Below are positions 1-44,802 of a stretch of DNA of 44,802 bases, in pieces; position 1 is the stretch's first letter, and each line of letters begins with the position of its first letter. Source of the DNA: an uncultured Cytophagaceae bacterium (GTDB lineage: Bacteria; Bacteroidota; Bacteroidia; Cytophagales; Spirosomataceae). The notes beneath the pieces were generated by a model. That model saw only the letters and a program-made list of their open reading frames with translations, was not told where the DNA came from and made no database searches. The stretch is from assembly GCA_903898715.1 (NCBI GenBank), contig CAIUGL010000177.1, forward strand, positions 1 through 44,802. The letters run 5' to 3'. A program made the translations under genes and the position numbers.

Positions 1-1
1 C

Positions 2-916
2 CGCTCGTTTGAGGCGATGGGGAATATTCCTAAGTCGACGCGCGAGTGGTTGGCTGCCAACTTTGACTTACAATGTGTAACGACTTCGGAGATGCAGGTG
101 AGTACGGACCGCACGATTAAGTCGAGTTTCGCCTTGTATGATGATCATTTAATTGAGGGGGTTTTGATTCCGACGCGGGAGCGGATGACCGCCTGTGTTT
201 CGTCGCAGGTGGGGTGTTCGTTGACCTGCAGTTTTTGTGCGACGGGGTATATGGATCGGAAGCGGAATTTGGAGGCGTTTGAGATTTATGATCAGGTGGT
301 GTTGATTCGGGATCAGGCGCAGGAGAAATATGGTATTCCTTTGACAAATATTGTGTATATGGGGATGGGGGAGCCTTTATTGAATTATGCCAATGTGCTT
401 AAGTCGGTGGAGATGATTACATCGCCGGAGGGTTTGGGGATGGCGTCGCGTCGGATAACGGTTTCTACGGCGGGGATTGCGAAGATGATTAAGAAGTTGG
501 GTGATGATCAGGTGAAGTTTAATTTGGCCTTGTCGTTGCATGCGGCGAATGATGATAAGCGTAATCGCATTATGCCGATTAACGAGTCGAATACGTTGGA
601 GGCTTTGGCGGAGGCGTTGCGGTATTTTTATGAGAAGACGGAGAATGAGATTACGTTAGAGTACATCATGTTTAATAAGTTTAATGATTCGGTCGAGGAT
701 GCGCGGGAGTTGTATGAATTTGCGCGTCTTTTGCCTTGTAAGATTAATATAATTGAGTACAATCCGATTAAGCAGGCTGATTTTGTGAATGCGGAGGCGG
801 ATGCGTTGGCTAAGTTTACGGCGTTTTTGGAGAGTAAGAAGATGATTGTGAATGTCCGCCGATCGCGCGGCAAAGATATTGATGCGGCCTGTGGCCAGTT
901 GGCCGGTAAAAAATAA
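2..916 (+). CDS. rlmN: 23S rRNA (adenine-2503-C2)-methyltransferase RlmN, 5'-truncated
   Basis: Radical-SAM enzyme that methylates C2 of A2503 in 23S rRNA (and A37 of some tRNAs in other bacteria). The open frame runs in from the left edge: codons before the ATG at 17 read RSFEA, which fits the family's pre-helical segment, so the gene starts outside the window and that ATG is internal. About 305 residues are visible against roughly 340-350 usual. Counting from the ATG at 17, the [4Fe-4S] cluster motif C67-x3-C71-x2-C74 is present, with the two mechanistic cysteines at C60 (TACVSSQ) and near the C-terminus (DAACGQ). The GMGEPLLN and SLHA motifs are typical. The next gene starts 4 nt after the stop, suggesting co-transcription. 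Codons end in G unusually often (TTG, GCG, GAG, CGG). Confidence 0.95.
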   Translation, partial: RSFEAMGNIPKSTREWLAANFDLQCVTTSEMQVSTDRTIKSSFALYDDHLIEGVLIPTRERMTACVSSQVGCSLTCSFCATGYMDRKRNLEAFEIYDQVVLIRDQAQEKYGIPLTNIVYMGMGEPLLNYANVLKSVEMITSPEGLGMASRRITVSTAGIAKMIKKLGDDQVKFNLALSLHAANDDKRNRIMPINESNTLEALAEALRYFYEKTENEITLEYIMFNKFNDSVEDARELYEFARLLPCKINIIEYNPIKQADFVNAEADALAKFTAFLESKKMIVNVRRSRGKDIDAACGQLAGKK

Positions 917-920
917 GCCC

Positions 921-1496
921 ATGAATGAGCTTTTTCCCATATTTTTAAAGTTGGACCGTTTGAACACGCTGGTCGTGGGGGGCGGGAATGTGGCGCTAGA
1001 GAAGGCGTCTGCCTTGTTGCGCAATTCGCCTGCCGCGCAGGTGACGTTGGTCGCACCGATGTTTCGTCCGGATACGCTAGAATTTTTAGCGGATTATCCG
1101 CAGGTTGTTTTATGTGAGCGTGGGTTCGAGTTGGCGGATTTGGATGGTCGAGATTTGGTGATTTGTGCGACGGATAATCGGGCGTTGCATGAGATGATTA
1201 AGGAGACGTGTGCTCCGCGTCATTTACTGTGTAACGTTGCGGATACGCCGGACTTATGTGATTTTTATTTGGGGTCGATTGTGCAGAAGGGGGATTTGAA
1301 GATTGCGATATCTACGAATGGGAAGTCGCCTACTTTAGCGAAGCGGATACGGGCGTTTTTGGAGGATGTGATTCCGGAGGAGATTCAGGAGGGGCTTGAG
1401 GGGATGGAGGCCGTGCGAAAGACGTTGAAGGGGGATTTTCAGGAGAAGATTCGGGTGTTGAATGAGCTGACGAAGGGGGTGATATTTCGGAAGTAG
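921..1496 (+). CDS. Precorrin-2 dehydrogenase / sirohydrochlorin ferrochelatase (sirohaem synthase N-domain)
   Basis: A 191-residue protein matching the NAD-binding and dimerisation part of CysG/Met8p, which oxidises precorrin-2 to sirohydrochlorin and may insert iron to make sirohaem, the cofactor of sulfite and nitrite reductases. The Rossmann motif VVGGGNVALEKA lies near residue 14, followed by TLVAP and VICATDN; the C-terminal third carries the STNGKSPTLAKRIR segment. There is no C-terminal uroporphyrinogen methyltransferase domain, so that step must be encoded elsewhere. An upstream in-frame start at 852 would overlap rlmN by 65 nt and add 23 residues not seen in the family, so the ATG at 921 was chosen. 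G-ending codons dominate, as in rlmN. Confidence 0.88.
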   Translation: MNELFPIFLKLDRLNTLVVGGGNVALEKASALLRNSPAAQVTLVAPMFRPDTLEFLADYPQVVLCERGFELADLDGRDLVICATDNRALHEMIKETCAPRHLLCNVADTPDLCDFYLGSIVQKGDLKIAISTNGKSPTLAKRIRAFLEDVIPEEIQEGLEGMEAVRKTLKGDFQEKIRVLNELTKGVIFRK

Positions 1497-1498
1497 TC

Positions 1499-1541
1499 TT
1501 CTTACCTTTGCCAATCCTCCAAGGTTTGGCAAAGGTAGGGG
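1499..1541. repeat. REP-like hairpin, left copy flanking the RAYT gene
   Basis: Arms TACCTTTGCCAA (1503-1514) and TTGGCAAAGGTA (1526-1537) are exact reverse complements around an 11-nt loop that can itself pair CCT with AGG. The 43-bp unit is repeated as a perfect inverted copy at 2281-2323, on the other side of the transposase gene. The sequence directly follows the stop of the sirohaem gene and could also act as a transcript end, but it lacks a proper T-run. Confidence 0.85.
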
Positions 1542-1655
1542 GGAGAGCTGGGAAATTCAAGCTGTGTAAATAGAATATCAGGAACTTGGTAACTTTTGAA
1601 ATAGGTTATTTAGGCTTGTTTAATGTGCTTAGTTTTAGTGAAAAATCTAATCACT

Positions 1656-2267
1656 ATGTCACATTTATCTCATTATTTGACTCGATTTGAGTCGGGCAAA
1701 TTTTATCACATTTATAATCGGGCCATTGATCGCAAGTTGATGTTTAAGTCGCGCTCGAATTATCATTATTTCATGTTGCTTTGGAAGCGTTACTTGGAAG
1801 GGTATTTGGATGTCGTTTCTTATAGCCTGAATGCAAATCATTATCATTTTTTAGTTCGTGTGCGTTATTTCAGTCCTGAGCAGCTTAAGGGACGAACGGA
1901 ACACGAATTAATTGCAGGACAGTTTAAAATCTTCTTCCGAACATATGCGTTGGCGTTTAACAAGAATCATGTTCGTACTGGGTCGTTATTTGAAGGTCCA
2001 TTCAAGCGGGTGCTTGTTGGCGACGACTATTATCTAACTTATCTGATTCATTACATTCATGCGAATCCGGAAAAGAATCATTTGTGTGCCGACTTTCGCT
2101 CGTGGGATTGGAGTTCGTATAAATATATTGTTAAACCCAGTGAATCGGTGGTTGATCGAAAGTTTGTATTGGACTGGTTTGGGAGTCTACGTGAGTTTAC
2201 GCAATTTCATATGAAAGAAGATCAGGATGTTGATATTCGTTCTTTTTTGTCCGGAGATGAAGATTAA
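1656..2267 (+). CDS. REP-associated tyrosine transposase (RAYT, Y1/HUH family)
   Basis: A 203-residue single-strand transposase of the IS200/IS605-related Y1 superfamily. The HUH metal-binding motif is H62-Y-H64 in NANHYHFLV, and the tyrosine-bearing helix reads YYLTYLIHYIHANP (about residues 125-138), a hallmark of RAYTs; the exact catalytic Tyr cannot be assigned by eye. The TGSLFEGPFK segment is also typical. The ATG at 1656 begins a family-like N-terminus (GKFYHIYNRAIDR follows), so an upstream in-frame start at 1623 was rejected. The gene is a single copy bracketed by two inverted REP hairpins (1499-1541 and 2281-2323), the usual RAYT arrangement. RAYTs are thought to spread REP sequences and are often domesticated rather than autonomously mobile. 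No frameshift or truncation is visible. Confidence 0.9.
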   Translation: MSHLSHYLTRFESGKFYHIYNRAIDRKLMFKSRSNYHYFMLLWKRYLEGYLDVVSYSLNANHYHFLVRVRYFSPEQLKGRTEHELIAGQFKIFFRTYALAFNKNHVRTGSLFEGPFKRVLVGDDYYLTYLIHYIHANPEKNHLCADFRSWDWSSYKYIVKPSESVVDRKFVLDWFGSLREFTQFHMKEDQDVDIRSFLSGDED

Positions 2268-2280
2268 AAAATCTTAAAAT

Positions 2281-2323
2281 CCCCTACCTTTGCCAAACCT
2301 TGGAGGATTGGCAAAGGTAAGAA
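2281..2323. repeat. REP-like hairpin, right copy flanking the RAYT gene
   Basis: Exact reverse complement of 1499-1541 over 43 bp. Arms TACCTTTGCCAA (2285-2296) and TTGGCAAAGGTA (2308-2319). The two copies in opposite orientation around the transposase form a RAYT/REPIN-like unit of about 825 bp. Confidence 0.85.
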
Positions 2324-2353
2324 AAAAGGGGGCTGCGCAGCAGCCCCCTTTTT
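2322..2353. terminator. Bidirectional intrinsic terminator between RAYT and fba
   Basis: Stem GGGGGCTGC (2328-2336) and GCAGCCCCC (2340-2348) with a 3-nt loop, preceded by six A and followed by five T. It lies between two convergent genes, so it can end transcription from both sides. Confidence 0.85.
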
Positions 2354-2373
2354 AATTCAAATATCTCGAAAGA

Positions 2374-3456
2374 TCATAAGTATTGGTTCGCGTTTGTGGC
2401 GTTCAAATCTTCGAAAGCAGTTTTTAAACGAGTAACTAATGCCTCTTCTGCTTTACGCAACCAAACACGTGGGTCATAGTATTTCTTGTTTGGAGAATCT
2501 TCGCCTGTTGGGTTGCCGATTTGACCTTGTAAGTAACCTTCGTTTGCTTTGTAGAATCCTAAAATACCGTCCCAGAATGCCCATTGTGTATCTGTGTCGA
2601 TGTTCATTTTGATTGCACCATAAGATAGTGCCTCACGAATTTCTTCACGAGAAGAACCTGAACCACCGTGGAATACGAAGTTGATAGGTTTCTGAGCAGC
2701 TAGGCTATATTTCTCTTTGATGAATTCTTGCGAGTTCTTCAAGATTACGGGTTGCAATTTTACGTTACCTGGTTTGTAAACACCGTGTACGTTTCCGAAT
2801 GCTGCTGCAATAGTGAAGCGGTGTGAGATTTTACTCAAAACTTCGTATGCGTACGCAACTTCTTCAGGTTGGGTATATAATTTAGATGAGTCAACGTCAG
2901 AGTTGTCCACGCCATCTTCTTCACCACCAGTTACACCTAGCTCGATTTCAAGTGTCATGCCCATTTTGGACATACGCTCTAGGTATTTGGCACAGATTTC
3001 TAAGTTTTCTTCCAAAGGCTCTTCTGATAAGTCGATCATGTGGGAAGAAAATAGCGGTTGGCCAGTTTCAGCAAAGTATTTTTCGCCAGCGTCTAAAAGA
3101 CCGTCTATCCAAGGTAAAAGTTTCTTAGCACAGTGGTCGGTGTGAAGGACAACTTGAACGCCGTAGGCTTTGGCCATTTGGTGAACGTGGTATGCGCCTG
3201 CGATTGAACCAGCTACGGCTGCAGCTTGATTTTCATTTGAAAGGGTTTTTCCAGCGTAGAAAATACCGCCACCATTTGAGAATTGGATGATTACGGGTGA
3301 GTTAACAGCTTTGGCAGCTTCTAATACTGCGTTTACTGTGTTAGTACCTGTAACGTTTACAGCTGGAAGGGCAAATTGGTTCTTTTTTGCGATCTCGAAT
3401 AATTCCTGCACCGCATCTCCGTGCAATACTCCTGTTTGAGTGGATAAACTTGACAT
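2374..3456 (-). CDS. fbaA: Class II fructose-bisphosphate aldolase (FbaA type)
   Basis: Zinc-dependent aldolase of glycolysis and gluconeogenesis: fructose 1,6-bisphosphate to dihydroxyacetone phosphate plus glyceraldehyde 3-phosphate. The 360-residue length equals that of the long FbaA subgroup. Motifs visible: LHTDHCAKK with the catalytic Asp and a zinc-binding His, the SSHMIDLSEEPLEENL segment, EIELGVTGGEEDGVDN, zinc-site FGNVHGVYKPGNV and substrate-binding VFHGGSGSS, then MNIDTDTQWAFWDG. The start ATG at 3456 leads straight into a family-like N-terminus. Single-gene unit: it ends at the shared terminator at 2322-2353, and upstream lies a long non-coding region that separates it from the divergent ribosomal operon. 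Confidence 0.95.
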   Translation of the reverse strand: MSSLSTQTGVLHGDAVQELFEIAKKNQFALPAVNVTGTNTVNAVLEAAKAVNSPVIIQFSNGGGIFYAGKTLSNENQAAAVAGSIAGAYHVHQMAKAYGVQVVLHTDHCAKKLLPWIDGLLDAGEKYFAETGQPLFSSHMIDLSEEPLEENLEICAKYLERMSKMGMTLEIELGVTGGEEDGVDNSDVDSSKLYTQPEEVAYAYEVLSKISHRFTIAAAFGNVHGVYKPGNVKLQPVILKNSQEFIKEKYSLAAQKPINFVFHGGSGSSREEIREALSYGAIKMNIDTDTQWAFWDGILGFYKANEGYLQGQIGNPTGEDSPNKKYYDPRVWLRKAEEALVTRLKTAFEDLNATNANQYL

Positions 3457-3514
3457 AATGATTTTTTTTCTTGGGAAATAAATATAAAGTACCTGATTTT
3501 CAGCAATTAAAGGC

Positions 3515-3522
3515 CAAAAATA
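3515..3522 (-). promoter_or_regulatory. Possible -7 element for fbaA
   Basis: Read on the minus strand this is TATTTTTG, matching TAnnTTTG about 60 nt before the start codon. No TTG is found at the expected 18-20 nt further upstream (the nearest is 12 nt away), so the call is weak. Confidence 0.35.
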
Positions 3523-3572
3523 CTAAAATAAGTTCAATTTCTAGGCATGAAAATGAGAAAAATACAATTTTA

Positions 3573-3817
3573 GGGGAGTCGCAAGTCGTCAGTAGTCAGT
3601 AGTCAGTAGTTAGTCCGAAGTCCGGAGTCCGGAGGGGAAAGTGGTCAGTAGTCAGTAGTCAGTCCGGAGTCCGCAGTCCGGAGGGAAAGTACTCAGTCGC
3701 TAGATTATAGCTGGAAGTAAATAAACATTGTCCTTTTTTCCTTCGGACTTCGGACTCATCCCCTCCGGACTCCGGACTCCGGACTGATGACTAGCGACTG
3801 ACGACTAGCGACTCCCC
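3573..3817. repeat. 245-bp imperfect palindrome built of 7-bp repeats
   Basis: Two arrays of a 7-bp period (left 3578-3706, units such as CAGTAGT and GAGTCCG; right about 3740-3816, units such as CTCCGGA and CTAGCGA) face each other. AGTCCGGAGTCCGGAGGGGA at 3619-3638 is an exact reverse complement of 3759-3778, and the outer ends (3573-3593 and 3797-3817) are inverted repeats of 21 nt with one mismatch, bounded by GGGG and CCCC. The stretch has no gene. No clear target-site duplication was seen. Confidence 0.8.
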
Positions 3818-3858
3818 TCTCTAATTCCTTGATTTTCAAAATATTTTTACCCAACCTA

Positions 3859-3888
3859 TTGCACGTGTTATTTTTTTCTGTACCTTTG
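3859..3888 (+). promoter_or_regulatory. Main promoter of the ribosomal-protein operon
   Basis: TTG at 3859-3861, then 19 nt, then TACCTTTG at 3881-3888: a full match to the Bacteroidota sigma-A promoter (TTG and TAnnTTTG). Transcription should start near 3894-3897, giving a leader of about 350 nt before rplC. Confidence 0.75.
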
Positions 3889-3894
3889 CACTCC

Positions 3895-4244
3895 CGTTCG
3901 ACAAACGTAGTTTTCAATTCCGAAAGAGGTTGGCAGAACTTCTCGAATTTATTCAAAACACAGAAATACGTGTCGAAACAGGTCTAAAATTGAGATAAGC
4001 TCGATTTTTGTGTCAGAACTGGTATTGATTTGTGATCGCTGAATGCCCAGCCCATGAATTAAATATTAAGCTACACAAGGTGTTTTTCACTGTTATCCAC
4101 AGTGGTGTCATCTTGTCGCCTTTTACCAATTCTGCTTTTTATTTAATGTGATTCTTAGATCGTTGCGAAACGATTTTGAATAAAAGTCTTACAACAAGCC
4201 TCGATAGCCTTGTAAGCATATTTTTTAATATATATAAAAATACT
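3895..4244 (+). promoter_or_regulatory. Long 5' leader of the ribosomal operon with hairpins
   Basis: No convincing ORF is present in these 350 nt. Several hairpins can be drawn: CACTG/CAGTG (4088-4104); ATCGTT-GCGA-AACGAT (4159-4174), a 6-bp stem closed by a GNRA tetraloop; and CTTACAA/TTGTAAG (4188-4216), followed a few bases later by six T. The last resembles a weak attenuator just before rplC. In E. coli the S10 leader is the target of autogenous control by L4; a similar role here is inference only. Confidence 0.45.
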
Positions 4245-4862
4245 ATGTCTGGAATTATTGGTAAAAAAATCGGAATGACCAGCCTATACATGGAAGACGG
4301 AAGATCCGTTGCATGTACGCTGATTGAAGCCGGACCTTGCGTGGTTACGCAGGTGAAGACCGTTGAGAAAGAAGGCTATAACGCCGTTCAAATCGGTTAT
4401 GGTGAGAAGAAGGATAAGCACACAACAAAATCATTGTTGGGTCACTTCAAAAAAGCAAACACGACTCCAAAGAAGAAACTTGTTGAATTTCGCACGTTTG
4501 AGCAGCCTTTAGCATTAGGGGATGTTTTAACTGTTGATATGTTAGAAGTTGAAACGTTTGTTGACGTAGTAGGTACTTCAAAGGGTAAAGGTTTCCAAGG
4601 TGTTGTTAAGCGTCACGGATTTGCCGGTGTGGGTGGTCAAACTCACGGTCAGCATAATCGTGGTCGTCACCCAGGTTCTATTGGAGCTTGTTCATTCCCA
4701 TCTCGTGTATTCAAAGGTTTGCGTATGGCGGGTCGTACAGGAGGTAATCGTGTAAAGGTTCAAAACTTACAAGTTTTGAAGATCTATTCAGATAAGAACT
4801 TGTTAGTTGTTTCTGGATCAGTTCCTGGAGCTAAGAACTCATACGTAATCATTGAAAATTAA
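4245..4862 (+). CDS. rplC: 50S ribosomal protein L3
   Basis: 205-residue L3, an early assembly protein whose long loop reaches towards the peptidyl-transferase centre. The sequence opens with [11 protein letters not shown] and carries the conserved [14 protein letters not shown] and [18 protein letters not shown] core. No Gln occurs in the SIG-to-SRV loop, where enterobacterial L3 is Gln-methylated. A TTG frame opening at 4176 would add 23 unfamiliar residues that overlap the leader hairpin, so the ATG at 4245 is taken. It is the first gene of the operon here; rpsJ, usually just upstream, is absent. No Shine-Dalgarno is seen; the upstream stretch is A/T rich. Confidence 0.97.
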
Positions 4863-4894
4863 AATTCGGGCATAGCCTATAGACATTCTGAAGT

Positions 4895-5524
4895 ATGGAA
4901 TTATCAGTATATAACATCGCAGGAAAAGACACCGGAAAGAAAGTAACTCTTTCTGATGAGGTCTTTGGAATTGTTCCAAACGAGCATGTGGTTTACTTAG
5001 ATGTGAAGCAATATTTAGCTAACCAACGTCAAGGAACTCACAAAGCTAAGGAGCGTGCAGAAGTTTCGCGTTCTACGCGTAAGATTAAGAAACAAAAAGG
5101 TACGGGTGGCGCGCGTGCGGGTTCGATGAAATCTCCTTTGATGAAAGGTGGTGGTCGTATCTTCGGTCCACGTCCACGTGATTACCATTTTAAATTGAAT
5201 AAGAAAGTGAAGTCATTGGCGCGTCAATCTGCGTTAGCAGCAAAGGCTCAGTCAGGTGATATCGCGATTTTGGATACCGTATCATTTGATACACCAAAAA
5301 CGAAAGCATACTTAGCTATGTTGAAAGCTCTTTCTTTAGACAACACAAAATCATTATTGATCACAAACGACGTGGACAAAAATGTAGTATTGTCTGGTCG
5401 TAATGTTCCAAAGGCTAAAGTTTCAAACGCGGCTGATGTGAATACATATGATTTGGTTAATGCATCGAAATTGTTAATTACGGTGGATGCGATCCAAAAA
5501 ATTGAGTCAACATTTAGTAAATAA
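4895..5524 (+). CDS. rplD: 50S ribosomal protein L4
   Basis: 209-residue L4 (about 201 in E. coli). It binds 23S rRNA and its extended loop lines the exit tunnel; the loop is visible as STRKIKKQKGTGGARAGSMK and the following RIFGPRPRDYHFKLNKK. L4 is also the autogenous repressor of the S10 operon in enterobacteria. It follows rplC by 32 nt in the same operon. Confidence 0.97.
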   Translation: MELSVYNIAGKDTGKKVTLSDEVFGIVPNEHVVYLDVKQYLANQRQGTHKAKERAEVSRSTRKIKKQKGTGGARAGSMKSPLMKGGGRIFGPRPRDYHFKLNKKVKSLARQSALAAKAQSGDIAILDTVSFDTPKTKAYLAMLKALSLDNTKSLLITNDVDKNVVLSGRNVPKAKVSNAADVNTYDLVNASKLLITVDAIQKIESTFSK

Positions 5525-5528
5525 TTTG

Positions 5529-5544
5529 CGGGACTTCGGTTCTG
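5529..5544 (+). promoter_or_regulatory. UUCG-tetraloop hairpin in the rplD-rplW gap
   Basis: CGGGAC-TTCG-GTTCTG forms a 6-bp stem with two G-U pairs, closed by the very stable C(UUCG)G tetraloop. It sits 18 nt before the rplW start and has no T-run, so it is not a terminator. Confidence 0.5.
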
Positions 5545-5561
5545 TTTAAACGAAATAAACA

Positions 5562-5849
5562 ATGGGCATTATTAAACGTCCGGCCTTGACTGAAAAGTCG
5601 CAAGCCATGCAAGAAAAAGGCAAATACGTGTTTGTGGTTGAATTGACAGCAAACAAGATTGAAATTGCCAAGGAGGTTAAGAAAATGTACGGTGTCGATG
5701 TACAAGATGTACAAACGATGCGTCAAATTGGAAAAGTAAAATCCAAGAGCACGCGTACAAAAGTTACTTCAGGACGTACGTCTACAATTAAGAAGGCGAT
5801 CGTTACAGTAGCAGCAGGTGAAGTAATTGACTTCTACCAAGGAATTTAA
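5562..5849 (+). CDS. rplW: 50S ribosomal protein L23
   Basis: 95-residue L23, which sits at the tunnel exit and docks trigger factor and SRP. It starts with the typical IIKRPALTEKS and has YVFVVELTANKIEIAKEVKKMYGV, the fold core. Length matches the family. It lies between rplD and rplB, as in almost all bacteria. Confidence 0.97.
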   Translation: MGIIKRPALTEKSQAMQEKGKYVFVVELTANKIEIAKEVKKMYGVDVQDVQTMRQIGKVKSKSTRTKVTSGRTSTIKKAIVTVAAGEVIDFYQGI

Positions 5850-5894
5850 TAAAAATAATTAAGGGGGTTCATCCCGATAAATTGAACTAATTAA

Positions 5895-6722
5895 ATGGCA
5901 GCAATTAAAAAAATTAAACCAACTACTCCAGGACAGCGTCATCGCATTGCGCCGACGTTCGAGGAGATTACTACGGACAAGCCGTATAAGCCCCTTTTGG
6001 AGCCTATCAAGCGTACCGGTGGACGTAATGCAGATGGTCGTCGCTCGATGCGTTATATCGGTGGTGGTCACAAGCGTCGTTACCGTGTGATTGATTTCGC
6101 GCGTCAAAAGTTTGATGTACCTGCAACTGTTTTGACAGTTGAGTATGATCCAAACCGTACGTCACGTATCGCTTTGATCGAATATACAGATGGTGTTAAG
6201 ACATATATCTTAGCTCCTGCAGGTATTCAAGTAGGCCAAACAGTTATCTCAGGTGAGTCAGTGGCTCCAGAAGTAGGTAACACATTGCCTTTGGCAAATA
6301 TCCCTTTGGGTACATTAGTTCACGCGATTGAGTTGCAACCAGGTAGAGGAGCTGAAATGGTTCGTTCGGCTGGTACGTATGCTCAGTTGTTAGCGCGTGA
6401 TGGAAAATATGCGACATTGAAGTTGCCTTCAGGTGAGATGCGTATGGTATTGGCTCGTTGTCTTGCGACAATTGGAACGGTATCTAACTCGGATCACATG
6501 AACGTTAACTTGGGTAAAGCAGGTCGTCATCGTTGGTTAGGTCGTCGTCCACGTGTTCGTGGTGTTGTAATGAACCCAGTCGATCACCCAATGGGTGGTG
6601 GTGAGGGTCGTTCATCAGGAGGTCACCCTCGTTCTCGTACCGGTTTATTGGCTAAGGGTAAGAAAACTCGTAATCCAAAAAAACACACTAATCGTCTTAT
6701 CATCAGTAGAAGAAAAAAATAG
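5895..6722 (+). CDS. rplB: 50S ribosomal protein L2
   Basis: 275-residue L2, needed for subunit joining and close to the peptidyl-transferase centre. N-terminal part has [10 protein letters not shown]; the middle has the [22 protein letters not shown] motif and the SH3-like barrel; the C-terminal signature [19 protein letters not shown] contains the conserved His near position 229. Ends with a basic tail. rpsS starts 4 nt later. Confidence 0.98.
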
Positions 6723-6725
6723 TAG

Positions 6726-7004
6726 ATGGCACGTTCACTAAAAAAAGGTCCTTACATTGATTACCGCCTTGATAACAAGGTTCAAGTTATGAATGATTCT
6801 GGCAAGAAGTCAGTAATCAAAACTTGGTCAAGACGTTCAATGATTTCTCCGGATTTCGTTGGTCACACATTCGCGGTTCACAATGGGAATAAATTTATTC
6901 CGGTTTATGTAACTGAGAACATGGTAGGTCACAAGTTAGGTGAGTTTTCACCGACGCGTAATTTCCGTGGTCACATTGCGAAAAAAGACAAAGGTAAAAG
7001 ATAA
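6726..7004 (+). CDS. rpsS: 30S ribosomal protein S19
   Basis: 92-residue S19 of the 30S head, which works with S13 near the A-site finger. Typical features are [12 protein letters not shown] at the start, [21 protein letters not shown] in the middle and [13 protein letters not shown] near the end. Only 3 nt separate it from rplB, consistent with translational coupling. Confidence 0.97.
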
Positions 7005-7008
7005 TAAA

Positions 7009-7024
7009 AAGACCAGCTGGTCTT
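7009..7024 (+). promoter_or_regulatory. Perfect palindrome in the rpsS-rplV gap
   Basis: AAGACCAGCTGGTCTT is a perfect 16-nt palindrome that can fold as a 6-bp stem with an AGCU tetraloop. It ends 16 nt before the rplV start. Function unknown. Confidence 0.45.
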
Positions 7025-7040
7025 GTAATCAATATTGAAA

Positions 7041-7415
7041 ATGGAAGCAATTGCTAAATTAAGAAATGTTCCTACGTCGCCGCAGAAAATGCGTATTGTC
7101 GCAGACATGGTACGTGGACAGAAAGTATCCAAAGCGTTGGGTATCTTAAAATTTGAGCCCAAAGTTGGTGCGAAGGCTATCGAGAAATTATTACTCTCAG
7201 CCGTTTCTAACTGGCAAAACAAGCATGTGGATGCTAAAATTGAGGAATCAGATTTATTCATCAAAACGATCTTCGTTGATGGAGGAGCTTCAATCAAGCG
7301 TTTACGTCCTGCTCCGCAAGGAAGAGGTCACCGCATCTTGAAGCGTTCGAATCACATTACCATTGTAGTAGCTTCTTCGGCAGCTCCTATTTTGGCAGAA
7401 ACTACAGCAGAATAA
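7041..7415 (+). CDS. rplV: 50S ribosomal protein L22
   Basis: 124-residue L22, whose beta-hairpin reaches into the exit tunnel. The hairpin region reads FVDGGASIKRLRPAPQGRGHRILKRSNHITIVV, the family signature. A TTG frame opening 6 nt upstream is not needed; the ATG at 7041 gives the usual MEAIAKLRNVPTSPQKMR. It lies in the conserved rpsS-rplV-rpsC order. Confidence 0.97.
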   Translation: MEAIAKLRNVPTSPQKMRIVADMVRGQKVSKALGILKFEPKVGAKAIEKLLLSAVSNWQNKHVDAKIEESDLFIKTIFVDGGASIKRLRPAPQGRGHRILKRSNHITIVVASSAAPILAETTAE

Positions 7416-7438
7416 TTAACTATTAGATAAAACAAGAA

Positions 7439-8254
7439 ATGGGACAAAAAATTAACCCCGTTGGATTAAGATTAGGTATCGTAAGAGGTTGGGATTCTAA
7501 CTGGTACGGAGGCAAGACATTTGCTGATAAACTAGTCGAAGACGAGAAAATCAGAAAATATGTTGCTGCTCGTATTCCAAAAGGCTCTATCTCTAAAGTT
7601 ATTATTGAGCGGACTTTAAAGCGCATTACCTTGACAATCAACACAGCTCGTGCTGGTGTGGTTATCGGTAAGCAAGGTGCTGAAGTTGACAAGGTAAAAG
7701 AAGAGTTAAAAGCAATCACAGGTAAGGATGTTCAAATCAACATCTTTGAGATTAAGCGTCCAGAAATCGATGCGAAATTGATCGGTGAGGCAATTGCTCA
7801 ACAATTACAAGCTCGTATTTCTTTCCGTCGTGCGATGAAGCAAGCAATCGCTTCAGCGATGCGTGTGGGAGCTCAAGGAATCAAGTTGAAATTATCAGGT
7901 CGTTTAGGTGGTGCTGAAATGGCACGTTCTGAAGGATATAAGGAGGGACGTATTCCGCTTCATACGCTGCGTGCGGATGTGGATTATGCGATCTCAGAAG
8001 CGTTAACTGTTTACGGAAAGATCGGTATCAAGGTATGGGTATTCCGTGGTGAGGTTTTCGGTAAGCCAGATTTGTCGCCAAATGCGAACATGGGCTTGCA
8101 GTCTACAGCAGCAGATTCTCGCCCAGGTGACCGTGGTGGTCGTCCAGGTGACCGTGGTGGTCGCGGACGTCGTCCAGATGGTGATCAAGGTGGAGATCGT
8201 AACAAGGCAGGTGGTCCAGGAGCGGGTAACCGTGGTCGTGGTGGAAAACGCTAA
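7439..8254 (+). CDS. rpsC: 30S ribosomal protein S3 with RGG-like C-terminal tail
   Basis: 271-residue S3 (233 in E. coli), part of the mRNA entry site. The KH domain shows [17 protein letters not shown], and the C-terminal domain shows [29 protein letters not shown]. The last 45 residues or so are a Gly/Arg/Asp-rich tail with repeats of RPGDRGG, encoded by two near-identical 21-nt units at 8120-8140 and 8141-8161. Such tails can bind RNA nonspecifically; its role here is unknown. Confidence 0.97.
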
Positions 8255-8298
8255 TTGCCTAAAATTAATTTAGAAATAGATATTAGACTTTTAAGAAG

Positions 8299-8718
8299 AT
8301 GTTACAACCAAAAAGAACGAAATTTCGTAAGTCACAGAAAGGCCGTGTAAGAGGTGTTGCTACCCGTGGTCACGAAATTGATTTTGGATCATTCGCTATT
8401 AAATCGTTAGAGCCAGGACGTATTACAGCACGTCAAATCGAAGCGGCTCGTATTTCGGTAACTCGTGCTATGAAGCGTGAGGGCCAGGTTTGGATTCGAA
8501 TTTTCCCTGACAAAGTGATTACGAAAAAGCCTGCAGAGGTTCGTATGGGTAAAGGAAAAGGAGCTCCTGAATACTGGGTAGCAAACGTTCGTCCAGGAAC
8601 TATTTTGTTTGAATCGGCGGGTGTACCTTTAGCAATTGCGCAAGAAGCGTTACGTTTAGCTGCACAAAAATTGCCGATGCGCACGAAATTTGTCGTACGT
8701 AGAGATTATTCAGAATAG
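8299..8718 (+). CDS. rplP: 50S ribosomal protein L16
   Basis: 139-residue L16, which helps place the acceptor end of A-site tRNA. It opens with [16 protein letters not shown] and has [34 protein letters not shown], the family signature. Length is standard. It belongs to the rplP-rpmC-rpsQ block. Confidence 0.98.
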
Positions 8719-8720
8719 GT

Positions 8721-8740
8721 TTTAAACCTGGAGGTTTAAA
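8721..8740 (+). promoter_or_regulatory. Hairpin in the rplP-rpmC gap
   Basis: TTTAAACC (8721-8728) and GGTTTAAA (8733-8740) pair fully over 8 bp with a TGGA loop. No T-run follows, so it is an intercistronic structure rather than a terminator. It ends 20 nt before rpmC. Confidence 0.45.
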
Positions 8741-8758
8741 CATCCAAATAGCATTGTT

Positions 8759-8950
8759 ATGAAAAACGCAGAGATAAACAAATTAGGAGTAGACGAATTA
8801 AAGAAGGCCATTGCGGCTGAGCAAGAGAACTTGACTCGTTTGAAATTAGCACACGCTATTTCACCGATCGAGAATCCAATGCGTATTCGTGAAAACCGTA
8901 AATTGATCGCCAAATTAGAGACTGCTCTAACGAAGGCAATCAATGCTTAA
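8759..8950 (+). CDS. rpmC: 50S ribosomal protein L29
   Basis: 63-residue helical hairpin protein next to L23 at the tunnel exit. NAEINKLGVDELKKAI at the start and NPMRIRENRKLIAKLETAL at the end match the family. Located between rplP and rpsQ as usual. Confidence 0.95.
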   Translation: MKNAEINKLGVDELKKAIAAEQENLTRLKLAHAISPIENPMRIRENRKLIAKLETALTKAINA

Positions 8951-9023
8951 GATTAATTAATTTTTAATAGACCGTGTCGATATAACGCTCATGGTCAATT
9001 GTTTAACAAGTAACAAACCAACG

Positions 9024-9281
9024 ATGGAACAGAGAAATCTAAGAAAGGTAAGGATTGGGAAAGTAGTTAGTGATAAGATGGATAAATCAATCACATTAAC
9101 TGTTGACCGTAAGGTAAAACACCCCTTGTACGGAAAGTTCGTACAAAAGACTACTAAATTGATGGCACACGATGAAAATAACGAGTGTGGTATCGGTGAT
9201 ACAGTGAAAGTGATGGAAACGCGTCCTCTTTCAAAAAATAAGCGTTGGAGATTAGTTGAAGTTATCGCGAAGGCGAAATAA
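9024..9281 (+). CDS. rpsQ: 30S ribosomal protein S17
   Basis: 85-residue OB-fold protein that binds 16S rRNA early in assembly. [25 protein letters not shown] is the typical start; [21 protein letters not shown] is the core. An upstream frame opening at 8991 adds 11 unfamiliar residues, so ATG 9024 was chosen. The 73-nt gap before it holds a possible stem pairing GACCGTG with CATGGTC. Confidence 0.96.
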
Positions 9282-9323
9282 GACTACTTGTTAATCAAAT
9301 TTTAATTTTAAAGATCAAAGATA

Positions 9324-9692
9324 ATGTTACAGCAGGAATCAAGATTAGGCGTAGCGGATAATTCTGGAGCAAAAGAAGTTTTGGTAATTCGTGTGCTAGG
9401 TGGTACTGGTAAAAGATATGCGTCTATAGGCGATAAAATTGTCGTTTCAGTAAAATCAGCCCTTTCTTCATCTAGCATGAAAAAAGGTACGGTTTCTCGT
9501 GCGGTTGTCGTGCGTACTAAGAAAGAAATTCGTCGTAAGGATGGAACATATATTCGTTTTGAAGATAACGCAGCTGTGTTATTAAACGCGAATGATGAGC
9601 CAAGAGGAACACGTATTTTCGGGCCAGTTGCACGTGAATTACGTGAGGCAGGATTTATGAAAATTGTTTCCTTAGCCCCTGAAGTTTTATAA
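9324..9692 (+). CDS. rplN: 50S ribosomal protein L14
   Basis: 122-residue L14, part of an intersubunit bridge with 16S helix 44 and the docking site of the silencing factor Rsf[28 protein letters not shown] and [28 protein letters not shown] are near-universal. Length is exactly as expected. Confidence 0.98.
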
Positions 9693-9703
9693 GATAGATG
9701 ACA

Positions 9704-9719
9704 TATTGGGCAACCAATA
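9704..9719 (+). promoter_or_regulatory. GNRA-tetraloop hairpin before rplX
   Basis: TATTGG-GCAA-CCAATA: six Watson-Crick pairs closed by a GCAA (GNRA) loop, 14 nt before the rplX start. No T-run. Confidence 0.5.
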
Positions 9720-9733
9720 GAAAGAATCATACC

Positions 9734-10069
9734 ATGGAAAAGAAAATTATCAAGCAAACAAAATTGCACATCAAGAAAGGTGATACTGTGATGGTTATCG
9801 CTGGTAACGCTAAAGGTAAAACAGGTGTTATCCAAGAAGTGATCACAGAGAAATCACGTGCAATTGTCGAAGGTGCTAACCTTCAAACAAAACACGTGAA
9901 GCCTTCAGCGAGCAATCCACAAGGTGGTATCGAAAAGCGTGAGGGATCTATCCACATTTCTAACCTAATGGTGGTAGAAAATGGAAAGGCTGTTCGCACG
10001 GGTCGTAAATTAAACGAGAAAGGTAAATTACAACGTTACTCAAAGACAACAGGTAAGTTTATCGCATAA
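9734..10069 (+). CDS. rplX: 50S ribosomal protein L24
   Basis: 111-residue L24, an assembly initiator protein with a KOW motif (KKGDTVMVIAGNAKGKTGVIQEV). The central segment GANLQTKHVKPSASNPQGGIEKREGSIHISN is standard. An upstream frame opening at 9698 adds 12 residues that include the rplX leader hairpin, so the ATG at 9734 was preferred. Confidence 0.96.
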   Translation: MEKKIIKQTKLHIKKGDTVMVIAGNAKGKTGVIQEVITEKSRAIVEGANLQTKHVKPSASNPQGGIEKREGSIHISNLMVVENGKAVRTGRKLNEKGKLQRYSKTTGKFIA

Positions 10070-10083
10070 TATTGAATGTAAAA

Positions 10084-10102
10084 CGTGGGTCGGAAATCCA
10101 CA
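10084..10102 (+). promoter_or_regulatory. Shared hairpin motif, copy before rplE
   Basis: CGTGGGTCGGAAATCCACA: GTGG pairs with CCAC around a CGGAAA-containing loop. A copy differing by one base lies at 12070-12088 before rplR. The motif ends 12 nt before the rplE ATG. L5 and L18 are both 5S rRNA-binding proteins. Confidence 0.55.
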
Positions 10103-10114
10103 AAATATAAGAAC

Positions 10115-10669
10115 ATGGCAGTACCTAGATTAAAAGAGCGTTATCTGAAGGAGGTTGTACCAGGCTTAAAAACTAAGTTCGAATACAAATCAGTAATGCA
10201 AGTACCTAAGATTACGAAGATTGTAATCAACAAGGGTGTTGGAGCAGCAGTATCCGACAAAAAATTAGTTGATGTTGCAGTAGAAGAAATTTCACAAATC
10301 GCTGGTCAAAAGGCGGTTGCAACAATCTCTAAGAAAGCGATCTCAAACTTCAAGTTGCGCGAGAACATGCCGATTGGTGTGAAAGTAACGTTACGTGGAG
10401 ATCGTATGTATGAGTTTTTAGATCGTTTGACTACGGTTTCTTTAGCTCGTGTACGTGACTTTAAAGGAGTATCAGAGAAAGGTTTCGATGGCCGTGGTAA
10501 CTATACCTTAGGTGTGAAGGAACAAATTATCTTCCCTGAAATTTCAATTGATAAAGTGTCTAAAATCTCAGGTATGGACATCACATTTGTGACGACTGCA
10601 CCTACAGATGAAGAAGCTTATGCTTTATTGGCAGCGATTGGAATGCCTTTTTCAAATATCAAAAAATAA
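10115..10669 (+). CDS. rplE: 50S ribosomal protein L5
   Basis: 184-residue L5, which binds 5S rRNA and contacts the P-site tRNA elbow. Family signature [15 protein letters not shown] is followed by [32 protein letters not shown] and [23 protein letters not shown]. An upstream GTG opening at 10085 would start inside the shared hairpin motif; the ATG at 10115 gives the usual [10 protein letters not shown]. Confidence 0.97.
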
Positions 10670-10710
10670 GTGGCCTTTAGGCTTTAATAACACCTTTAAA
10701 TTTTTACAAA

Positions 10711-10980
10711 ATGGCTAAAGAGTCAGTAAAAGCAAGAGAAAGAAAACGCGAAGCAACTGTAGCTAAGTATGCAGTTAAGCGTGCAGCTTTGAAAGCAGCT
10801 GGAGATTACGTAGGATTAGATAAATTACCTAAGAATGCTTCTCCAGTGCGTTTACACAACCGTTGTAAACTAACAGGTCGTCCTCGTGGATATATGCGTA
10901 AGTTCGGAATTAGCCGTGTTACGTTCCGTGAAATGGCGTCCAACGGTTTAATCCCAGGGGTTACAAAATCCAGCTGGTAA
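10711..10980 (+). CDS. rpsN: 30S ribosomal protein S14 (zinc-free type)
   Basis: 89-residue S14 of the long, cysteine-poor form: the zinc-ribbon CxxC pairs of the short form are absent. [40 protein letters not shown] is the typical C-terminus. Located between rplE and rpsH. Confidence 0.97.
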
Positions 10981-10988
10981 ACTAAAAT

Positions 10989-11019
10989 TTGATTAATTAA
11001 ATTCATTTTTGTAATTTTG
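10989..11019 (+). promoter_or_regulatory. Probable internal promoter before rpsH
   Basis: TTG at 10989-10991, 20 nt, then TAATTTTG at 11012-11019, a good match to the Bacteroidota consensus. It lies in the 76-nt rpsN-rpsH gap, one of the larger gaps in this part of the operon, and would put the start site about 30 nt before the rpsH ATG. Confidence 0.55.
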
Positions 11020-11056
11020 CAGGCCATTTTAACGGCATGCGGCAAATTTAAAAGCA

Positions 11057-11452
11057 ATGACAGATCCAATAGCAGATTATTTAACCCGATTGAGAAATGC
11101 CTTGAAGGCACGCCATAGGGTAGTTGAAATTCCTGCTTCCAATATCAAAAAAGAAATCACGAAAGTGCTTTTTGATAAGGGATACATTTCAAACTATAAG
11201 TTCGATGATTCTTCTGTACAAGGAACAATCAAAATAGCTTTGAAGTACAACTCAGTAACGAAGCAACCTGCTATCGTGAACTTGACTCGTATTTCTAAAC
11301 CAGGTCTTCGTAAGTACAATGGCGCTGAAGAGTTGCCACGTGTATTGAACGGCTTAGGTATCGCTATCTTATCTACTTCAAAAGGGGTAATTACAGATAA
11401 GGAAGCACGTACACTTCACGTAGGTGGAGAGGTACTTTGTTACGTATATTAA
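11057..11452 (+). CDS. rpsH: 30S ribosomal protein S8
   Basis: 131-residue S8, a central 16S-binding protein and autogenous repressor of the spc operon in E. coli. [18 protein letters not shown] is the signature start; [40 protein letters not shown] lies in the C-domain. Its own possible promoter sits just upstream. Confidence 0.97.
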
Positions 11453-11503
11453 TTGTTTCACGCTGAAAGGAGGCAACTCGTAATTTAAGCAAATCATTTT
11501 TTT

Positions 11504-12061
11504 ATGTCTAGAATTGGAAAAAAGATTATCACGTTACCTGCAGGAGTTACTGTAGATGTTAGCGCTGGTAATTTAGTGACAGTAAAAGGCCCTAAGGGTA
11601 CTTTATCTCAACAAATTGATCAAGATATCATCGTTAATATCGAGGATGGTGTGTTGACAGTAGCTCGTCCAACTGAGCAAAAGCGTCACAAAGCGATGCA
11701 CGGTTTATACCGTTCATTGATCAACAACATGGTTGTAGGTGTAAGTGAAGGCTACAAGAAAGATTTAGAGATTATCGGTGTTGGTTACAAAGCCGCTAAT
11801 CAAGGAAATATTTTGGAATTAAGCTTGGGATATTCTCACGCTATTTTCATGGCTATTCCTTCTGAAATCAAAGTTGTTACTGCGATGGAAAAAGGAAAGA
11901 ACCCAATGGTTGTTTTAGAAGGTATCGACAAGCAATTGATCGGTCAAGTAGCTGCTAAAATTAAATCATTACGTCCAGTGGAGCCTTACAAAGGTAAAGG
12001 TGTTCGTTTCTTGGGTGAGCAAGTTCGTCGTAAAGCTGGTAAAGCAGGCGGTAAGAAATAA
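11504..12061 (+). CDS. rplF: 50S ribosomal protein L6
   Basis: 185-residue L6 near the sarcin-ricin loop. MSRIGKKIITLPAGVTV starts the first of two similar domains; the second has VEPYKGKGVRFLGEQVRRKAGKAGGKK. An AGGAGG stretch lies some 30 nt before the ATG, too far to serve as a ribosome binding site. Confidence 0.97.
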   Translation: MSRIGKKIITLPAGVTVDVSAGNLVTVKGPKGTLSQQIDQDIIVNIEDGVLTVARPTEQKRHKAMHGLYRSLINNMVVGVSEGYKKDLEIIGVGYKAANQGNILELSLGYSHAIFMAIPSEIKVVTAMEKGKNPMVVLEGIDKQLIGQVAAKIKSLRPVEPYKGKGVRFLGEQVRRKAGKAGGKK

Positions 12062-12069
12062 ATAATTAG

Positions 12070-12088
12070 CGTGGGCCGGAAATCCACA
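12070..12088 (+). promoter_or_regulatory. Shared hairpin motif, copy before rplR
   Basis: CGTGGGCCGGAAATCCACA, 18 of 19 identical to 10084-10102 and able to form the same GTGG/CCAC stem. It ends 15 nt before the rplR ATG. Confidence 0.55.
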
Positions 12089-12103
12089 CAAACAAGTTAA
12101 ACA

Positions 12104-12451
12104 ATGGCAACAACAAAAGATTTACGTAGAACCCGCATCAAACGTGCGATACGTGCTAAAATAGCTGGTTCAGCAGAGCGTCCGCGCTTAACAGTATATC
12201 GTTCTAATACAGCAGTTTATGCGCAATTGGTAGACGATTTGGCTGGAAAAACATTGTTCTCTGCGACTTCTTACAAGAAGGACAAAGTAAACAATAACAT
12301 CGAAGCTGCGAAAACGGTAGGCTTAGCAATCGCGAAAGCGGCTGCGGCTGCAGGAATTACGAAAGTAGTTTTCGATCGTAACGGTTATTTATATCACGGA
12401 AGAATTAAATCATTAGCTGAAGGCGCTCGCGAGGGTGGCTTACAATTTTAA
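12104..12451 (+). CDS. rplR: 50S ribosomal protein L18
   Basis: 115-residue L18, which carries 5S rRNA into the large subunit together with L5. [38 protein letters not shown] and the C-terminal [26 protein letters not shown] are diagnostic. rpsE follows after 6 nt. Confidence 0.97.
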
Positions 12452-12457
12452 TAAGAT

Positions 12458-12976
12458 ATGTCGCAATTACAAGCAAAACCTGTAAAGGTTAACGAAGGTG
12501 AGTTGAAGGAGAAGGTAGTAGCCATCAACCGTGTTGCTAAAGTGGTAAAAGGTGGTCGTCGTTTCAGTTTCTCTGCCATTGTGGTAGTAGGAGATGGTAA
12601 CGGTGTCGTTGGATACGGTTTAGGAAAAGCAAACGAAGTAACAGACGCGATCACAAAAGGGATCGAAGATGCGAAGAAAAATTTATTCCAAATTCCTTTG
12701 TTGAAGAAAACAGTTCCTCACGAGCAATTAGGTAAATTCTCTGGCGGTTTCGTTTTAATTAAGCCAGCTGCTCCAGGTACAGGATTGATCGCCGGTGGTG
12801 CGATGCGTGCCGTGTTAGAATCTGCGGGTATCCATGATGTCCTAGCAAAATCTAAAGGTTCATCTAATCCACACAACGTGGTGAAGGCAACAATCGATGC
12901 GTTAGTGAAGATGCGTGCTCCACATAGTGTAGCGTTCCAACGTGGCATTTCATTAGCAAAAGTATTTAATGGATAA
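12458..12976 (+). CDS. rpsE: 30S ribosomal protein S5
   Basis: 172-residue S5, part of the mRNA entry helicase and decoding accuracy centre. The double-stranded-RNA-binding-like N-domain has [39 protein letters not shown]; the C-domain has [46 protein letters not shown]. Only 6 nt after rplR, consistent with coupling. Confidence 0.97.
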
Positions 12977-13010
12977 TCAGAGCGCGTAAGCCTCTCTAAT
13001 AGAACATACA

Positions 13011-13190
13011 ATGTCTAAAGTTAAAATTACTCAAGTAAAAAGTGCAATTAAGCGCCCGGAAGTACAAAAACGTACGATCCAAGCTTTAGGATTAGGAAAG
13101 ATTCGTCAATCCGTAGAACATGAGTTAAACCCAGCCATTGCGGGTATGATTCGTGCGGTAGGTCACTTAATCGTAGTAGAAAATATTTAA
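13011..13190 (+). CDS. rpmD: 50S ribosomal protein L30
   Basis: 59-residue L30. The protein reads MSKVKITQVKSAIKRPE at its start, then the family core RTIQALGLGKIRQSVEHE, and ends HLIVVENI. It sits between rpsE and rplO as in most bacteria. Confidence 0.96.
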   Translation: MSKVKITQVKSAIKRPEVQKRTIQALGLGKIRQSVEHELNPAIAGMIRAVGHLIVVENI

Positions 13191-13201
13191 TTAACACGCG
13201 A

Positions 13202-13219
13202 GTTGCCGGTAACGGCAGC
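13202..13219 (+). promoter_or_regulatory. GNRA-tetraloop hairpin before rplO
   Basis: GTTGCCG-GTAA-CGGCAGC: seven pairs (one G-U) closed by a GUAA (GNRA) loop, 17 nt before the rplO ATG. No T-run. Confidence 0.55.
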
Positions 13220-13236
13220 GTTAAGCCCCAATTACA

Positions 13237-13683
13237 ATGAAATTATCGTCATTAAAGCCTGCTGAAGGCTCAGTAAAAGTTAGAAAAAGAGTAGGTCGTG
13301 GTCAAGGTTCTGGTTTAGGTGGAACTTCTGCTCGTGGTCACAAAGGAGCTCAGTCTCGTTCAGGTTACTCACGTAAGCGTGGATTCGAAGGTGGTCAAAT
13401 GCCTATCCAACGTCGTGTTCCTAAGTTCGGTTTCAAGAACATCAATCGTGTAGAATATAAAGCAATCAACTTGGATACGTTACAAGCATTAGCTGACGCG
13501 ACAGGTTCGAAAGTAATCACATTTGAAACACTTTACAGCAACGGTTTAGTATCTAAGTCAGACTTAGTGAAAATCCTTAACCGTGGAGCTGTTACTTCTG
13601 CATTAGAGGTTACAGTAAAAGGTTTCTCGGGTGCTGCTAAAGCTGCTATTGAAGCTGCTGGCGGTAAAGCAATTGTTGGTTAA
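13237..13683 (+). CDS. rplO: 50S ribosomal protein L15
   Basis: 148-residue L15, a late assembly protein of the large subunit. The glycine-rich basic N-terminal extension (RKRVGRGQGSGLGGTSARGHKGAQSRSG) and GFEGGQMPIQRRVPKFGF are diagnostic. Precedes secY by 17 nt, the standard order. Confidence 0.98.
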   Translation: MKLSSLKPAEGSVKVRKRVGRGQGSGLGGTSARGHKGAQSRSGYSRKRGFEGGQMPIQRRVPKFGFKNINRVEYKAINLDTLQALADATGSKVITFETLYSNGLVSKSDLVKILNRGAVTSALEVTVKGFSGAAKAAIEAAGGKAIVG

Positions 13684-13700
13684 TCCCCTATTCTAATCGA

Positions 13701-15020
13701 ATGAACAAGTTAATAACAACTTTCAAGCACATCTTTTCGATCGAGGAATTAAGAGGCCGTATTCTAAATACGATGCTTTTTATTGCCTTCTTTCGTCTAG
13801 GTTCTTATATCGTTCTACCAGGTGTAGACGCGACGAAGCTTTCGCAACCAGGTGACGGTGGTCTATTTGGCTTGTTGAACATGTTCTCCGGTGGAGCCCT
13901 TAGCAATGCATCTGTATTTGCGTTAGGTATCATGCCCTACATCTCAGCTTCCATTGCGATTCAGTTATTGACGATTGCGCTTCCTTATTTCCAAAAGATG
14001 CAAAAAGACGGTGAGTCTGGTCGCAAGAAATTGAACCAAATCACGCGTATCTTAACCATTTTTGTTACCGCAGCGCAAGGTTTTACCTACCTGCAAGTAA
14101 CGATTCCTACGGAGGCAATCTTAGTAGATCCTTGGTTCTTCCGTTTATACGGTGTTGCCATTTTAGTAGGTGGTACGATGTTTTGTATGTGGTTGGGAGA
14201 GAAAATCACCGACAAAGGTATTGGTAACGGTATCTCGATGTTGATCATGATCGGTATCGTATCTCGTTTCCCAGCGTCTATTTTACAAGAAGCAGGATCT
14301 CGTGGTATGGCTGGTGCTTTGTTATTCATCATTGAAGTGATTGCCCTATTCTTTATCGTTATGGGTGCGATTATGGTAACACAAGCTGTTCGCCGTATTC
14401 CAGTTCAATATGCAAAGCAAGTAGTAGGAAGTAACATGGCTGTAGGCGGTGAGCGTCAATACATCCCGTTGAAGCTAAATGCTTCTGGTGTTATGCCAAT
14501 CATCTTTGCCCAAGCTTTAATGTTTATTCCAGGTTTAGTCGCGCAATCATTTGCGGATAAATCTGAATTTGCCTCATCGGTAGCTCAGTCGTTTGGCGAC
14601 TTTACTACTTGGCAATACAATGTGTTGTTCGCATTCTTGATTATTGTATTTACATTTTTCTATACAGCCATCTCGATTAACCCAACACAAATTTCAGACG
14701 ACATGAAGCGTGGTGGTGGTTTCGTACCAGGTGTTAAGCCAGGTGAAGAAACAGCCGGTTTCATAGCGAGCATCTTGGATCGTATTACGTTGCCTGGTGC
14801 TGTGATGTTGTCGATTATTGCGATTCTTCCGGCGATTGCCAACTTGTTTGGTGTGACCCGTGGTTTTGCTTCGTTCTTTGGAGGAACTTCTTTGTTAATC
14901 CTTGTGGGCGTAGTTTTAGATACATTACAACAAGTTGAAAGTTACTTGTTGATGCGTAAGTATGAAGGTTTAATGCAGTCGGGACGCGTAAAGGGTCGTT
15001 CTGAAGTGATCACTCGTTAA
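13701..15020 (+). CDS. secY: Preprotein translocase subunit SecY
   Basis: 439-residue channel subunit of the Sec translocon in the inner membrane, with about ten membrane segments. Conserved segments include the first TM with RLGSYIVLPGVD, the plug region, LGIMPYISASIAIQLL, the KITDKGIGNGISMLIMIGI stretch and the cytoplasmic loop with KRGGGFVPGVKPGEETAGFI. Length fits the family. It is the boundary gene between the spc and alpha parts of the operon; map starts 2 nt after its stop. Confidence 0.98.
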   Translation: MNKLITTFKHIFSIEELRGRILNTMLFIAFFRLGSYIVLPGVDATKLSQPGDGGLFGLLNMFSGGALSNASVFALGIMPYISASIAIQLLTIALPYFQKMQKDGESGRKKLNQITRILTIFVTAAQGFTYLQVTIPTEAILVDPWFFRLYGVAILVGGTMFCMWLGEKITDKGIGNGISMLIMIGIVSRFPASILQEAGSRGMAGALLFIIEVIALFFIVMGAIMVTQAVRRIPVQYAKQVVGSNMAVGGERQYIPLKLNASGVMPIIFAQALMFIPGLVAQSFADKSEFASSVAQSFGDFTTWQYNVLFAFLIIVFTFFYTAISINPTQISDDMKRGGGFVPGVKPGEETAGFIASILDRITLPGAVMLSIIAILPAIANLFGVTRGFASFFGGTSLLILVGVVLDTLQQVESYLLMRKYEGLMQSGRVKGRSEVITR

Positions 15021-15021
15021 G

Positions 15022-15828
15022 ATGATTTACTTAAAGACGCCAGAAGAGATGGCCATCATTCAAGCGAATGGGGAAATTCTTGGAAAGTGTCATGCCGAAG
15101 TAGCGAAGGCGGTAAAGCCGGGAGTTACTACGCTGGAGTTAGACAAGATTGCTTACCAATTTATTAAGGACCATGGAGCACATCCTTCCTTTTTAAATTA
15201 CCAAGTAGGAGATAAAAAGTACGCATATTCCTTATGCATCTCAGTGAATGACGTAGTCGTTCACGGATTACCAGGGGATTTGACTTTGCAAGACGGAGAT
15301 ATTATCTCGATTGATGCAGGGGTGTACAAAGATAAATTTCATGCCGATAGCGCCTATACCTATGGAATAGGAAATGTTGCGGCTGATGTACAAGAGTTAA
15401 TGCAAGCGACAAAAGAGTCCTTGTATAAGGGTTTGAATCAAGCCCATGCGGGTAAGCGAATTGGAGATGTGGGTAGTGCGGTGCAGTCGTATACGGAGGC
15501 ATTGGGCTACGGAGTCGTTCGGGAATTAGTGGGGCATGGTGTAGGTAAAAATCTACATGAAAGTCCTGAAGTTCCAAATTATGGACGCCGCGGTGATGGA
15601 GCTAAATTGAAAGAAGGTATGGTCATTGCGATCGAGCCGATGATCAATTTGGGGAAACGCCAGATTACGGTAGACAAGGACGGCTGGACAATCCGTACGA
15701 TTGATCGCAAAGCGAGTGCACATTTTGAGCACACGGTAGGCGTGACAAAGGATGGTCCGAAAGCGTTGACAACGTTTGCTTACATTGAAGAAGTATTAAA
15801 AACATCAACTGTATTGTTGAACATTTAA
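15022..15828 (+). CDS. map: Methionine aminopeptidase, type I
   Basis: Removes the N-terminal methionine from new proteins. 268 residues. Metal ligands and catalytic residues are visible in order: His in VVHGLPGD, Asp in ISIDAGV, Asp in FHADSAYTYGIG, His in GHGVGKNLHE, Glu in AIEPMI and Glu in FEHTVGV. Located immediately after secY, as in many bacteria, and followed by infA 10 nt later. Confidence 0.96.
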   Translation: MIYLKTPEEMAIIQANGEILGKCHAEVAKAVKPGVTTLELDKIAYQFIKDHGAHPSFLNYQVGDKKYAYSLCISVNDVVVHGLPGDLTLQDGDIISIDAGVYKDKFHADSAYTYGIGNVAADVQELMQATKESLYKGLNQAHAGKRIGDVGSAVQSYTEALGYGVVRELVGHGVGKNLHESPEVPNYGRRGDGAKLKEGMVIAIEPMINLGKRQITVDKDGWTIRTIDRKASAHFEHTVGVTKDGPKALTTFAYIEEVLKTSTVLLNI

Positions 15829-15838
15829 ATAAAGGATT

Positions 15839-16057
15839 ATGGCCAAACAATCTTCGATAGAAGTAGACGGAATTATTTTGGAAGCTCTTTCGAACGCTAT
15901 GTTTCGGGTAGAATTAGAGAATACGCATCAAGTGATTGCCCACATTTCAGGCAAGATGCGCATGAACTACATTAAGATTCTGCCAGGAGATAAAGTGAAG
16001 TTGGAAATGTCACCTTACGATTTAAGTAAAGCTAGAATTGTTTATCGTTATAAGTAA
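15839..16057 (+). CDS. infA: Translation initiation factor IF-1
   Basis: 72-residue single OB-fold protein that binds the 30S A site during initiation. [28 protein letters not shown] and [35 protein letters not shown] are near-identical to the family. Exact length as usual. Confidence 0.98.
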
Positions 16058-16088
16058 AAAGAGGGTTTAACCCATAAATGTAAATAAA

Positions 16089-16205
16089 ATGAAAGTTAAA
16101 GCATCTATTAAAAAGCGTAGTGCAGACTGCAAGGTGATTCGTCGTCACGGTAAGCTTTACGTTATTAACAAGAAGAATCCTAAGTTCAAGCAAAGACAAG
16201 GATAA
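16089..16205 (+). CDS. rpmJ: 50S ribosomal protein L36 (zinc-free form)
   Basis: 38-residue protein with [20 protein letters not shown] and the C-terminal KFKQRQG. Only one cysteine is present, so it is the form that does not bind zinc. It lies between infA and rpsM. A short inverted repeat (GGGTT/AACCC) lies in the preceding gap. Confidence 0.96.
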
Positions 16206-16245
16206 TTCAAACTAAATTGATTAATCACAACAATTAATTACCTAT

Positions 16246-16623
16246 ATGGCTCGTATTGCAGGGGTTGATATTCCCGACAAAAAAAGAGGAGAAATTGCAT
16301 TGACTTATATTTTTGGTATAGGTCGTAGCACTGCTCAGAAAATTTTAGCGAAGGCAGCGGTTTCCGTTGACAAGAAAGCTGGTGAGTGGAACGATACGGA
16401 AGCGAATGCGATCCGTGCGATCATCGCCGCTGAATTCAAAACAGAAGGACAGCTTAAGTCTGAAGTTCAGTTGAACATCAAGCGTTTGATGGACATCGGT
16501 TGTTACCGTGGATTGCGTCACCGTAAGGGTCTTCCAGTACGTGGCCAACGCACCAAAAACAACTCACGTACTCGTAAGGGTCGTCGTAAAACAGTTGCTA
16601 ACAAGAAAAAAGTAACTAAGTAA
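16246..16623 (+). CDS. rpsM: 30S ribosomal protein S13
   Basis: 125-residue S13 of the 30S head, which contacts P-site tRNA and the large subunit. [26 protein letters not shown] starts it; the helix-two-turn-helix and [25 protein letters not shown] end it. First of the alpha-operon block rpsM-rpsK-rpsD-rpoA-rplQ. Confidence 0.98.
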
Positions 16624-16668
16624 TAAGTAGAGGAAATACCTCATACCCAATTTTATTTATCAAATAGT

Positions 16669-17064
16669 ATGGCACAAGCAAAAAGAAAAGATAAAGCGAA
16701 GAAACGGGTTGTTGTAGTTGAGCAAGTTGGTCAAGTACACATCAAAGCTTCCTTTAACAACATTATTATCTCCATTACCAACTCAGCAGGTCAGGTGATC
16801 TCTTGGGCATCAGCAGGAAAGATGGGTTTCCGTGGGTCTAAGAAAAACACACCGTATGCAGCTCAAATGGCAGCATCGAACTGTGCAGCAGTAGCTGTAG
16901 AGGCTGGAATGAAGAAAGCAGAGGTTTTTGTAAAAGGACCGGGTGCTGGACGTGAGTCTGCCATCCGTACCATCCAAAACTCAGGTATCGAAGTATCACT
17001 TATCCGTGATATCACGCCAATGCCTCACAATGGATGTCGTCCTCCAAAACGTCGTCGCGTTTAA
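16669..17064 (+). CDS. rpsK: 30S ribosomal protein S11
   Basis: 131-residue S11 at the platform, near the mRNA exit. Conserved [43 protein letters not shown] and the C-terminal [18 protein letters not shown], where the Asn-Gly pair is a known isoaspartate site in E. coli. A lysine-rich N-terminal stretch precedes the core. Confidence 0.98.
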
Positions 17065-17074
17065 CAATTTTTAT

Positions 17075-17105
17075 GCAGGGGTAATTAGTAATTATTTTCC
17101 CCCGC
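17075..17105 (+). promoter_or_regulatory. Hairpin in the rpsK-rpsD gap
   Basis: GCaGGGG-TAATTA pairs with TAATTA-(TTTT)-CCCCcGC across one loop base, and TTTTATT follows. It could act as a partial terminator or processing site in the 101-nt gap; because rpsD, rpoA and rplQ have no clear promoter of their own, full termination seems unlikely. Confidence 0.4.
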
Positions 17106-17165
17106 TTTTATTCACAATTTAATTACTTCACTGCACATAAGAGGTGCATTGACTTTTAAAACAAA

Positions 17166-17771
17166 ATGGCTAGATACACAGGTCCAAAATCCAAGATTGC
17201 GCGTCGTTTCGGCGAACCAATTTTAGGTCCGAGCAAAGCATTAGCTCGTAAGAATTATGCTCCAGGAATGCATGGTAAAGGGAAACGTTCAAAGGTTTCT
17301 GAATATGCCATCCAATTGAAGGAGAAGCAAAAGGTAAAATATACGTATGGTATTTTAGAACGTCAGTTCGAAAACCTATTCCACAAAGCCGCTGTTAAAG
17401 AGGGCATTACGGGTGAGAACCTTTTGAAATTGTGTGAAGCACGTTTAGATAACACAGTTTATCGCTTAGGTATTGCACCTACACGTCGTGCGGCACGTCA
17501 ATTAGTTATTCACAAACACATCATTGTAGACGGTGAAGTAGTAAATGTGCCATCTTACTCTTTACGCGCAGGTCAATTGATCGGTGTTCGTGAAAAATCG
17601 AAATCGTTAGAAGTTGTTACTAACTCATTAGCTGGTCGTTCGCCAAAGCGTTACAACTGGTTAGAGTGGTCAGAAAGTGATATGGTAGGTAAATTTTTGG
17701 CATACCCAGAAAGAGATCAAATCACAGAGAACTTCAACGAGCAAGCAATTGTCGAGTTGTACTCTAAATAA
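17166..17771 (+). CDS. rpsD: 30S ribosomal protein S4
   Basis: 201-residue S4, a primary 16S-binding protein and part of the mRNA entry site; in E. coli it is the alpha-operon repressor. [19 protein letters not shown] starts it; no zinc-binding CxxC pair occurs. The S4 RNA-binding domain is [43 protein letters not shown]. Confidence 0.97.
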
Positions 17772-17842
17772 TCCTTAGGATTTTTTAGATCAAAATAAGA
17801 GTACCAAAAACGTTTTTTCAGTATCATTTTAAGCTACGAAAT

Positions 17843-18832
17843 ATGTCAATATTAGCATTCCAAATGCCCGAAAAAGTTGTGATGGAGAAAGCCGATGACT
17901 TTCACGGGTTATTTGAGTTCAAGCCGCTCGAGAAAGGTTACGGTGTTACCATTGGTAACGCACTTCGTAGAATCCTACTTTCTTCTTTAGAAGGGTATGC
18001 GATCACAAGTGTTAAGATCTCTGGTGTTTTACACGAGTTTTCTGCCATCGAAGGTGTACATGAAGATGTTTCTGAAATCATCTTAAACTTGAAAAAAGTT
18101 CGCTTCAAGAAAGCACAAGAGATTTTAGAGAATAAAGTGACATTGAAAGTAAAGGGCCAAACAGCCATTACTGCCGGTGATATCGCGAAATTCACTCCTT
18201 ACTTTACCATCCTAAACCCAGATTTAGTTATCTGTCACTTAGATGCTTCTAAAGAAGTAGAGGTAGAGTTAATTATCGAAAAAGGTCGCGGTTACGTGCC
18301 TGCAGATGAGCCTCGTGCAAACGAGCTTCCTTTCGGACACATCGCAATCGATTCGATCTACACGCCAATCAAGAACGTTAAGTTCAGCATTGAAAATACA
18401 CGTGTAGAGCAAAAAACAGATTACGAGAAATTAGTTCTTGATATCGAAACGGATGGTTCTATCCACCCAGAAGATGCATTGAAAGGTGCTGCGTATATCT
18501 TGATCCAACACTTTATGTTGTTCTCTGATCAAACAATGACGTTTGAAACTCCTAAAGCAGAAGAAGACAATGTCGTAGATGAAGAAATGCTTCACATGCG
18601 TAAGCTTTTGAAGACTTCATTAGCTGACTTAGATCTTTCTGTTCGTGCGTACAACTGCTTGAAATCAGCAGACGTTCGTACACTTGGAGAATTAGCGAAA
18701 TTAGAAATTTCAGATATGATGAAGTTCCGCAACTTTGGTAAGAAATCCTTAACTGAGTTAGAACAATTGATCGAAGAGAAAGGTCTAACGTTCGGAATGG
18801 ATGTATCTAAATATCGTTTAGACGAAGATTAA
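17843..18832 (+). CDS. rpoA: DNA-directed RNA polymerase subunit alpha
   Basis: 329-residue alpha subunit. The N-domain that dimerises and nucleates polymerase assembly has [25 protein letters not shown] and [19 protein letters not shown]; the C-terminal domain, which binds UP elements and activators, has [26 protein letters not shown] and [25 protein letters not shown] weak inverted repeat (AATCC/GGATT) followed by T lies right after rpsD. Confidence 0.98.
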
Positions 18833-18880
18833 CAATTAAACTAAAAGTAATAGGTGGTACGCAAGTCGCATACTAACCGC

Positions 18881-18897
18881 AGCTCGAAAGAGCTTTT
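18881..18897 (+). promoter_or_regulatory. GNRA-tetraloop hairpin before rplQ
   Basis: AGCTC-GAAA-GAGCT followed by TTTT: a 5-bp stem closed by a GAAA (GNRA) loop, 18 nt before the rplQ ATG. It might be a weak terminator, but rplQ directly follows. Confidence 0.5.
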
Positions 18898-18915
18898 AAC
18901 TTACGAATTACAACA

Positions 18916-19542
18916 ATGAGACACGGTAAAAAATTCAATCACTTAGGAAGAACAGCTTCCCACAGAGCAGCCTTATTATCTAATATGGCCTCTTCGTTAA
19001 TCTTGCACAAGCGTATCGAAACAACTGTTGCGAAAGCAAAAGAGTTGCGTAAATACATTGAGCCAATGATCACGAAATCAAAAACTGACAGCACAAACAA
19101 TCGTCGTGTGGTTTTCTCTTATTTACAAAATAAAGATGCCATCAAAGAATTGTTTAGCATCGTTTCTGAGAAAGTAGCGAATCGTCCAGGTGGTTATACA
19201 CGTATTATTAAGTTAGGCAATCGTTTAGGTGATAACGCAGAAATGTGTTTCATCGAGCTAGTTGACTTCAACGAAACTATGTTAGCTGCAGCTGCTGAGA
19301 AAGCAGGCAAAACACGTCGTAGCCGTCGTGCAGGAGCTAAGAAAGATGAGGCAGTAGCCGCAGCACCAGTTGCTGAAGCTCCTTCTGCTGAAGTAGTTGA
19401 AGAAGCACCAGCTGCAGAAGTGGTTGAGGAAGCGCCTGCCTCTGAGGTAGTTGCTGAAGCACCAGCTGCTGATGTTGTAGAAGATGCTCCTGAAGCACCT
19501 GCAACTGAGGAGCCTACAGAAGAAAAAGGAGAAGACGCTTAA
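18916..19542 (+). CDS. rplQ: 50S ribosomal protein L17 with acidic repetitive tail
   Basis: 208-residue L17; the fold itself needs about 120-130. The core runs from [29 protein letters not shown] to about residue 125 ([10 protein letters not shown]). A basic linker ([12 protein letters not shown]) is followed by a tail of about 70 residues made of Ala, Glu, Val and Pro with repeats of the type [12 protein letters not shown], negatively charged. Extended L17 tails occur in other Bacteroidota. It ends the operon and is followed by a strong terminator. Confidence 0.96.
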
Positions 19543-19565
19543 TTCTTTTCCCAGTTTTTTTGGAA

Positions 19566-19597
19566 GGGCTTCAACAATTCGTTGAAGCCCTTTTTTT
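19566..19597 (+). terminator. Intrinsic terminator of the ribosomal operon
   Basis: GGGCTTCAAC (19566-19575) pairs fully with GTTGAAGCCC (19581-19590), loop AATTC, then seven T. It lies 23 nt after rplQ. Confidence 0.92.
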
Positions 19598-19630
19598 AGG
19601 ATTGATAGCCAATTATTTAGCACATATTAT

Positions 19631-20731
19631 ATGAAAGTTACTGAGTCGACACCCGCAGTACTCTTATTACAAGATGGAACCCTATTTCATGGCAAGGCTT
19701 TAGGCAAGATCGGAACCCACGGAGGGGAGATCTGCTTCAATACCGGCATGACAGGGTATCAAGAAATTTATACCGATCCTTCCTATAGTGGCCAAGTGAT
19801 TATCAATACCACGGCACATATTGGAAATTACGGTGTCATTGATGGACTTGAAGCGGAATCAGGCCAAGTTCAAATCGCCGGTATGGTGTGTAATGAATTT
19901 GCCAGTGTTCATTCTCGTGAAACAGCTGATGGATCGTTGCAAGATTATTTAGCGAAGGCCAATCTAGTTGGTATTTCAGGGATTGATACCCGCGCACTTG
20001 TACGACACATCCGGACGAAAGGTGTCATGAACTGCTTGATTTCATCGGAGATTTTTGACTTGCCTACACTACAAGCTGAGTTAGCCAAGATTCCTTCGAT
20101 GGAAGGACTGGAATTATCTTCTCAAGTTTGTACGAAAGAAGCCTACTTCGTGGGGGATCCTTCAGCCAGCAAAAAAGTGGCTGTCTTAGATCTTGGCGTG
20201 AAGAAAAGTATTTTGTCCAACATCGCTGAGCGCGATTGTTACTTACAAGTTTTCCCTGCTAAAACGCCATTCACAGAAATTGAGGCTTGGAATCCGGATG
20301 GATACTTTGTTTCGAATGGTCCAGGTGATCCGGCAACGATGCCGTATGCTGTTGAGACAGTATCGCAATTTTTAGCTTCTGACAAACCCGTATTTGGAAT
20401 TTGCTTAGGACACCAAATCTTGGCTCAAGTGTGCGGATTAGCTACGTATAAAATGCACAATGGGCACCGTGGATTGAATCATCCCGTGAAAAACCTGATC
20501 ACAGGTTTGTCTGAGATTACCTCACAAAATCATGGTTTTGCCGTGAAGATGGATGAGTTGAAGTCGTCTGAAAAGGCTGAATTAACGCATGTCAATTTAA
20601 ATGATCATACCGTCGAGGGCTTACGTGTGAAAGGCCGTAAGGCATTTTCGGTCCAGCACCACCCAGAAGCGTCTCCAGGACCGCATGATTCGCGGTACTT
20701 GTTCGATCAATTTGTGGATCTAATGAACTAA
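19631..20731 (+). CDS. carA: Carbamoyl-phosphate synthase, small (glutaminase) subunit
   Basis: 366-residue glutamine amidotransferase subunit that feeds ammonia to CarB for carbamoyl phosphate, used in arginine and pyrimidine synthesis. The N-domain has LLQDGTLFHGKALGKIGTHGGEICFNTGMTGYQE; the class I glutaminase domain has SNGPGDPA, the nucleophile Cys in FGICLGHQ and the His-Glu pair in SVQHHPEASPGPHDS. carB is not adjacent: a terminator follows directly. The gene follows the ribosomal terminator by 33 nt, and no clear TAnnTTTG promoter could be placed in that gap. Confidence 0.96.
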   Translation: MKVTESTPAVLLLQDGTLFHGKALGKIGTHGGEICFNTGMTGYQEIYTDPSYSGQVIINTTAHIGNYGVIDGLEAESGQVQIAGMVCNEFASVHSRETADGSLQDYLAKANLVGISGIDTRALVRHIRTKGVMNCLISSEIFDLPTLQAELAKIPSMEGLELSSQVCTKEAYFVGDPSASKKVAVLDLGVKKSILSNIAERDCYLQVFPAKTPFTEIEAWNPDGYFVSNGPGDPATMPYAVETVSQFLASDKPVFGICLGHQILAQVCGLATYKMHNGHRGLNHPVKNLITGLSEITSQNHGFAVKMDELKSSEKAELTHVNLNDHTVEGLRVKGRKAFSVQHHPEASPGPHDSRYLFDQFVDLMN

Positions 20732-20737
20732 TAAAAA

Positions 20738-20766
20738 GCCCGAAGTTACTCGCTTCGGGCTTTTTT
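20738..20766 (+). terminator. Intrinsic terminator of carA
   Basis: GCCCGAAG (20738-20745) pairs with CTTCGGGC (20753-20760), flanked by A-run and six T. A-rich and T-rich flanks make it usable from both strands. Confidence 0.9.
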
Positions 20767-20776
20767 ATGGGACAAA

Positions 20777-20804
20777 TAAAAAGGCGCAGAATCTCCGCGC
20801 CCTT
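20777..20804 (-). terminator. Probable terminator of the small secreted-protein gene
   Basis: On the minus strand GGGCGC and GCGCC form a stem around a small loop, followed by five T (A-run at 20778-20782 on the plus strand). It lies 35-60 nt after the stop at 20838. Confidence 0.6.
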
Positions 20805-20837
20805 TTCCCCTTAATCTTTCACTTTGTTGGCATTTCC

Positions 20838-21191
20838 CTATTGAACCGCAACCATGTCGCGCTTCACTTCAGTTAGGATATTAAATGATTTAGAAGTCAG
20901 CATTTGTTTACGTGCGTTTTGGACTTCTAGTCGGTATTTTCCGTCAACTAAACTGGCTAGATTGAATAATTTCTTCGAAGAAATGACTTCTTGATGAATG
21001 ATATTATTATCTGCATCTCGGATGATGACATATACATTCGATTTAGGTTCAGCGCTGACCAAAAATTTAAATTTTCCTACTTGATCGATACTTACTGGTA
21101 AAGTTACTTCTGCTCCCTTCGCGGCAGAAACCACAGACATGCTAGCTGCAAAAAATGCGACAGCCATAGCGTTTTTGATGTGCTTTTTCAT
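20838..21191 (-). CDS. Small secreted protein, DUF3244-like, function unknown
   Basis: 117 residues. The first 25 or so form a signal peptide (MKKHIKNAMAVAFFAASMSVVSA), so the mature protein of about 90 residues is exported. The rest alternates short hydrophobic strands (KFKFLVSAEPKSNVYVIIRDADNNII, KYRLEVQNARKQM) and looks like a single beta-sandwich, similar in style to DUF3244-type secreted proteins of Bacteroidota; the family match is by eye and uncertain. A longer reading frame from 21293 is rejected because its extra 34 residues precede the signal peptide and overlap a strong promoter. Single-gene unit. Confidence 0.7.
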   Translation of the reverse strand: MKKHIKNAMAVAFFAASMSVVSAAKGAEVTLPVSIDQVGKFKFLVSAEPKSNVYVIIRDADNNIIHQEVISSKKLFNLASLVDGKYRLEVQNARKQMLTSKSFNILTEVKRDMVAVQ

Positions 21192-21241
21192 AAGCGTTTT
21201 TGTTTGGTACTGTTTAGGCGGATTAGTTCCGTTTGCTGATT

Positions 21242-21270
21242 CAAATGTATGCGTTTGAAAAACTCCGCAA
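21242..21270 (-). promoter_or_regulatory. Promoter of the small secreted-protein gene
   Basis: On the minus strand TTG (21270-21268), 18 nt, then TACATTTG (21249-21242): a full match to the Bacteroidota consensus. The start codon at 21191 lies about 50 nt downstream. Confidence 0.65.
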
Positions 21271-21387
21271 ATTAAATCCGCATTAAATTTCACTTTTTCA
21301 AGAAAGTTCTTCTATAAAAAATTATAATTCTTGGAATTATACCAAAAAACGGAACGGAAAAGGTAAATTTTTAGGAACGAATCGCTG

Positions 21388-21437
21388 TGTTACCAAATTG
21401 TTAAGAAAAGATTACTCGATTTAACAATTTGGTCATA
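21388..21437 (+). promoter_or_regulatory. Pho-box-like repeats before the TonB receptor gene
   Basis: Two pairs of 6-nt half-sites, each at 11-bp spacing, in opposite orientation: TGTTAC (21388) with TGTTAA (21399), and TTAACA (21421) with GTCATA (21432). The arms also form an exact 13-bp inverted repeat, ACCAAATTGTTAA (21392-21404) and TTAACAATTTGGT (21421-21433). The 11-bp phase and the GTCATA/TTAACA sequences resemble PhoB and PhoP sites of E. coli and Bacillus. Binding by a PhoB homologue is inference. Confidence 0.45.
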
Positions 21438-21449
21438 AAGGCATAATCT

Positions 21450-21487
21450 ATGGGTAATTAGGCTACCCATGGTAAGCAGTAGTTTTG
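21450..21487 (+). promoter_or_regulatory. -7 element and palindrome before the TonB receptor gene
   Basis: TAGTTTTG at 21480-21487 matches TAnnTTTG, but no TTG is found at the expected distance; instead ATGGGTA (21450-21456) and TACCCAT (21464-21470) form a perfect inverted repeat over that position. This fits a promoter that needs an activator or is blocked by a repressor. The whole 329-nt gap from 21192 to 21520 holds two divergent promoters and no other gene. Confidence 0.5.
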
Positions 21488-21520
21488 TGTTATTAATAAA
21501 AATAACACACCAGTATTCTC

Positions 21521-24322
21521 ATGAAATCAGTCCTTAGTAAAACCCTTTTATTTTTAGTTATTTCTGTGAGCGCTTTCGCTCAAAATGCAGGTACTCTTCG
21601 TGGTACAATTAAAGACACCAAAACCAAAGAAGACATTATCGGAGCAACGATTCTAGTTCAAGGAATCAACAAAGGAGCGGCTACCGACATCAATGGATTT
21701 TTCTCTTTCGCCAAATTGCCAGCAGGTTCTTATTCTTTAAAGATTTCATTCGTTGGATATGAGACTAAGATTTATGAAAATGTCAAAATTTTAGCTGACC
21801 AAGTAACGGAATTGAATCTTAATCTGGCCGAAGAGTCAGCAACCTTAGCTGAAGTTAAAGTTGTTGCTCAAAAATTAACCAATACGGAGGTTTCAGTTAT
21901 CTCCGAGATTAAGGCTGCTCAATTAGTTGTCAGTGGTATTTCTGCCGCACAAATTACCAAAACCTTAGACCGTACAGCAGCTGAGGTTGTGAAGCGTGTA
22001 CCGGGAGTTACGATTTTTGGGGAGCGTTTCATCAACATTCGTGGATTAAATGAGCGTTACAATACGGTACAGTTGAACAATGCATTTGCTCCATCGATGG
22101 AAACAGATGTGCGTTCATTCTCATTCGACATCATTCCTGCAGGTCAAATTGACCGTATTTTAGTATTTAAATCTCCTTCAGCTGAAATTCCAGGGGAATT
22201 CGCAGGTGGTGTCGTTAAAATCTTCACTAAGTCTATTCCGGAGAACAACTTTTTAACCTTAGATATCTCCAGTGCATATCGTGAGGGAACGACAGGATCT
22301 ACTTTTTTCGCTACAAAGAATTCTAATTTAGCGTGGTCAGGTTTCAATCAAGGTTATTTTGATTTACCTAAATCTTTCCCTGCCTCACGTGCTGCACTTT
22401 TAAATTCGGGACCTGCGGGTTTAGATGCTATCGGGGCGTCATTAAAAAATAATTGGACGCCTGTTGAATCGAATGCGCTTCCCGACATGCGTGCTTCATT
22501 ATCCGGTGGATTTAAGTTTGATTTGGGATCTACCAAATTGGGTAATGTAACAGCCATCAATTATTCAAATACGCGTTCTACATTTCAAATGGCGCGTAAT
22601 GATTGGGGTTTTAGTAACATAGGTGTTACTGGCGAGCCTGATGCGGTATTCAACTTTTTAGATAATCAATATACTAATGCGATTCGTTTGGGTGTTTCAA
22701 ATAACTGGTCGGCTCGTTTTGCCAATGGTTCAGTCATTGAATTTAAAAATCTATTCAATCAATTAGCCAATACACAATATATTCAACGTGCTGGTTTTGA
22801 TAACGGCGCAAATTGGGATATCCGTTCATTCGATCAAGTTTATCGTGGAATTTATACGGGTCAGTTAACTGGTCGCCATGACCTACAAGCTGGTACATTG
22901 AAAGTTGATTGGATGGTGGGTTATAATGCAGCTTATCGCCAGCAACCTGATTACAAGCGTTTTAGATATAATGTGGATGGAGCAAATGCAAGTTTGTTTA
23001 TTCCAAATGGTGCAGCGCAAACAACGGTATTAGGAAGAACTTATATTGACATGACTGAGTCTTCTTATACAGCGGCATTTAACGCTGTGAAGAAAATTGA
23101 TTTATCAGACGGGAAGGAACTTGAAGTAAAGTGGGGTGCATTTTATGAGGATAAGGTACGTGATTTTGGTGCTCGAAATATTGGATACGTGAAGTCTACT
23201 CCTTCTTTCCAAACCACCTTGCCTATTGATCAATTGTTATCACCACAAAATTTTAACTCGAGAACAGGTATTCGTTTAGATGAGCAAACAAATCCAAATG
23301 ACTCCTACGACGCGAGTAATACCTTATTGGCTGGATATGCATCTGTTAATTATGCATTAGGGAAGAAATTCAACATCATTGCAGGTGTTCGTGCGGAGCA
23401 GAATAGTCAGAAATTGAATTCTGCTGACTTAGTTGGCAAGGCAATCAATTACGACAATACACGCTTGGATTTATTACCTTCCATGAATGTTACGTACAAC
23501 TTCACTGAAAAGTCATTGTTGCGTTTAGCATATGGAAAGACATTAAATCGTCCTGAATTCCGCGAGCTTGCACCATTTTCGTTTTATGATTTCGTAAATA
23601 ATCGGACGGTATCGGGTAATCCAACATTGAAGAATGCGAACATTCAAAATTTTGATTTCAGATATGAATTCTATCCAACGCCATCTGAATTAATTAGTAT
23701 TGCGGCGTTTTACAAAGATTTCAAAAACCCCATTGAAGTTGTTTTCGCGTCGGGAGCTAACCCACTTTTGAATTTCTCGAATGCACAGTCGGCATTCTCT
23801 ACAGGATTAGAAGCTGAGATTCGTAAGAATTTAGGTGCGGGTTCTCCTAACTCTATATTGGGTCGCACGAGTTTGGTACTTAACGGAACGTACATCTACA
23901 GCCGCGTAAAATTGGATGAAAAGCTGGCAGCAGATCAATCAGATAATCGCCCATTGCAAGGACAATCTCCTTATATCGTCAATGCAGGATTAAATTATAA
24001 CGATACGCAGAAAGGCTTGCAATTGAATTTTAATTACAACGTCATTGGTAAACGTATTTTTGCGGTGGGTAACAACTTTGGTGCTCCATACCCAGATTGG
24101 TATGAGATCCCAAGAAATGTAATTGATTTTAATTTCTCTAAGCAGCTGACTAAAGTCATCATGATTAAGGGGGGTGTTAGCGATATCTTAAATCAAGGAA
24201 ATATCATTTTGCAAGACGGAAATCAAGATCAGGTATTCGACCGCAATCAAGATCAAATTATTCAGAACTATGCGCCAGGTCGTGTAGCTTCTTTAGGACT
24301 TATAATTTCTCCATTTAATTAA
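21521..24322 (+). CDS. TonB-dependent outer-membrane receptor (CarboxypepD-reg-like N-domain)
   Basis: 933 residues. A signal peptide ends near residue 20 (SVSAFAQ), followed by a carboxypeptidase-regulatory-like beta domain (about 23-95, GTLRGTIKDTKTKEDIIGA), then the plug (FINIRGLNERYNTVQLNNA, EFAGGVVKIFTKS) and a 22-strand type barrel to the C-terminus. Such receptors carry ligands across the outer membrane using TonB energy. The next gene is not a SusD homologue but a large beta-helix-like lipoprotein, so the pair differs from Sus-type glycan systems. The downstream phosphatase and PiT transporter point to phosphate or phosphorylated compounds as ligand; this is inference. Confidence 0.92.
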   Translation: MKSVLSKTLLFLVISVSAFAQNAGTLRGTIKDTKTKEDIIGATILVQGINKGAATDINGFFSFAKLPAGSYSLKISFVGYETKIYENVKILADQVTELNLNLAEESATLAEVKVVAQKLTNTEVSVISEIKAAQLVVSGISAAQITKTLDRTAAEVVKRVPGVTIFGERFINIRGLNERYNTVQLNNAFAPSMETDVRSFSFDIIPAGQIDRILVFKSPSAEIPGEFAGGVVKIFTKSIPENNFLTLDISSAYREGTTGSTFFATKNSNLAWSGFNQGYFDLPKSFPASRAALLNSGPAGLDAIGASLKNNWTPVESNALPDMRASLSGGFKFDLGSTKLGNVTAINYSNTRSTFQMARNDWGFSNIGVTGEPDAVFNFLDNQYTNAIRLGVSNNWSARFANGSVIEFKNLFNQLANTQYIQRAGFDNGANWDIRSFDQVYRGIYTGQLTGRHDLQAGTLKVDWMVGYNAAYRQQPDYKRFRYNVDGANASLFIPNGAAQTTVLGRTYIDMTESSYTAAFNAVKKIDLSDGKELEVKWGAFYEDKVRDFGARNIGYVKSTPSFQTTLPIDQLLSPQNFNSRTGIRLDEQTNPNDSYDASNTLLAGYASVNYALGKKFNIIAGVRAEQNSQKLNSADLVGKAINYDNTRLDLLPSMNVTYNFTEKSLLRLAYGKTLNRPEFRELAPFSFYDFVNNRTVSGNPTLKNANIQNFDFRYEFYPTPSELISIAAFYKDFKNPIEVVFASGANPLLNFSNAQSAFSTGLEAEIRKNLGAGSPNSILGRTSLVLNGTYIYSRVKLDEKLAADQSDNRPLQGQSPYIVNAGLNYNDTQKGLQLNFNYNVIGKRIFAVGNNFGAPYPDWYEIPRNVIDFNFSKQLTKVIMIKGGVSDILNQGNIILQDGNQDQVFDRNQDQIIQNYAPGRVASLGLIISPFN

Positions 24323-24355
24323 TTCAATCAATTTAAATTCTAAAAAACAAAAGTG

Positions 24356-26125
24356 ATGAAACGCTTACAAACAAACATGTTTAAAGTATTCGCAATGTTA
24401 GCTATCGCGGTAGTAACATTAGCAAGTTGCGAAAAGGAAGAAGAGATTTTTCCAGTTCCAACAATCTCTACGTCTGGTACGCTAGCTGGTATTCCAGGAG
24501 CTACAGTTACTGTGAAGGCATCAATTAATGCACCGGCAGGAATTAAATCGATTATCGTTTTGAAGAATGGAACTCCATTTGATTCAAAAATTATGGCTGG
24601 CGAAAAAACTGCCGAATATTCTAAGGATTATGTTGTAGAAGGTACCGTAGGTTCTACAGTAAACTTTACAGTTCAAGTAACGGATGTTAAGAACCAAGTT
24701 TCTTCATTAGTAGCTATTCCTGTTACGGTTTCAGTTGTTCCACCTAAAACCATTGTGGATGTGGAAGGTGTAATTGAAGGGAATGTGACTTGGACAAAAG
24801 ATAAGATATATCGATTGAAGGGTTATGTTCGTGTAGGTGAAGAGGCTGTCTCTGGTACAGTAACGAAAGTAGGTCAGCTAACCATTCAAGCGGGAACAGT
24901 TATCATTGGCGACAAAGCAACAAAAGGTACATTAATTGTACAGCGTGGATCGAAGTTGATCGCAGAGGGTACGGTTTCTGAGCCGATTATCTTTACATCA
25001 GCTGAAGGAATTGGTTCACGTTCTCCAGGAGATTGGGGTGGTGTTGTTATCTGCGGAAAAGCACCTAACAATTTAACAGGTGTTGCGGAATTAGAAGGTG
25101 GTTACAAAGGATTCCACGGTGGTACTGCTGCTGATGATAATTCAGGCTCATTAAAGTATGTGCGTATTGAGTATGCAGGTATTCCATTGAATCCAAATCA
25201 AGAGATTAACTCATTAACGATGGGTTCTGTAGGTTCAGGTACAAAGATTGAATACATCATGGCTTCATTTGGATTAGATGATTCATTTGAGTGGTTTGGT
25301 GGAACTGTAAATTGCAAGTATTTAGTTGCTTACAAAGGTACGGATGATGATTTTGATATGGACAATGGCTATTCAGGTACAGTTCAGTTTGGTTTAGGTT
25401 ACCGTGATGGTAATTTGGCTGACGTGTCAGGTTCAAATGGTTTTGAAATTGATAATGATGCAGCTGGATCAAACTTAACTCCATTCACATCTGCAACGCT
25501 TGTCAACTTCTCTATTATTGGAGCAAAAGGAAAGTCGTCTGATTATTTAGATGCCAACTTCCAAAATGGTGCGCAATTACGTCGTAATGCTAAAGTGAAA
25601 ATTTACAACACGTTTATGACAGGTTATCCTGCAGGTTTATACATTGATAGCCAGCGTGGTGCTGCAAAAACGAATGCGGCAAATGGTGAGTTAGTAGTTA
25701 AGAATATGGTCATTGCAGGTACTTCGGGTTGGGGATCAACTGGATTTACATCGCTTAACTCTGGTCTTTATGGATTTGGTGTACCGGTAGTAGATGAGGA
25801 GCAAATCGCACGTACAGGTTCTTCAGGAGCGGTAGCATCAAGACCTATTGAAATAGGTACGGGTGTTAAAGCATCTGACTGGTTCAAGGCGATTGCCGGC
25901 AACAAAACATTGACTTCGACTGCAAATACAGGAATTTCATCTGCATTATGGTCTGCACGTCCAACATTAACCTTGACTGCTGGAACTTCAGAGTCTTTGA
26001 TTGGTACAGCATTGCCAAGCTTACCAGGGACAGTTGCAACTGATTTTGTGGGTGCATTTAAGGATTCAGATTGGACAGCTGGTTGGGCTGAATTCAATCC
26101 TAATTCGATTGTATACATCAAGTAA
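24356..26125 (+). CDS. Large surface lipoprotein with repeat-rich C-domain, partner of the TonB receptor
   Basis: 589 residues, starting 31 nt after the receptor stop. A lipoprotein signal ends in lipobox LASC (Cys25), followed by acidic EKEEE, often seen on surface-exposed lipoproteins of Bacteroidota. Residues of about 35-130 look like an immunoglobulin-like domain; from about 140 to the end there are repeated turns (GTVIIGDKATKGTLIVQRGSKLIAEG, PIIFTSAEG, DWGGVVICG) that suggest a right-handed beta-helix. Similar proteins are commonly encoded next to TonB receptors without SusD; the function is not established. A GTG one codon upstream is possible, but the ATG at 24356 is preferred. A terminator follows. 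Confidence 0.8.
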   Translation: MKRLQTNMFKVFAMLAIAVVTLASCEKEEEIFPVPTISTSGTLAGIPGATVTVKASINAPAGIKSIIVLKNGTPFDSKIMAGEKTAEYSKDYVVEGTVGSTVNFTVQVTDVKNQVSSLVAIPVTVSVVPPKTIVDVEGVIEGNVTWTKDKIYRLKGYVRVGEEAVSGTVTKVGQLTIQAGTVIIGDKATKGTLIVQRGSKLIAEGTVSEPIIFTSAEGIGSRSPGDWGGVVICGKAPNNLTGVAELEGGYKGFHGGTAADDNSGSLKYVRIEYAGIPLNPNQEINSLTMGSVGSGTKIEYIMASFGLDDSFEWFGGTVNCKYLVAYKGTDDDFDMDNGYSGTVQFGLGYRDGNLADVSGSNGFEIDNDAAGSNLTPFTSATLVNFSIIGAKGKSSDYLDANFQNGAQLRRNAKVKIYNTFMTGYPAGLYIDSQRGAAKTNAANGELVVKNMVIAGTSGWGSTGFTSLNSGLYGFGVPVVDEEQIARTGSSGAVASRPIEIGTGVKASDWFKAIAGNKTLTSTANTGISSALWSARPTLTLTAGTSESLIGTALPSLPGTVATDFVGAFKDSDWTAGWAEFNPNSIVYIK

Positions 26126-26134
26126 AATATTTCC

Positions 26135-26170
26135 AGGTCGCTGCCTAATCCTAGGTGGCGACCTTTTTTT
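26135..26170 (+). terminator. Intrinsic terminator after the large lipoprotein gene
   Basis: AGGTCGC (26135-26141) pairs with GCGACCT (26158-26164); the inner part also pairs (CCTA/TAGG). Seven T end the hairpin. The next gene starts 7 nt later, so some read-through is probable. Confidence 0.8.
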
Positions 26171-26176
26171 ACACCA

Positions 26177-26725
26177 ATGAAAAAATTAATCCTAGTTTGT
26201 TTATCGACGCTTTATCTCTTGAGCGCTTGTAACTCGAAAGATGAAGTAGGTTATTACTTCTCAGATTCAGATCGTGATACTTTGTTGGTGAATATCATCA
26301 GCATCATCAGTGAAAGACCTGCTTATGCTACTGATTCAACGAAGCATCAAGCTAAGTTTCGTTCCGAGTTTGTCAGTAGATTAAGTCGTTTTCATTTTGT
26401 CAAACTGACGAAAGATAGTTTAGGTAGGTATACATATTTAATCAGTAGACCTGTTGCTGGCCGAATTGATTTGCGTCGTGGAGTTTTGGGAACTTTTACA
26501 TTAAAGTCTAATTCGTTACAAATAGATGATTTTGAAGAAGTAGCCAATACCCCCCATTTTGATGAAGAAACGGTCAAACAACGAGGAGAATTTTTATTTA
26601 AAGAATTAGTGAAAAAAGGGAATATTATTGAATACATCACGATGAAACATTATGTAGAATGGCCAGATGCCTCACTTATCTATGATAAGAAAAAGAGATC
26701 TTGGGTATCTACCATTGGCCTTTAA
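26177..26725 (+). CDS. Small lipoprotein of unknown function
   Basis: 182 residues with a lipoprotein signal ending in lipobox LSAC (Cys18, MKKLILVCLSTLYLLSAC). The mature part is mixed alpha/beta with no motif I recognise; charged segments (FEEVANTPHFDEETVKQRGEFLFKELVKKG) suggest a soluble domain. It lies within the phosphate cluster, between the TonB receptor pair and the phosphatase, and is probably transcribed with the receptor by read-through. No function is assigned. Confidence 0.75.
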   Translation: MKKLILVCLSTLYLLSACNSKDEVGYYFSDSDRDTLLVNIISIISERPAYATDSTKHQAKFRSEFVSRLSRFHFVKLTKDSLGRYTYLISRPVAGRIDLRRGVLGTFTLKSNSLQIDDFEEVANTPHFDEETVKQRGEFLFKELVKKGNIIEYITMKHYVEWPDASLIYDKKKRSWVSTIGL

Positions 26726-26753
26726 TACGATTTTATATTGGTGTAATAGAGAA

Positions 26754-26782
26754 AATGTCGGTGGGGCTTCCTGCCGGCATTT
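26754..26782 (+). terminator. Weak hairpin after the small lipoprotein gene
   Basis: AATGTCGG pairs with CCGGCATT with one G-U, extended by GG/CC pairs; only a short mixed T stretch follows. Could end or stabilise the transcript. Confidence 0.4.
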
Positions 26783-26808
26783 CTTAGTTTAGACCAAAAT
26801 TTAATTCG

Positions 26809-26845
26809 CTGTTAATCTTTCTGTTAAATGTGTAAATTAGCTTTG
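26809..26845 (+). promoter_or_regulatory. Promoter with TGTTAA repeats before the phosphatase gene
   Basis: CTGTTAA occurs twice, at 26809-26815 and 26821-26827 (12-bp spacing), followed by TAGCTTTG at 26838-26845 (a TAnnTTTG match). Read on the other strand the repeats are TTAACA, as before the TonB gene. No TTG is at the -33 position; the repeats lie there instead, as expected for an activator-dependent promoter. Confidence 0.45.
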
Positions 26846-26869
26846 ATAAAGAAACCAACCCCATTTAAC

Positions 26870-27931
26870 ATGAAGTGGAAATTTACCTTACTAGCTGCAT
26901 TGCTCTCTTTTGGTGCGATAGGGCAGCAATCAGCTGATCATCGTGTGATTGTTATAACGACCGACGGGTTTCGTTGGCAAGAAGTATTCGCCGGATTAGA
27001 CGCAGAGATCGTTAAAATGAAGAAGTATCATCATGGGGACAGCTTACGCTTGATCGAGACTTATGGTGGCAAAACAGCGGAAGAACGCAGAAAGAAATTA
27101 ATGCCCTTTATGTGGTCCACGATTCAGCAAAAAGGCCAAATACACGGAAATCGGACTGTGGGATCTCTCGTTAATGTCGCTAACCCTTATTGGTTTTCAT
27201 ACCCAGGATATAGTGAAATTTTAACGGGTCAAGTGGACGTTGAGGTTAATTCAAATGAGTACAAACCGAATCCGAACACGAACTTTTTTGAGTACTTGAA
27301 CTCGTTACCGGCCTACAAAGGTAAGGTGGCTGCATTTGGTGCTTGGGATGCATTTGATCGTATCTTAAATGAAAAGCGTTCCGCTTTTCCAGTAATTAAT
27401 GCATTTGATTCATATCACATTTATGTCAATACGAAAGACAGTGAATTGCTATCGCGCATGACGAAAGATTCCTTTCGGGCTTTTGGCAACGCGGAAGTAC
27501 TGGACGTTTTCACGCATTACCAAGCATTGGATTATTTAAAAAATAAGAAACCCAAAGCGATGTATATTTCATACGGCGATACGGATGAATTTGCGCATGA
27601 GGGTACATATAATCACTATCTAGATGCAGCCCATCGAGTAGATGCGTTCATTTCAGAGATCTGGAATTTTGTGAATACAGATCCTGATTACAAGGGGAAA
27701 ACTACGTTGTTATTTACAACTGACCATGGTCGTGGCGATGCTGTTAAATCGGAATGGACCTCGCACGGAGAAAAGGTGAAAGACTGCCATGAAATTTGGT
27801 ATGCCATGATTGGTGCCAATGTCCCTTCATTAGGCGAGGTGAAGACGTCCGAGCAGGTATACCAAAAAGAACTCATTCACAAGGTAGCCGCTGCGATGGG
27901 ACAAACATTTAGAAGTCAAAAGCTCGATTAA
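26870..27931 (+). CDS. Secreted alkaline phosphatase/phosphodiesterase-superfamily enzyme
   Basis: 353 residues. A signal peptide (to GAIGQ, about residue 19) exports it. The alkaline phosphatase/sulfatase/nucleotide pyrophosphatase fold is indicated by metal ligands TTDGFRW (Asp32), GDTDEFAHEG (Asp239, His243), TTDHGRG (Asp285, His286) and TSHGE (His299); the probable nucleophile is Ser115 in YPGYSEILTG. It may release phosphate from esters in the periplasm; the substrate cannot be named. A longer frame from 26828 adds residues before the signal peptide and overlaps the promoter, so the ATG at 26870 was chosen. It precedes the PiT gene by about 105 nt. Confidence 0.82.
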   Translation: MKWKFTLLAALLSFGAIGQQSADHRVIVITTDGFRWQEVFAGLDAEIVKMKKYHHGDSLRLIETYGGKTAEERRKKLMPFMWSTIQQKGQIHGNRTVGSLVNVANPYWFSYPGYSEILTGQVDVEVNSNEYKPNPNTNFFEYLNSLPAYKGKVAAFGAWDAFDRILNEKRSAFPVINAFDSYHIYVNTKDSELLSRMTKDSFRAFGNAEVLDVFTHYQALDYLKNKKPKAMYISYGDTDEFAHEGTYNHYLDAAHRVDAFISEIWNFVNTDPDYKGKTTLLFTTDHGRGDAVKSEWTSHGEKVKDCHEIWYAMIGANVPSLGEVKTSEQVYQKELIHKVAAAMGQTFRSQKLD

Positions 27932-27958
27932 AAAAGCTTATTTTTCTGACAAGTGTTT

Positions 27959-28006
27959 TTGTTAACAATTCTATAATGTGGAAATGATTGCTTTGCTTTA
28001 AATTTG
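27959..28006 (+). promoter_or_regulatory. Possible promoter of the PiT gene with TTAACA site
   Basis: TAAATTTG (27999-28006) matches the -7 consensus. TGTTAACA (27960-27967) carries the half-sites also seen before the TonB and phosphatase genes, and no TTG lies at the normal distance. Only one clear half-site is present, so the call is tentative. Confidence 0.4.
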
Positions 28007-28036
28007 CTAAATTTCGAATTCTTTAACCCGTTTTTT

Positions 28037-29494
28037 ATGTTCGGACTCGATCCAACTCTCCTCTTTTTATTGTTCTTCTGTCTCTTTGCTGCATGTGCAT
28101 TCGAATTTGTGAATGGTTTTCACGATACAGCTAATGCCGTAGCAACCGTAATTTATACCCATTCTTTGAAGCCTTCGCAGGCAGTAGTTTGGTCGGGATT
28201 TATGAACTTTTTGGGTCTATTAACCGGTGGCGTTGGTGTTACGATGAGTATTATTGGGCTACTTCCCACCGAGCTGCTCATAGATTCCAATGTCTATCAT
28301 TCCATGGCGATGGCTCTTTCGCTATTGTTATCCGCTATTTTGTGGAACTTGGGGACTTGGTATTTAGGTATTCCCGCATCAAGTTCGCATACGCTAATTG
28401 GATCTATTATTGGTATCGGGGTAGGGCACGCGTTGTTGCCTGAAAATTCGAACAAAGGGATATCGGCCATCAACTGGGATAAGGCGATTGAGATTGGACA
28501 AGCATTATTATTGTCACCCTTGTTTGGTTTTGCTTTGGCCATAATCCTCATGTACATATTGAAAAAGTCGATTGCCAATAAAGCTATTTTCAAAGAGCCG
28601 AAAAAGGACACCCCTCCTCCGATGTGGATTCGGGCAATTTTAGTGGCTACCTGTACCTTAGTTTCTTTTTTCCATGGACGTAATGATGGTCAAAAAGGAA
28701 TTGGTTTAGTGATGGTTATTCTAATTGCCTTCTTACCCGGATATTTCGCGGTCAATACAAATTTAAATATACCTGAAGTCAAGGCGAGTTTGGCGCAGGT
28801 ACAGCAGATTGTCGCGAAAATAGATACAGTTCCGCTTTCTGAAAAAGAAGTGGAGAGTTATCACAAAGTGCTGGAGTCTAGTGCTGATTTAAAAGTTATT
28901 TTGACAGATGGCGCTACGCCGGCCAACTTGACAACAGAACAGAAATTTGATATTAGAAAAGCTGCATTAACTATCAATAAAAATGCAAAGAAGCTCATTG
29001 AAAGTGAGTCAGTTGCACTTTCAGCATCCGATTTGAATGCACTTAAATTAGCAACAGCGGGTAAAAAAGCACCTTTCTTTAGTTTTGGCGCTAGCTCATC
29101 TAGTGGTATGGCTGGCGTTACAGACTTCGCTCCTGCTTGGGTGATGTGGATTGTTGCGCTATCACTTGGTCTTGGAACGATGGTTGGCTGGAAACGAATT
29201 GTAGTAACCATTGGAGAAAAAATCGGTAAAAACCATTTGACCTATGCCCAAGGAGCATCCGCTGAATTAATCGCATCATTGACTATCGGTTTAGCCACGG
29301 CCTACAAATGGCCAGTAAGTACAACGCACGTGCTATCTTCAGGTATTGCGGGTACGATGGTTGCCAACCGCGGCATTAAAAATCTGCAAGGTGGAACGGT
29401 GAAAAGTATCGTTATGGCGTGGATTTTAACGCTTCCCGTGACGGTCATACTCTCTGCGACACTGTTTGTTTTCTTCCGTTGGATTACGGGGTAA
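28037..29494 (+). CDS. Inorganic phosphate transporter, PiT family
   Basis: 485-residue inner-membrane phosphate/cation symporter. The two PiT signatures are clear: GFHDTANAVATV (residues 27-38) and FFHGRNDGQKGIGLVMV (211-227). About ten membrane segments surround a hydrophilic central domain (about 240-350, EVKASLAQVQQIVAKIDTVPL). A TTG frame opening at 28004 would add 11 residues and overlap the -7 element, so the ATG at 28037 was chosen. It imports phosphate released by the upstream secreted enzyme (inference). Confidence 0.93.
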   Translation: MFGLDPTLLFLLFFCLFAACAFEFVNGFHDTANAVATVIYTHSLKPSQAVVWSGFMNFLGLLTGGVGVTMSIIGLLPTELLIDSNVYHSMAMALSLLLSAILWNLGTWYLGIPASSSHTLIGSIIGIGVGHALLPENSNKGISAINWDKAIEIGQALLLSPLFGFALAIILMYILKKSIANKAIFKEPKKDTPPPMWIRAILVATCTLVSFFHGRNDGQKGIGLVMVILIAFLPGYFAVNTNLNIPEVKASLAQVQQIVAKIDTVPLSEKEVESYHKVLESSADLKVILTDGATPANLTTEQKFDIRKAALTINKNAKKLIESESVALSASDLNALKLATAGKKAPFFSFGASSSSGMAGVTDFAPAWVMWIVALSLGLGTMVGWKRIVVTIGEKIGKNHLTYAQGASAELIASLTIGLATAYKWPVSTTHVLSSGIAGTMVANRGIKNLQGGTVKSIVMAWILTLPVTVILSATLFVFFRWITG

Positions 29495-29515
29495 GTATAC
29501 GACTCATAAAATAAG

Positions 29516-29546
29516 AAAGCCGAGGGAAATATTCCTTCGGCTTTTT
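29516..29546. terminator. Terminator between PiT and the convergent glycosyltransferase gene
   Basis: AAAGCCGA (29516-29523) pairs with TCGGCTTT (29537-29544), inner GG/CC pairs add to the stem, and T follow. Located between two convergent genes, usable in both directions. Confidence 0.8.
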
Positions 29547-29578
29547 GCATTTACTTCATCATTAAATTAAACGATTTT

Positions 29579-30721
29579 TTACCAGCTGGTGGATAAGCCC
29601 CCTTCATTCCGGGGACTAAATGTAGTATCTGCCGCTGGTTTACGAATTAAGTCTGTCATGTGATAGGCAAAATTGGCCTGCGTCACCCACTTCTGAAATG
29701 TATCTTGGACTGAGGCGTGCTTCGGTAAATAGTCTTTAAAAATACTTAGGTCAAAGCTTCGCGCCTGAACCCCCGCACCGGATAATTCCCCATCATGCGC
29801 ATTGATCATCTGCTCAATGTGATTGGGTACAGGAACCATCATGACGGGTTTGCCTAAGTACATGGCTTCTGCCACAGACTCAAATCCTGCCGTTGAAATT
29901 AGTCCCGCACAATGCGTCATTTTGGCTAGGTATTTTTCAGCATCAATGGGATGAAAGGTCAACGAATCTGAATAGTGATATTCAGTTTTGCGTGTGGGGT
30001 TATCCCAAAAGCAATCCAACTTCACCTCCGGATTTTGTGCCGACCAGCCCATGATTTCATCCGCTAGTCGGTAATGCGTCAAATATGCGAGCCACCTGTC
30101 TCCAGATTGCGGTTGGATTGATTTAACTTCTTGGCGTAATAAAGGGGGAACTGTAATAATATTGCGTTTAGGGTCATTTGGCATAGTCCGGAAGGACAAT
30201 CCCAATAATTTACGGGAACCTATCGCTGTAATTTTGGTATTGATATTTAATAAAAATCGATCTACCGCTTTTTTGGAAATTGTTTCAAAATGTTTACTCA
30301 GCAATAAATACTGATGACCTACCGACATGCACGGAACCTTAGCACCTGATTTCAGATTGTATAAACCGGTTATCGACTCGTAAAAATTGATGATTCCATC
30401 CGGTTGTAATTCTTCAATGAATTCCCCTAACTGAGTCGCACTATTCCAGTAAGTGCCAAACTTGGTAAAAGCCTGCAAGGCAGTTTTTCCTAATTGCACC
30501 GACTTCCCTTTGCCGTAATTAATTGAGGGGCTTTCGTATTGAATGAGGGGGGTGTCGCCTATAAAGTGTGCAAAAAAGGGCGGAATCTTCCTTCCTTGGA
30601 ATGAACCCACGGCATAACCGACCACTTCATGACCCGCTTCACGGGCAATCTGCGTTAAGGAGATTGCTTGCGTTAAATGACCGCGACCTTCTCCTTGGAT
30701 GGTAAAGATGAATCTGCCCAT
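29579..30721 (-). CDS. Glycosyltransferase (MurG/GT1-like), probable glycolipid synthase
   Basis: 380 residues of the GT-B fold. N-domain loop GEGRGHLTQAI (residues 10-20) and C-domain donor site GFESVAEAMYLGKPVMMVPVPNHIEQ are typical of MurG and MGDG-synthase-like enzymes. Its start ATG lies 49 nt inside the end of the upstream metallophosphoesterase gene, so the two are tightly linked. PlcP genes in other bacteria are often next to a glycosyltransferase (Agt) that makes glycosyl-diacylglycerol from the released diacylglycerol; here this is a likely but unproven role. A lipid A or capsule role cannot be excluded. Confidence 0.75.
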   Translation of the reverse strand: MGRFIFTIQGEGRGHLTQAISLTQIAREAGHEVVGYAVGSFQGRKIPPFFAHFIGDTPLIQYESPSINYGKGKSVQLGKTALQAFTKFGTYWNSATQLGEFIEELQPDGIINFYESITGLYNLKSGAKVPCMSVGHQYLLLSKHFETISKKAVDRFLLNINTKITAIGSRKLLGLSFRTMPNDPKRNIITVPPLLRQEVKSIQPQSGDRWLAYLTHYRLADEIMGWSAQNPEVKLDCFWDNPTRKTEYHYSDSLTFHPIDAEKYLAKMTHCAGLISTAGFESVAEAMYLGKPVMMVPVPNHIEQMINAHDGELSGAGVQARSFDLSIFKDYLPKHASVQDTFQKWVTQANFAYHMTDLIRKPAADTTFSPRNEGGLSTSW

Positions 30722-31485
30722 ATTGCCGTTAATTCGGATTTTAAATCATAACTCGGATAGTCAATCAATAACCACTCTCCTTCATGTGTTTCTACGAGTG
30801 CGGTTAATGACTCCACCCAGTCCCCTGAATTCATGTAGGTGATTCCGTCTATTTGCTTGATTTCAGCTTTGTGAATATGTCCACAAATAATGCCATCGGC
30901 ACCTTTTGCTTTCGCTAATTCCGCTAATTTCTCCTCGAAATCGGAGATGAAATTTACGGCCGCTTTAACTTTTTGCTTGATGACTTGAGATAGTGAATAG
31001 TACGGTTTTCCTTGCCAGCTGCGGTATTGATTATACCATTTATTCAACCACAATAGAAACGTATAACCAATGTCTCCTAAATAGGCAAGCCATTTCATTT
31101 GACTCGTGATGCTATCGAAGATATCGCCGTGTGTGATGAAATATTTTTTACCATGCGTGGACAACATGTAATCTTGTCGGATCGAAAATTGCTTTCCAAT
31201 TTTCAAGGGCAAAATCTGTTCCAAAAAGTCATCGTGGTTACCGCGTAGGTAAATAACTTCCGTATCAAAGCGGTCCATCATTTTAAGGACGGCGCGAAAG
31301 AATCCGGTATGTTTCTTTTTCCAAGAACCTCCTTTTTTTAATTGCCAACCATCAATGATGTCTCCATTTAGGATTAGCTGGTGGCAGGAATTTGCTCTTA
31401 GGAATTCATTAACTTCTTTGGCTTTTGCTCCTTTACTCCCTAGGTGTAAGTCGGAGATGACGATTGTCTTGTAGGTTGGCCGCAT
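30673..31485 (-). CDS. plcP: Calcineurin-like metallophosphoesterase of the PlcP (phospholipase C)/LpxH-like family
   Basis: 270 residues, COG2908-like. All metal motifs are seen: SDLHLG (Asp12, His14), GDIIDGW (41-47), RGNHDDF (81-87), THGDIFD (118-124) and CGHIHKAE (201-208). The middle segment KWLAYLGDIGYTFLLWLN, PYYSLSQVIK and AVNFISDFE, with the end segment MNSGDWVESLTALVE, match my memory of PlcP, which cleaves phospholipids under phosphate starvation, more than classical LpxH. It overlaps the glycosyltransferase gene by 49 nt and lies opposite the phosphate transporter. If it were LpxH, it would act in lipid A synthesis; the longer length and partner gene speak for PlcP. Confidence 0.72.
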   Translation of the reverse strand: MRPTYKTIVISDLHLGSKGAKAKEVNEFLRANSCHQLILNGDIIDGWQLKKGGSWKKKHTGFFRAVLKMMDRFDTEVIYLRGNHDDFLEQILPLKIGKQFSIRQDYMLSTHGKKYFITHGDIFDSITSQMKWLAYLGDIGYTFLLWLNKWYNQYRSWQGKPYYSLSQVIKQKVKAAVNFISDFEEKLAELAKAKGADGIICGHIHKAEIKQIDGITYMNSGDWVESLTALVETHEGEWLLIDYPSYDLKSELTAIWADSSLPSKEKVAVI

Positions 31486-31500
31486 GGCATGTAATTTGGT

Positions 31501-31540
31501 TTAACAAAAATACATGGCGTATATAAGGCCTGAATTAACG
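31501..31540 (-). promoter_or_regulatory. Possible promoter of the plcP-glycosyltransferase pair
   Basis: On the minus strand TATTTTTG (31512-31505) matches TAnnTTTG about 20 nt before the ATG. TGTTAA (31506-31501) overlaps its end and CGTTAA (31540-31535) lies in the -33 area, both resembling the half-sites of the other phosphate genes. No TTG at the normal distance. Confidence 0.35.
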
Positions 31541-31576
31541 GAGCATTATGAAATCGTAAACACTTGAGATTACTTA

Positions 31577-31609
31577 AGCTTTGGCACACCTTTAAGGTGT
31601 GCCAAAGCT
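31577..31609. repeat. REP-like hairpin related to the RAYT-flanking elements
   Basis: AGCTTTGGCACACC (31577-31590) and GGTGTGCCAAAGCT (31596-31609) are a perfect 14-bp inverted repeat with loop TTTAA. Aligned over the 27-nt core (31580-31606), 20 positions equal the RAYT-flanking REP (2291-2317), and at two stem positions both arms changed together so that pairing is kept. It lies between exuT and plcP and could also end the hexuronate transcript. Confidence 0.65.
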
Positions 31610-31639
31610 AACGCTTGGGGCATAAAAAAAGTATATCAA

Positions 31640-32920
31640 TTAATCGATATTCGCTGTCTCCAGTTTTGGCGCCAAGGTGTAAATGATCGCCCAAGCTAAT
31701 ATGTAAGCACTTCCGCACAATAAGAAGATGATATTATAGCCATCATTGATATTACCTAATAACTTATATTTATCAAGTAGAGCCCCCACAATCATCGGGA
31801 AGAAAATACCACCCACAGATCCAGCCATCCCTCCAATACCAATCACCGAACTAACGGCCTTCTTCGGAAACATGTCTGTCGCAATCGAATAAATATTCGC
31901 ACTCCAAGCCTGATGCGCTGCCGCTGCTAAGGAAATTAAGGCAACCGCTTGCCAGATGTTTTCACAGTAACGCGCCAACATAATCGGCACAACCGCTAAG
32001 GCAAATCCCAGCATCGAATACTTACGCGCCTTAAATGATGGCCATCCCTTATTAATCAAATAGCCAGACAACCAGCCGCCACCGATACTCCCAATGGTCG
32101 TTGCCGTATATACAATAATCAATTCCAAACTCGGCTTCTTCAAATCCAATTGGAAACGCTCACTGAAATACGAAGGCAACCAGAACAAGAAAAACCACCA
32201 AATTGGATCCGTAAACATCTTTCCAAACACAAATGCATACGTCTGCTTAAACCCAAATAAACGACTCCATTTAACCGGATCCTGATTCTCATCTTTCTCC
32301 TCTTTATCCGCATGAATGTAATCGAACTCTTCCTTAGAAAGCATCTTGTGTTTCGAAGGAACCTCGTAATAAAACCACCAAAAAATCAACCAAATAAATC
32401 CAATGGCCCCAGTGACAATAAAGGCCATTTCCCAACCGTAAATACCTAAAATCCAAGGCACCAAAATAGGGGCAGCTACAGCGCCAATATTTGCTCCCGA
32501 ATTAAATATCCCCGTCGCTAAAGCACGTTCATTTTTAGGAAACCATTCAGCCGTCGTCTTAATCGCCGCAGGGAAATTACCCGCTTCGCCTAGGCCCAAC
32601 AACCCACGCATAAATGCAAAACTCATTGTGCCTGTCGCCATCGCATGCAACATCGCCGCGATACTCCAAACGACAATCGAAATCGAATAGCCAAGCTTAG
32701 TTCCAATGCGATCAATAATCCCACCAAAACCCAATAAACTGATGGCATATGCCGCCTGAAATGTGATGACAATATTCGAATAGTCCGTCTCTGACCAGTT
32801 GAACTGATCTTCTAACACGGGTTTTAATAAACCAATCACCTGGCGATCCAAGTAATTAATCGTGGTGGCGAAAAATAGCAATGCGCAAATTCGCCAGCGG
32901 TACGTTCCTATTTTATTCAT
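31640..32920 (-). CDS. MFS transporter, hexuronate (ExuT-like)
   Basis: 426 residues with about twelve membrane segments in the major facilitator fold, anion:cation symporter group. Typical ExuT features are NYLDRQVIGLLKPVLEDQF in the first TM, RGLLGLGEAGNFPAAIKTTAEWFPKNERALATGIFNSGANIGA and the cytoplasmic loop near residues 200-225. Last gene of the hexuronate operon, 24 nt after eda. It likely imports galacturonate and glucuronate. Confidence 0.85.
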   Translation of the reverse strand: MNKIGTYRWRICALLFFATTINYLDRQVIGLLKPVLEDQFNWSETDYSNIVITFQAAYAISLLGFGGIIDRIGTKLGYSISIVVWSIAAMLHAMATGTMSFAFMRGLLGLGEAGNFPAAIKTTAEWFPKNERALATGIFNSGANIGAVAAPILVPWILGIYGWEMAFIVTGAIGFIWLIFWWFYYEVPSKHKMLSKEEFDYIHADKEEKDENQDPVKWSRLFGFKQTYAFVFGKMFTDPIWWFFLFWLPSYFSERFQLDLKKPSLELIIVYTATTIGSIGGGWLSGYLINKGWPSFKARKYSMLGFALAVVPIMLARYCENIWQAVALISLAAAAHQAWSANIYSIATDMFPKKAVSSVIGIGGMAGSVGGIFFPMIVGALLDKYKLLGNINDGYNIIFLLCGSAYILAWAIIYTLAPKLETANID

Positions 32921-32944
32921 GGTTTAGAGGGTTTTGGGTGAGGT

Positions 32945-33607
32945 TTATAAGCCCCGATAAATTTGTATTAAATCACTAATCGTATTCGAAATTCCTTGGT
33001 AATCTTGTTTGGCAATTAACGCAGGTGGAAATAATTGCGATCCCATACCCACGACAGCGGCTCCTGCATCAAACCAGGTTTTCATGCTCTCGTGCGTCGG
33101 CTCCACACCACCCGTCACCATAATTTTTGAATGCGGCATCGGTCCTTTAATCGCTTTCACAAAAGCTGGCCCGACCACATTGCCTGGAAAAATCTTCACA
33201 ATCTTCGCACCCAACACTTCAGCATTACGAATCTCCGTTAAGGTCATCGTCCCCGGCATCCAAGGCACATCATGTTTGGCGCAAATTTCACCTACTTCAG
33301 GAGTTGTGAAGGGCTGTAGCATGAAATCAGCACCCATTTGAATGAATTCAGACGCTTGTTTGGCGTCATAAATGGTTCCAATTCCTAATACCAAATCCGG
33401 GCATTCCTGCTCACAATAATCGGTTAACTTGGCAAAAATCGCCGGCGCTTCCACCCCGCGATTGGTAAATTCAAACACGCGAATTCCTCCATCGTAACAG
33501 GCTTTTAACACCGATTTGGCAACGCCCAAATCTGCATTAAAAAATAAGGGAACAATGGGTGTCTCTGCAATGCGCTGGTAAACCACCGCCGAACTATTTC
33601 TAGCCAT
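32945..33607 (-). CDS. eda: 2-dehydro-3-deoxy-phosphogluconate aldolase (KDPG aldolase)
   Basis: 220-residue class I aldolase: KDPG to pyruvate plus glyceraldehyde 3-phosphate, last step of hexuronate breakdown. Active-site Glu46 in VFEFTNRG, LGIGTIYD, and the Schiff-base Lys138 in GAKIVKIFPGN are visible; phosphate is bound by TGGVEP and the GMGSQLF stretch. Two nt after kdgK in the operon. Confidence 0.93.
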   Translation of the reverse strand: MARNSSAVVYQRIAETPIVPLFFNADLGVAKSVLKACYDGGIRVFEFTNRGVEAPAIFAKLTDYCEQECPDLVLGIGTIYDAKQASEFIQMGADFMLQPFTTPEVGEICAKHDVPWMPGTMTLTEIRNAEVLGAKIVKIFPGNVVGPAFVKAIKGPMPHSKIMVTGGVEPTHESMKTWFDAGAAVVGMGSQLFPPALIAKQDYQGISNTISDLIQIYRGL

Positions 33608-33609
33608 AA

Positions 33610-34620
33610 TTATCTATTTAACCGGCCACTCAAGTCGCCTTTCATTACTGTTTCTATTTCATCTAAGTTGGCCAAATTAATGTCCCCCTCAATCGTATGC
33701 TTCAATGCCGATGCCGCCACCGCAAATGCCAAGGACTGTGCCTCGTCCGCATAAATCAAATTTCCGTAAATATATCCCGCCATAAATGCGTCTCCACCTC
33801 CAATACGGTCTACAATTTGCGTAATCTCAACGGTATCAGATTTCAATACTTTATCGCCATCAAACGAAACAGCTGAAAGCGTATTTTGCGATGCCGAAAT
33901 TTGACCACGTTTGGTATTGATGATTTTCTTTAAGCGTGGGAATTGACCCATGATTTGCTTGCAAACGGAATGCCAACCGCTCTTGGTGCTGCCATCAGGG
34001 ACGATACCCAAAATATCTTCAGCATCTCCTTTGCCACACACAATGATATCACAGCCTGCAATTAATTCCGGCATAACTTCTTGAACCGTTTTGCCATATT
34101 TCCATAAATTTTTACGGTAGTTCACATCCGCTGAAACCGTGATGCCCATGGCATTTGCCGTAGCAATCGCATCGCGCAAGGCTTGCGCAGCAGATTCTGA
34201 GATGGCAGGGGAAATGCCTGTCCAATGGAACCAACAAGCATCTTTTAATATTTCAGTCCAATTAAATTCAGCCGGATCCAAATTGGCAAATGCCGAATCA
34301 GACCGGTCATACGTCACTTTACTCGGGCGCATCGCTGCACCAAACTCCACAAAATATAGACCTAGACGGCCTTCGCCATAAACCATGTCCGAGGTATCTA
34401 CACCCACTTGCGCATAATATCCTGCAGCGGCTTTGCCTAGTTCATTCGCTGGGAAGCGCGTCACATGTTTGGCAGGAATCCCTAAATGGGCTAAACCTCC
34501 CGCGACATTTGCCTCACCACCACCATACGTGATGTTAAGTGATTGCGCTTGTATAATGCGACCATGTCCCGGAGGGCTTAAGCGGCCCATGATTTCTCCG
34601 AAGGTGACTACTTTTTTCAT
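33610..34620 (-). CDS. kdgK: 2-dehydro-3-deoxygluconokinase (PfkB family)
   Basis: 336 residues. Phosphorylates KDG to KDPG. PfkB features: N-terminal VVTFGEIMGRLSPPGHGRIIQA, GGGEANVAGGLAHLG, and the C-terminal signature DRIGGGDAFMAGYIYG with the catalytic Asp and the anion hole. The substrate call rests on the context between uxaC and eda. It starts 2 nt after the uxaC stop, so translation is probably coupled. Confidence 0.9.
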   Translation of the reverse strand: MKKVVTFGEIMGRLSPPGHGRIIQAQSLNITYGGGEANVAGGLAHLGIPAKHVTRFPANELGKAAAGYYAQVGVDTSDMVYGEGRLGLYFVEFGAAMRPSKVTYDRSDSAFANLDPAEFNWTEILKDACWFHWTGISPAISESAAQALRDAIATANAMGITVSADVNYRKNLWKYGKTVQEVMPELIAGCDIIVCGKGDAEDILGIVPDGSTKSGWHSVCKQIMGQFPRLKKIINTKRGQISASQNTLSAVSFDGDKVLKSDTVEITQIVDRIGGGDAFMAGYIYGNLIYADEAQSLAFAVAASALKHTIEGDINLANLDEIETVMKGDLSGRLNR

Positions 34621-34622
34621 GC

Positions 34623-36026
34623 TTATTCGAAATTAAAAAATTCAGATGCGTTGGTGTACGAAATGTCTTGCACTAACTTCCCTAACCAAGGCATGTCGGC
34701 CGGCAATTCGCCATTTTCCACATCATTGCCGATCAAATTACACAAGATTCGGCGGAAATACTCATGACGTGGGAAAGAAAGGAAACTGCGTGAGTCTGTC
34801 AACATCCCCACAAAGTGGCTCAACATACCCATGTTAGAAAGCGCATTGATCTGCTTTTCCATCCCATCTTTTTGATCTAAAAACCACCAGCCTGAGCCAA
34901 ATTGTATTTTACCTACTAGCGTTCCATCTTGAAAATTCCCCGTCATTGCAGCGAATAATTCATTATCCCGCGGGTTCAGATTATATAGAATTGTTTTGGC
35001 TAGTTGGTTCGTGGAATCCAGGCGATTTAAGAATGCCGATAGTGGTTTCGCTTGCTCAAAATCACCGATGGAATCAAACCCAGTGTCAGGTCCCAAAGCA
35101 CCTAATAAACGCGCATTGTTATTGCGAAGGGCACCTAGGTGGAACTGTTGCGTCCAACCACGCGCATGATCTAAATGCGCAAAATAGATGAGCATGGCCG
35201 ATTTAAATTGCCATTTTTCTTTTTTATTCAAGGATTTACCCGTGATTAATCGCTCAAAGATATGTTCGATTTCTTCCTCCGTAAATTCTTCTGCATAGAT
35301 ATGCTCTAGCCCGTGATCACTTAATCGACAACCTGCCGCATGGAAAAAATCATGGCGCGACGTAATCGCTGATTTATAGTCGGCAAGCGTCCGAATGCTC
35401 ACCCCAGCCGCAGCCGCGAGCGCATTGACATACTCGATAAACACGATTTCATCATCGACACCCATCGCTTTATCTGGACGGAACGTAGGTAAAACTTTGA
35501 CGCTAAATCCACTCGCCGCTATTTGTTTGTGATACGCCAAATCATCGATCGGATCATCCGTCGTGCAGAGCGCCTTCACATTCATTTTTAACAATAGGTT
35601 TTTGACCGAGTATTCCTTGGTACGAAGCAGTGCAGAGCAATGGTCGTAAATACGCTTACCTGATTCCGCATTCAATAATTCCGTCACACCGAAATACCGC
35701 TGCAACTCTAAATGTGTCCAGTGATACAGCGGATTACGCATGGTATACGGAACCGTTTCAGCCCATTTCATGAATTTCTCCTCGTCACTTGCGTTACCCG
35801 TAATGTATTTTTCATCTACACCATGCGCACGCATCGCACGCCATTTGTAGTGATCGCCATATAGCCAAATTTGTGTGATGTTATCAAACTGTTTATCCTC
35901 AGCGATTTGCTGCGGAACCAAGTGATTATGATAATCGATAATAGGCATGTCGGCCGCAAAATCATGATATAATTTTTGCGCTGTAGCCGTTTGTAATATA
36001 AAATCTGCGTTTAAAAATGCTTTCAT
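34623..36026 (-). CDS. uxaC: Glucuronate/galacturonate isomerase
   Basis: 467 residues, amidohydrolase-fold isomerase that turns D-glucuronate into D-fructuronate and D-galacturonate into D-tagaturonate. Features: metal-binding DYHNHLVP near residue 33, CTTDDPIDDLAYH, FRPDKAMGV, QFHLGALRNNN, and the C-terminal GILTDSRS-like GMLTDSRSFLSFPRHEYFRR segment. Second gene of the operon, 5 nt after uxaB. Confidence 0.95.
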   Translation of the reverse strand: MKAFLNADFILQTATAQKLYHDFAADMPIIDYHNHLVPQQIAEDKQFDNITQIWLYGDHYKWRAMRAHGVDEKYITGNASDEEKFMKWAETVPYTMRNPLYHWTHLELQRYFGVTELLNAESGKRIYDHCSALLRTKEYSVKNLLLKMNVKALCTTDDPIDDLAYHKQIAASGFSVKVLPTFRPDKAMGVDDEIVFIEYVNALAAAAGVSIRTLADYKSAITSRHDFFHAAGCRLSDHGLEHIYAEEFTEEEIEHIFERLITGKSLNKKEKWQFKSAMLIYFAHLDHARGWTQQFHLGALRNNNARLLGALGPDTGFDSIGDFEQAKPLSAFLNRLDSTNQLAKTILYNLNPRDNELFAAMTGNFQDGTLVGKIQFGSGWWFLDQKDGMEKQINALSNMGMLSHFVGMLTDSRSFLSFPRHEYFRRILCNLIGNDVENGELPADMPWLGKLVQDISYTNASEFFNFE

Positions 36027-36031
36027 AGGAT

Positions 36032-37483
36032 CTATACGTATTTCTGTACCGCTTGTTCAAAGCCAGGTAATGCACTTAAATCAGCACCCCAAAGGCTTGT
36101 GTCCGCTAATATTTTTTTCAAATCAAAGTCTTTCCAAGCTTCATAAAAATAGCCAGCATAATCGCAATTGATTGGATAGAGCTCACCATTTGAATCACCA
36201 AAGTACTTGCCATTTTCTTCCTTCACCGCATGCATAAACTGCAAATATGCGGCAAATCCCATGGCAAATAATTCAGGCGCTTTGCCAAATTCCTTGTAGT
36301 AATTAACCAATAAGGGCACATTACGCATCCGCATTTTGGTTGTGTATTGAACCGTGATATCAATCAATTTGTGATTGATAAATGGATTACGGAATCGATC
36401 TAATACCGAACGCCCAAAACGGTCCGCTACTTTGAAATCCATTTTGTACGGAATAGCCAGCGCGAGTTCGCTCAACATTAAATTCATCACCAGTTTGCTT
36501 AAGTAGCCGTTGGCCATCACATCTTTCACGAGGCGAAAACCGAGTAAATAAGACATACCGCACATCAGTGTATGTGTCCCATTTAATAGACGAAGTTTCA
36601 ATTCGCGGTAGATTTCGATGTCCTCTGCAATGACAACTCCAGCGTCAGCTTTGGCAAAACTTAAAACGTCTTTTACACGGCTACCACCTTGGATTGCCCA
36701 CAAACTATATACTTCGGAAATAATTAAATTCTTATCTGAATAGCCTAAATCAGCACAAATGGCCGCGTTTGTTTGCGCATCAGGTGCGCCAGGAACGATG
36801 CGGTCCACTAAGGAATTACAGAAATGGTTGTGTGTGTTTAGCCACGTAATAAACGCCGCTGGCAACTGGTGATCCGTTGCTAATTTCAAGACGATGTCTT
36901 TTAGCGCATCACCATTATTGATAATCAACTCCGTAGGCACAATCACCATGCCCGATTCCGCAGACCCTTTGAAGTGGTCGAAACGAGCAACTAAAAATGC
37001 GAGTAATTTAGCGGGGAAGGATTTTGGGCTTCCTCCCGAAATTGGGTCTTTAGCCACATATTGAATGCCTACTTCGGTAGTATTTGAAATAATCACCTGC
37101 ATGTCCGCACTTTGCGCCAATTCCAAAATAGCGTTCCATTCTGTCGCTGCGGTCAACGTACGTGAAATCGATGCATTGACTACCGTTTCCTCGATGGCCT
37201 TGCCGTTGTCGATGCCTTTAATACAATGCGTAAATAAGCCATCTTGTTCCGTAAACGCGTCTGCACCTGGACGATCCGTAGATTTTACCAATACAACCCG
37301 TCCTTTGAAAATCCCTTGGCAATTCGCTTTGTCGATGTAATAATCGCATAGACCACGCAGCAATACGCCCGTGCCAAATTGCAGCACTTTTTCAGGATAG
37401 GAAAAAACTTCTTGTTTGGGTAATTGAACCGGGATGGTGGATGTAAATCCGGCGGCTAAATTTTGTTTGGATAAAATGGGCAT
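36032..37483 (-). CDS. uxaB: Tagaturonate reductase (altronate oxidoreductase)
   Basis: 483 residues of the mannitol dehydrogenase superfamily. NAD-binding part: VLQFGTGVLLRGLCDYYID near residues 33-51. Catalytic part: KLRLLNGTHTLMCGMSYLLG, with the Lys and His expected in the active site. Reduces tagaturonate to altronate. The family also has fructuronate reductase; UxaB is preferred by the typical N-terminal QFGTGVLLRG and the operon, but the substrate is inferred. First gene of the hexuronate operon; 101 nt separate it from DUF3467. Confidence 0.88.
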   Translation of the reverse strand: MPILSKQNLAAGFTSTIPVQLPKQEVFSYPEKVLQFGTGVLLRGLCDYYIDKANCQGIFKGRVVLVKSTDRPGADAFTEQDGLFTHCIKGIDNGKAIEETVVNASISRTLTAATEWNAILELAQSADMQVIISNTTEVGIQYVAKDPISGGSPKSFPAKLLAFLVARFDHFKGSAESGMVIVPTELIINNGDALKDIVLKLATDHQLPAAFITWLNTHNHFCNSLVDRIVPGAPDAQTNAAICADLGYSDKNLIISEVYSLWAIQGGSRVKDVLSFAKADAGVVIAEDIEIYRELKLRLLNGTHTLMCGMSYLLGFRLVKDVMANGYLSKLVMNLMLSELALAIPYKMDFKVADRFGRSVLDRFRNPFINHKLIDITVQYTTKMRMRNVPLLVNYYKEFGKAPELFAMGFAAYLQFMHAVKEENGKYFGDSNGELYPINCDYAGYFYEAWKDFDLKKILADTSLWGADLSALPGFEQAVQKYV

Positions 37484-37584
37484 ACGTTACGCTGGTGTTT
37501 TGATTTAAAAGCAATTAGAGCACTTTTTTTACCCGAAAAGCCGGAAAAAAACGTGCTTTTCTGAAATAAAAAAATCTAAAACGT
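37484..37584 (-). promoter_or_regulatory. Intergenic region before the hexuronate operon
   Basis: Holds a possible weak stem (AGCAC/GTGCT) and T-runs on the minus strand that could end the exporter-DUF3467 transcript. AAACGTTT, a CG-centred palindrome of the type bound by LacI-family regulators, lies at 37579-37586, overlapping the DUF3467 stop. No TAnnTTTG was found, so the promoter is not placed. Confidence 0.3.
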
Positions 37585-37905
37585 TTACGCTTCGCCTATC
37601 GGGCCATTGTAATTCATAGGAAAATCAAAGCCGCCATCACTTCCATCTTTGTTGATAGGGCCAAAACTCTCCTCATATTTCTGCATGTTCTCTTGTAATG
37701 CCAACATCAAGCGGTACGCGTGATCGGGTGTCATCACCACGCGGGACTTCACTTTTCCTTTGGGTAAGCCCGGTAAAATGCGGATAAAATCCATCACAAA
37801 TTCGGATGGCGAATGGGCGATCAAGGCTAAATTCACATAGGCGCCTTCTGCCAACTCTTCAGGTAATTCAATATTAAGCTGATTTTCTTCTGATTGGTTT
37901 TCCAT
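37585..37905 (-). CDS. DUF3467 domain protein
   Basis: 106-residue protein of the DUF3467 family, function unknown. Conserved stretches: GAYVNLALIAHSPSEFVMDFIRILPGLPKGKVKSRVVMTPDHAYRLMLALQENMQKYEESFG. In many Bacteroidota this gene directly follows rpoC; here a C39 exporter and HlyD gene lie between. It starts 23 nt after the exporter stop and is presumably transcribed with it. Confidence 0.85.
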   Translation of the reverse strand: MENQSEENQLNIELPEELAEGAYVNLALIAHSPSEFVMDFIRILPGLPKGKVKSRVVMTPDHAYRLMLALQENMQKYEESFGPINKDGSDGGFDFPMNYNGPIGEA

Positions 37906-37928
37906 AATTTTTCGAATAAGCCGTCAAA

Positions 37929-40094
37929 TTACGAATCTACTCGGAGAATCCCATGTTGTTTTTGCCACATTCGCCAATAGTCCCCTTGTTTCCCCACTAA
38001 TTCTACATGGGTTCCCACTTCTGACATGCGTCCATCTCGCAAAAAAACAATCTGATCTGCGTCTACGATGCTTGATAAGCGATGCGCGATTGAAATAATG
38101 GTCTTACCTCGTGCCATAAATTCCTTCAATCCGGTCTGTATTTCAGATTCCCCGTAGGCATCCAAAGCTGAGGTGGCTTCGTCCAGGAGTAAAATGTCAG
38201 GATCCTGATATAAGGCGCGCGCAATCGCAATCCGTTGTTTTTGGCCACCCGAAAGCATGGCGCCATTTTCGCCCAATAAACTCAGATAAGTACTAGGTAG
38301 TTGTTCAATAACGGATGCAATACCCACATGTTGACACAATTCGACCACCCGTTTAATGTCGGGTTCCGCTTCCCCCAATGCAATATTTTCAATCACATTT
38401 CCGGCAAATAGTTCGACTTGTTGGGGCACGAGCCGAATCATCTTACGCAAACTTTGGGAATCAATTAACCGGATATCGTGCTTCCCCACGTGTATTTGTC
38501 CACTTGAAATGGGATAGAGTTTATGAATCAACGCAAACAAGGTACTCTTGCCCGAGCCACTTTCACCCACGACAGCAGTCCATTGGTTTAACTTAAAACA
38601 GAGCGAACATGATTCTAAAACCCGGGTCCGAGTTCCGTACATAAAGTCTACTTGCGTAAGTCGAATGTCGCCTAGATCCGTCTTAGCTAAGGCCATGGTC
38701 CCCTCATTTTCCTCTACTTCCAAATCCATGATATCAAATAAACGCTCAGAAGCAATTAAGGCATGTTGGATTGCTTTATTCGCACCCATCAGCGCTTGCA
38801 TGGGATTCGTAACAAATCCCACCAGCGCATAAAACGAGAATAATTCACCTGGACTAATCGACCGATCCAGCACATAGCCCGCTCCCTGCCACAAGACAAC
38901 AATCGTCACGACCTGTGAAATCAAAAGGGTACTGTTGGCCGTAAACAGTGCATTTTTGCCTCCCTGATAGGCTGTAAGCAATAATTTGACAAATCTGTTT
39001 TCCGCTTTTTGCTGGATAAATGATGCAATGCCAAACTCCTTAATAGACCTACTATGTTGCAAGGATTCCACTACATGGATTTCAACTTGTGCGGCATCTT
39101 CCATTAGCCGCCTTTCCATCCGTTTATTTTGCCAGTTTGTTAGCCAATACACCAGCCCATAGGCCGGAATGGCCCAAATCAATAACATCGCCATAGGTCC
39201 AAATGTGCGAAACATGAGCGCCAGCGTAAAGAGTAGCACAAAACAATTCACCAATAATTCCATGGCAACATCATTTATAAAATGGCGGATTTTTATCGCA
39301 TCGTTTAGTCGGGAAGTAATCTCTCCCACGCGCATGGTATCAAAGAATACCTGGGGTAATTGCAAGACATGTTGGTAATAGCCCAGCAATAAACGTGCAT
39401 CCATTTGCATTCCTGTCTTCATGACCATCAACGATTTATTCGCCCCAATAAATACTTGAAGCAATACGATCCCCAGCATCCCGACGCTCAATAAATTCAG
39501 CAGATTTCGGTTGCCATCTACCAGTACATAGTCGGTGATTTTCTGAATATACACCGACATCCCTAATCCAAGCAGCGTATAGACGAACGCACCTAAAATG
39601 GCCTGTAACCAAATCACCCGATGCGGCTCAATTAATTTCCATAATCTAAATAGGGGGGTACTCCCGGTTGAAAAAGGCACAAAAGAGGCTCCTGGGATGA
39701 TTAATAGCACAATTCCCGTCCAAACTTCCATCCAATTTTCCTGGGTGTATTTTTCTAGGGTACCTGTGGCAGGATCCATGACGGTCAACTGGCGTGCATG
39801 TACACGATGAATGACTACATAATGCTGCAAGCCATTTTTTAGATGCAGGTGAGCAATTGCGGGAAGTGGTATTTCAGACAGAACTTCCCAATTTCCGCGG
39901 ATCCCCTTCGCTTTAAATCCCATTTTTTCAGCAGCCTGACTCAGACCCAATATCGTAGTTCCCCGTAAATCCGTACTGGCGAGCTGGCGAATCCGCGCAA
40001 TGGGAATTTGAACTCGATAATGATTGCCCACCGAAGCCAAACAGGCAGCACCACAATCCTTGATATCGTGCTGTTTTACCCGAATAGAGGCCAT
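37929..40094 (-). CDS. C39-peptidase-containing ABC exporter (peptide/bacteriocin type)
   Basis: 721 residues, a full exporter half. N-terminal C39 peptidase (about 1-125): Gln8, catalytic Cys14 in QHDIKDCGAACL, His91 in QHYVVIH and Asp107 in VMDPATG, so the protease looks active. Transmembrane domain about 155-440. ATPase: Walker A GESGSGKST (510-518), signature LSGGQKQR (614-621), Walker B LLLDEA (635-640), His671 in AHRLS. Such proteins cut double-glycine leaders and export the peptide. The HlyD adaptor gene is 1 nt upstream. No leader peptide gene was found nearby. Confidence 0.93.
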   Translation of the reverse strand: MASIRVKQHDIKDCGAACLASVGNHYRVQIPIARIRQLASTDLRGTTILGLSQAAEKMGFKAKGIRGNWEVLSEIPLPAIAHLHLKNGLQHYVVIHRVHARQLTVMDPATGTLEKYTQENWMEVWTGIVLLIIPGASFVPFSTGSTPLFRLWKLIEPHRVIWLQAILGAFVYTLLGLGMSVYIQKITDYVLVDGNRNLLNLLSVGMLGIVLLQVFIGANKSLMVMKTGMQMDARLLLGYYQHVLQLPQVFFDTMRVGEITSRLNDAIKIRHFINDVAMELLVNCFVLLFTLALMFRTFGPMAMLLIWAIPAYGLVYWLTNWQNKRMERRLMEDAAQVEIHVVESLQHSRSIKEFGIASFIQQKAENRFVKLLLTAYQGGKNALFTANSTLLISQVVTIVVLWQGAGYVLDRSISPGELFSFYALVGFVTNPMQALMGANKAIQHALIASERLFDIMDLEVEENEGTMALAKTDLGDIRLTQVDFMYGTRTRVLESCSLCFKLNQWTAVVGESGSGKSTLFALIHKLYPISSGQIHVGKHDIRLIDSQSLRKMIRLVPQQVELFAGNVIENIALGEAEPDIKRVVELCQHVGIASVIEQLPSTYLSLLGENGAMLSGGQKQRIAIARALYQDPDILLLDEATSALDAYGESEIQTGLKEFMARGKTIISIAHRLSSIVDADQIVFLRDGRMSEVGTHVELVGKQGDYWRMWQKQHGILRVDS

Positions 40095-40095
40095 A

Positions 40096-41241
40096 TTATG
40101 ATTTTTGTCCGTTGGTGATCGGATTCAACCAAGCATCTACCTGATCAAACAATAATTGATACAAACTTCTGCGTGTCACGATAAAATGTGCCGATAGGGT
40201 CATCCCTTTTCGAATGCCTGCTTGATATCCATTCTTGAGTTTAAGGTGCATGCGATTCAGTTTACATCGGACTTTAACATAGAGCTGATCGTTCTGTTGG
40301 CTGACGTGTTTGTCTATATCCACCACCTCGCCCTCCACAAATCCCCAGTAATTATAATTATAGGCATCCATTTGAAAGCGGACCCGTTGCGTCGCGTGGA
40401 CTAAGCCAATGTCTTGCGTGGGGACTAAACATTCGACTAGTAGCTTTTGGTCTGGGGATATTTCCGCAATAACATGGGCGTTATTCACAAAGGTCCCGGC
40501 CGTGTAGCCTTTATAGTTTACGATTGTTCCTGAGATCGGGGCCGTTATGACATAGTGTTTTTGCTCGAGGCTTAGTTTTTTCAAATTCGCTTGTTGGGCC
40601 TGCTTATTGATTTCCAGCTCGGTCCGTTGGCGTTCCCATTGATTCCGTTGTTTCTTCGTCACGAGGTTGAATTGGTCTTTGATTTCGCGCAATGCTTGTA
40701 CATGTTGTTCATATTCGAGCGGGGGAATCACGCGTGCATCGAATAAAAGTTGATTGCGTTTCAAGGTCATTTCCGCCTGATTTACCTTTCCGCCTAGTTC
40801 TTGCAACTGCGCTTGGTATTGGGCGTAGTCGGCCTGCATGGCCAACTGCCCAAAGGACAAATCTGAACCGCGCAGCGCGCGTGTCAAATCGGCTAATTCC
40901 TGTTGATTTTGGATGAGCTTCCCGGTGGTTAGTTTCAGCTCTGTGTTCAGGATGCCAGGATCCAAAATAAATAATGTATCGCCCTTGGCGACTTGTTGGT
41001 TCGCTTGAAAATGTACCGACAAAATCCGACTCGCAACCATGTTCGTAATAGGCGCATTTTCAAATGAGCTACGGACGATGCCGCGACTTTGGGAGCTGAT
41101 GTCAACAAATATATAGGGGAGGGAAAAGAGGAAACTGAGCATCAGTAGGACGATGACTAGGTAAATGGAGCGGGTGTTTACCTGGGTTTTGGCCCATAGA
41201 TTTTCGACCGTATGGGTAACGTTGTCTGCTACTGAATTCAT
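40096..41241 (-). CDS. HlyD-family membrane-fusion (adaptor) protein
   Basis: 381 residues. One N-terminal membrane helix (about 25-48, SIYLVIVLLMLSFLFSLPYIF), a long coiled-coil hairpin (about 100-225), a lipoyl/barrel part (VITAPISGTIVNYKGYTAGTFV) and a C-terminal beta domain. It would link the ABC exporter to an outer-membrane channel; no TolC-like gene is in the window. Its stop is 1 nt before the exporter start. Confidence 0.9.
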   Translation of the reverse strand: MNSVADNVTHTVENLWAKTQVNTRSIYLVIVLLMLSFLFSLPYIFVDISSQSRGIVRSSFENAPITNMVASRILSVHFQANQQVAKGDTLFILDPGILNTELKLTTGKLIQNQQELADLTRALRGSDLSFGQLAMQADYAQYQAQLQELGGKVNQAEMTLKRNQLLFDARVIPPLEYEQHVQALREIKDQFNLVTKKQRNQWERQRTELEINKQAQQANLKKLSLEQKHYVITAPISGTIVNYKGYTAGTFVNNAHVIAEISPDQKLLVECLVPTQDIGLVHATQRVRFQMDAYNYNYWGFVEGEVVDIDKHVSQQNDQLYVKVRCKLNRMHLKLKNGYQAGIRKGMTLSAHFIVTRRSLYQLLFDQVDAWLNPITNGQKS

Positions 41242-41446
41242 CTGCTAGTTGGTTAGGTACACAATCGCCTAGATTGCTTCCCTGAAATTGCGACATAAGC
41301 AGGAGAATGAAAAATCGGGAAAACCCCAACATCCTTGATTCAAGGGGGTGTCGGACGAAAAATAGGCCTTTTAGAGCCTGTGGGCATACTAAATCCAAGA
41401 TATTGGCAAAAACATAAGACCTATCAAAATGAGTCCCAGGCCCCAT
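41242..41446 (-). promoter_or_regulatory. Region before the exporter genes
   Basis: Between the rpoC terminator and hlyD lie 205 nt that must hold the exporter promoter if rpoC transcription ends. No strict TAnnTTTG was found. A frame of 120 codons over this stretch overlaps hlyD and has no features of a real protein or of a double-glycine leader. Confidence 0.3.
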
Positions 41447-41480
41447 AAAAAAAGCCCTGAACAAGTGAATGCTCAGGGCT
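41447..41480 (-). terminator. Intrinsic terminator of rpoC
   Basis: On the minus strand AGCCCTGA (41480-41473) pairs with TCAGGGCT (41460-41453), followed by seven T. It lies 50 nt after the rpoC stop and separates rpoC from the exporter genes. Confidence 0.85.
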
Positions 41481-41496
41481 AATTTAAATTATCCAA

Positions 41497-41531
41497 CGTC
41501 TAACGTCTAGCGTCTAACGTCCAGCGTCTAA
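41497..41531. repeat. Five tandem 7-bp repeats after rpoC
   Basis: CGTCTAA, CGTCTAG, CGTCTAA, CGTCCAG, CGTCTAA: five units of exactly 7 bp, ending at the base next to the rpoC stop codon. Same period as the palindrome at 3573-3817 but different unit sequence. Confidence 0.85.
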
Positions 41532-44500
41532 CTAGTTAGCTACACTTTCTTTTACCTCTTCTACTTCAGTAGCTGTCGCTTTTTCTAGTTGCTTCATTTC
41601 TTCAGCCGAAGTGACTAGAATGTTTTGGTAGCGACGAACACCTGTACCAGCTGGAATCAAGTGACCCACAATAACGTTCTCTTTCAAGCCGTCTAGGGTA
41701 TCTTGTTTCGCGCGGATCGAAGCCTCAGAAAGTACTTTCGTAGTTTCCTGGAACGATGCAGCTGAGATAAATGAATCTGTACCTAACGAAGCTTGTGTGA
41801 TACCTTGTAAGTTAGATGAAGAAACGGCTGCTTGCGCGTCACGTACTTTCATCAACTTCAAGTCACGGCGTTTCAATGATGAGTTCTCATCACGTAAAGC
41901 GCGTGCTGTAAGGATCATACCTGCTTTGTATTTCTCAGAATCACCTGCGTCTAAGATTACTTTCTTGTCTAGGATCAAGTCATTTTCTTGACGGAAGACA
42001 AAACGATCAACGTTTTGACCTTGTAAGAATTGCGTATCACCTGGCTCAAGGATCTCCACTTTCTGCATCATTTGGCGTACAATACACTCGATGTGCTTAT
42101 CGTTGATTTTTACCCCTTGTAAGCGGTATACATCTTGGATCTCATTAACTAAGTATTCTTGAACCGCTGTTGGCCCCTTGATTTTTAAGATATCTGATGG
42201 CGTAATTGCACCATCCGATAATGGCATACCTGCACGTACGAAGTCATTATTTTGTACCAAGATGAAACGAGTCAATGGCACTAAGTAACGACGCTCTGTT
42301 CCTTCTTTTGGCGTAACGATAATTTCACGGTTACCACGTTTGATGACACCGTATGAAATTACACCGTCAATTTCAGAAACGACTGCTGGGTTAGAAGGGT
42401 TACGTGCTTCGAATAATTCCGTTACACGTGGTAGACCTCCTGTAATGTCACGCGTTTTACCTGCTGCACGTGGAATCTTCGCGATAATTTGACCCGCTTT
42501 GATTTTCTCCCCGTCGCTGATGGTTAAACGAGCACCTACTGGAACGTTGTATACCAAATCCTCTTTGCCTTTTGCTGTAATGATTACGGATGGGTTTTTC
42601 GTCTTGTCTTTCGACTCGATGATCACCTTCTCACGCATACCTGTTTGCTCATCCGCTTCCTCTTTGTAGGTATTGTTTTCTTCGATTGCCTCGAATTCAA
42701 TTTTACCTTCAGCCTCAGAAAGGATTACCGCATTGTATGGATCCCAAACGCAAATTTCTTCGCCTTTTTTGATCGCTTGACCTTCTTTCACACGTAAGAA
42801 TGAACCGTAAGGAACGTTGTTCGAAATCAACACCTGCTTGTTAGCCGGGTTAACAATTTGAACCTCACCCGAACGACCCATTACGATTTCAGTTGGGTTA
42901 CCATCTGCATCCGTAGATGTTACCGTACGAACTTCTTCAAAGTTCACAACGCCATCAAACTTAGCTTTAACACTTGCGTCTAATGAAACGTTTTGTGCTG
43001 TACCACCCACGTGGAAGGTACGTAATGTCAACTGCGTTCCTGGCTCACCGATAGACTGAGATGCGATTACACCAACCGCCTCACCGATGTTCACCATGCG
43101 TGCCGTAGACAAGTTACGTCCATAACACTTCGCACAAACACCACTACGCGTTTCGCACGTTAATACCGAACGAATTTCTACCGAATCGATGGCAGTTTCG
43201 TCGATTTTTTGCGCTGCGATTTCTGTGATCTCTTCGCCTGACTCAACGATCATTTCGCCTGAAACTGGGTCAATCACATCGTGTACAGAAACGCGACCTA
43301 AAATACGCTCAGATAATGGCTCGATGATCTCGTCATTATCTTTCAATGGGAATACTTCAATACCACGTAAGGTACCGCAATCTTCTTCGTTCACGATAAC
43401 GTCTTGCGCTACGTCATGTAGACGACGCGTCAAGTAACCCGCATCGGCTGTTTTCAAGGCAGTATCTGCCAAACCTTTACGCGCACCGTGTGTTGAGATA
43501 AAGTACTCTAATACGTCAAGACCTTCTTTAAAGTTAGAAAGGATTGGGTTTTCGATGATTTCACCTACTGAACCTTGTAAGTTCTTCTGAGGCTTAGCCA
43601 TCAAACCACGCATACCACCTAGTTGGCGAATCTGCTCACGAGAACCACGGGCTCCTGAGTGCATCATCATGTAGATCGCGTTAAATCCTTGGTTATCCTC
43701 CTCCATCTGCTTCATCAAAGTCTCGGTAATTTTCGAGTTAACTTTTGTCCAGATGTCAATAACTGCGTTGTAACGCTCGTTATCTGTGATTAAACCCATT
43801 AAGTAGTTGTCCCAAACTGCTTGAACATCATCCTGTGCTTTCTTCACTAATGAAGCTTTCTCCGCAGGAATTTGAACATCACCAATACCCATCGATAAAC
43901 CACCGTGGAAGGCTTGTTGGAAACCTAATTCTTTGATATCATCCAAGAATTGCGCTGTACGAGCCATACCACAGATCTTGTGAACGTGTGAGATGATTTG
44001 TTGCAACTTCTTCTTTGTCAATAACTCATTGATGTAACCTACTTGCTCAGGAACACATAAGTTGAACAATACACGACCCGCAACAGTTTCCACCATTTCT
44101 TGAACCAATGTACCATCTTCCTTACGAACTGTAGCTTTCACCACGATGTTCGCGTGCTTAGACAATTTCTTCTCGTTCAAGGCGATAACAACCTCCTCAA
44201 ATCCGTAGAAACGAGACGCTTCACCTGCCACTTTGTGGTCTGGAGTCGACTTACGTCCTTTAGTTACATAATATAAACCTAACACCATGTCCTGAGATGG
44301 TACCGTAATAGGCGCACCATTCGCTGGATTCAAGATGTTATGTGATGCAAGCATTAATAACGAGGCTTCCAAAATCGCTTCATGTCCTAGTGGAACGTGA
44401 ACCGCCATCTGGTCACCATCGAAATCGGCGTTAAATGCCGTACATGTTAATGGGTGCAATTGGATCGCTTTTCCTTCGATCAATTTCGGTTGGAACGCTT

Positions 44501-44802
44501 GGATACCCAAACGGTGTAACGTAGGAGCACGGTTTAAAAGAACTGGGTGTCCTTTCATCACATTTTCCAAAATATCCCAAACTACTGGATCCTTACGGTC
44601 AACAATTTTCTTCGCAGACTTAACTGTTTTTACGATACCACGCTCGATCAACTTACGGATCACAAACGGCTTGAATAATTCTGCCGCCATATCCTTAGGA
44701 AGACCACACTCGTGCATTTTCAATTCTGGACCTACCACGATAACCGAACGACCTGAATAATCGACACGCTTACCTAATAAGTTTTGACGGAAACGACCTT
44801 GC
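41532..44802 (-). CDS. rpoC: DNA-directed RNA polymerase subunit beta', 5'-truncated
   Basis: The C-terminal 1,090 or so residues of beta' (about 1,400-1,440 in Bacteroidota); the frame continues off the right edge, and the codons before 44738 read [22 protein letters not shown], the conserved beta' sequence. The catalytic magnesium motif is [15 protein letters not shown]; the trigger-loop area lies around [24 protein letters not shown]; the zinc site has [16 protein letters not shown] and an earlier cysteine in EEDCGTLRG. The protein ends in an acidic tail ([13 protein letters not shown]). rpoB should lie outside the window. Confidence 0.98.

Follow-up and report, generated by a model that had tools for sequence, protein, structure and literature searches.

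A compact locus of a freshwater Aquirufa-type bacterium that probably unites phosphorus scavenging and lipid replacement in one Pho regulon

Introduction

The closest known systems are the PUSIII and PUSIV clusters of Flavobacterium johnsoniae, in which, according to the passages cited here, a TonB receptor stands beside a hypothetical lipoprotein (FI or FII) and is Pi-induced (Lidbury et al. 2020, PMC8115612). The same passages describe a phoBR cluster that also holds a receptor, a lipoprotein and a pf04101 glycosyltransferase together, and list the Pi-induced PlcP and pf01676 phosphatase as orphans elsewhere in the genome. In the plcP-agt operons of Alphaproteobacteria and SAR11, PlcP is followed by a glycosyltransferase of family GT4, and a putative Pho box occurs in plcP clusters; the cited sections mention no receptor or lipoprotein partners (PMC4796936, PMC8231724).

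The Pho boxes of Escherichia coli PhoB and cyanobacterial SphR are tandem repeats of 8 bp plus a 3-bp linker, with a period of 11 bp and a set distance to the promoter element, and the cited SphR consensus is CTTAACCT (PMC1906773). PhoB of Bacteroides fragilis binds the pstC promoter, for which the cited passage gives no motif (PMC3547664). Beyond the papers cited, a literature search, mainly of freely available papers, found neither clusters of plcP with TonB receptors nor a printed TTAACA Pho box of Bacteroidota.

Here we describe a locus from a metagenome-assembled genome of Aquirufa type (Spirosomataceae), a freshwater bacterium. In contrast to F. johnsoniae, it has plcP, the glycosyltransferase, the receptor, lipoproteins, the phosphatase and a PiT transporter in one 10-kb stretch, likened here by gene kinds; in contrast to the plcP-agt operons, it includes receptor and lipoprotein partners. 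We consider it probable that the locus consists of two operons that converge and belong to a single Pho regulon, one for surface phosphorus scavenging and one for lipid replacement by PlcP and a glycosyltransferase. A single, probably co-regulated locus would then join external phosphorus scavenging with internal lipid saving, and it offers a testable Pho-box model for Bacteroidota.

Results and Discussion

Gene content of the locus

The window (the whole stretch of DNA analysed, 44,802 nt) contains the features listed in Table 1. For positions 21388–31540, a preliminary description had listed a TonB receptor together with a lipoprotein pair, a phosphatase-superfamily enzyme predicted to be secreted, and PiT; convergent to these it placed a COG2908-like phosphoesterase, resembling PlcP in some segments, that overlaps a glycosyltransferase. 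All are open frames within these bounds whose families agree with that inventory. The lower bound is exactly the lowest-numbered position of a Pho-box-like array, and the upper bound splits the array at 31533–31561. The PlcP and glycosyltransferase frames overlap by 49 nt. No DUF47/PhoU-like frame adjoins PiT in the window. The right-hand neighbours (MFS, KDPG aldolase, kinase and UxaC) resemble a uronate pathway.

Table 1. Genes and promoter features of the locus.
Feature	Position	Strand	Remarks
DUF3244-like small secreted protein, divergent	20838–21293	-	PF11589 E 6e-4, below cut-off; promoter region common with receptor
Pho-box-like array before divergent DUF3244-like gene	21388–21416	-	Score 11.6, rank 1 of 47 window ORFs
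Pho-box-like array before putative TonB receptor operon	21420–21448	+	Score 10.2, rank 2 of 47
TAGTTTTG, -7 type promoter element	21480–21487	+	31 nt (9 + 2x11) past array
TonB-dependent receptor, CarboxypepD_reg-like N-terminal domain	21521–24322	+	PF00593, PF07715, PF13715
590-aa lipoprotein	24353–26125	+	Lipobox C26; no Pfam/NCBIfam family
182-aa lipoprotein	26177–26725	+	Lipobox LSAC; no Pfam/NCBIfam family
Secreted alkaline-phosphatase-superfamily enzyme	26828–27931	+	PF01676/PF01663 above cut-off
PiT inorganic phosphate transporter	28004–29494	+	PF01384 E 7e-86
Glycosyltransferase, MJ1255-like	29579–30721	-	PF13528; PF04101 just above cut-off; TIGR00661 below cut-off
PlcP-like COG2908 phosphoesterase	30673–31485	-	PF00149
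TATTTTTG, -7 type promoter element	31505–31512	-	20 nt (9 + 11) past array
Pho-box-like array before PlcP and glycosyltransferase	31533–31561	-	Score 9.2, rank 3 of 47

The phosphoesterase is PlcP-like rather than LpxH

The resemblance to PlcP noted earlier is supported by a COG2908 tree of 57 rows, in which a split with support 100/99 places the window protein, other Bacteroidota PlcP and the Sinorhizobium meliloti homologue on one side. The other side, where branches are long, unites E. coli LpxH with second copies of COG2908 from eight genomes, including this one. We take the S. meliloti row to be SMc00171, from its gene context beside AHL-synthase and LuxR genes.

That the phosphoesterase is instead LpxH, acting in lipid A synthesis among unrelated neighbours, is highly unlikely. 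Most such plasmid genes are publicly annotated as UDP-2,3-diacylglucosamine diphosphatase, and the window protein does match two curated LpxH models weakly, yet its 45 and 28 bits are far under the cut-offs of 134 and 190. The second COG2908 gene of the same genome scores higher with these models (65.6 and 50.4 bits), though also below both cut-offs. Models and tree together lead us to reject the LpxH reading, and suggest that many Bacteroidota genes named UDP-2,3-diacylglucosamine diphosphatase are more likely PlcP.

The glycosyltransferase and the lipid product

A glycosyltransferase adjoins PlcP in 78 of 80 loci of the genome contig set. The preliminary description drew a parallel with alphaproteobacteria, which holds for PlcP with an adjoining glycosyltransferase and fails for the kind of enzyme: the window protein matches PF13528, PF04101 and, weakly, TIGR00661, and no GT4-named model. 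It is thus of the PF13528/MJ1255 kind and not an Agt-type GT4 glycolipid synthase. The glycosyltransferase beside a Sphingomonas plcP matched other models, partly GT4-named, all below cut-off.

This difference from Agt bears on the lipid that is made. PlcP and the glycosyltransferase might alter another lipid, for example an aminolipid, a sulfonolipid or a glycolipid that is made constitutively, instead of exchanging phospholipid for glycosyl-diacylglycerol; an OlsH-like gene (below cut-off) adjoins the pair in three relatives, and a number of aminolipids are described for Dokdonia MED134 in the cited part of PMC4796936. We regard this as somewhat unlikely, because PF04101 is the C-terminal domain of GT28, a family that the cited section of PMC8231724 counts among known glycoglycerolipid synthases, and PlcP and a pf04101 glycosyltransferase are both reported as Pi-induced in the F. 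johnsoniae passages (PMC8115612).

Receptor, lipoproteins and phosphatase

The window has the gene arrangement of a PUS, with a TonB receptor beside predicted surface lipoprotein and phosphatase genes. The receptor adjoins the gene of the 590-aa lipoprotein in all 24 regions that hold this lipoprotein cluster. In a 25-row alignment, the lipoprotein consists of an Ig-like N-terminal domain and a beta-rich domain with invariant acidic motifs. Its structural model (pLDDT 87.7) gave eight Foldseek matches at E <= 0.001. These were mostly small Ig-like domains, so that the polygalacturonase-like fold modelled for FI and FII in the cited text (PMC8115612) is unconfirmed for this protein. The clusters of the 182-aa lipoprotein and of the DUF3244-like protein occur in 15 and 13, respectively, of 31 region sets; these sets were picked for holding PlcP, mostly with the lipoprotein nearby and with one genome split in two, and hence the counts are not family frequencies.

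The secreted enzyme has the fold and the two-metal residues of the alkaline phosphatase superfamily: its AlphaFold model matches structures of the superfamily in Foldseek, and D46, S124, D253, H257, D299, H300 and H313 are invariant in 14 rows. These residues presumably bind the metals as their counterparts in the superfamily do. Searches of PDB sequences with the lipoprotein and the phosphatase, as single sequences and as profiles, gave no match.

The receptor and lipoprotein might import something else, for instance a glycan or a siderophore, and be placed here by accident. The polygalacturonase-like modelling of FI and FII (PMC8115612) would fit such a role. Nevertheless, we consider it very unlikely, since the receptor is preceded by an array in 19 of 22 regions and the pair adjoins PhoB/PhoR-type genes in three of ten distant lipoprotein loci, hand-picked from the best matches. 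Moreover, the link between receptor and lipoprotein, which the preliminary description considered less familiar, was already published in the form of the Pi-induced pairs of PUSIII and PUSIV (PMC8115612, passages as above).

Pho-box-like arrays at a fixed promoter phase

A de novo search found a Pho-box-like repeat with a period of 11 bp, CTTAACA-N4, ahead of both putative operons. We scored it with a three-unit matrix trained without the window (leaving out G000, G105 and G109). Among 47 window ORFs, the divergent gene, the receptor and PlcP ranked first, and the next ORF scored 4.2; the window sites are homologous to, and not fully independent of, the training set, because the matrix was trained on other Aquirufa. 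A strong array stands in the window only at the first gene of each putative operon. PiT has a weak array (1.7), in phase with TAnnTTTG, and the phosphatase scores 1.1. A strict two-unit consensus search (<=2 mismatches) was inadequate: it yielded five window sites against 2.35 expected from shuffles, with the DUF3244 array as the sole intergenic site near the locus, and the three-unit matrix was needed.

Downstream of the arrays lies TAnnTTTG, which we take to be the Bacteroidota -7 element. In a test of 71 promoters, 50 scored above 9, of which 32 had an exact TAnnTTTG within -5 to 45 nt and 18 had none. All 32 were in exact 11-bp phase with the array; they span five genera, namely Aquirufa and the four to which G014, G022, G062 and G065 belong. 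Among promoters scoring 9 or less, seven of eight with TAnnTTTG were in phase.

Upstream regions of PiT, which were outside the training set, scored above 9 in 11 of 18 cases, versus 22 of 512 for other genes, and all eight PiT sites with TAnnTTTG, the window's among them, were in phase. In the genome contig loci, several of which come from the same species as training genomes, 42 of 77 PlcP upstream regions exceeded 9, versus 4 of 210 random pieces, and TAnnTTTG was in phase in 27 of 27. Other genes were also over-represented in this phase (14/53), which we take to reflect unassigned island genes or shared divergent promoters. In relatives, no site above 9 was found upstream of the second receptor cluster (0/4), the phosphatase (0/14), PhoA (0/7) or Phn-HD (0/15).

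The locus thus carries what marks a Pho regulon, a tandem box of 11-bp period at a fixed promoter phase. As in the boxes of PhoB and SphR, the distance to the promoter element is set, and CTTAACA is close to the cited SphR consensus (PMC1906773); the Spirosomataceae arrays, which are putative boxes, differ in standing ahead of TAnnTTTG. A PhoB-type regulator is encoded in the same genome (G000:C90:1999–2655; best model PhoB, 211 bits, below the cut-off of 296).

Held-out arrays before both putative operons, in 11-bp phase with TAnnTTTG, support joint phosphate control. The earlier claim of one regulation is therefore credible: both gene sets bear the same switch-like signature and are probably turned on together at phosphate shortage. 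At low phosphate, a PhoB-type regulator would bind the phased TTAACA repeats before both operons. From the rightward operon (21521–29494), the receptor and surface lipoproteins would capture or process a phosphorus-bearing compound, the secreted enzyme would release phosphate and PiT would take it in. From the leftward operon (31485–29579), PlcP may cleave the head group off the cell's own phospholipids, leaving diacylglycerol that the glycosyltransferase may convert to a sugar lipid.

Conservation of the neighbourhood

The preliminary description made conservation in relatives a check on its reading. The neighbourhood proved loosely conserved within the genus, and it recurs in ten further Spirosomataceae genera and two distant genomes. 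Among 15 Aquirufa regions compared, the end-to-end order occurs in the window alone. Of 85 family genomes outside Aquirufa, 21 have the lipoprotein no more than 50 kb from PlcP, where chance would give 1.7. The 85 are those with a strong PlcP place (G043, a weak partial match, was dropped), and all have a lipoprotein place, although G030 has a partial, N-terminal match only. A control gene (MFS), for which best listed places were used, gave 0 of 79 of these genomes. Of 38 Aquirufa genomes, 20 have the two no farther than 30 kb apart, and the remaining 18 carry them on different contigs or lack a match.

The commoner Aquirufa form is a larger island. In nine of the 15 Aquirufa regions it includes a phosphonate-degradation/SusCD block, and the island genes (HpnW, Phn-HD, PhnX-like, DUF5690, SusCD) also occur in four genomes outside the genus. 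The relatives' island shares HpnW (TIGR03364), PhnX-like and Phn-HD with phosphonate catabolism clusters with FAD oxidoreductases, as described in the cited part of PMC10590968. The window lacks phosphonate genes, and HpnW was not found in its own assembly. Most likely, the window became compact by loss of this block, which lies between both parts in relatives.

One might argue that two independent loci came to lie together through chance or shrinkage of the genome and have no shared control, since the end-to-end order is confined to the window among the 15 Aquirufa regions and, in 64 of the 85 genomes, the parts are separated by over 50 kb or fall on different contigs. This is quite unlikely, however, as co-location recurs in the ten genera and the two distant genomes, against none of 79 for the control gene, and the same phased promoter precedes both loci.

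Related gene arrangements also occur in other genomes. A PhoB-type gene lies immediately upstream of plcP in three genomes, and nearby but divergent in a fourth. The distant G245 holds PhoB-type and PhoR-type genes, plcP, a glycosyltransferase, ppx, ppk, lipoprotein, receptor, DUF47 and PiT within 13 kb, and G309 has receptor, lipoprotein-domain protein, PlcP and glycosyltransferase all on one strand; a PlcP-glycosyltransferase fusion was looked for in G309, where a stop separates the two. A more speculative reading, which we find possible but doubtful, is that the Bacteroidota have one ancient phosphorus module, made up of the receptor, the lipoprotein with its acidic motifs, PlcP and the glycosyltransferase, and controlled through a TTAACA Pho box in helical phase. 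Separate lineages (Spirosomataceae, G309, and G245, there with regulatory genes, ppk and PiT) would have kept the module together or reassembled it. The lipoprotein would then be a new class of surface protein that releases phosphate or binds phosphate ligands, its action coupled to membrane renovation, for example in handling the cell's own shed phospholipid. In G245 the receptor alone has an array (16.8, with no TAnnTTTG in the span; PhoB -3.2, PlcP 4.1), and in G309 the scores are 10.4 for PlcP and -6.2 for the receptor.

Organisation of the phosphate locus

The window, which comprises the whole of contig C177 from an assembly of 2.3 Mb and 86% completeness, contains all seven genes named in the preliminary description. 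The rightward genes encode, in this order, a TonB receptor, a 590-aa lipoprotein, a 182-aa lipoprotein, a secreted enzyme of the alkaline phosphatase superfamily and PiT. Because the gaps between their frames measure only 30 to 102 nt, these genes likely form one operon. The leftward frames of the PlcP-like phosphoesterase and the glycosyltransferase overlap by 49 nt.

In both lipoproteins, the lipobox is followed by Lys-acidic residues (CEKEEE and CNSKDE), which resemble the surface-export signal of Bacteroidota lipoproteins. The 590-aa lipoprotein is predicted to combine an Ig-like N-terminal domain with a beta-rich domain, and the alignment places invariant acidic motifs in the latter (D309, D310, E313, D331, D332, D335, D337). 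A sequence search for a relative of solved structure found none, and a fold search returned small-domain matches only. In the secreted enzyme, D46, S124, D253, H257, D299, H300 and H313 are kept in 14 of 14 aligned homologues. Its predicted model (pLDDT 80.2) has 406 PDB matches at E ≤ 0.001, among which are LtaP, sulfatases, NPP and the TAB5 alkaline phosphatase.

The PlcP-like phosphoesterase and its glycosyltransferase

In line with the initial reading of the phosphoesterase as PlcP, the COG2908 tree groups the window gene with the Sinorhizobium meliloti homologue, apart from LpxH. A 100/99 branch of this 57-row tree separates the window-like rows, including the S. meliloti gene, from Escherichia coli LpxH and the second COG2908 copies of eight genomes, with the caveat of a very long E. 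coli branch and a program warning about long branches meeting. This is further supported by the LpxH models, which score 45 and 28 bits on the window phosphoesterase (cut-offs 134 and 190). The second COG2908 gene of the same genome, on contig C103, scores 65.6 and 50.4 bits, also under cut-off.

The S. meliloti row, about 42% identical to the window PlcP, is a gene adjoining an AHL-synthase/LuxR pair on one replicon, and its gene context suggests that it is SMc00171. These AHL-synthase/LuxR/plcP genes are carried by CP090106.1 (locus piece L113), an S. meliloti record of 3.7 Mb that bears the label plasmid pSymB; the genes are chromosomal, and the label looks wrong. The window PlcP is closest to those of MAGs with the label Cytophagaceae; of the named isolates, Aquirufa species come nearest. 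A homologue was detected in 94 of the 101 genomes of the family, strongly in 93. Across the phylum, matches were obtained in 343 of 395 genomes, the weak ones probably being LpxH. One Aquirufa MAG has a second PlcP-like gene, 39% identical and on a long branch (L222, G114:C38), whose contig is possibly a contaminant.

In 78 of 80 loci on related contigs, the glycosyltransferase gene immediately follows that of PlcP; within the DNA examined, it was not found beside PlcP in Marivirga and one Cytophagales MAG. A glycosyltransferase also adjoins PlcP in Parabacteroides (57% identical PlcP), where it matches the same MJ1255 model. The window protein matches PF13528, PF04101 just over cut-off and MJ1255 weakly. 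It thus differs from the glycosyltransferase working with PlcP in SAR11 and Agrobacterium, which belongs to the GT4 Agt family according to the available text of PMC8231724. In Flavobacterium johnsoniae, the available part of PMC8115612 describes both a pf04101 glycosyltransferase of the phoBR cluster (Fjoh_0541) and the orphan plcP gene (Fjoh_4577) as Pi-induced, which makes a lipid role of the window glycosyltransferase at low phosphate plausible.

An OlsH-like GH3 gene (locus piece L204, 11667-13229, with homologues in genomes G022 and G061) was seen next to a plcP-glycosyltransferase pair. Such OlsH-like genes adjoin the pair in G022, G047 and G061, with a model match under cut-off. By model name this is a gene for P-free lipids, a hint that ornithine-type lipids may serve as a further phosphorus-free replacement.

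Phased promoter arrays

A de novo scan of the regions upstream of phosphorus genes, assuming no motif, looked for 7-mers that recur with an 11-bp spacing; CTTAACA and its shifts ranked first, in 21 of 156 such regions versus 8 of 668 others. The training set of a three-unit matrix excluded the window genome and two of its close relatives. Among 47 window ORFs, this matrix gave its top scores to the DUF3244-like gene with 11.6, the receptor with 10.2 and PlcP with 9.2, far ahead of the next-best ORF at 4.2. Over all regions, scores above 9 were obtained for PlcP (27/30), the receptor (19/22), PiT (11/18) and other genes (22/512). No such sites were found upstream of phosphatase, PhoA and Phn-HD genes in the compared regions, and the distant genome G245 has an array before the receptor only. 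The DUF3244-like cluster occurs in 13 compared regions, scoring above 9 in four; the window gene likely starts near 21191.

Of the 50 high-scoring sites, 32 have the promoter element TAnnTTTG inside the searched span, and in every one of these it follows the array at exactly 9, 20, 31 or 42 nt, with the 11-bp phase unchanged throughout. The distance is 31 nt for the window's receptor operon and 20 nt for its PlcP operon. Neither this element nor the PiT upstream regions were used in matrix training, and 8 of 8 PiT sites with TAnnTTTG are in phase, including the window's weak one. The geometry is that of the Pho boxes of E. coli and cyanobacteria, as far as PMC1906773 was available; against this stand the missing sites noted above and some excess of the element in this phase before other genes. 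We infer that the arrays are bound by the PhoB-type regulator encoded on contig C90, whose own upstream region scores 11.3, out of phase.

Conservation of the neighbourhood

The expectation that the neighbourhood would be conserved in relatives holds for part of the genus and family: PlcP and the 590-aa lipoprotein lie within 30 kb on one contig in 20 of 38 genus genomes; for the remaining 18, the two sit on separate contigs or one was not found. Among 15 Aquirufa regions, only the window joins receptor, lipoproteins, phosphatase and PiT to glycosyltransferase and PlcP with nothing between. The order receptor, lipoprotein, phosphatase, PiT recurs in G099, G107, G108, G109, G111 and G116; G122 shows it with a single additional gene. 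The island of nine regions adds HpnW (TIGR03364) and a Phn-HD oxygenase (TIGR03276), both over cut-off, a PhnX-like hydrolase (TIGR03351, under cut-off), DUF5690 and SusC/SusD. This block, in some regions with PhoA, sits between PlcP-glycosyltransferase and the lipoprotein/receptor genes; two further regions keep HpnW alone, and in G109 it stands between two PiT genes. Islands with two PiT genes were seen in G109, G107 and G099 (L179, L165, L163-L164). Because HpnW was not found in the window's own, incomplete assembly, we infer, with caution, that the block was lost.

Outside Aquirufa, 21 of 85 family genomes, belonging to ten genera, have the lipoprotein no more than 50 kb from PlcP (no more than 30 kb in 19 and 10 kb in 11), whereas random placement in a 6-Mb genome would give 1.7. 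The control, the MFS gene immediately beside PlcP in the window, came within 50 kb of it in none of 79 genomes. The full phosphonate/SusCD block occurs in four non-Aquirufa region sets (G049, G094, G062, G037) and partially in three. In G037, G065 and G088, plcP is immediately preceded by a PhoB-type regulator gene; in G062 such a gene lies nearby in divergent orientation.

In distant G245, 13 kb hold PhoB-type and PhoR-type genes (both scoring under model cut-offs), plcP, glycosyltransferase, ppx, ppk, lipoprotein, receptor, DUF47 and PiT. In distant G309, one strand carries the genes for the receptor, a protein containing two copies of the lipoprotein-type domain, PlcP and the glycosyltransferase. 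Across ten distant lipoprotein loci, picked among the best matches, the receptor adjoins in nine, and PhoB and PhoR matches adjoin the receptor/lipoprotein pair in three. The two-domain protein of G309 (L261, 9032-12169) ends in a type IX secretion tail, and several other phylum-level lipoprotein matches lie in long frames of up to 2326 aa.

Proposed phosphate response

In the most likely mechanism, low phosphate would activate PhoB; the surface system would then take up or cleave phosphorus compounds, with PiT importing phosphate, while PlcP and the glycosyltransferase would swap phospholipid for sugar lipid and spare phosphorus. Each single part is already known, and the phosphate utilisation system clusters of F. 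johnsoniae already unite receptor, lipoprotein, phoBR and glycosyltransferase. Within the literature searched, the new aspects are the linkage to plcP, phosphatase and PiT, the family's larger phosphonate island, the reappearance in distant genomes, and the phased array.

Flanking genes

The apparent uronate catabolism set beside PlcP adjoins it in some Aquirufa only.

Coordinates of genes flanking the phosphate genes in the window
Feature	Position	Strand	Remark
Small secreted DUF3244-like protein	20838-21293	-	Divergent from receptor; array 21388-21416; best Pho-box-like score in window
MFS transporter, KDPG aldolase, PfkB kinase, glucuronate isomerase UxaC, mannitol-dehydrogenase-like gene	31640-37483	-	Uronate catabolism set
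Peptidase C39/ABC exporter and HlyD partner	37929-41241	-	Between DUF3467 gene and rpoC
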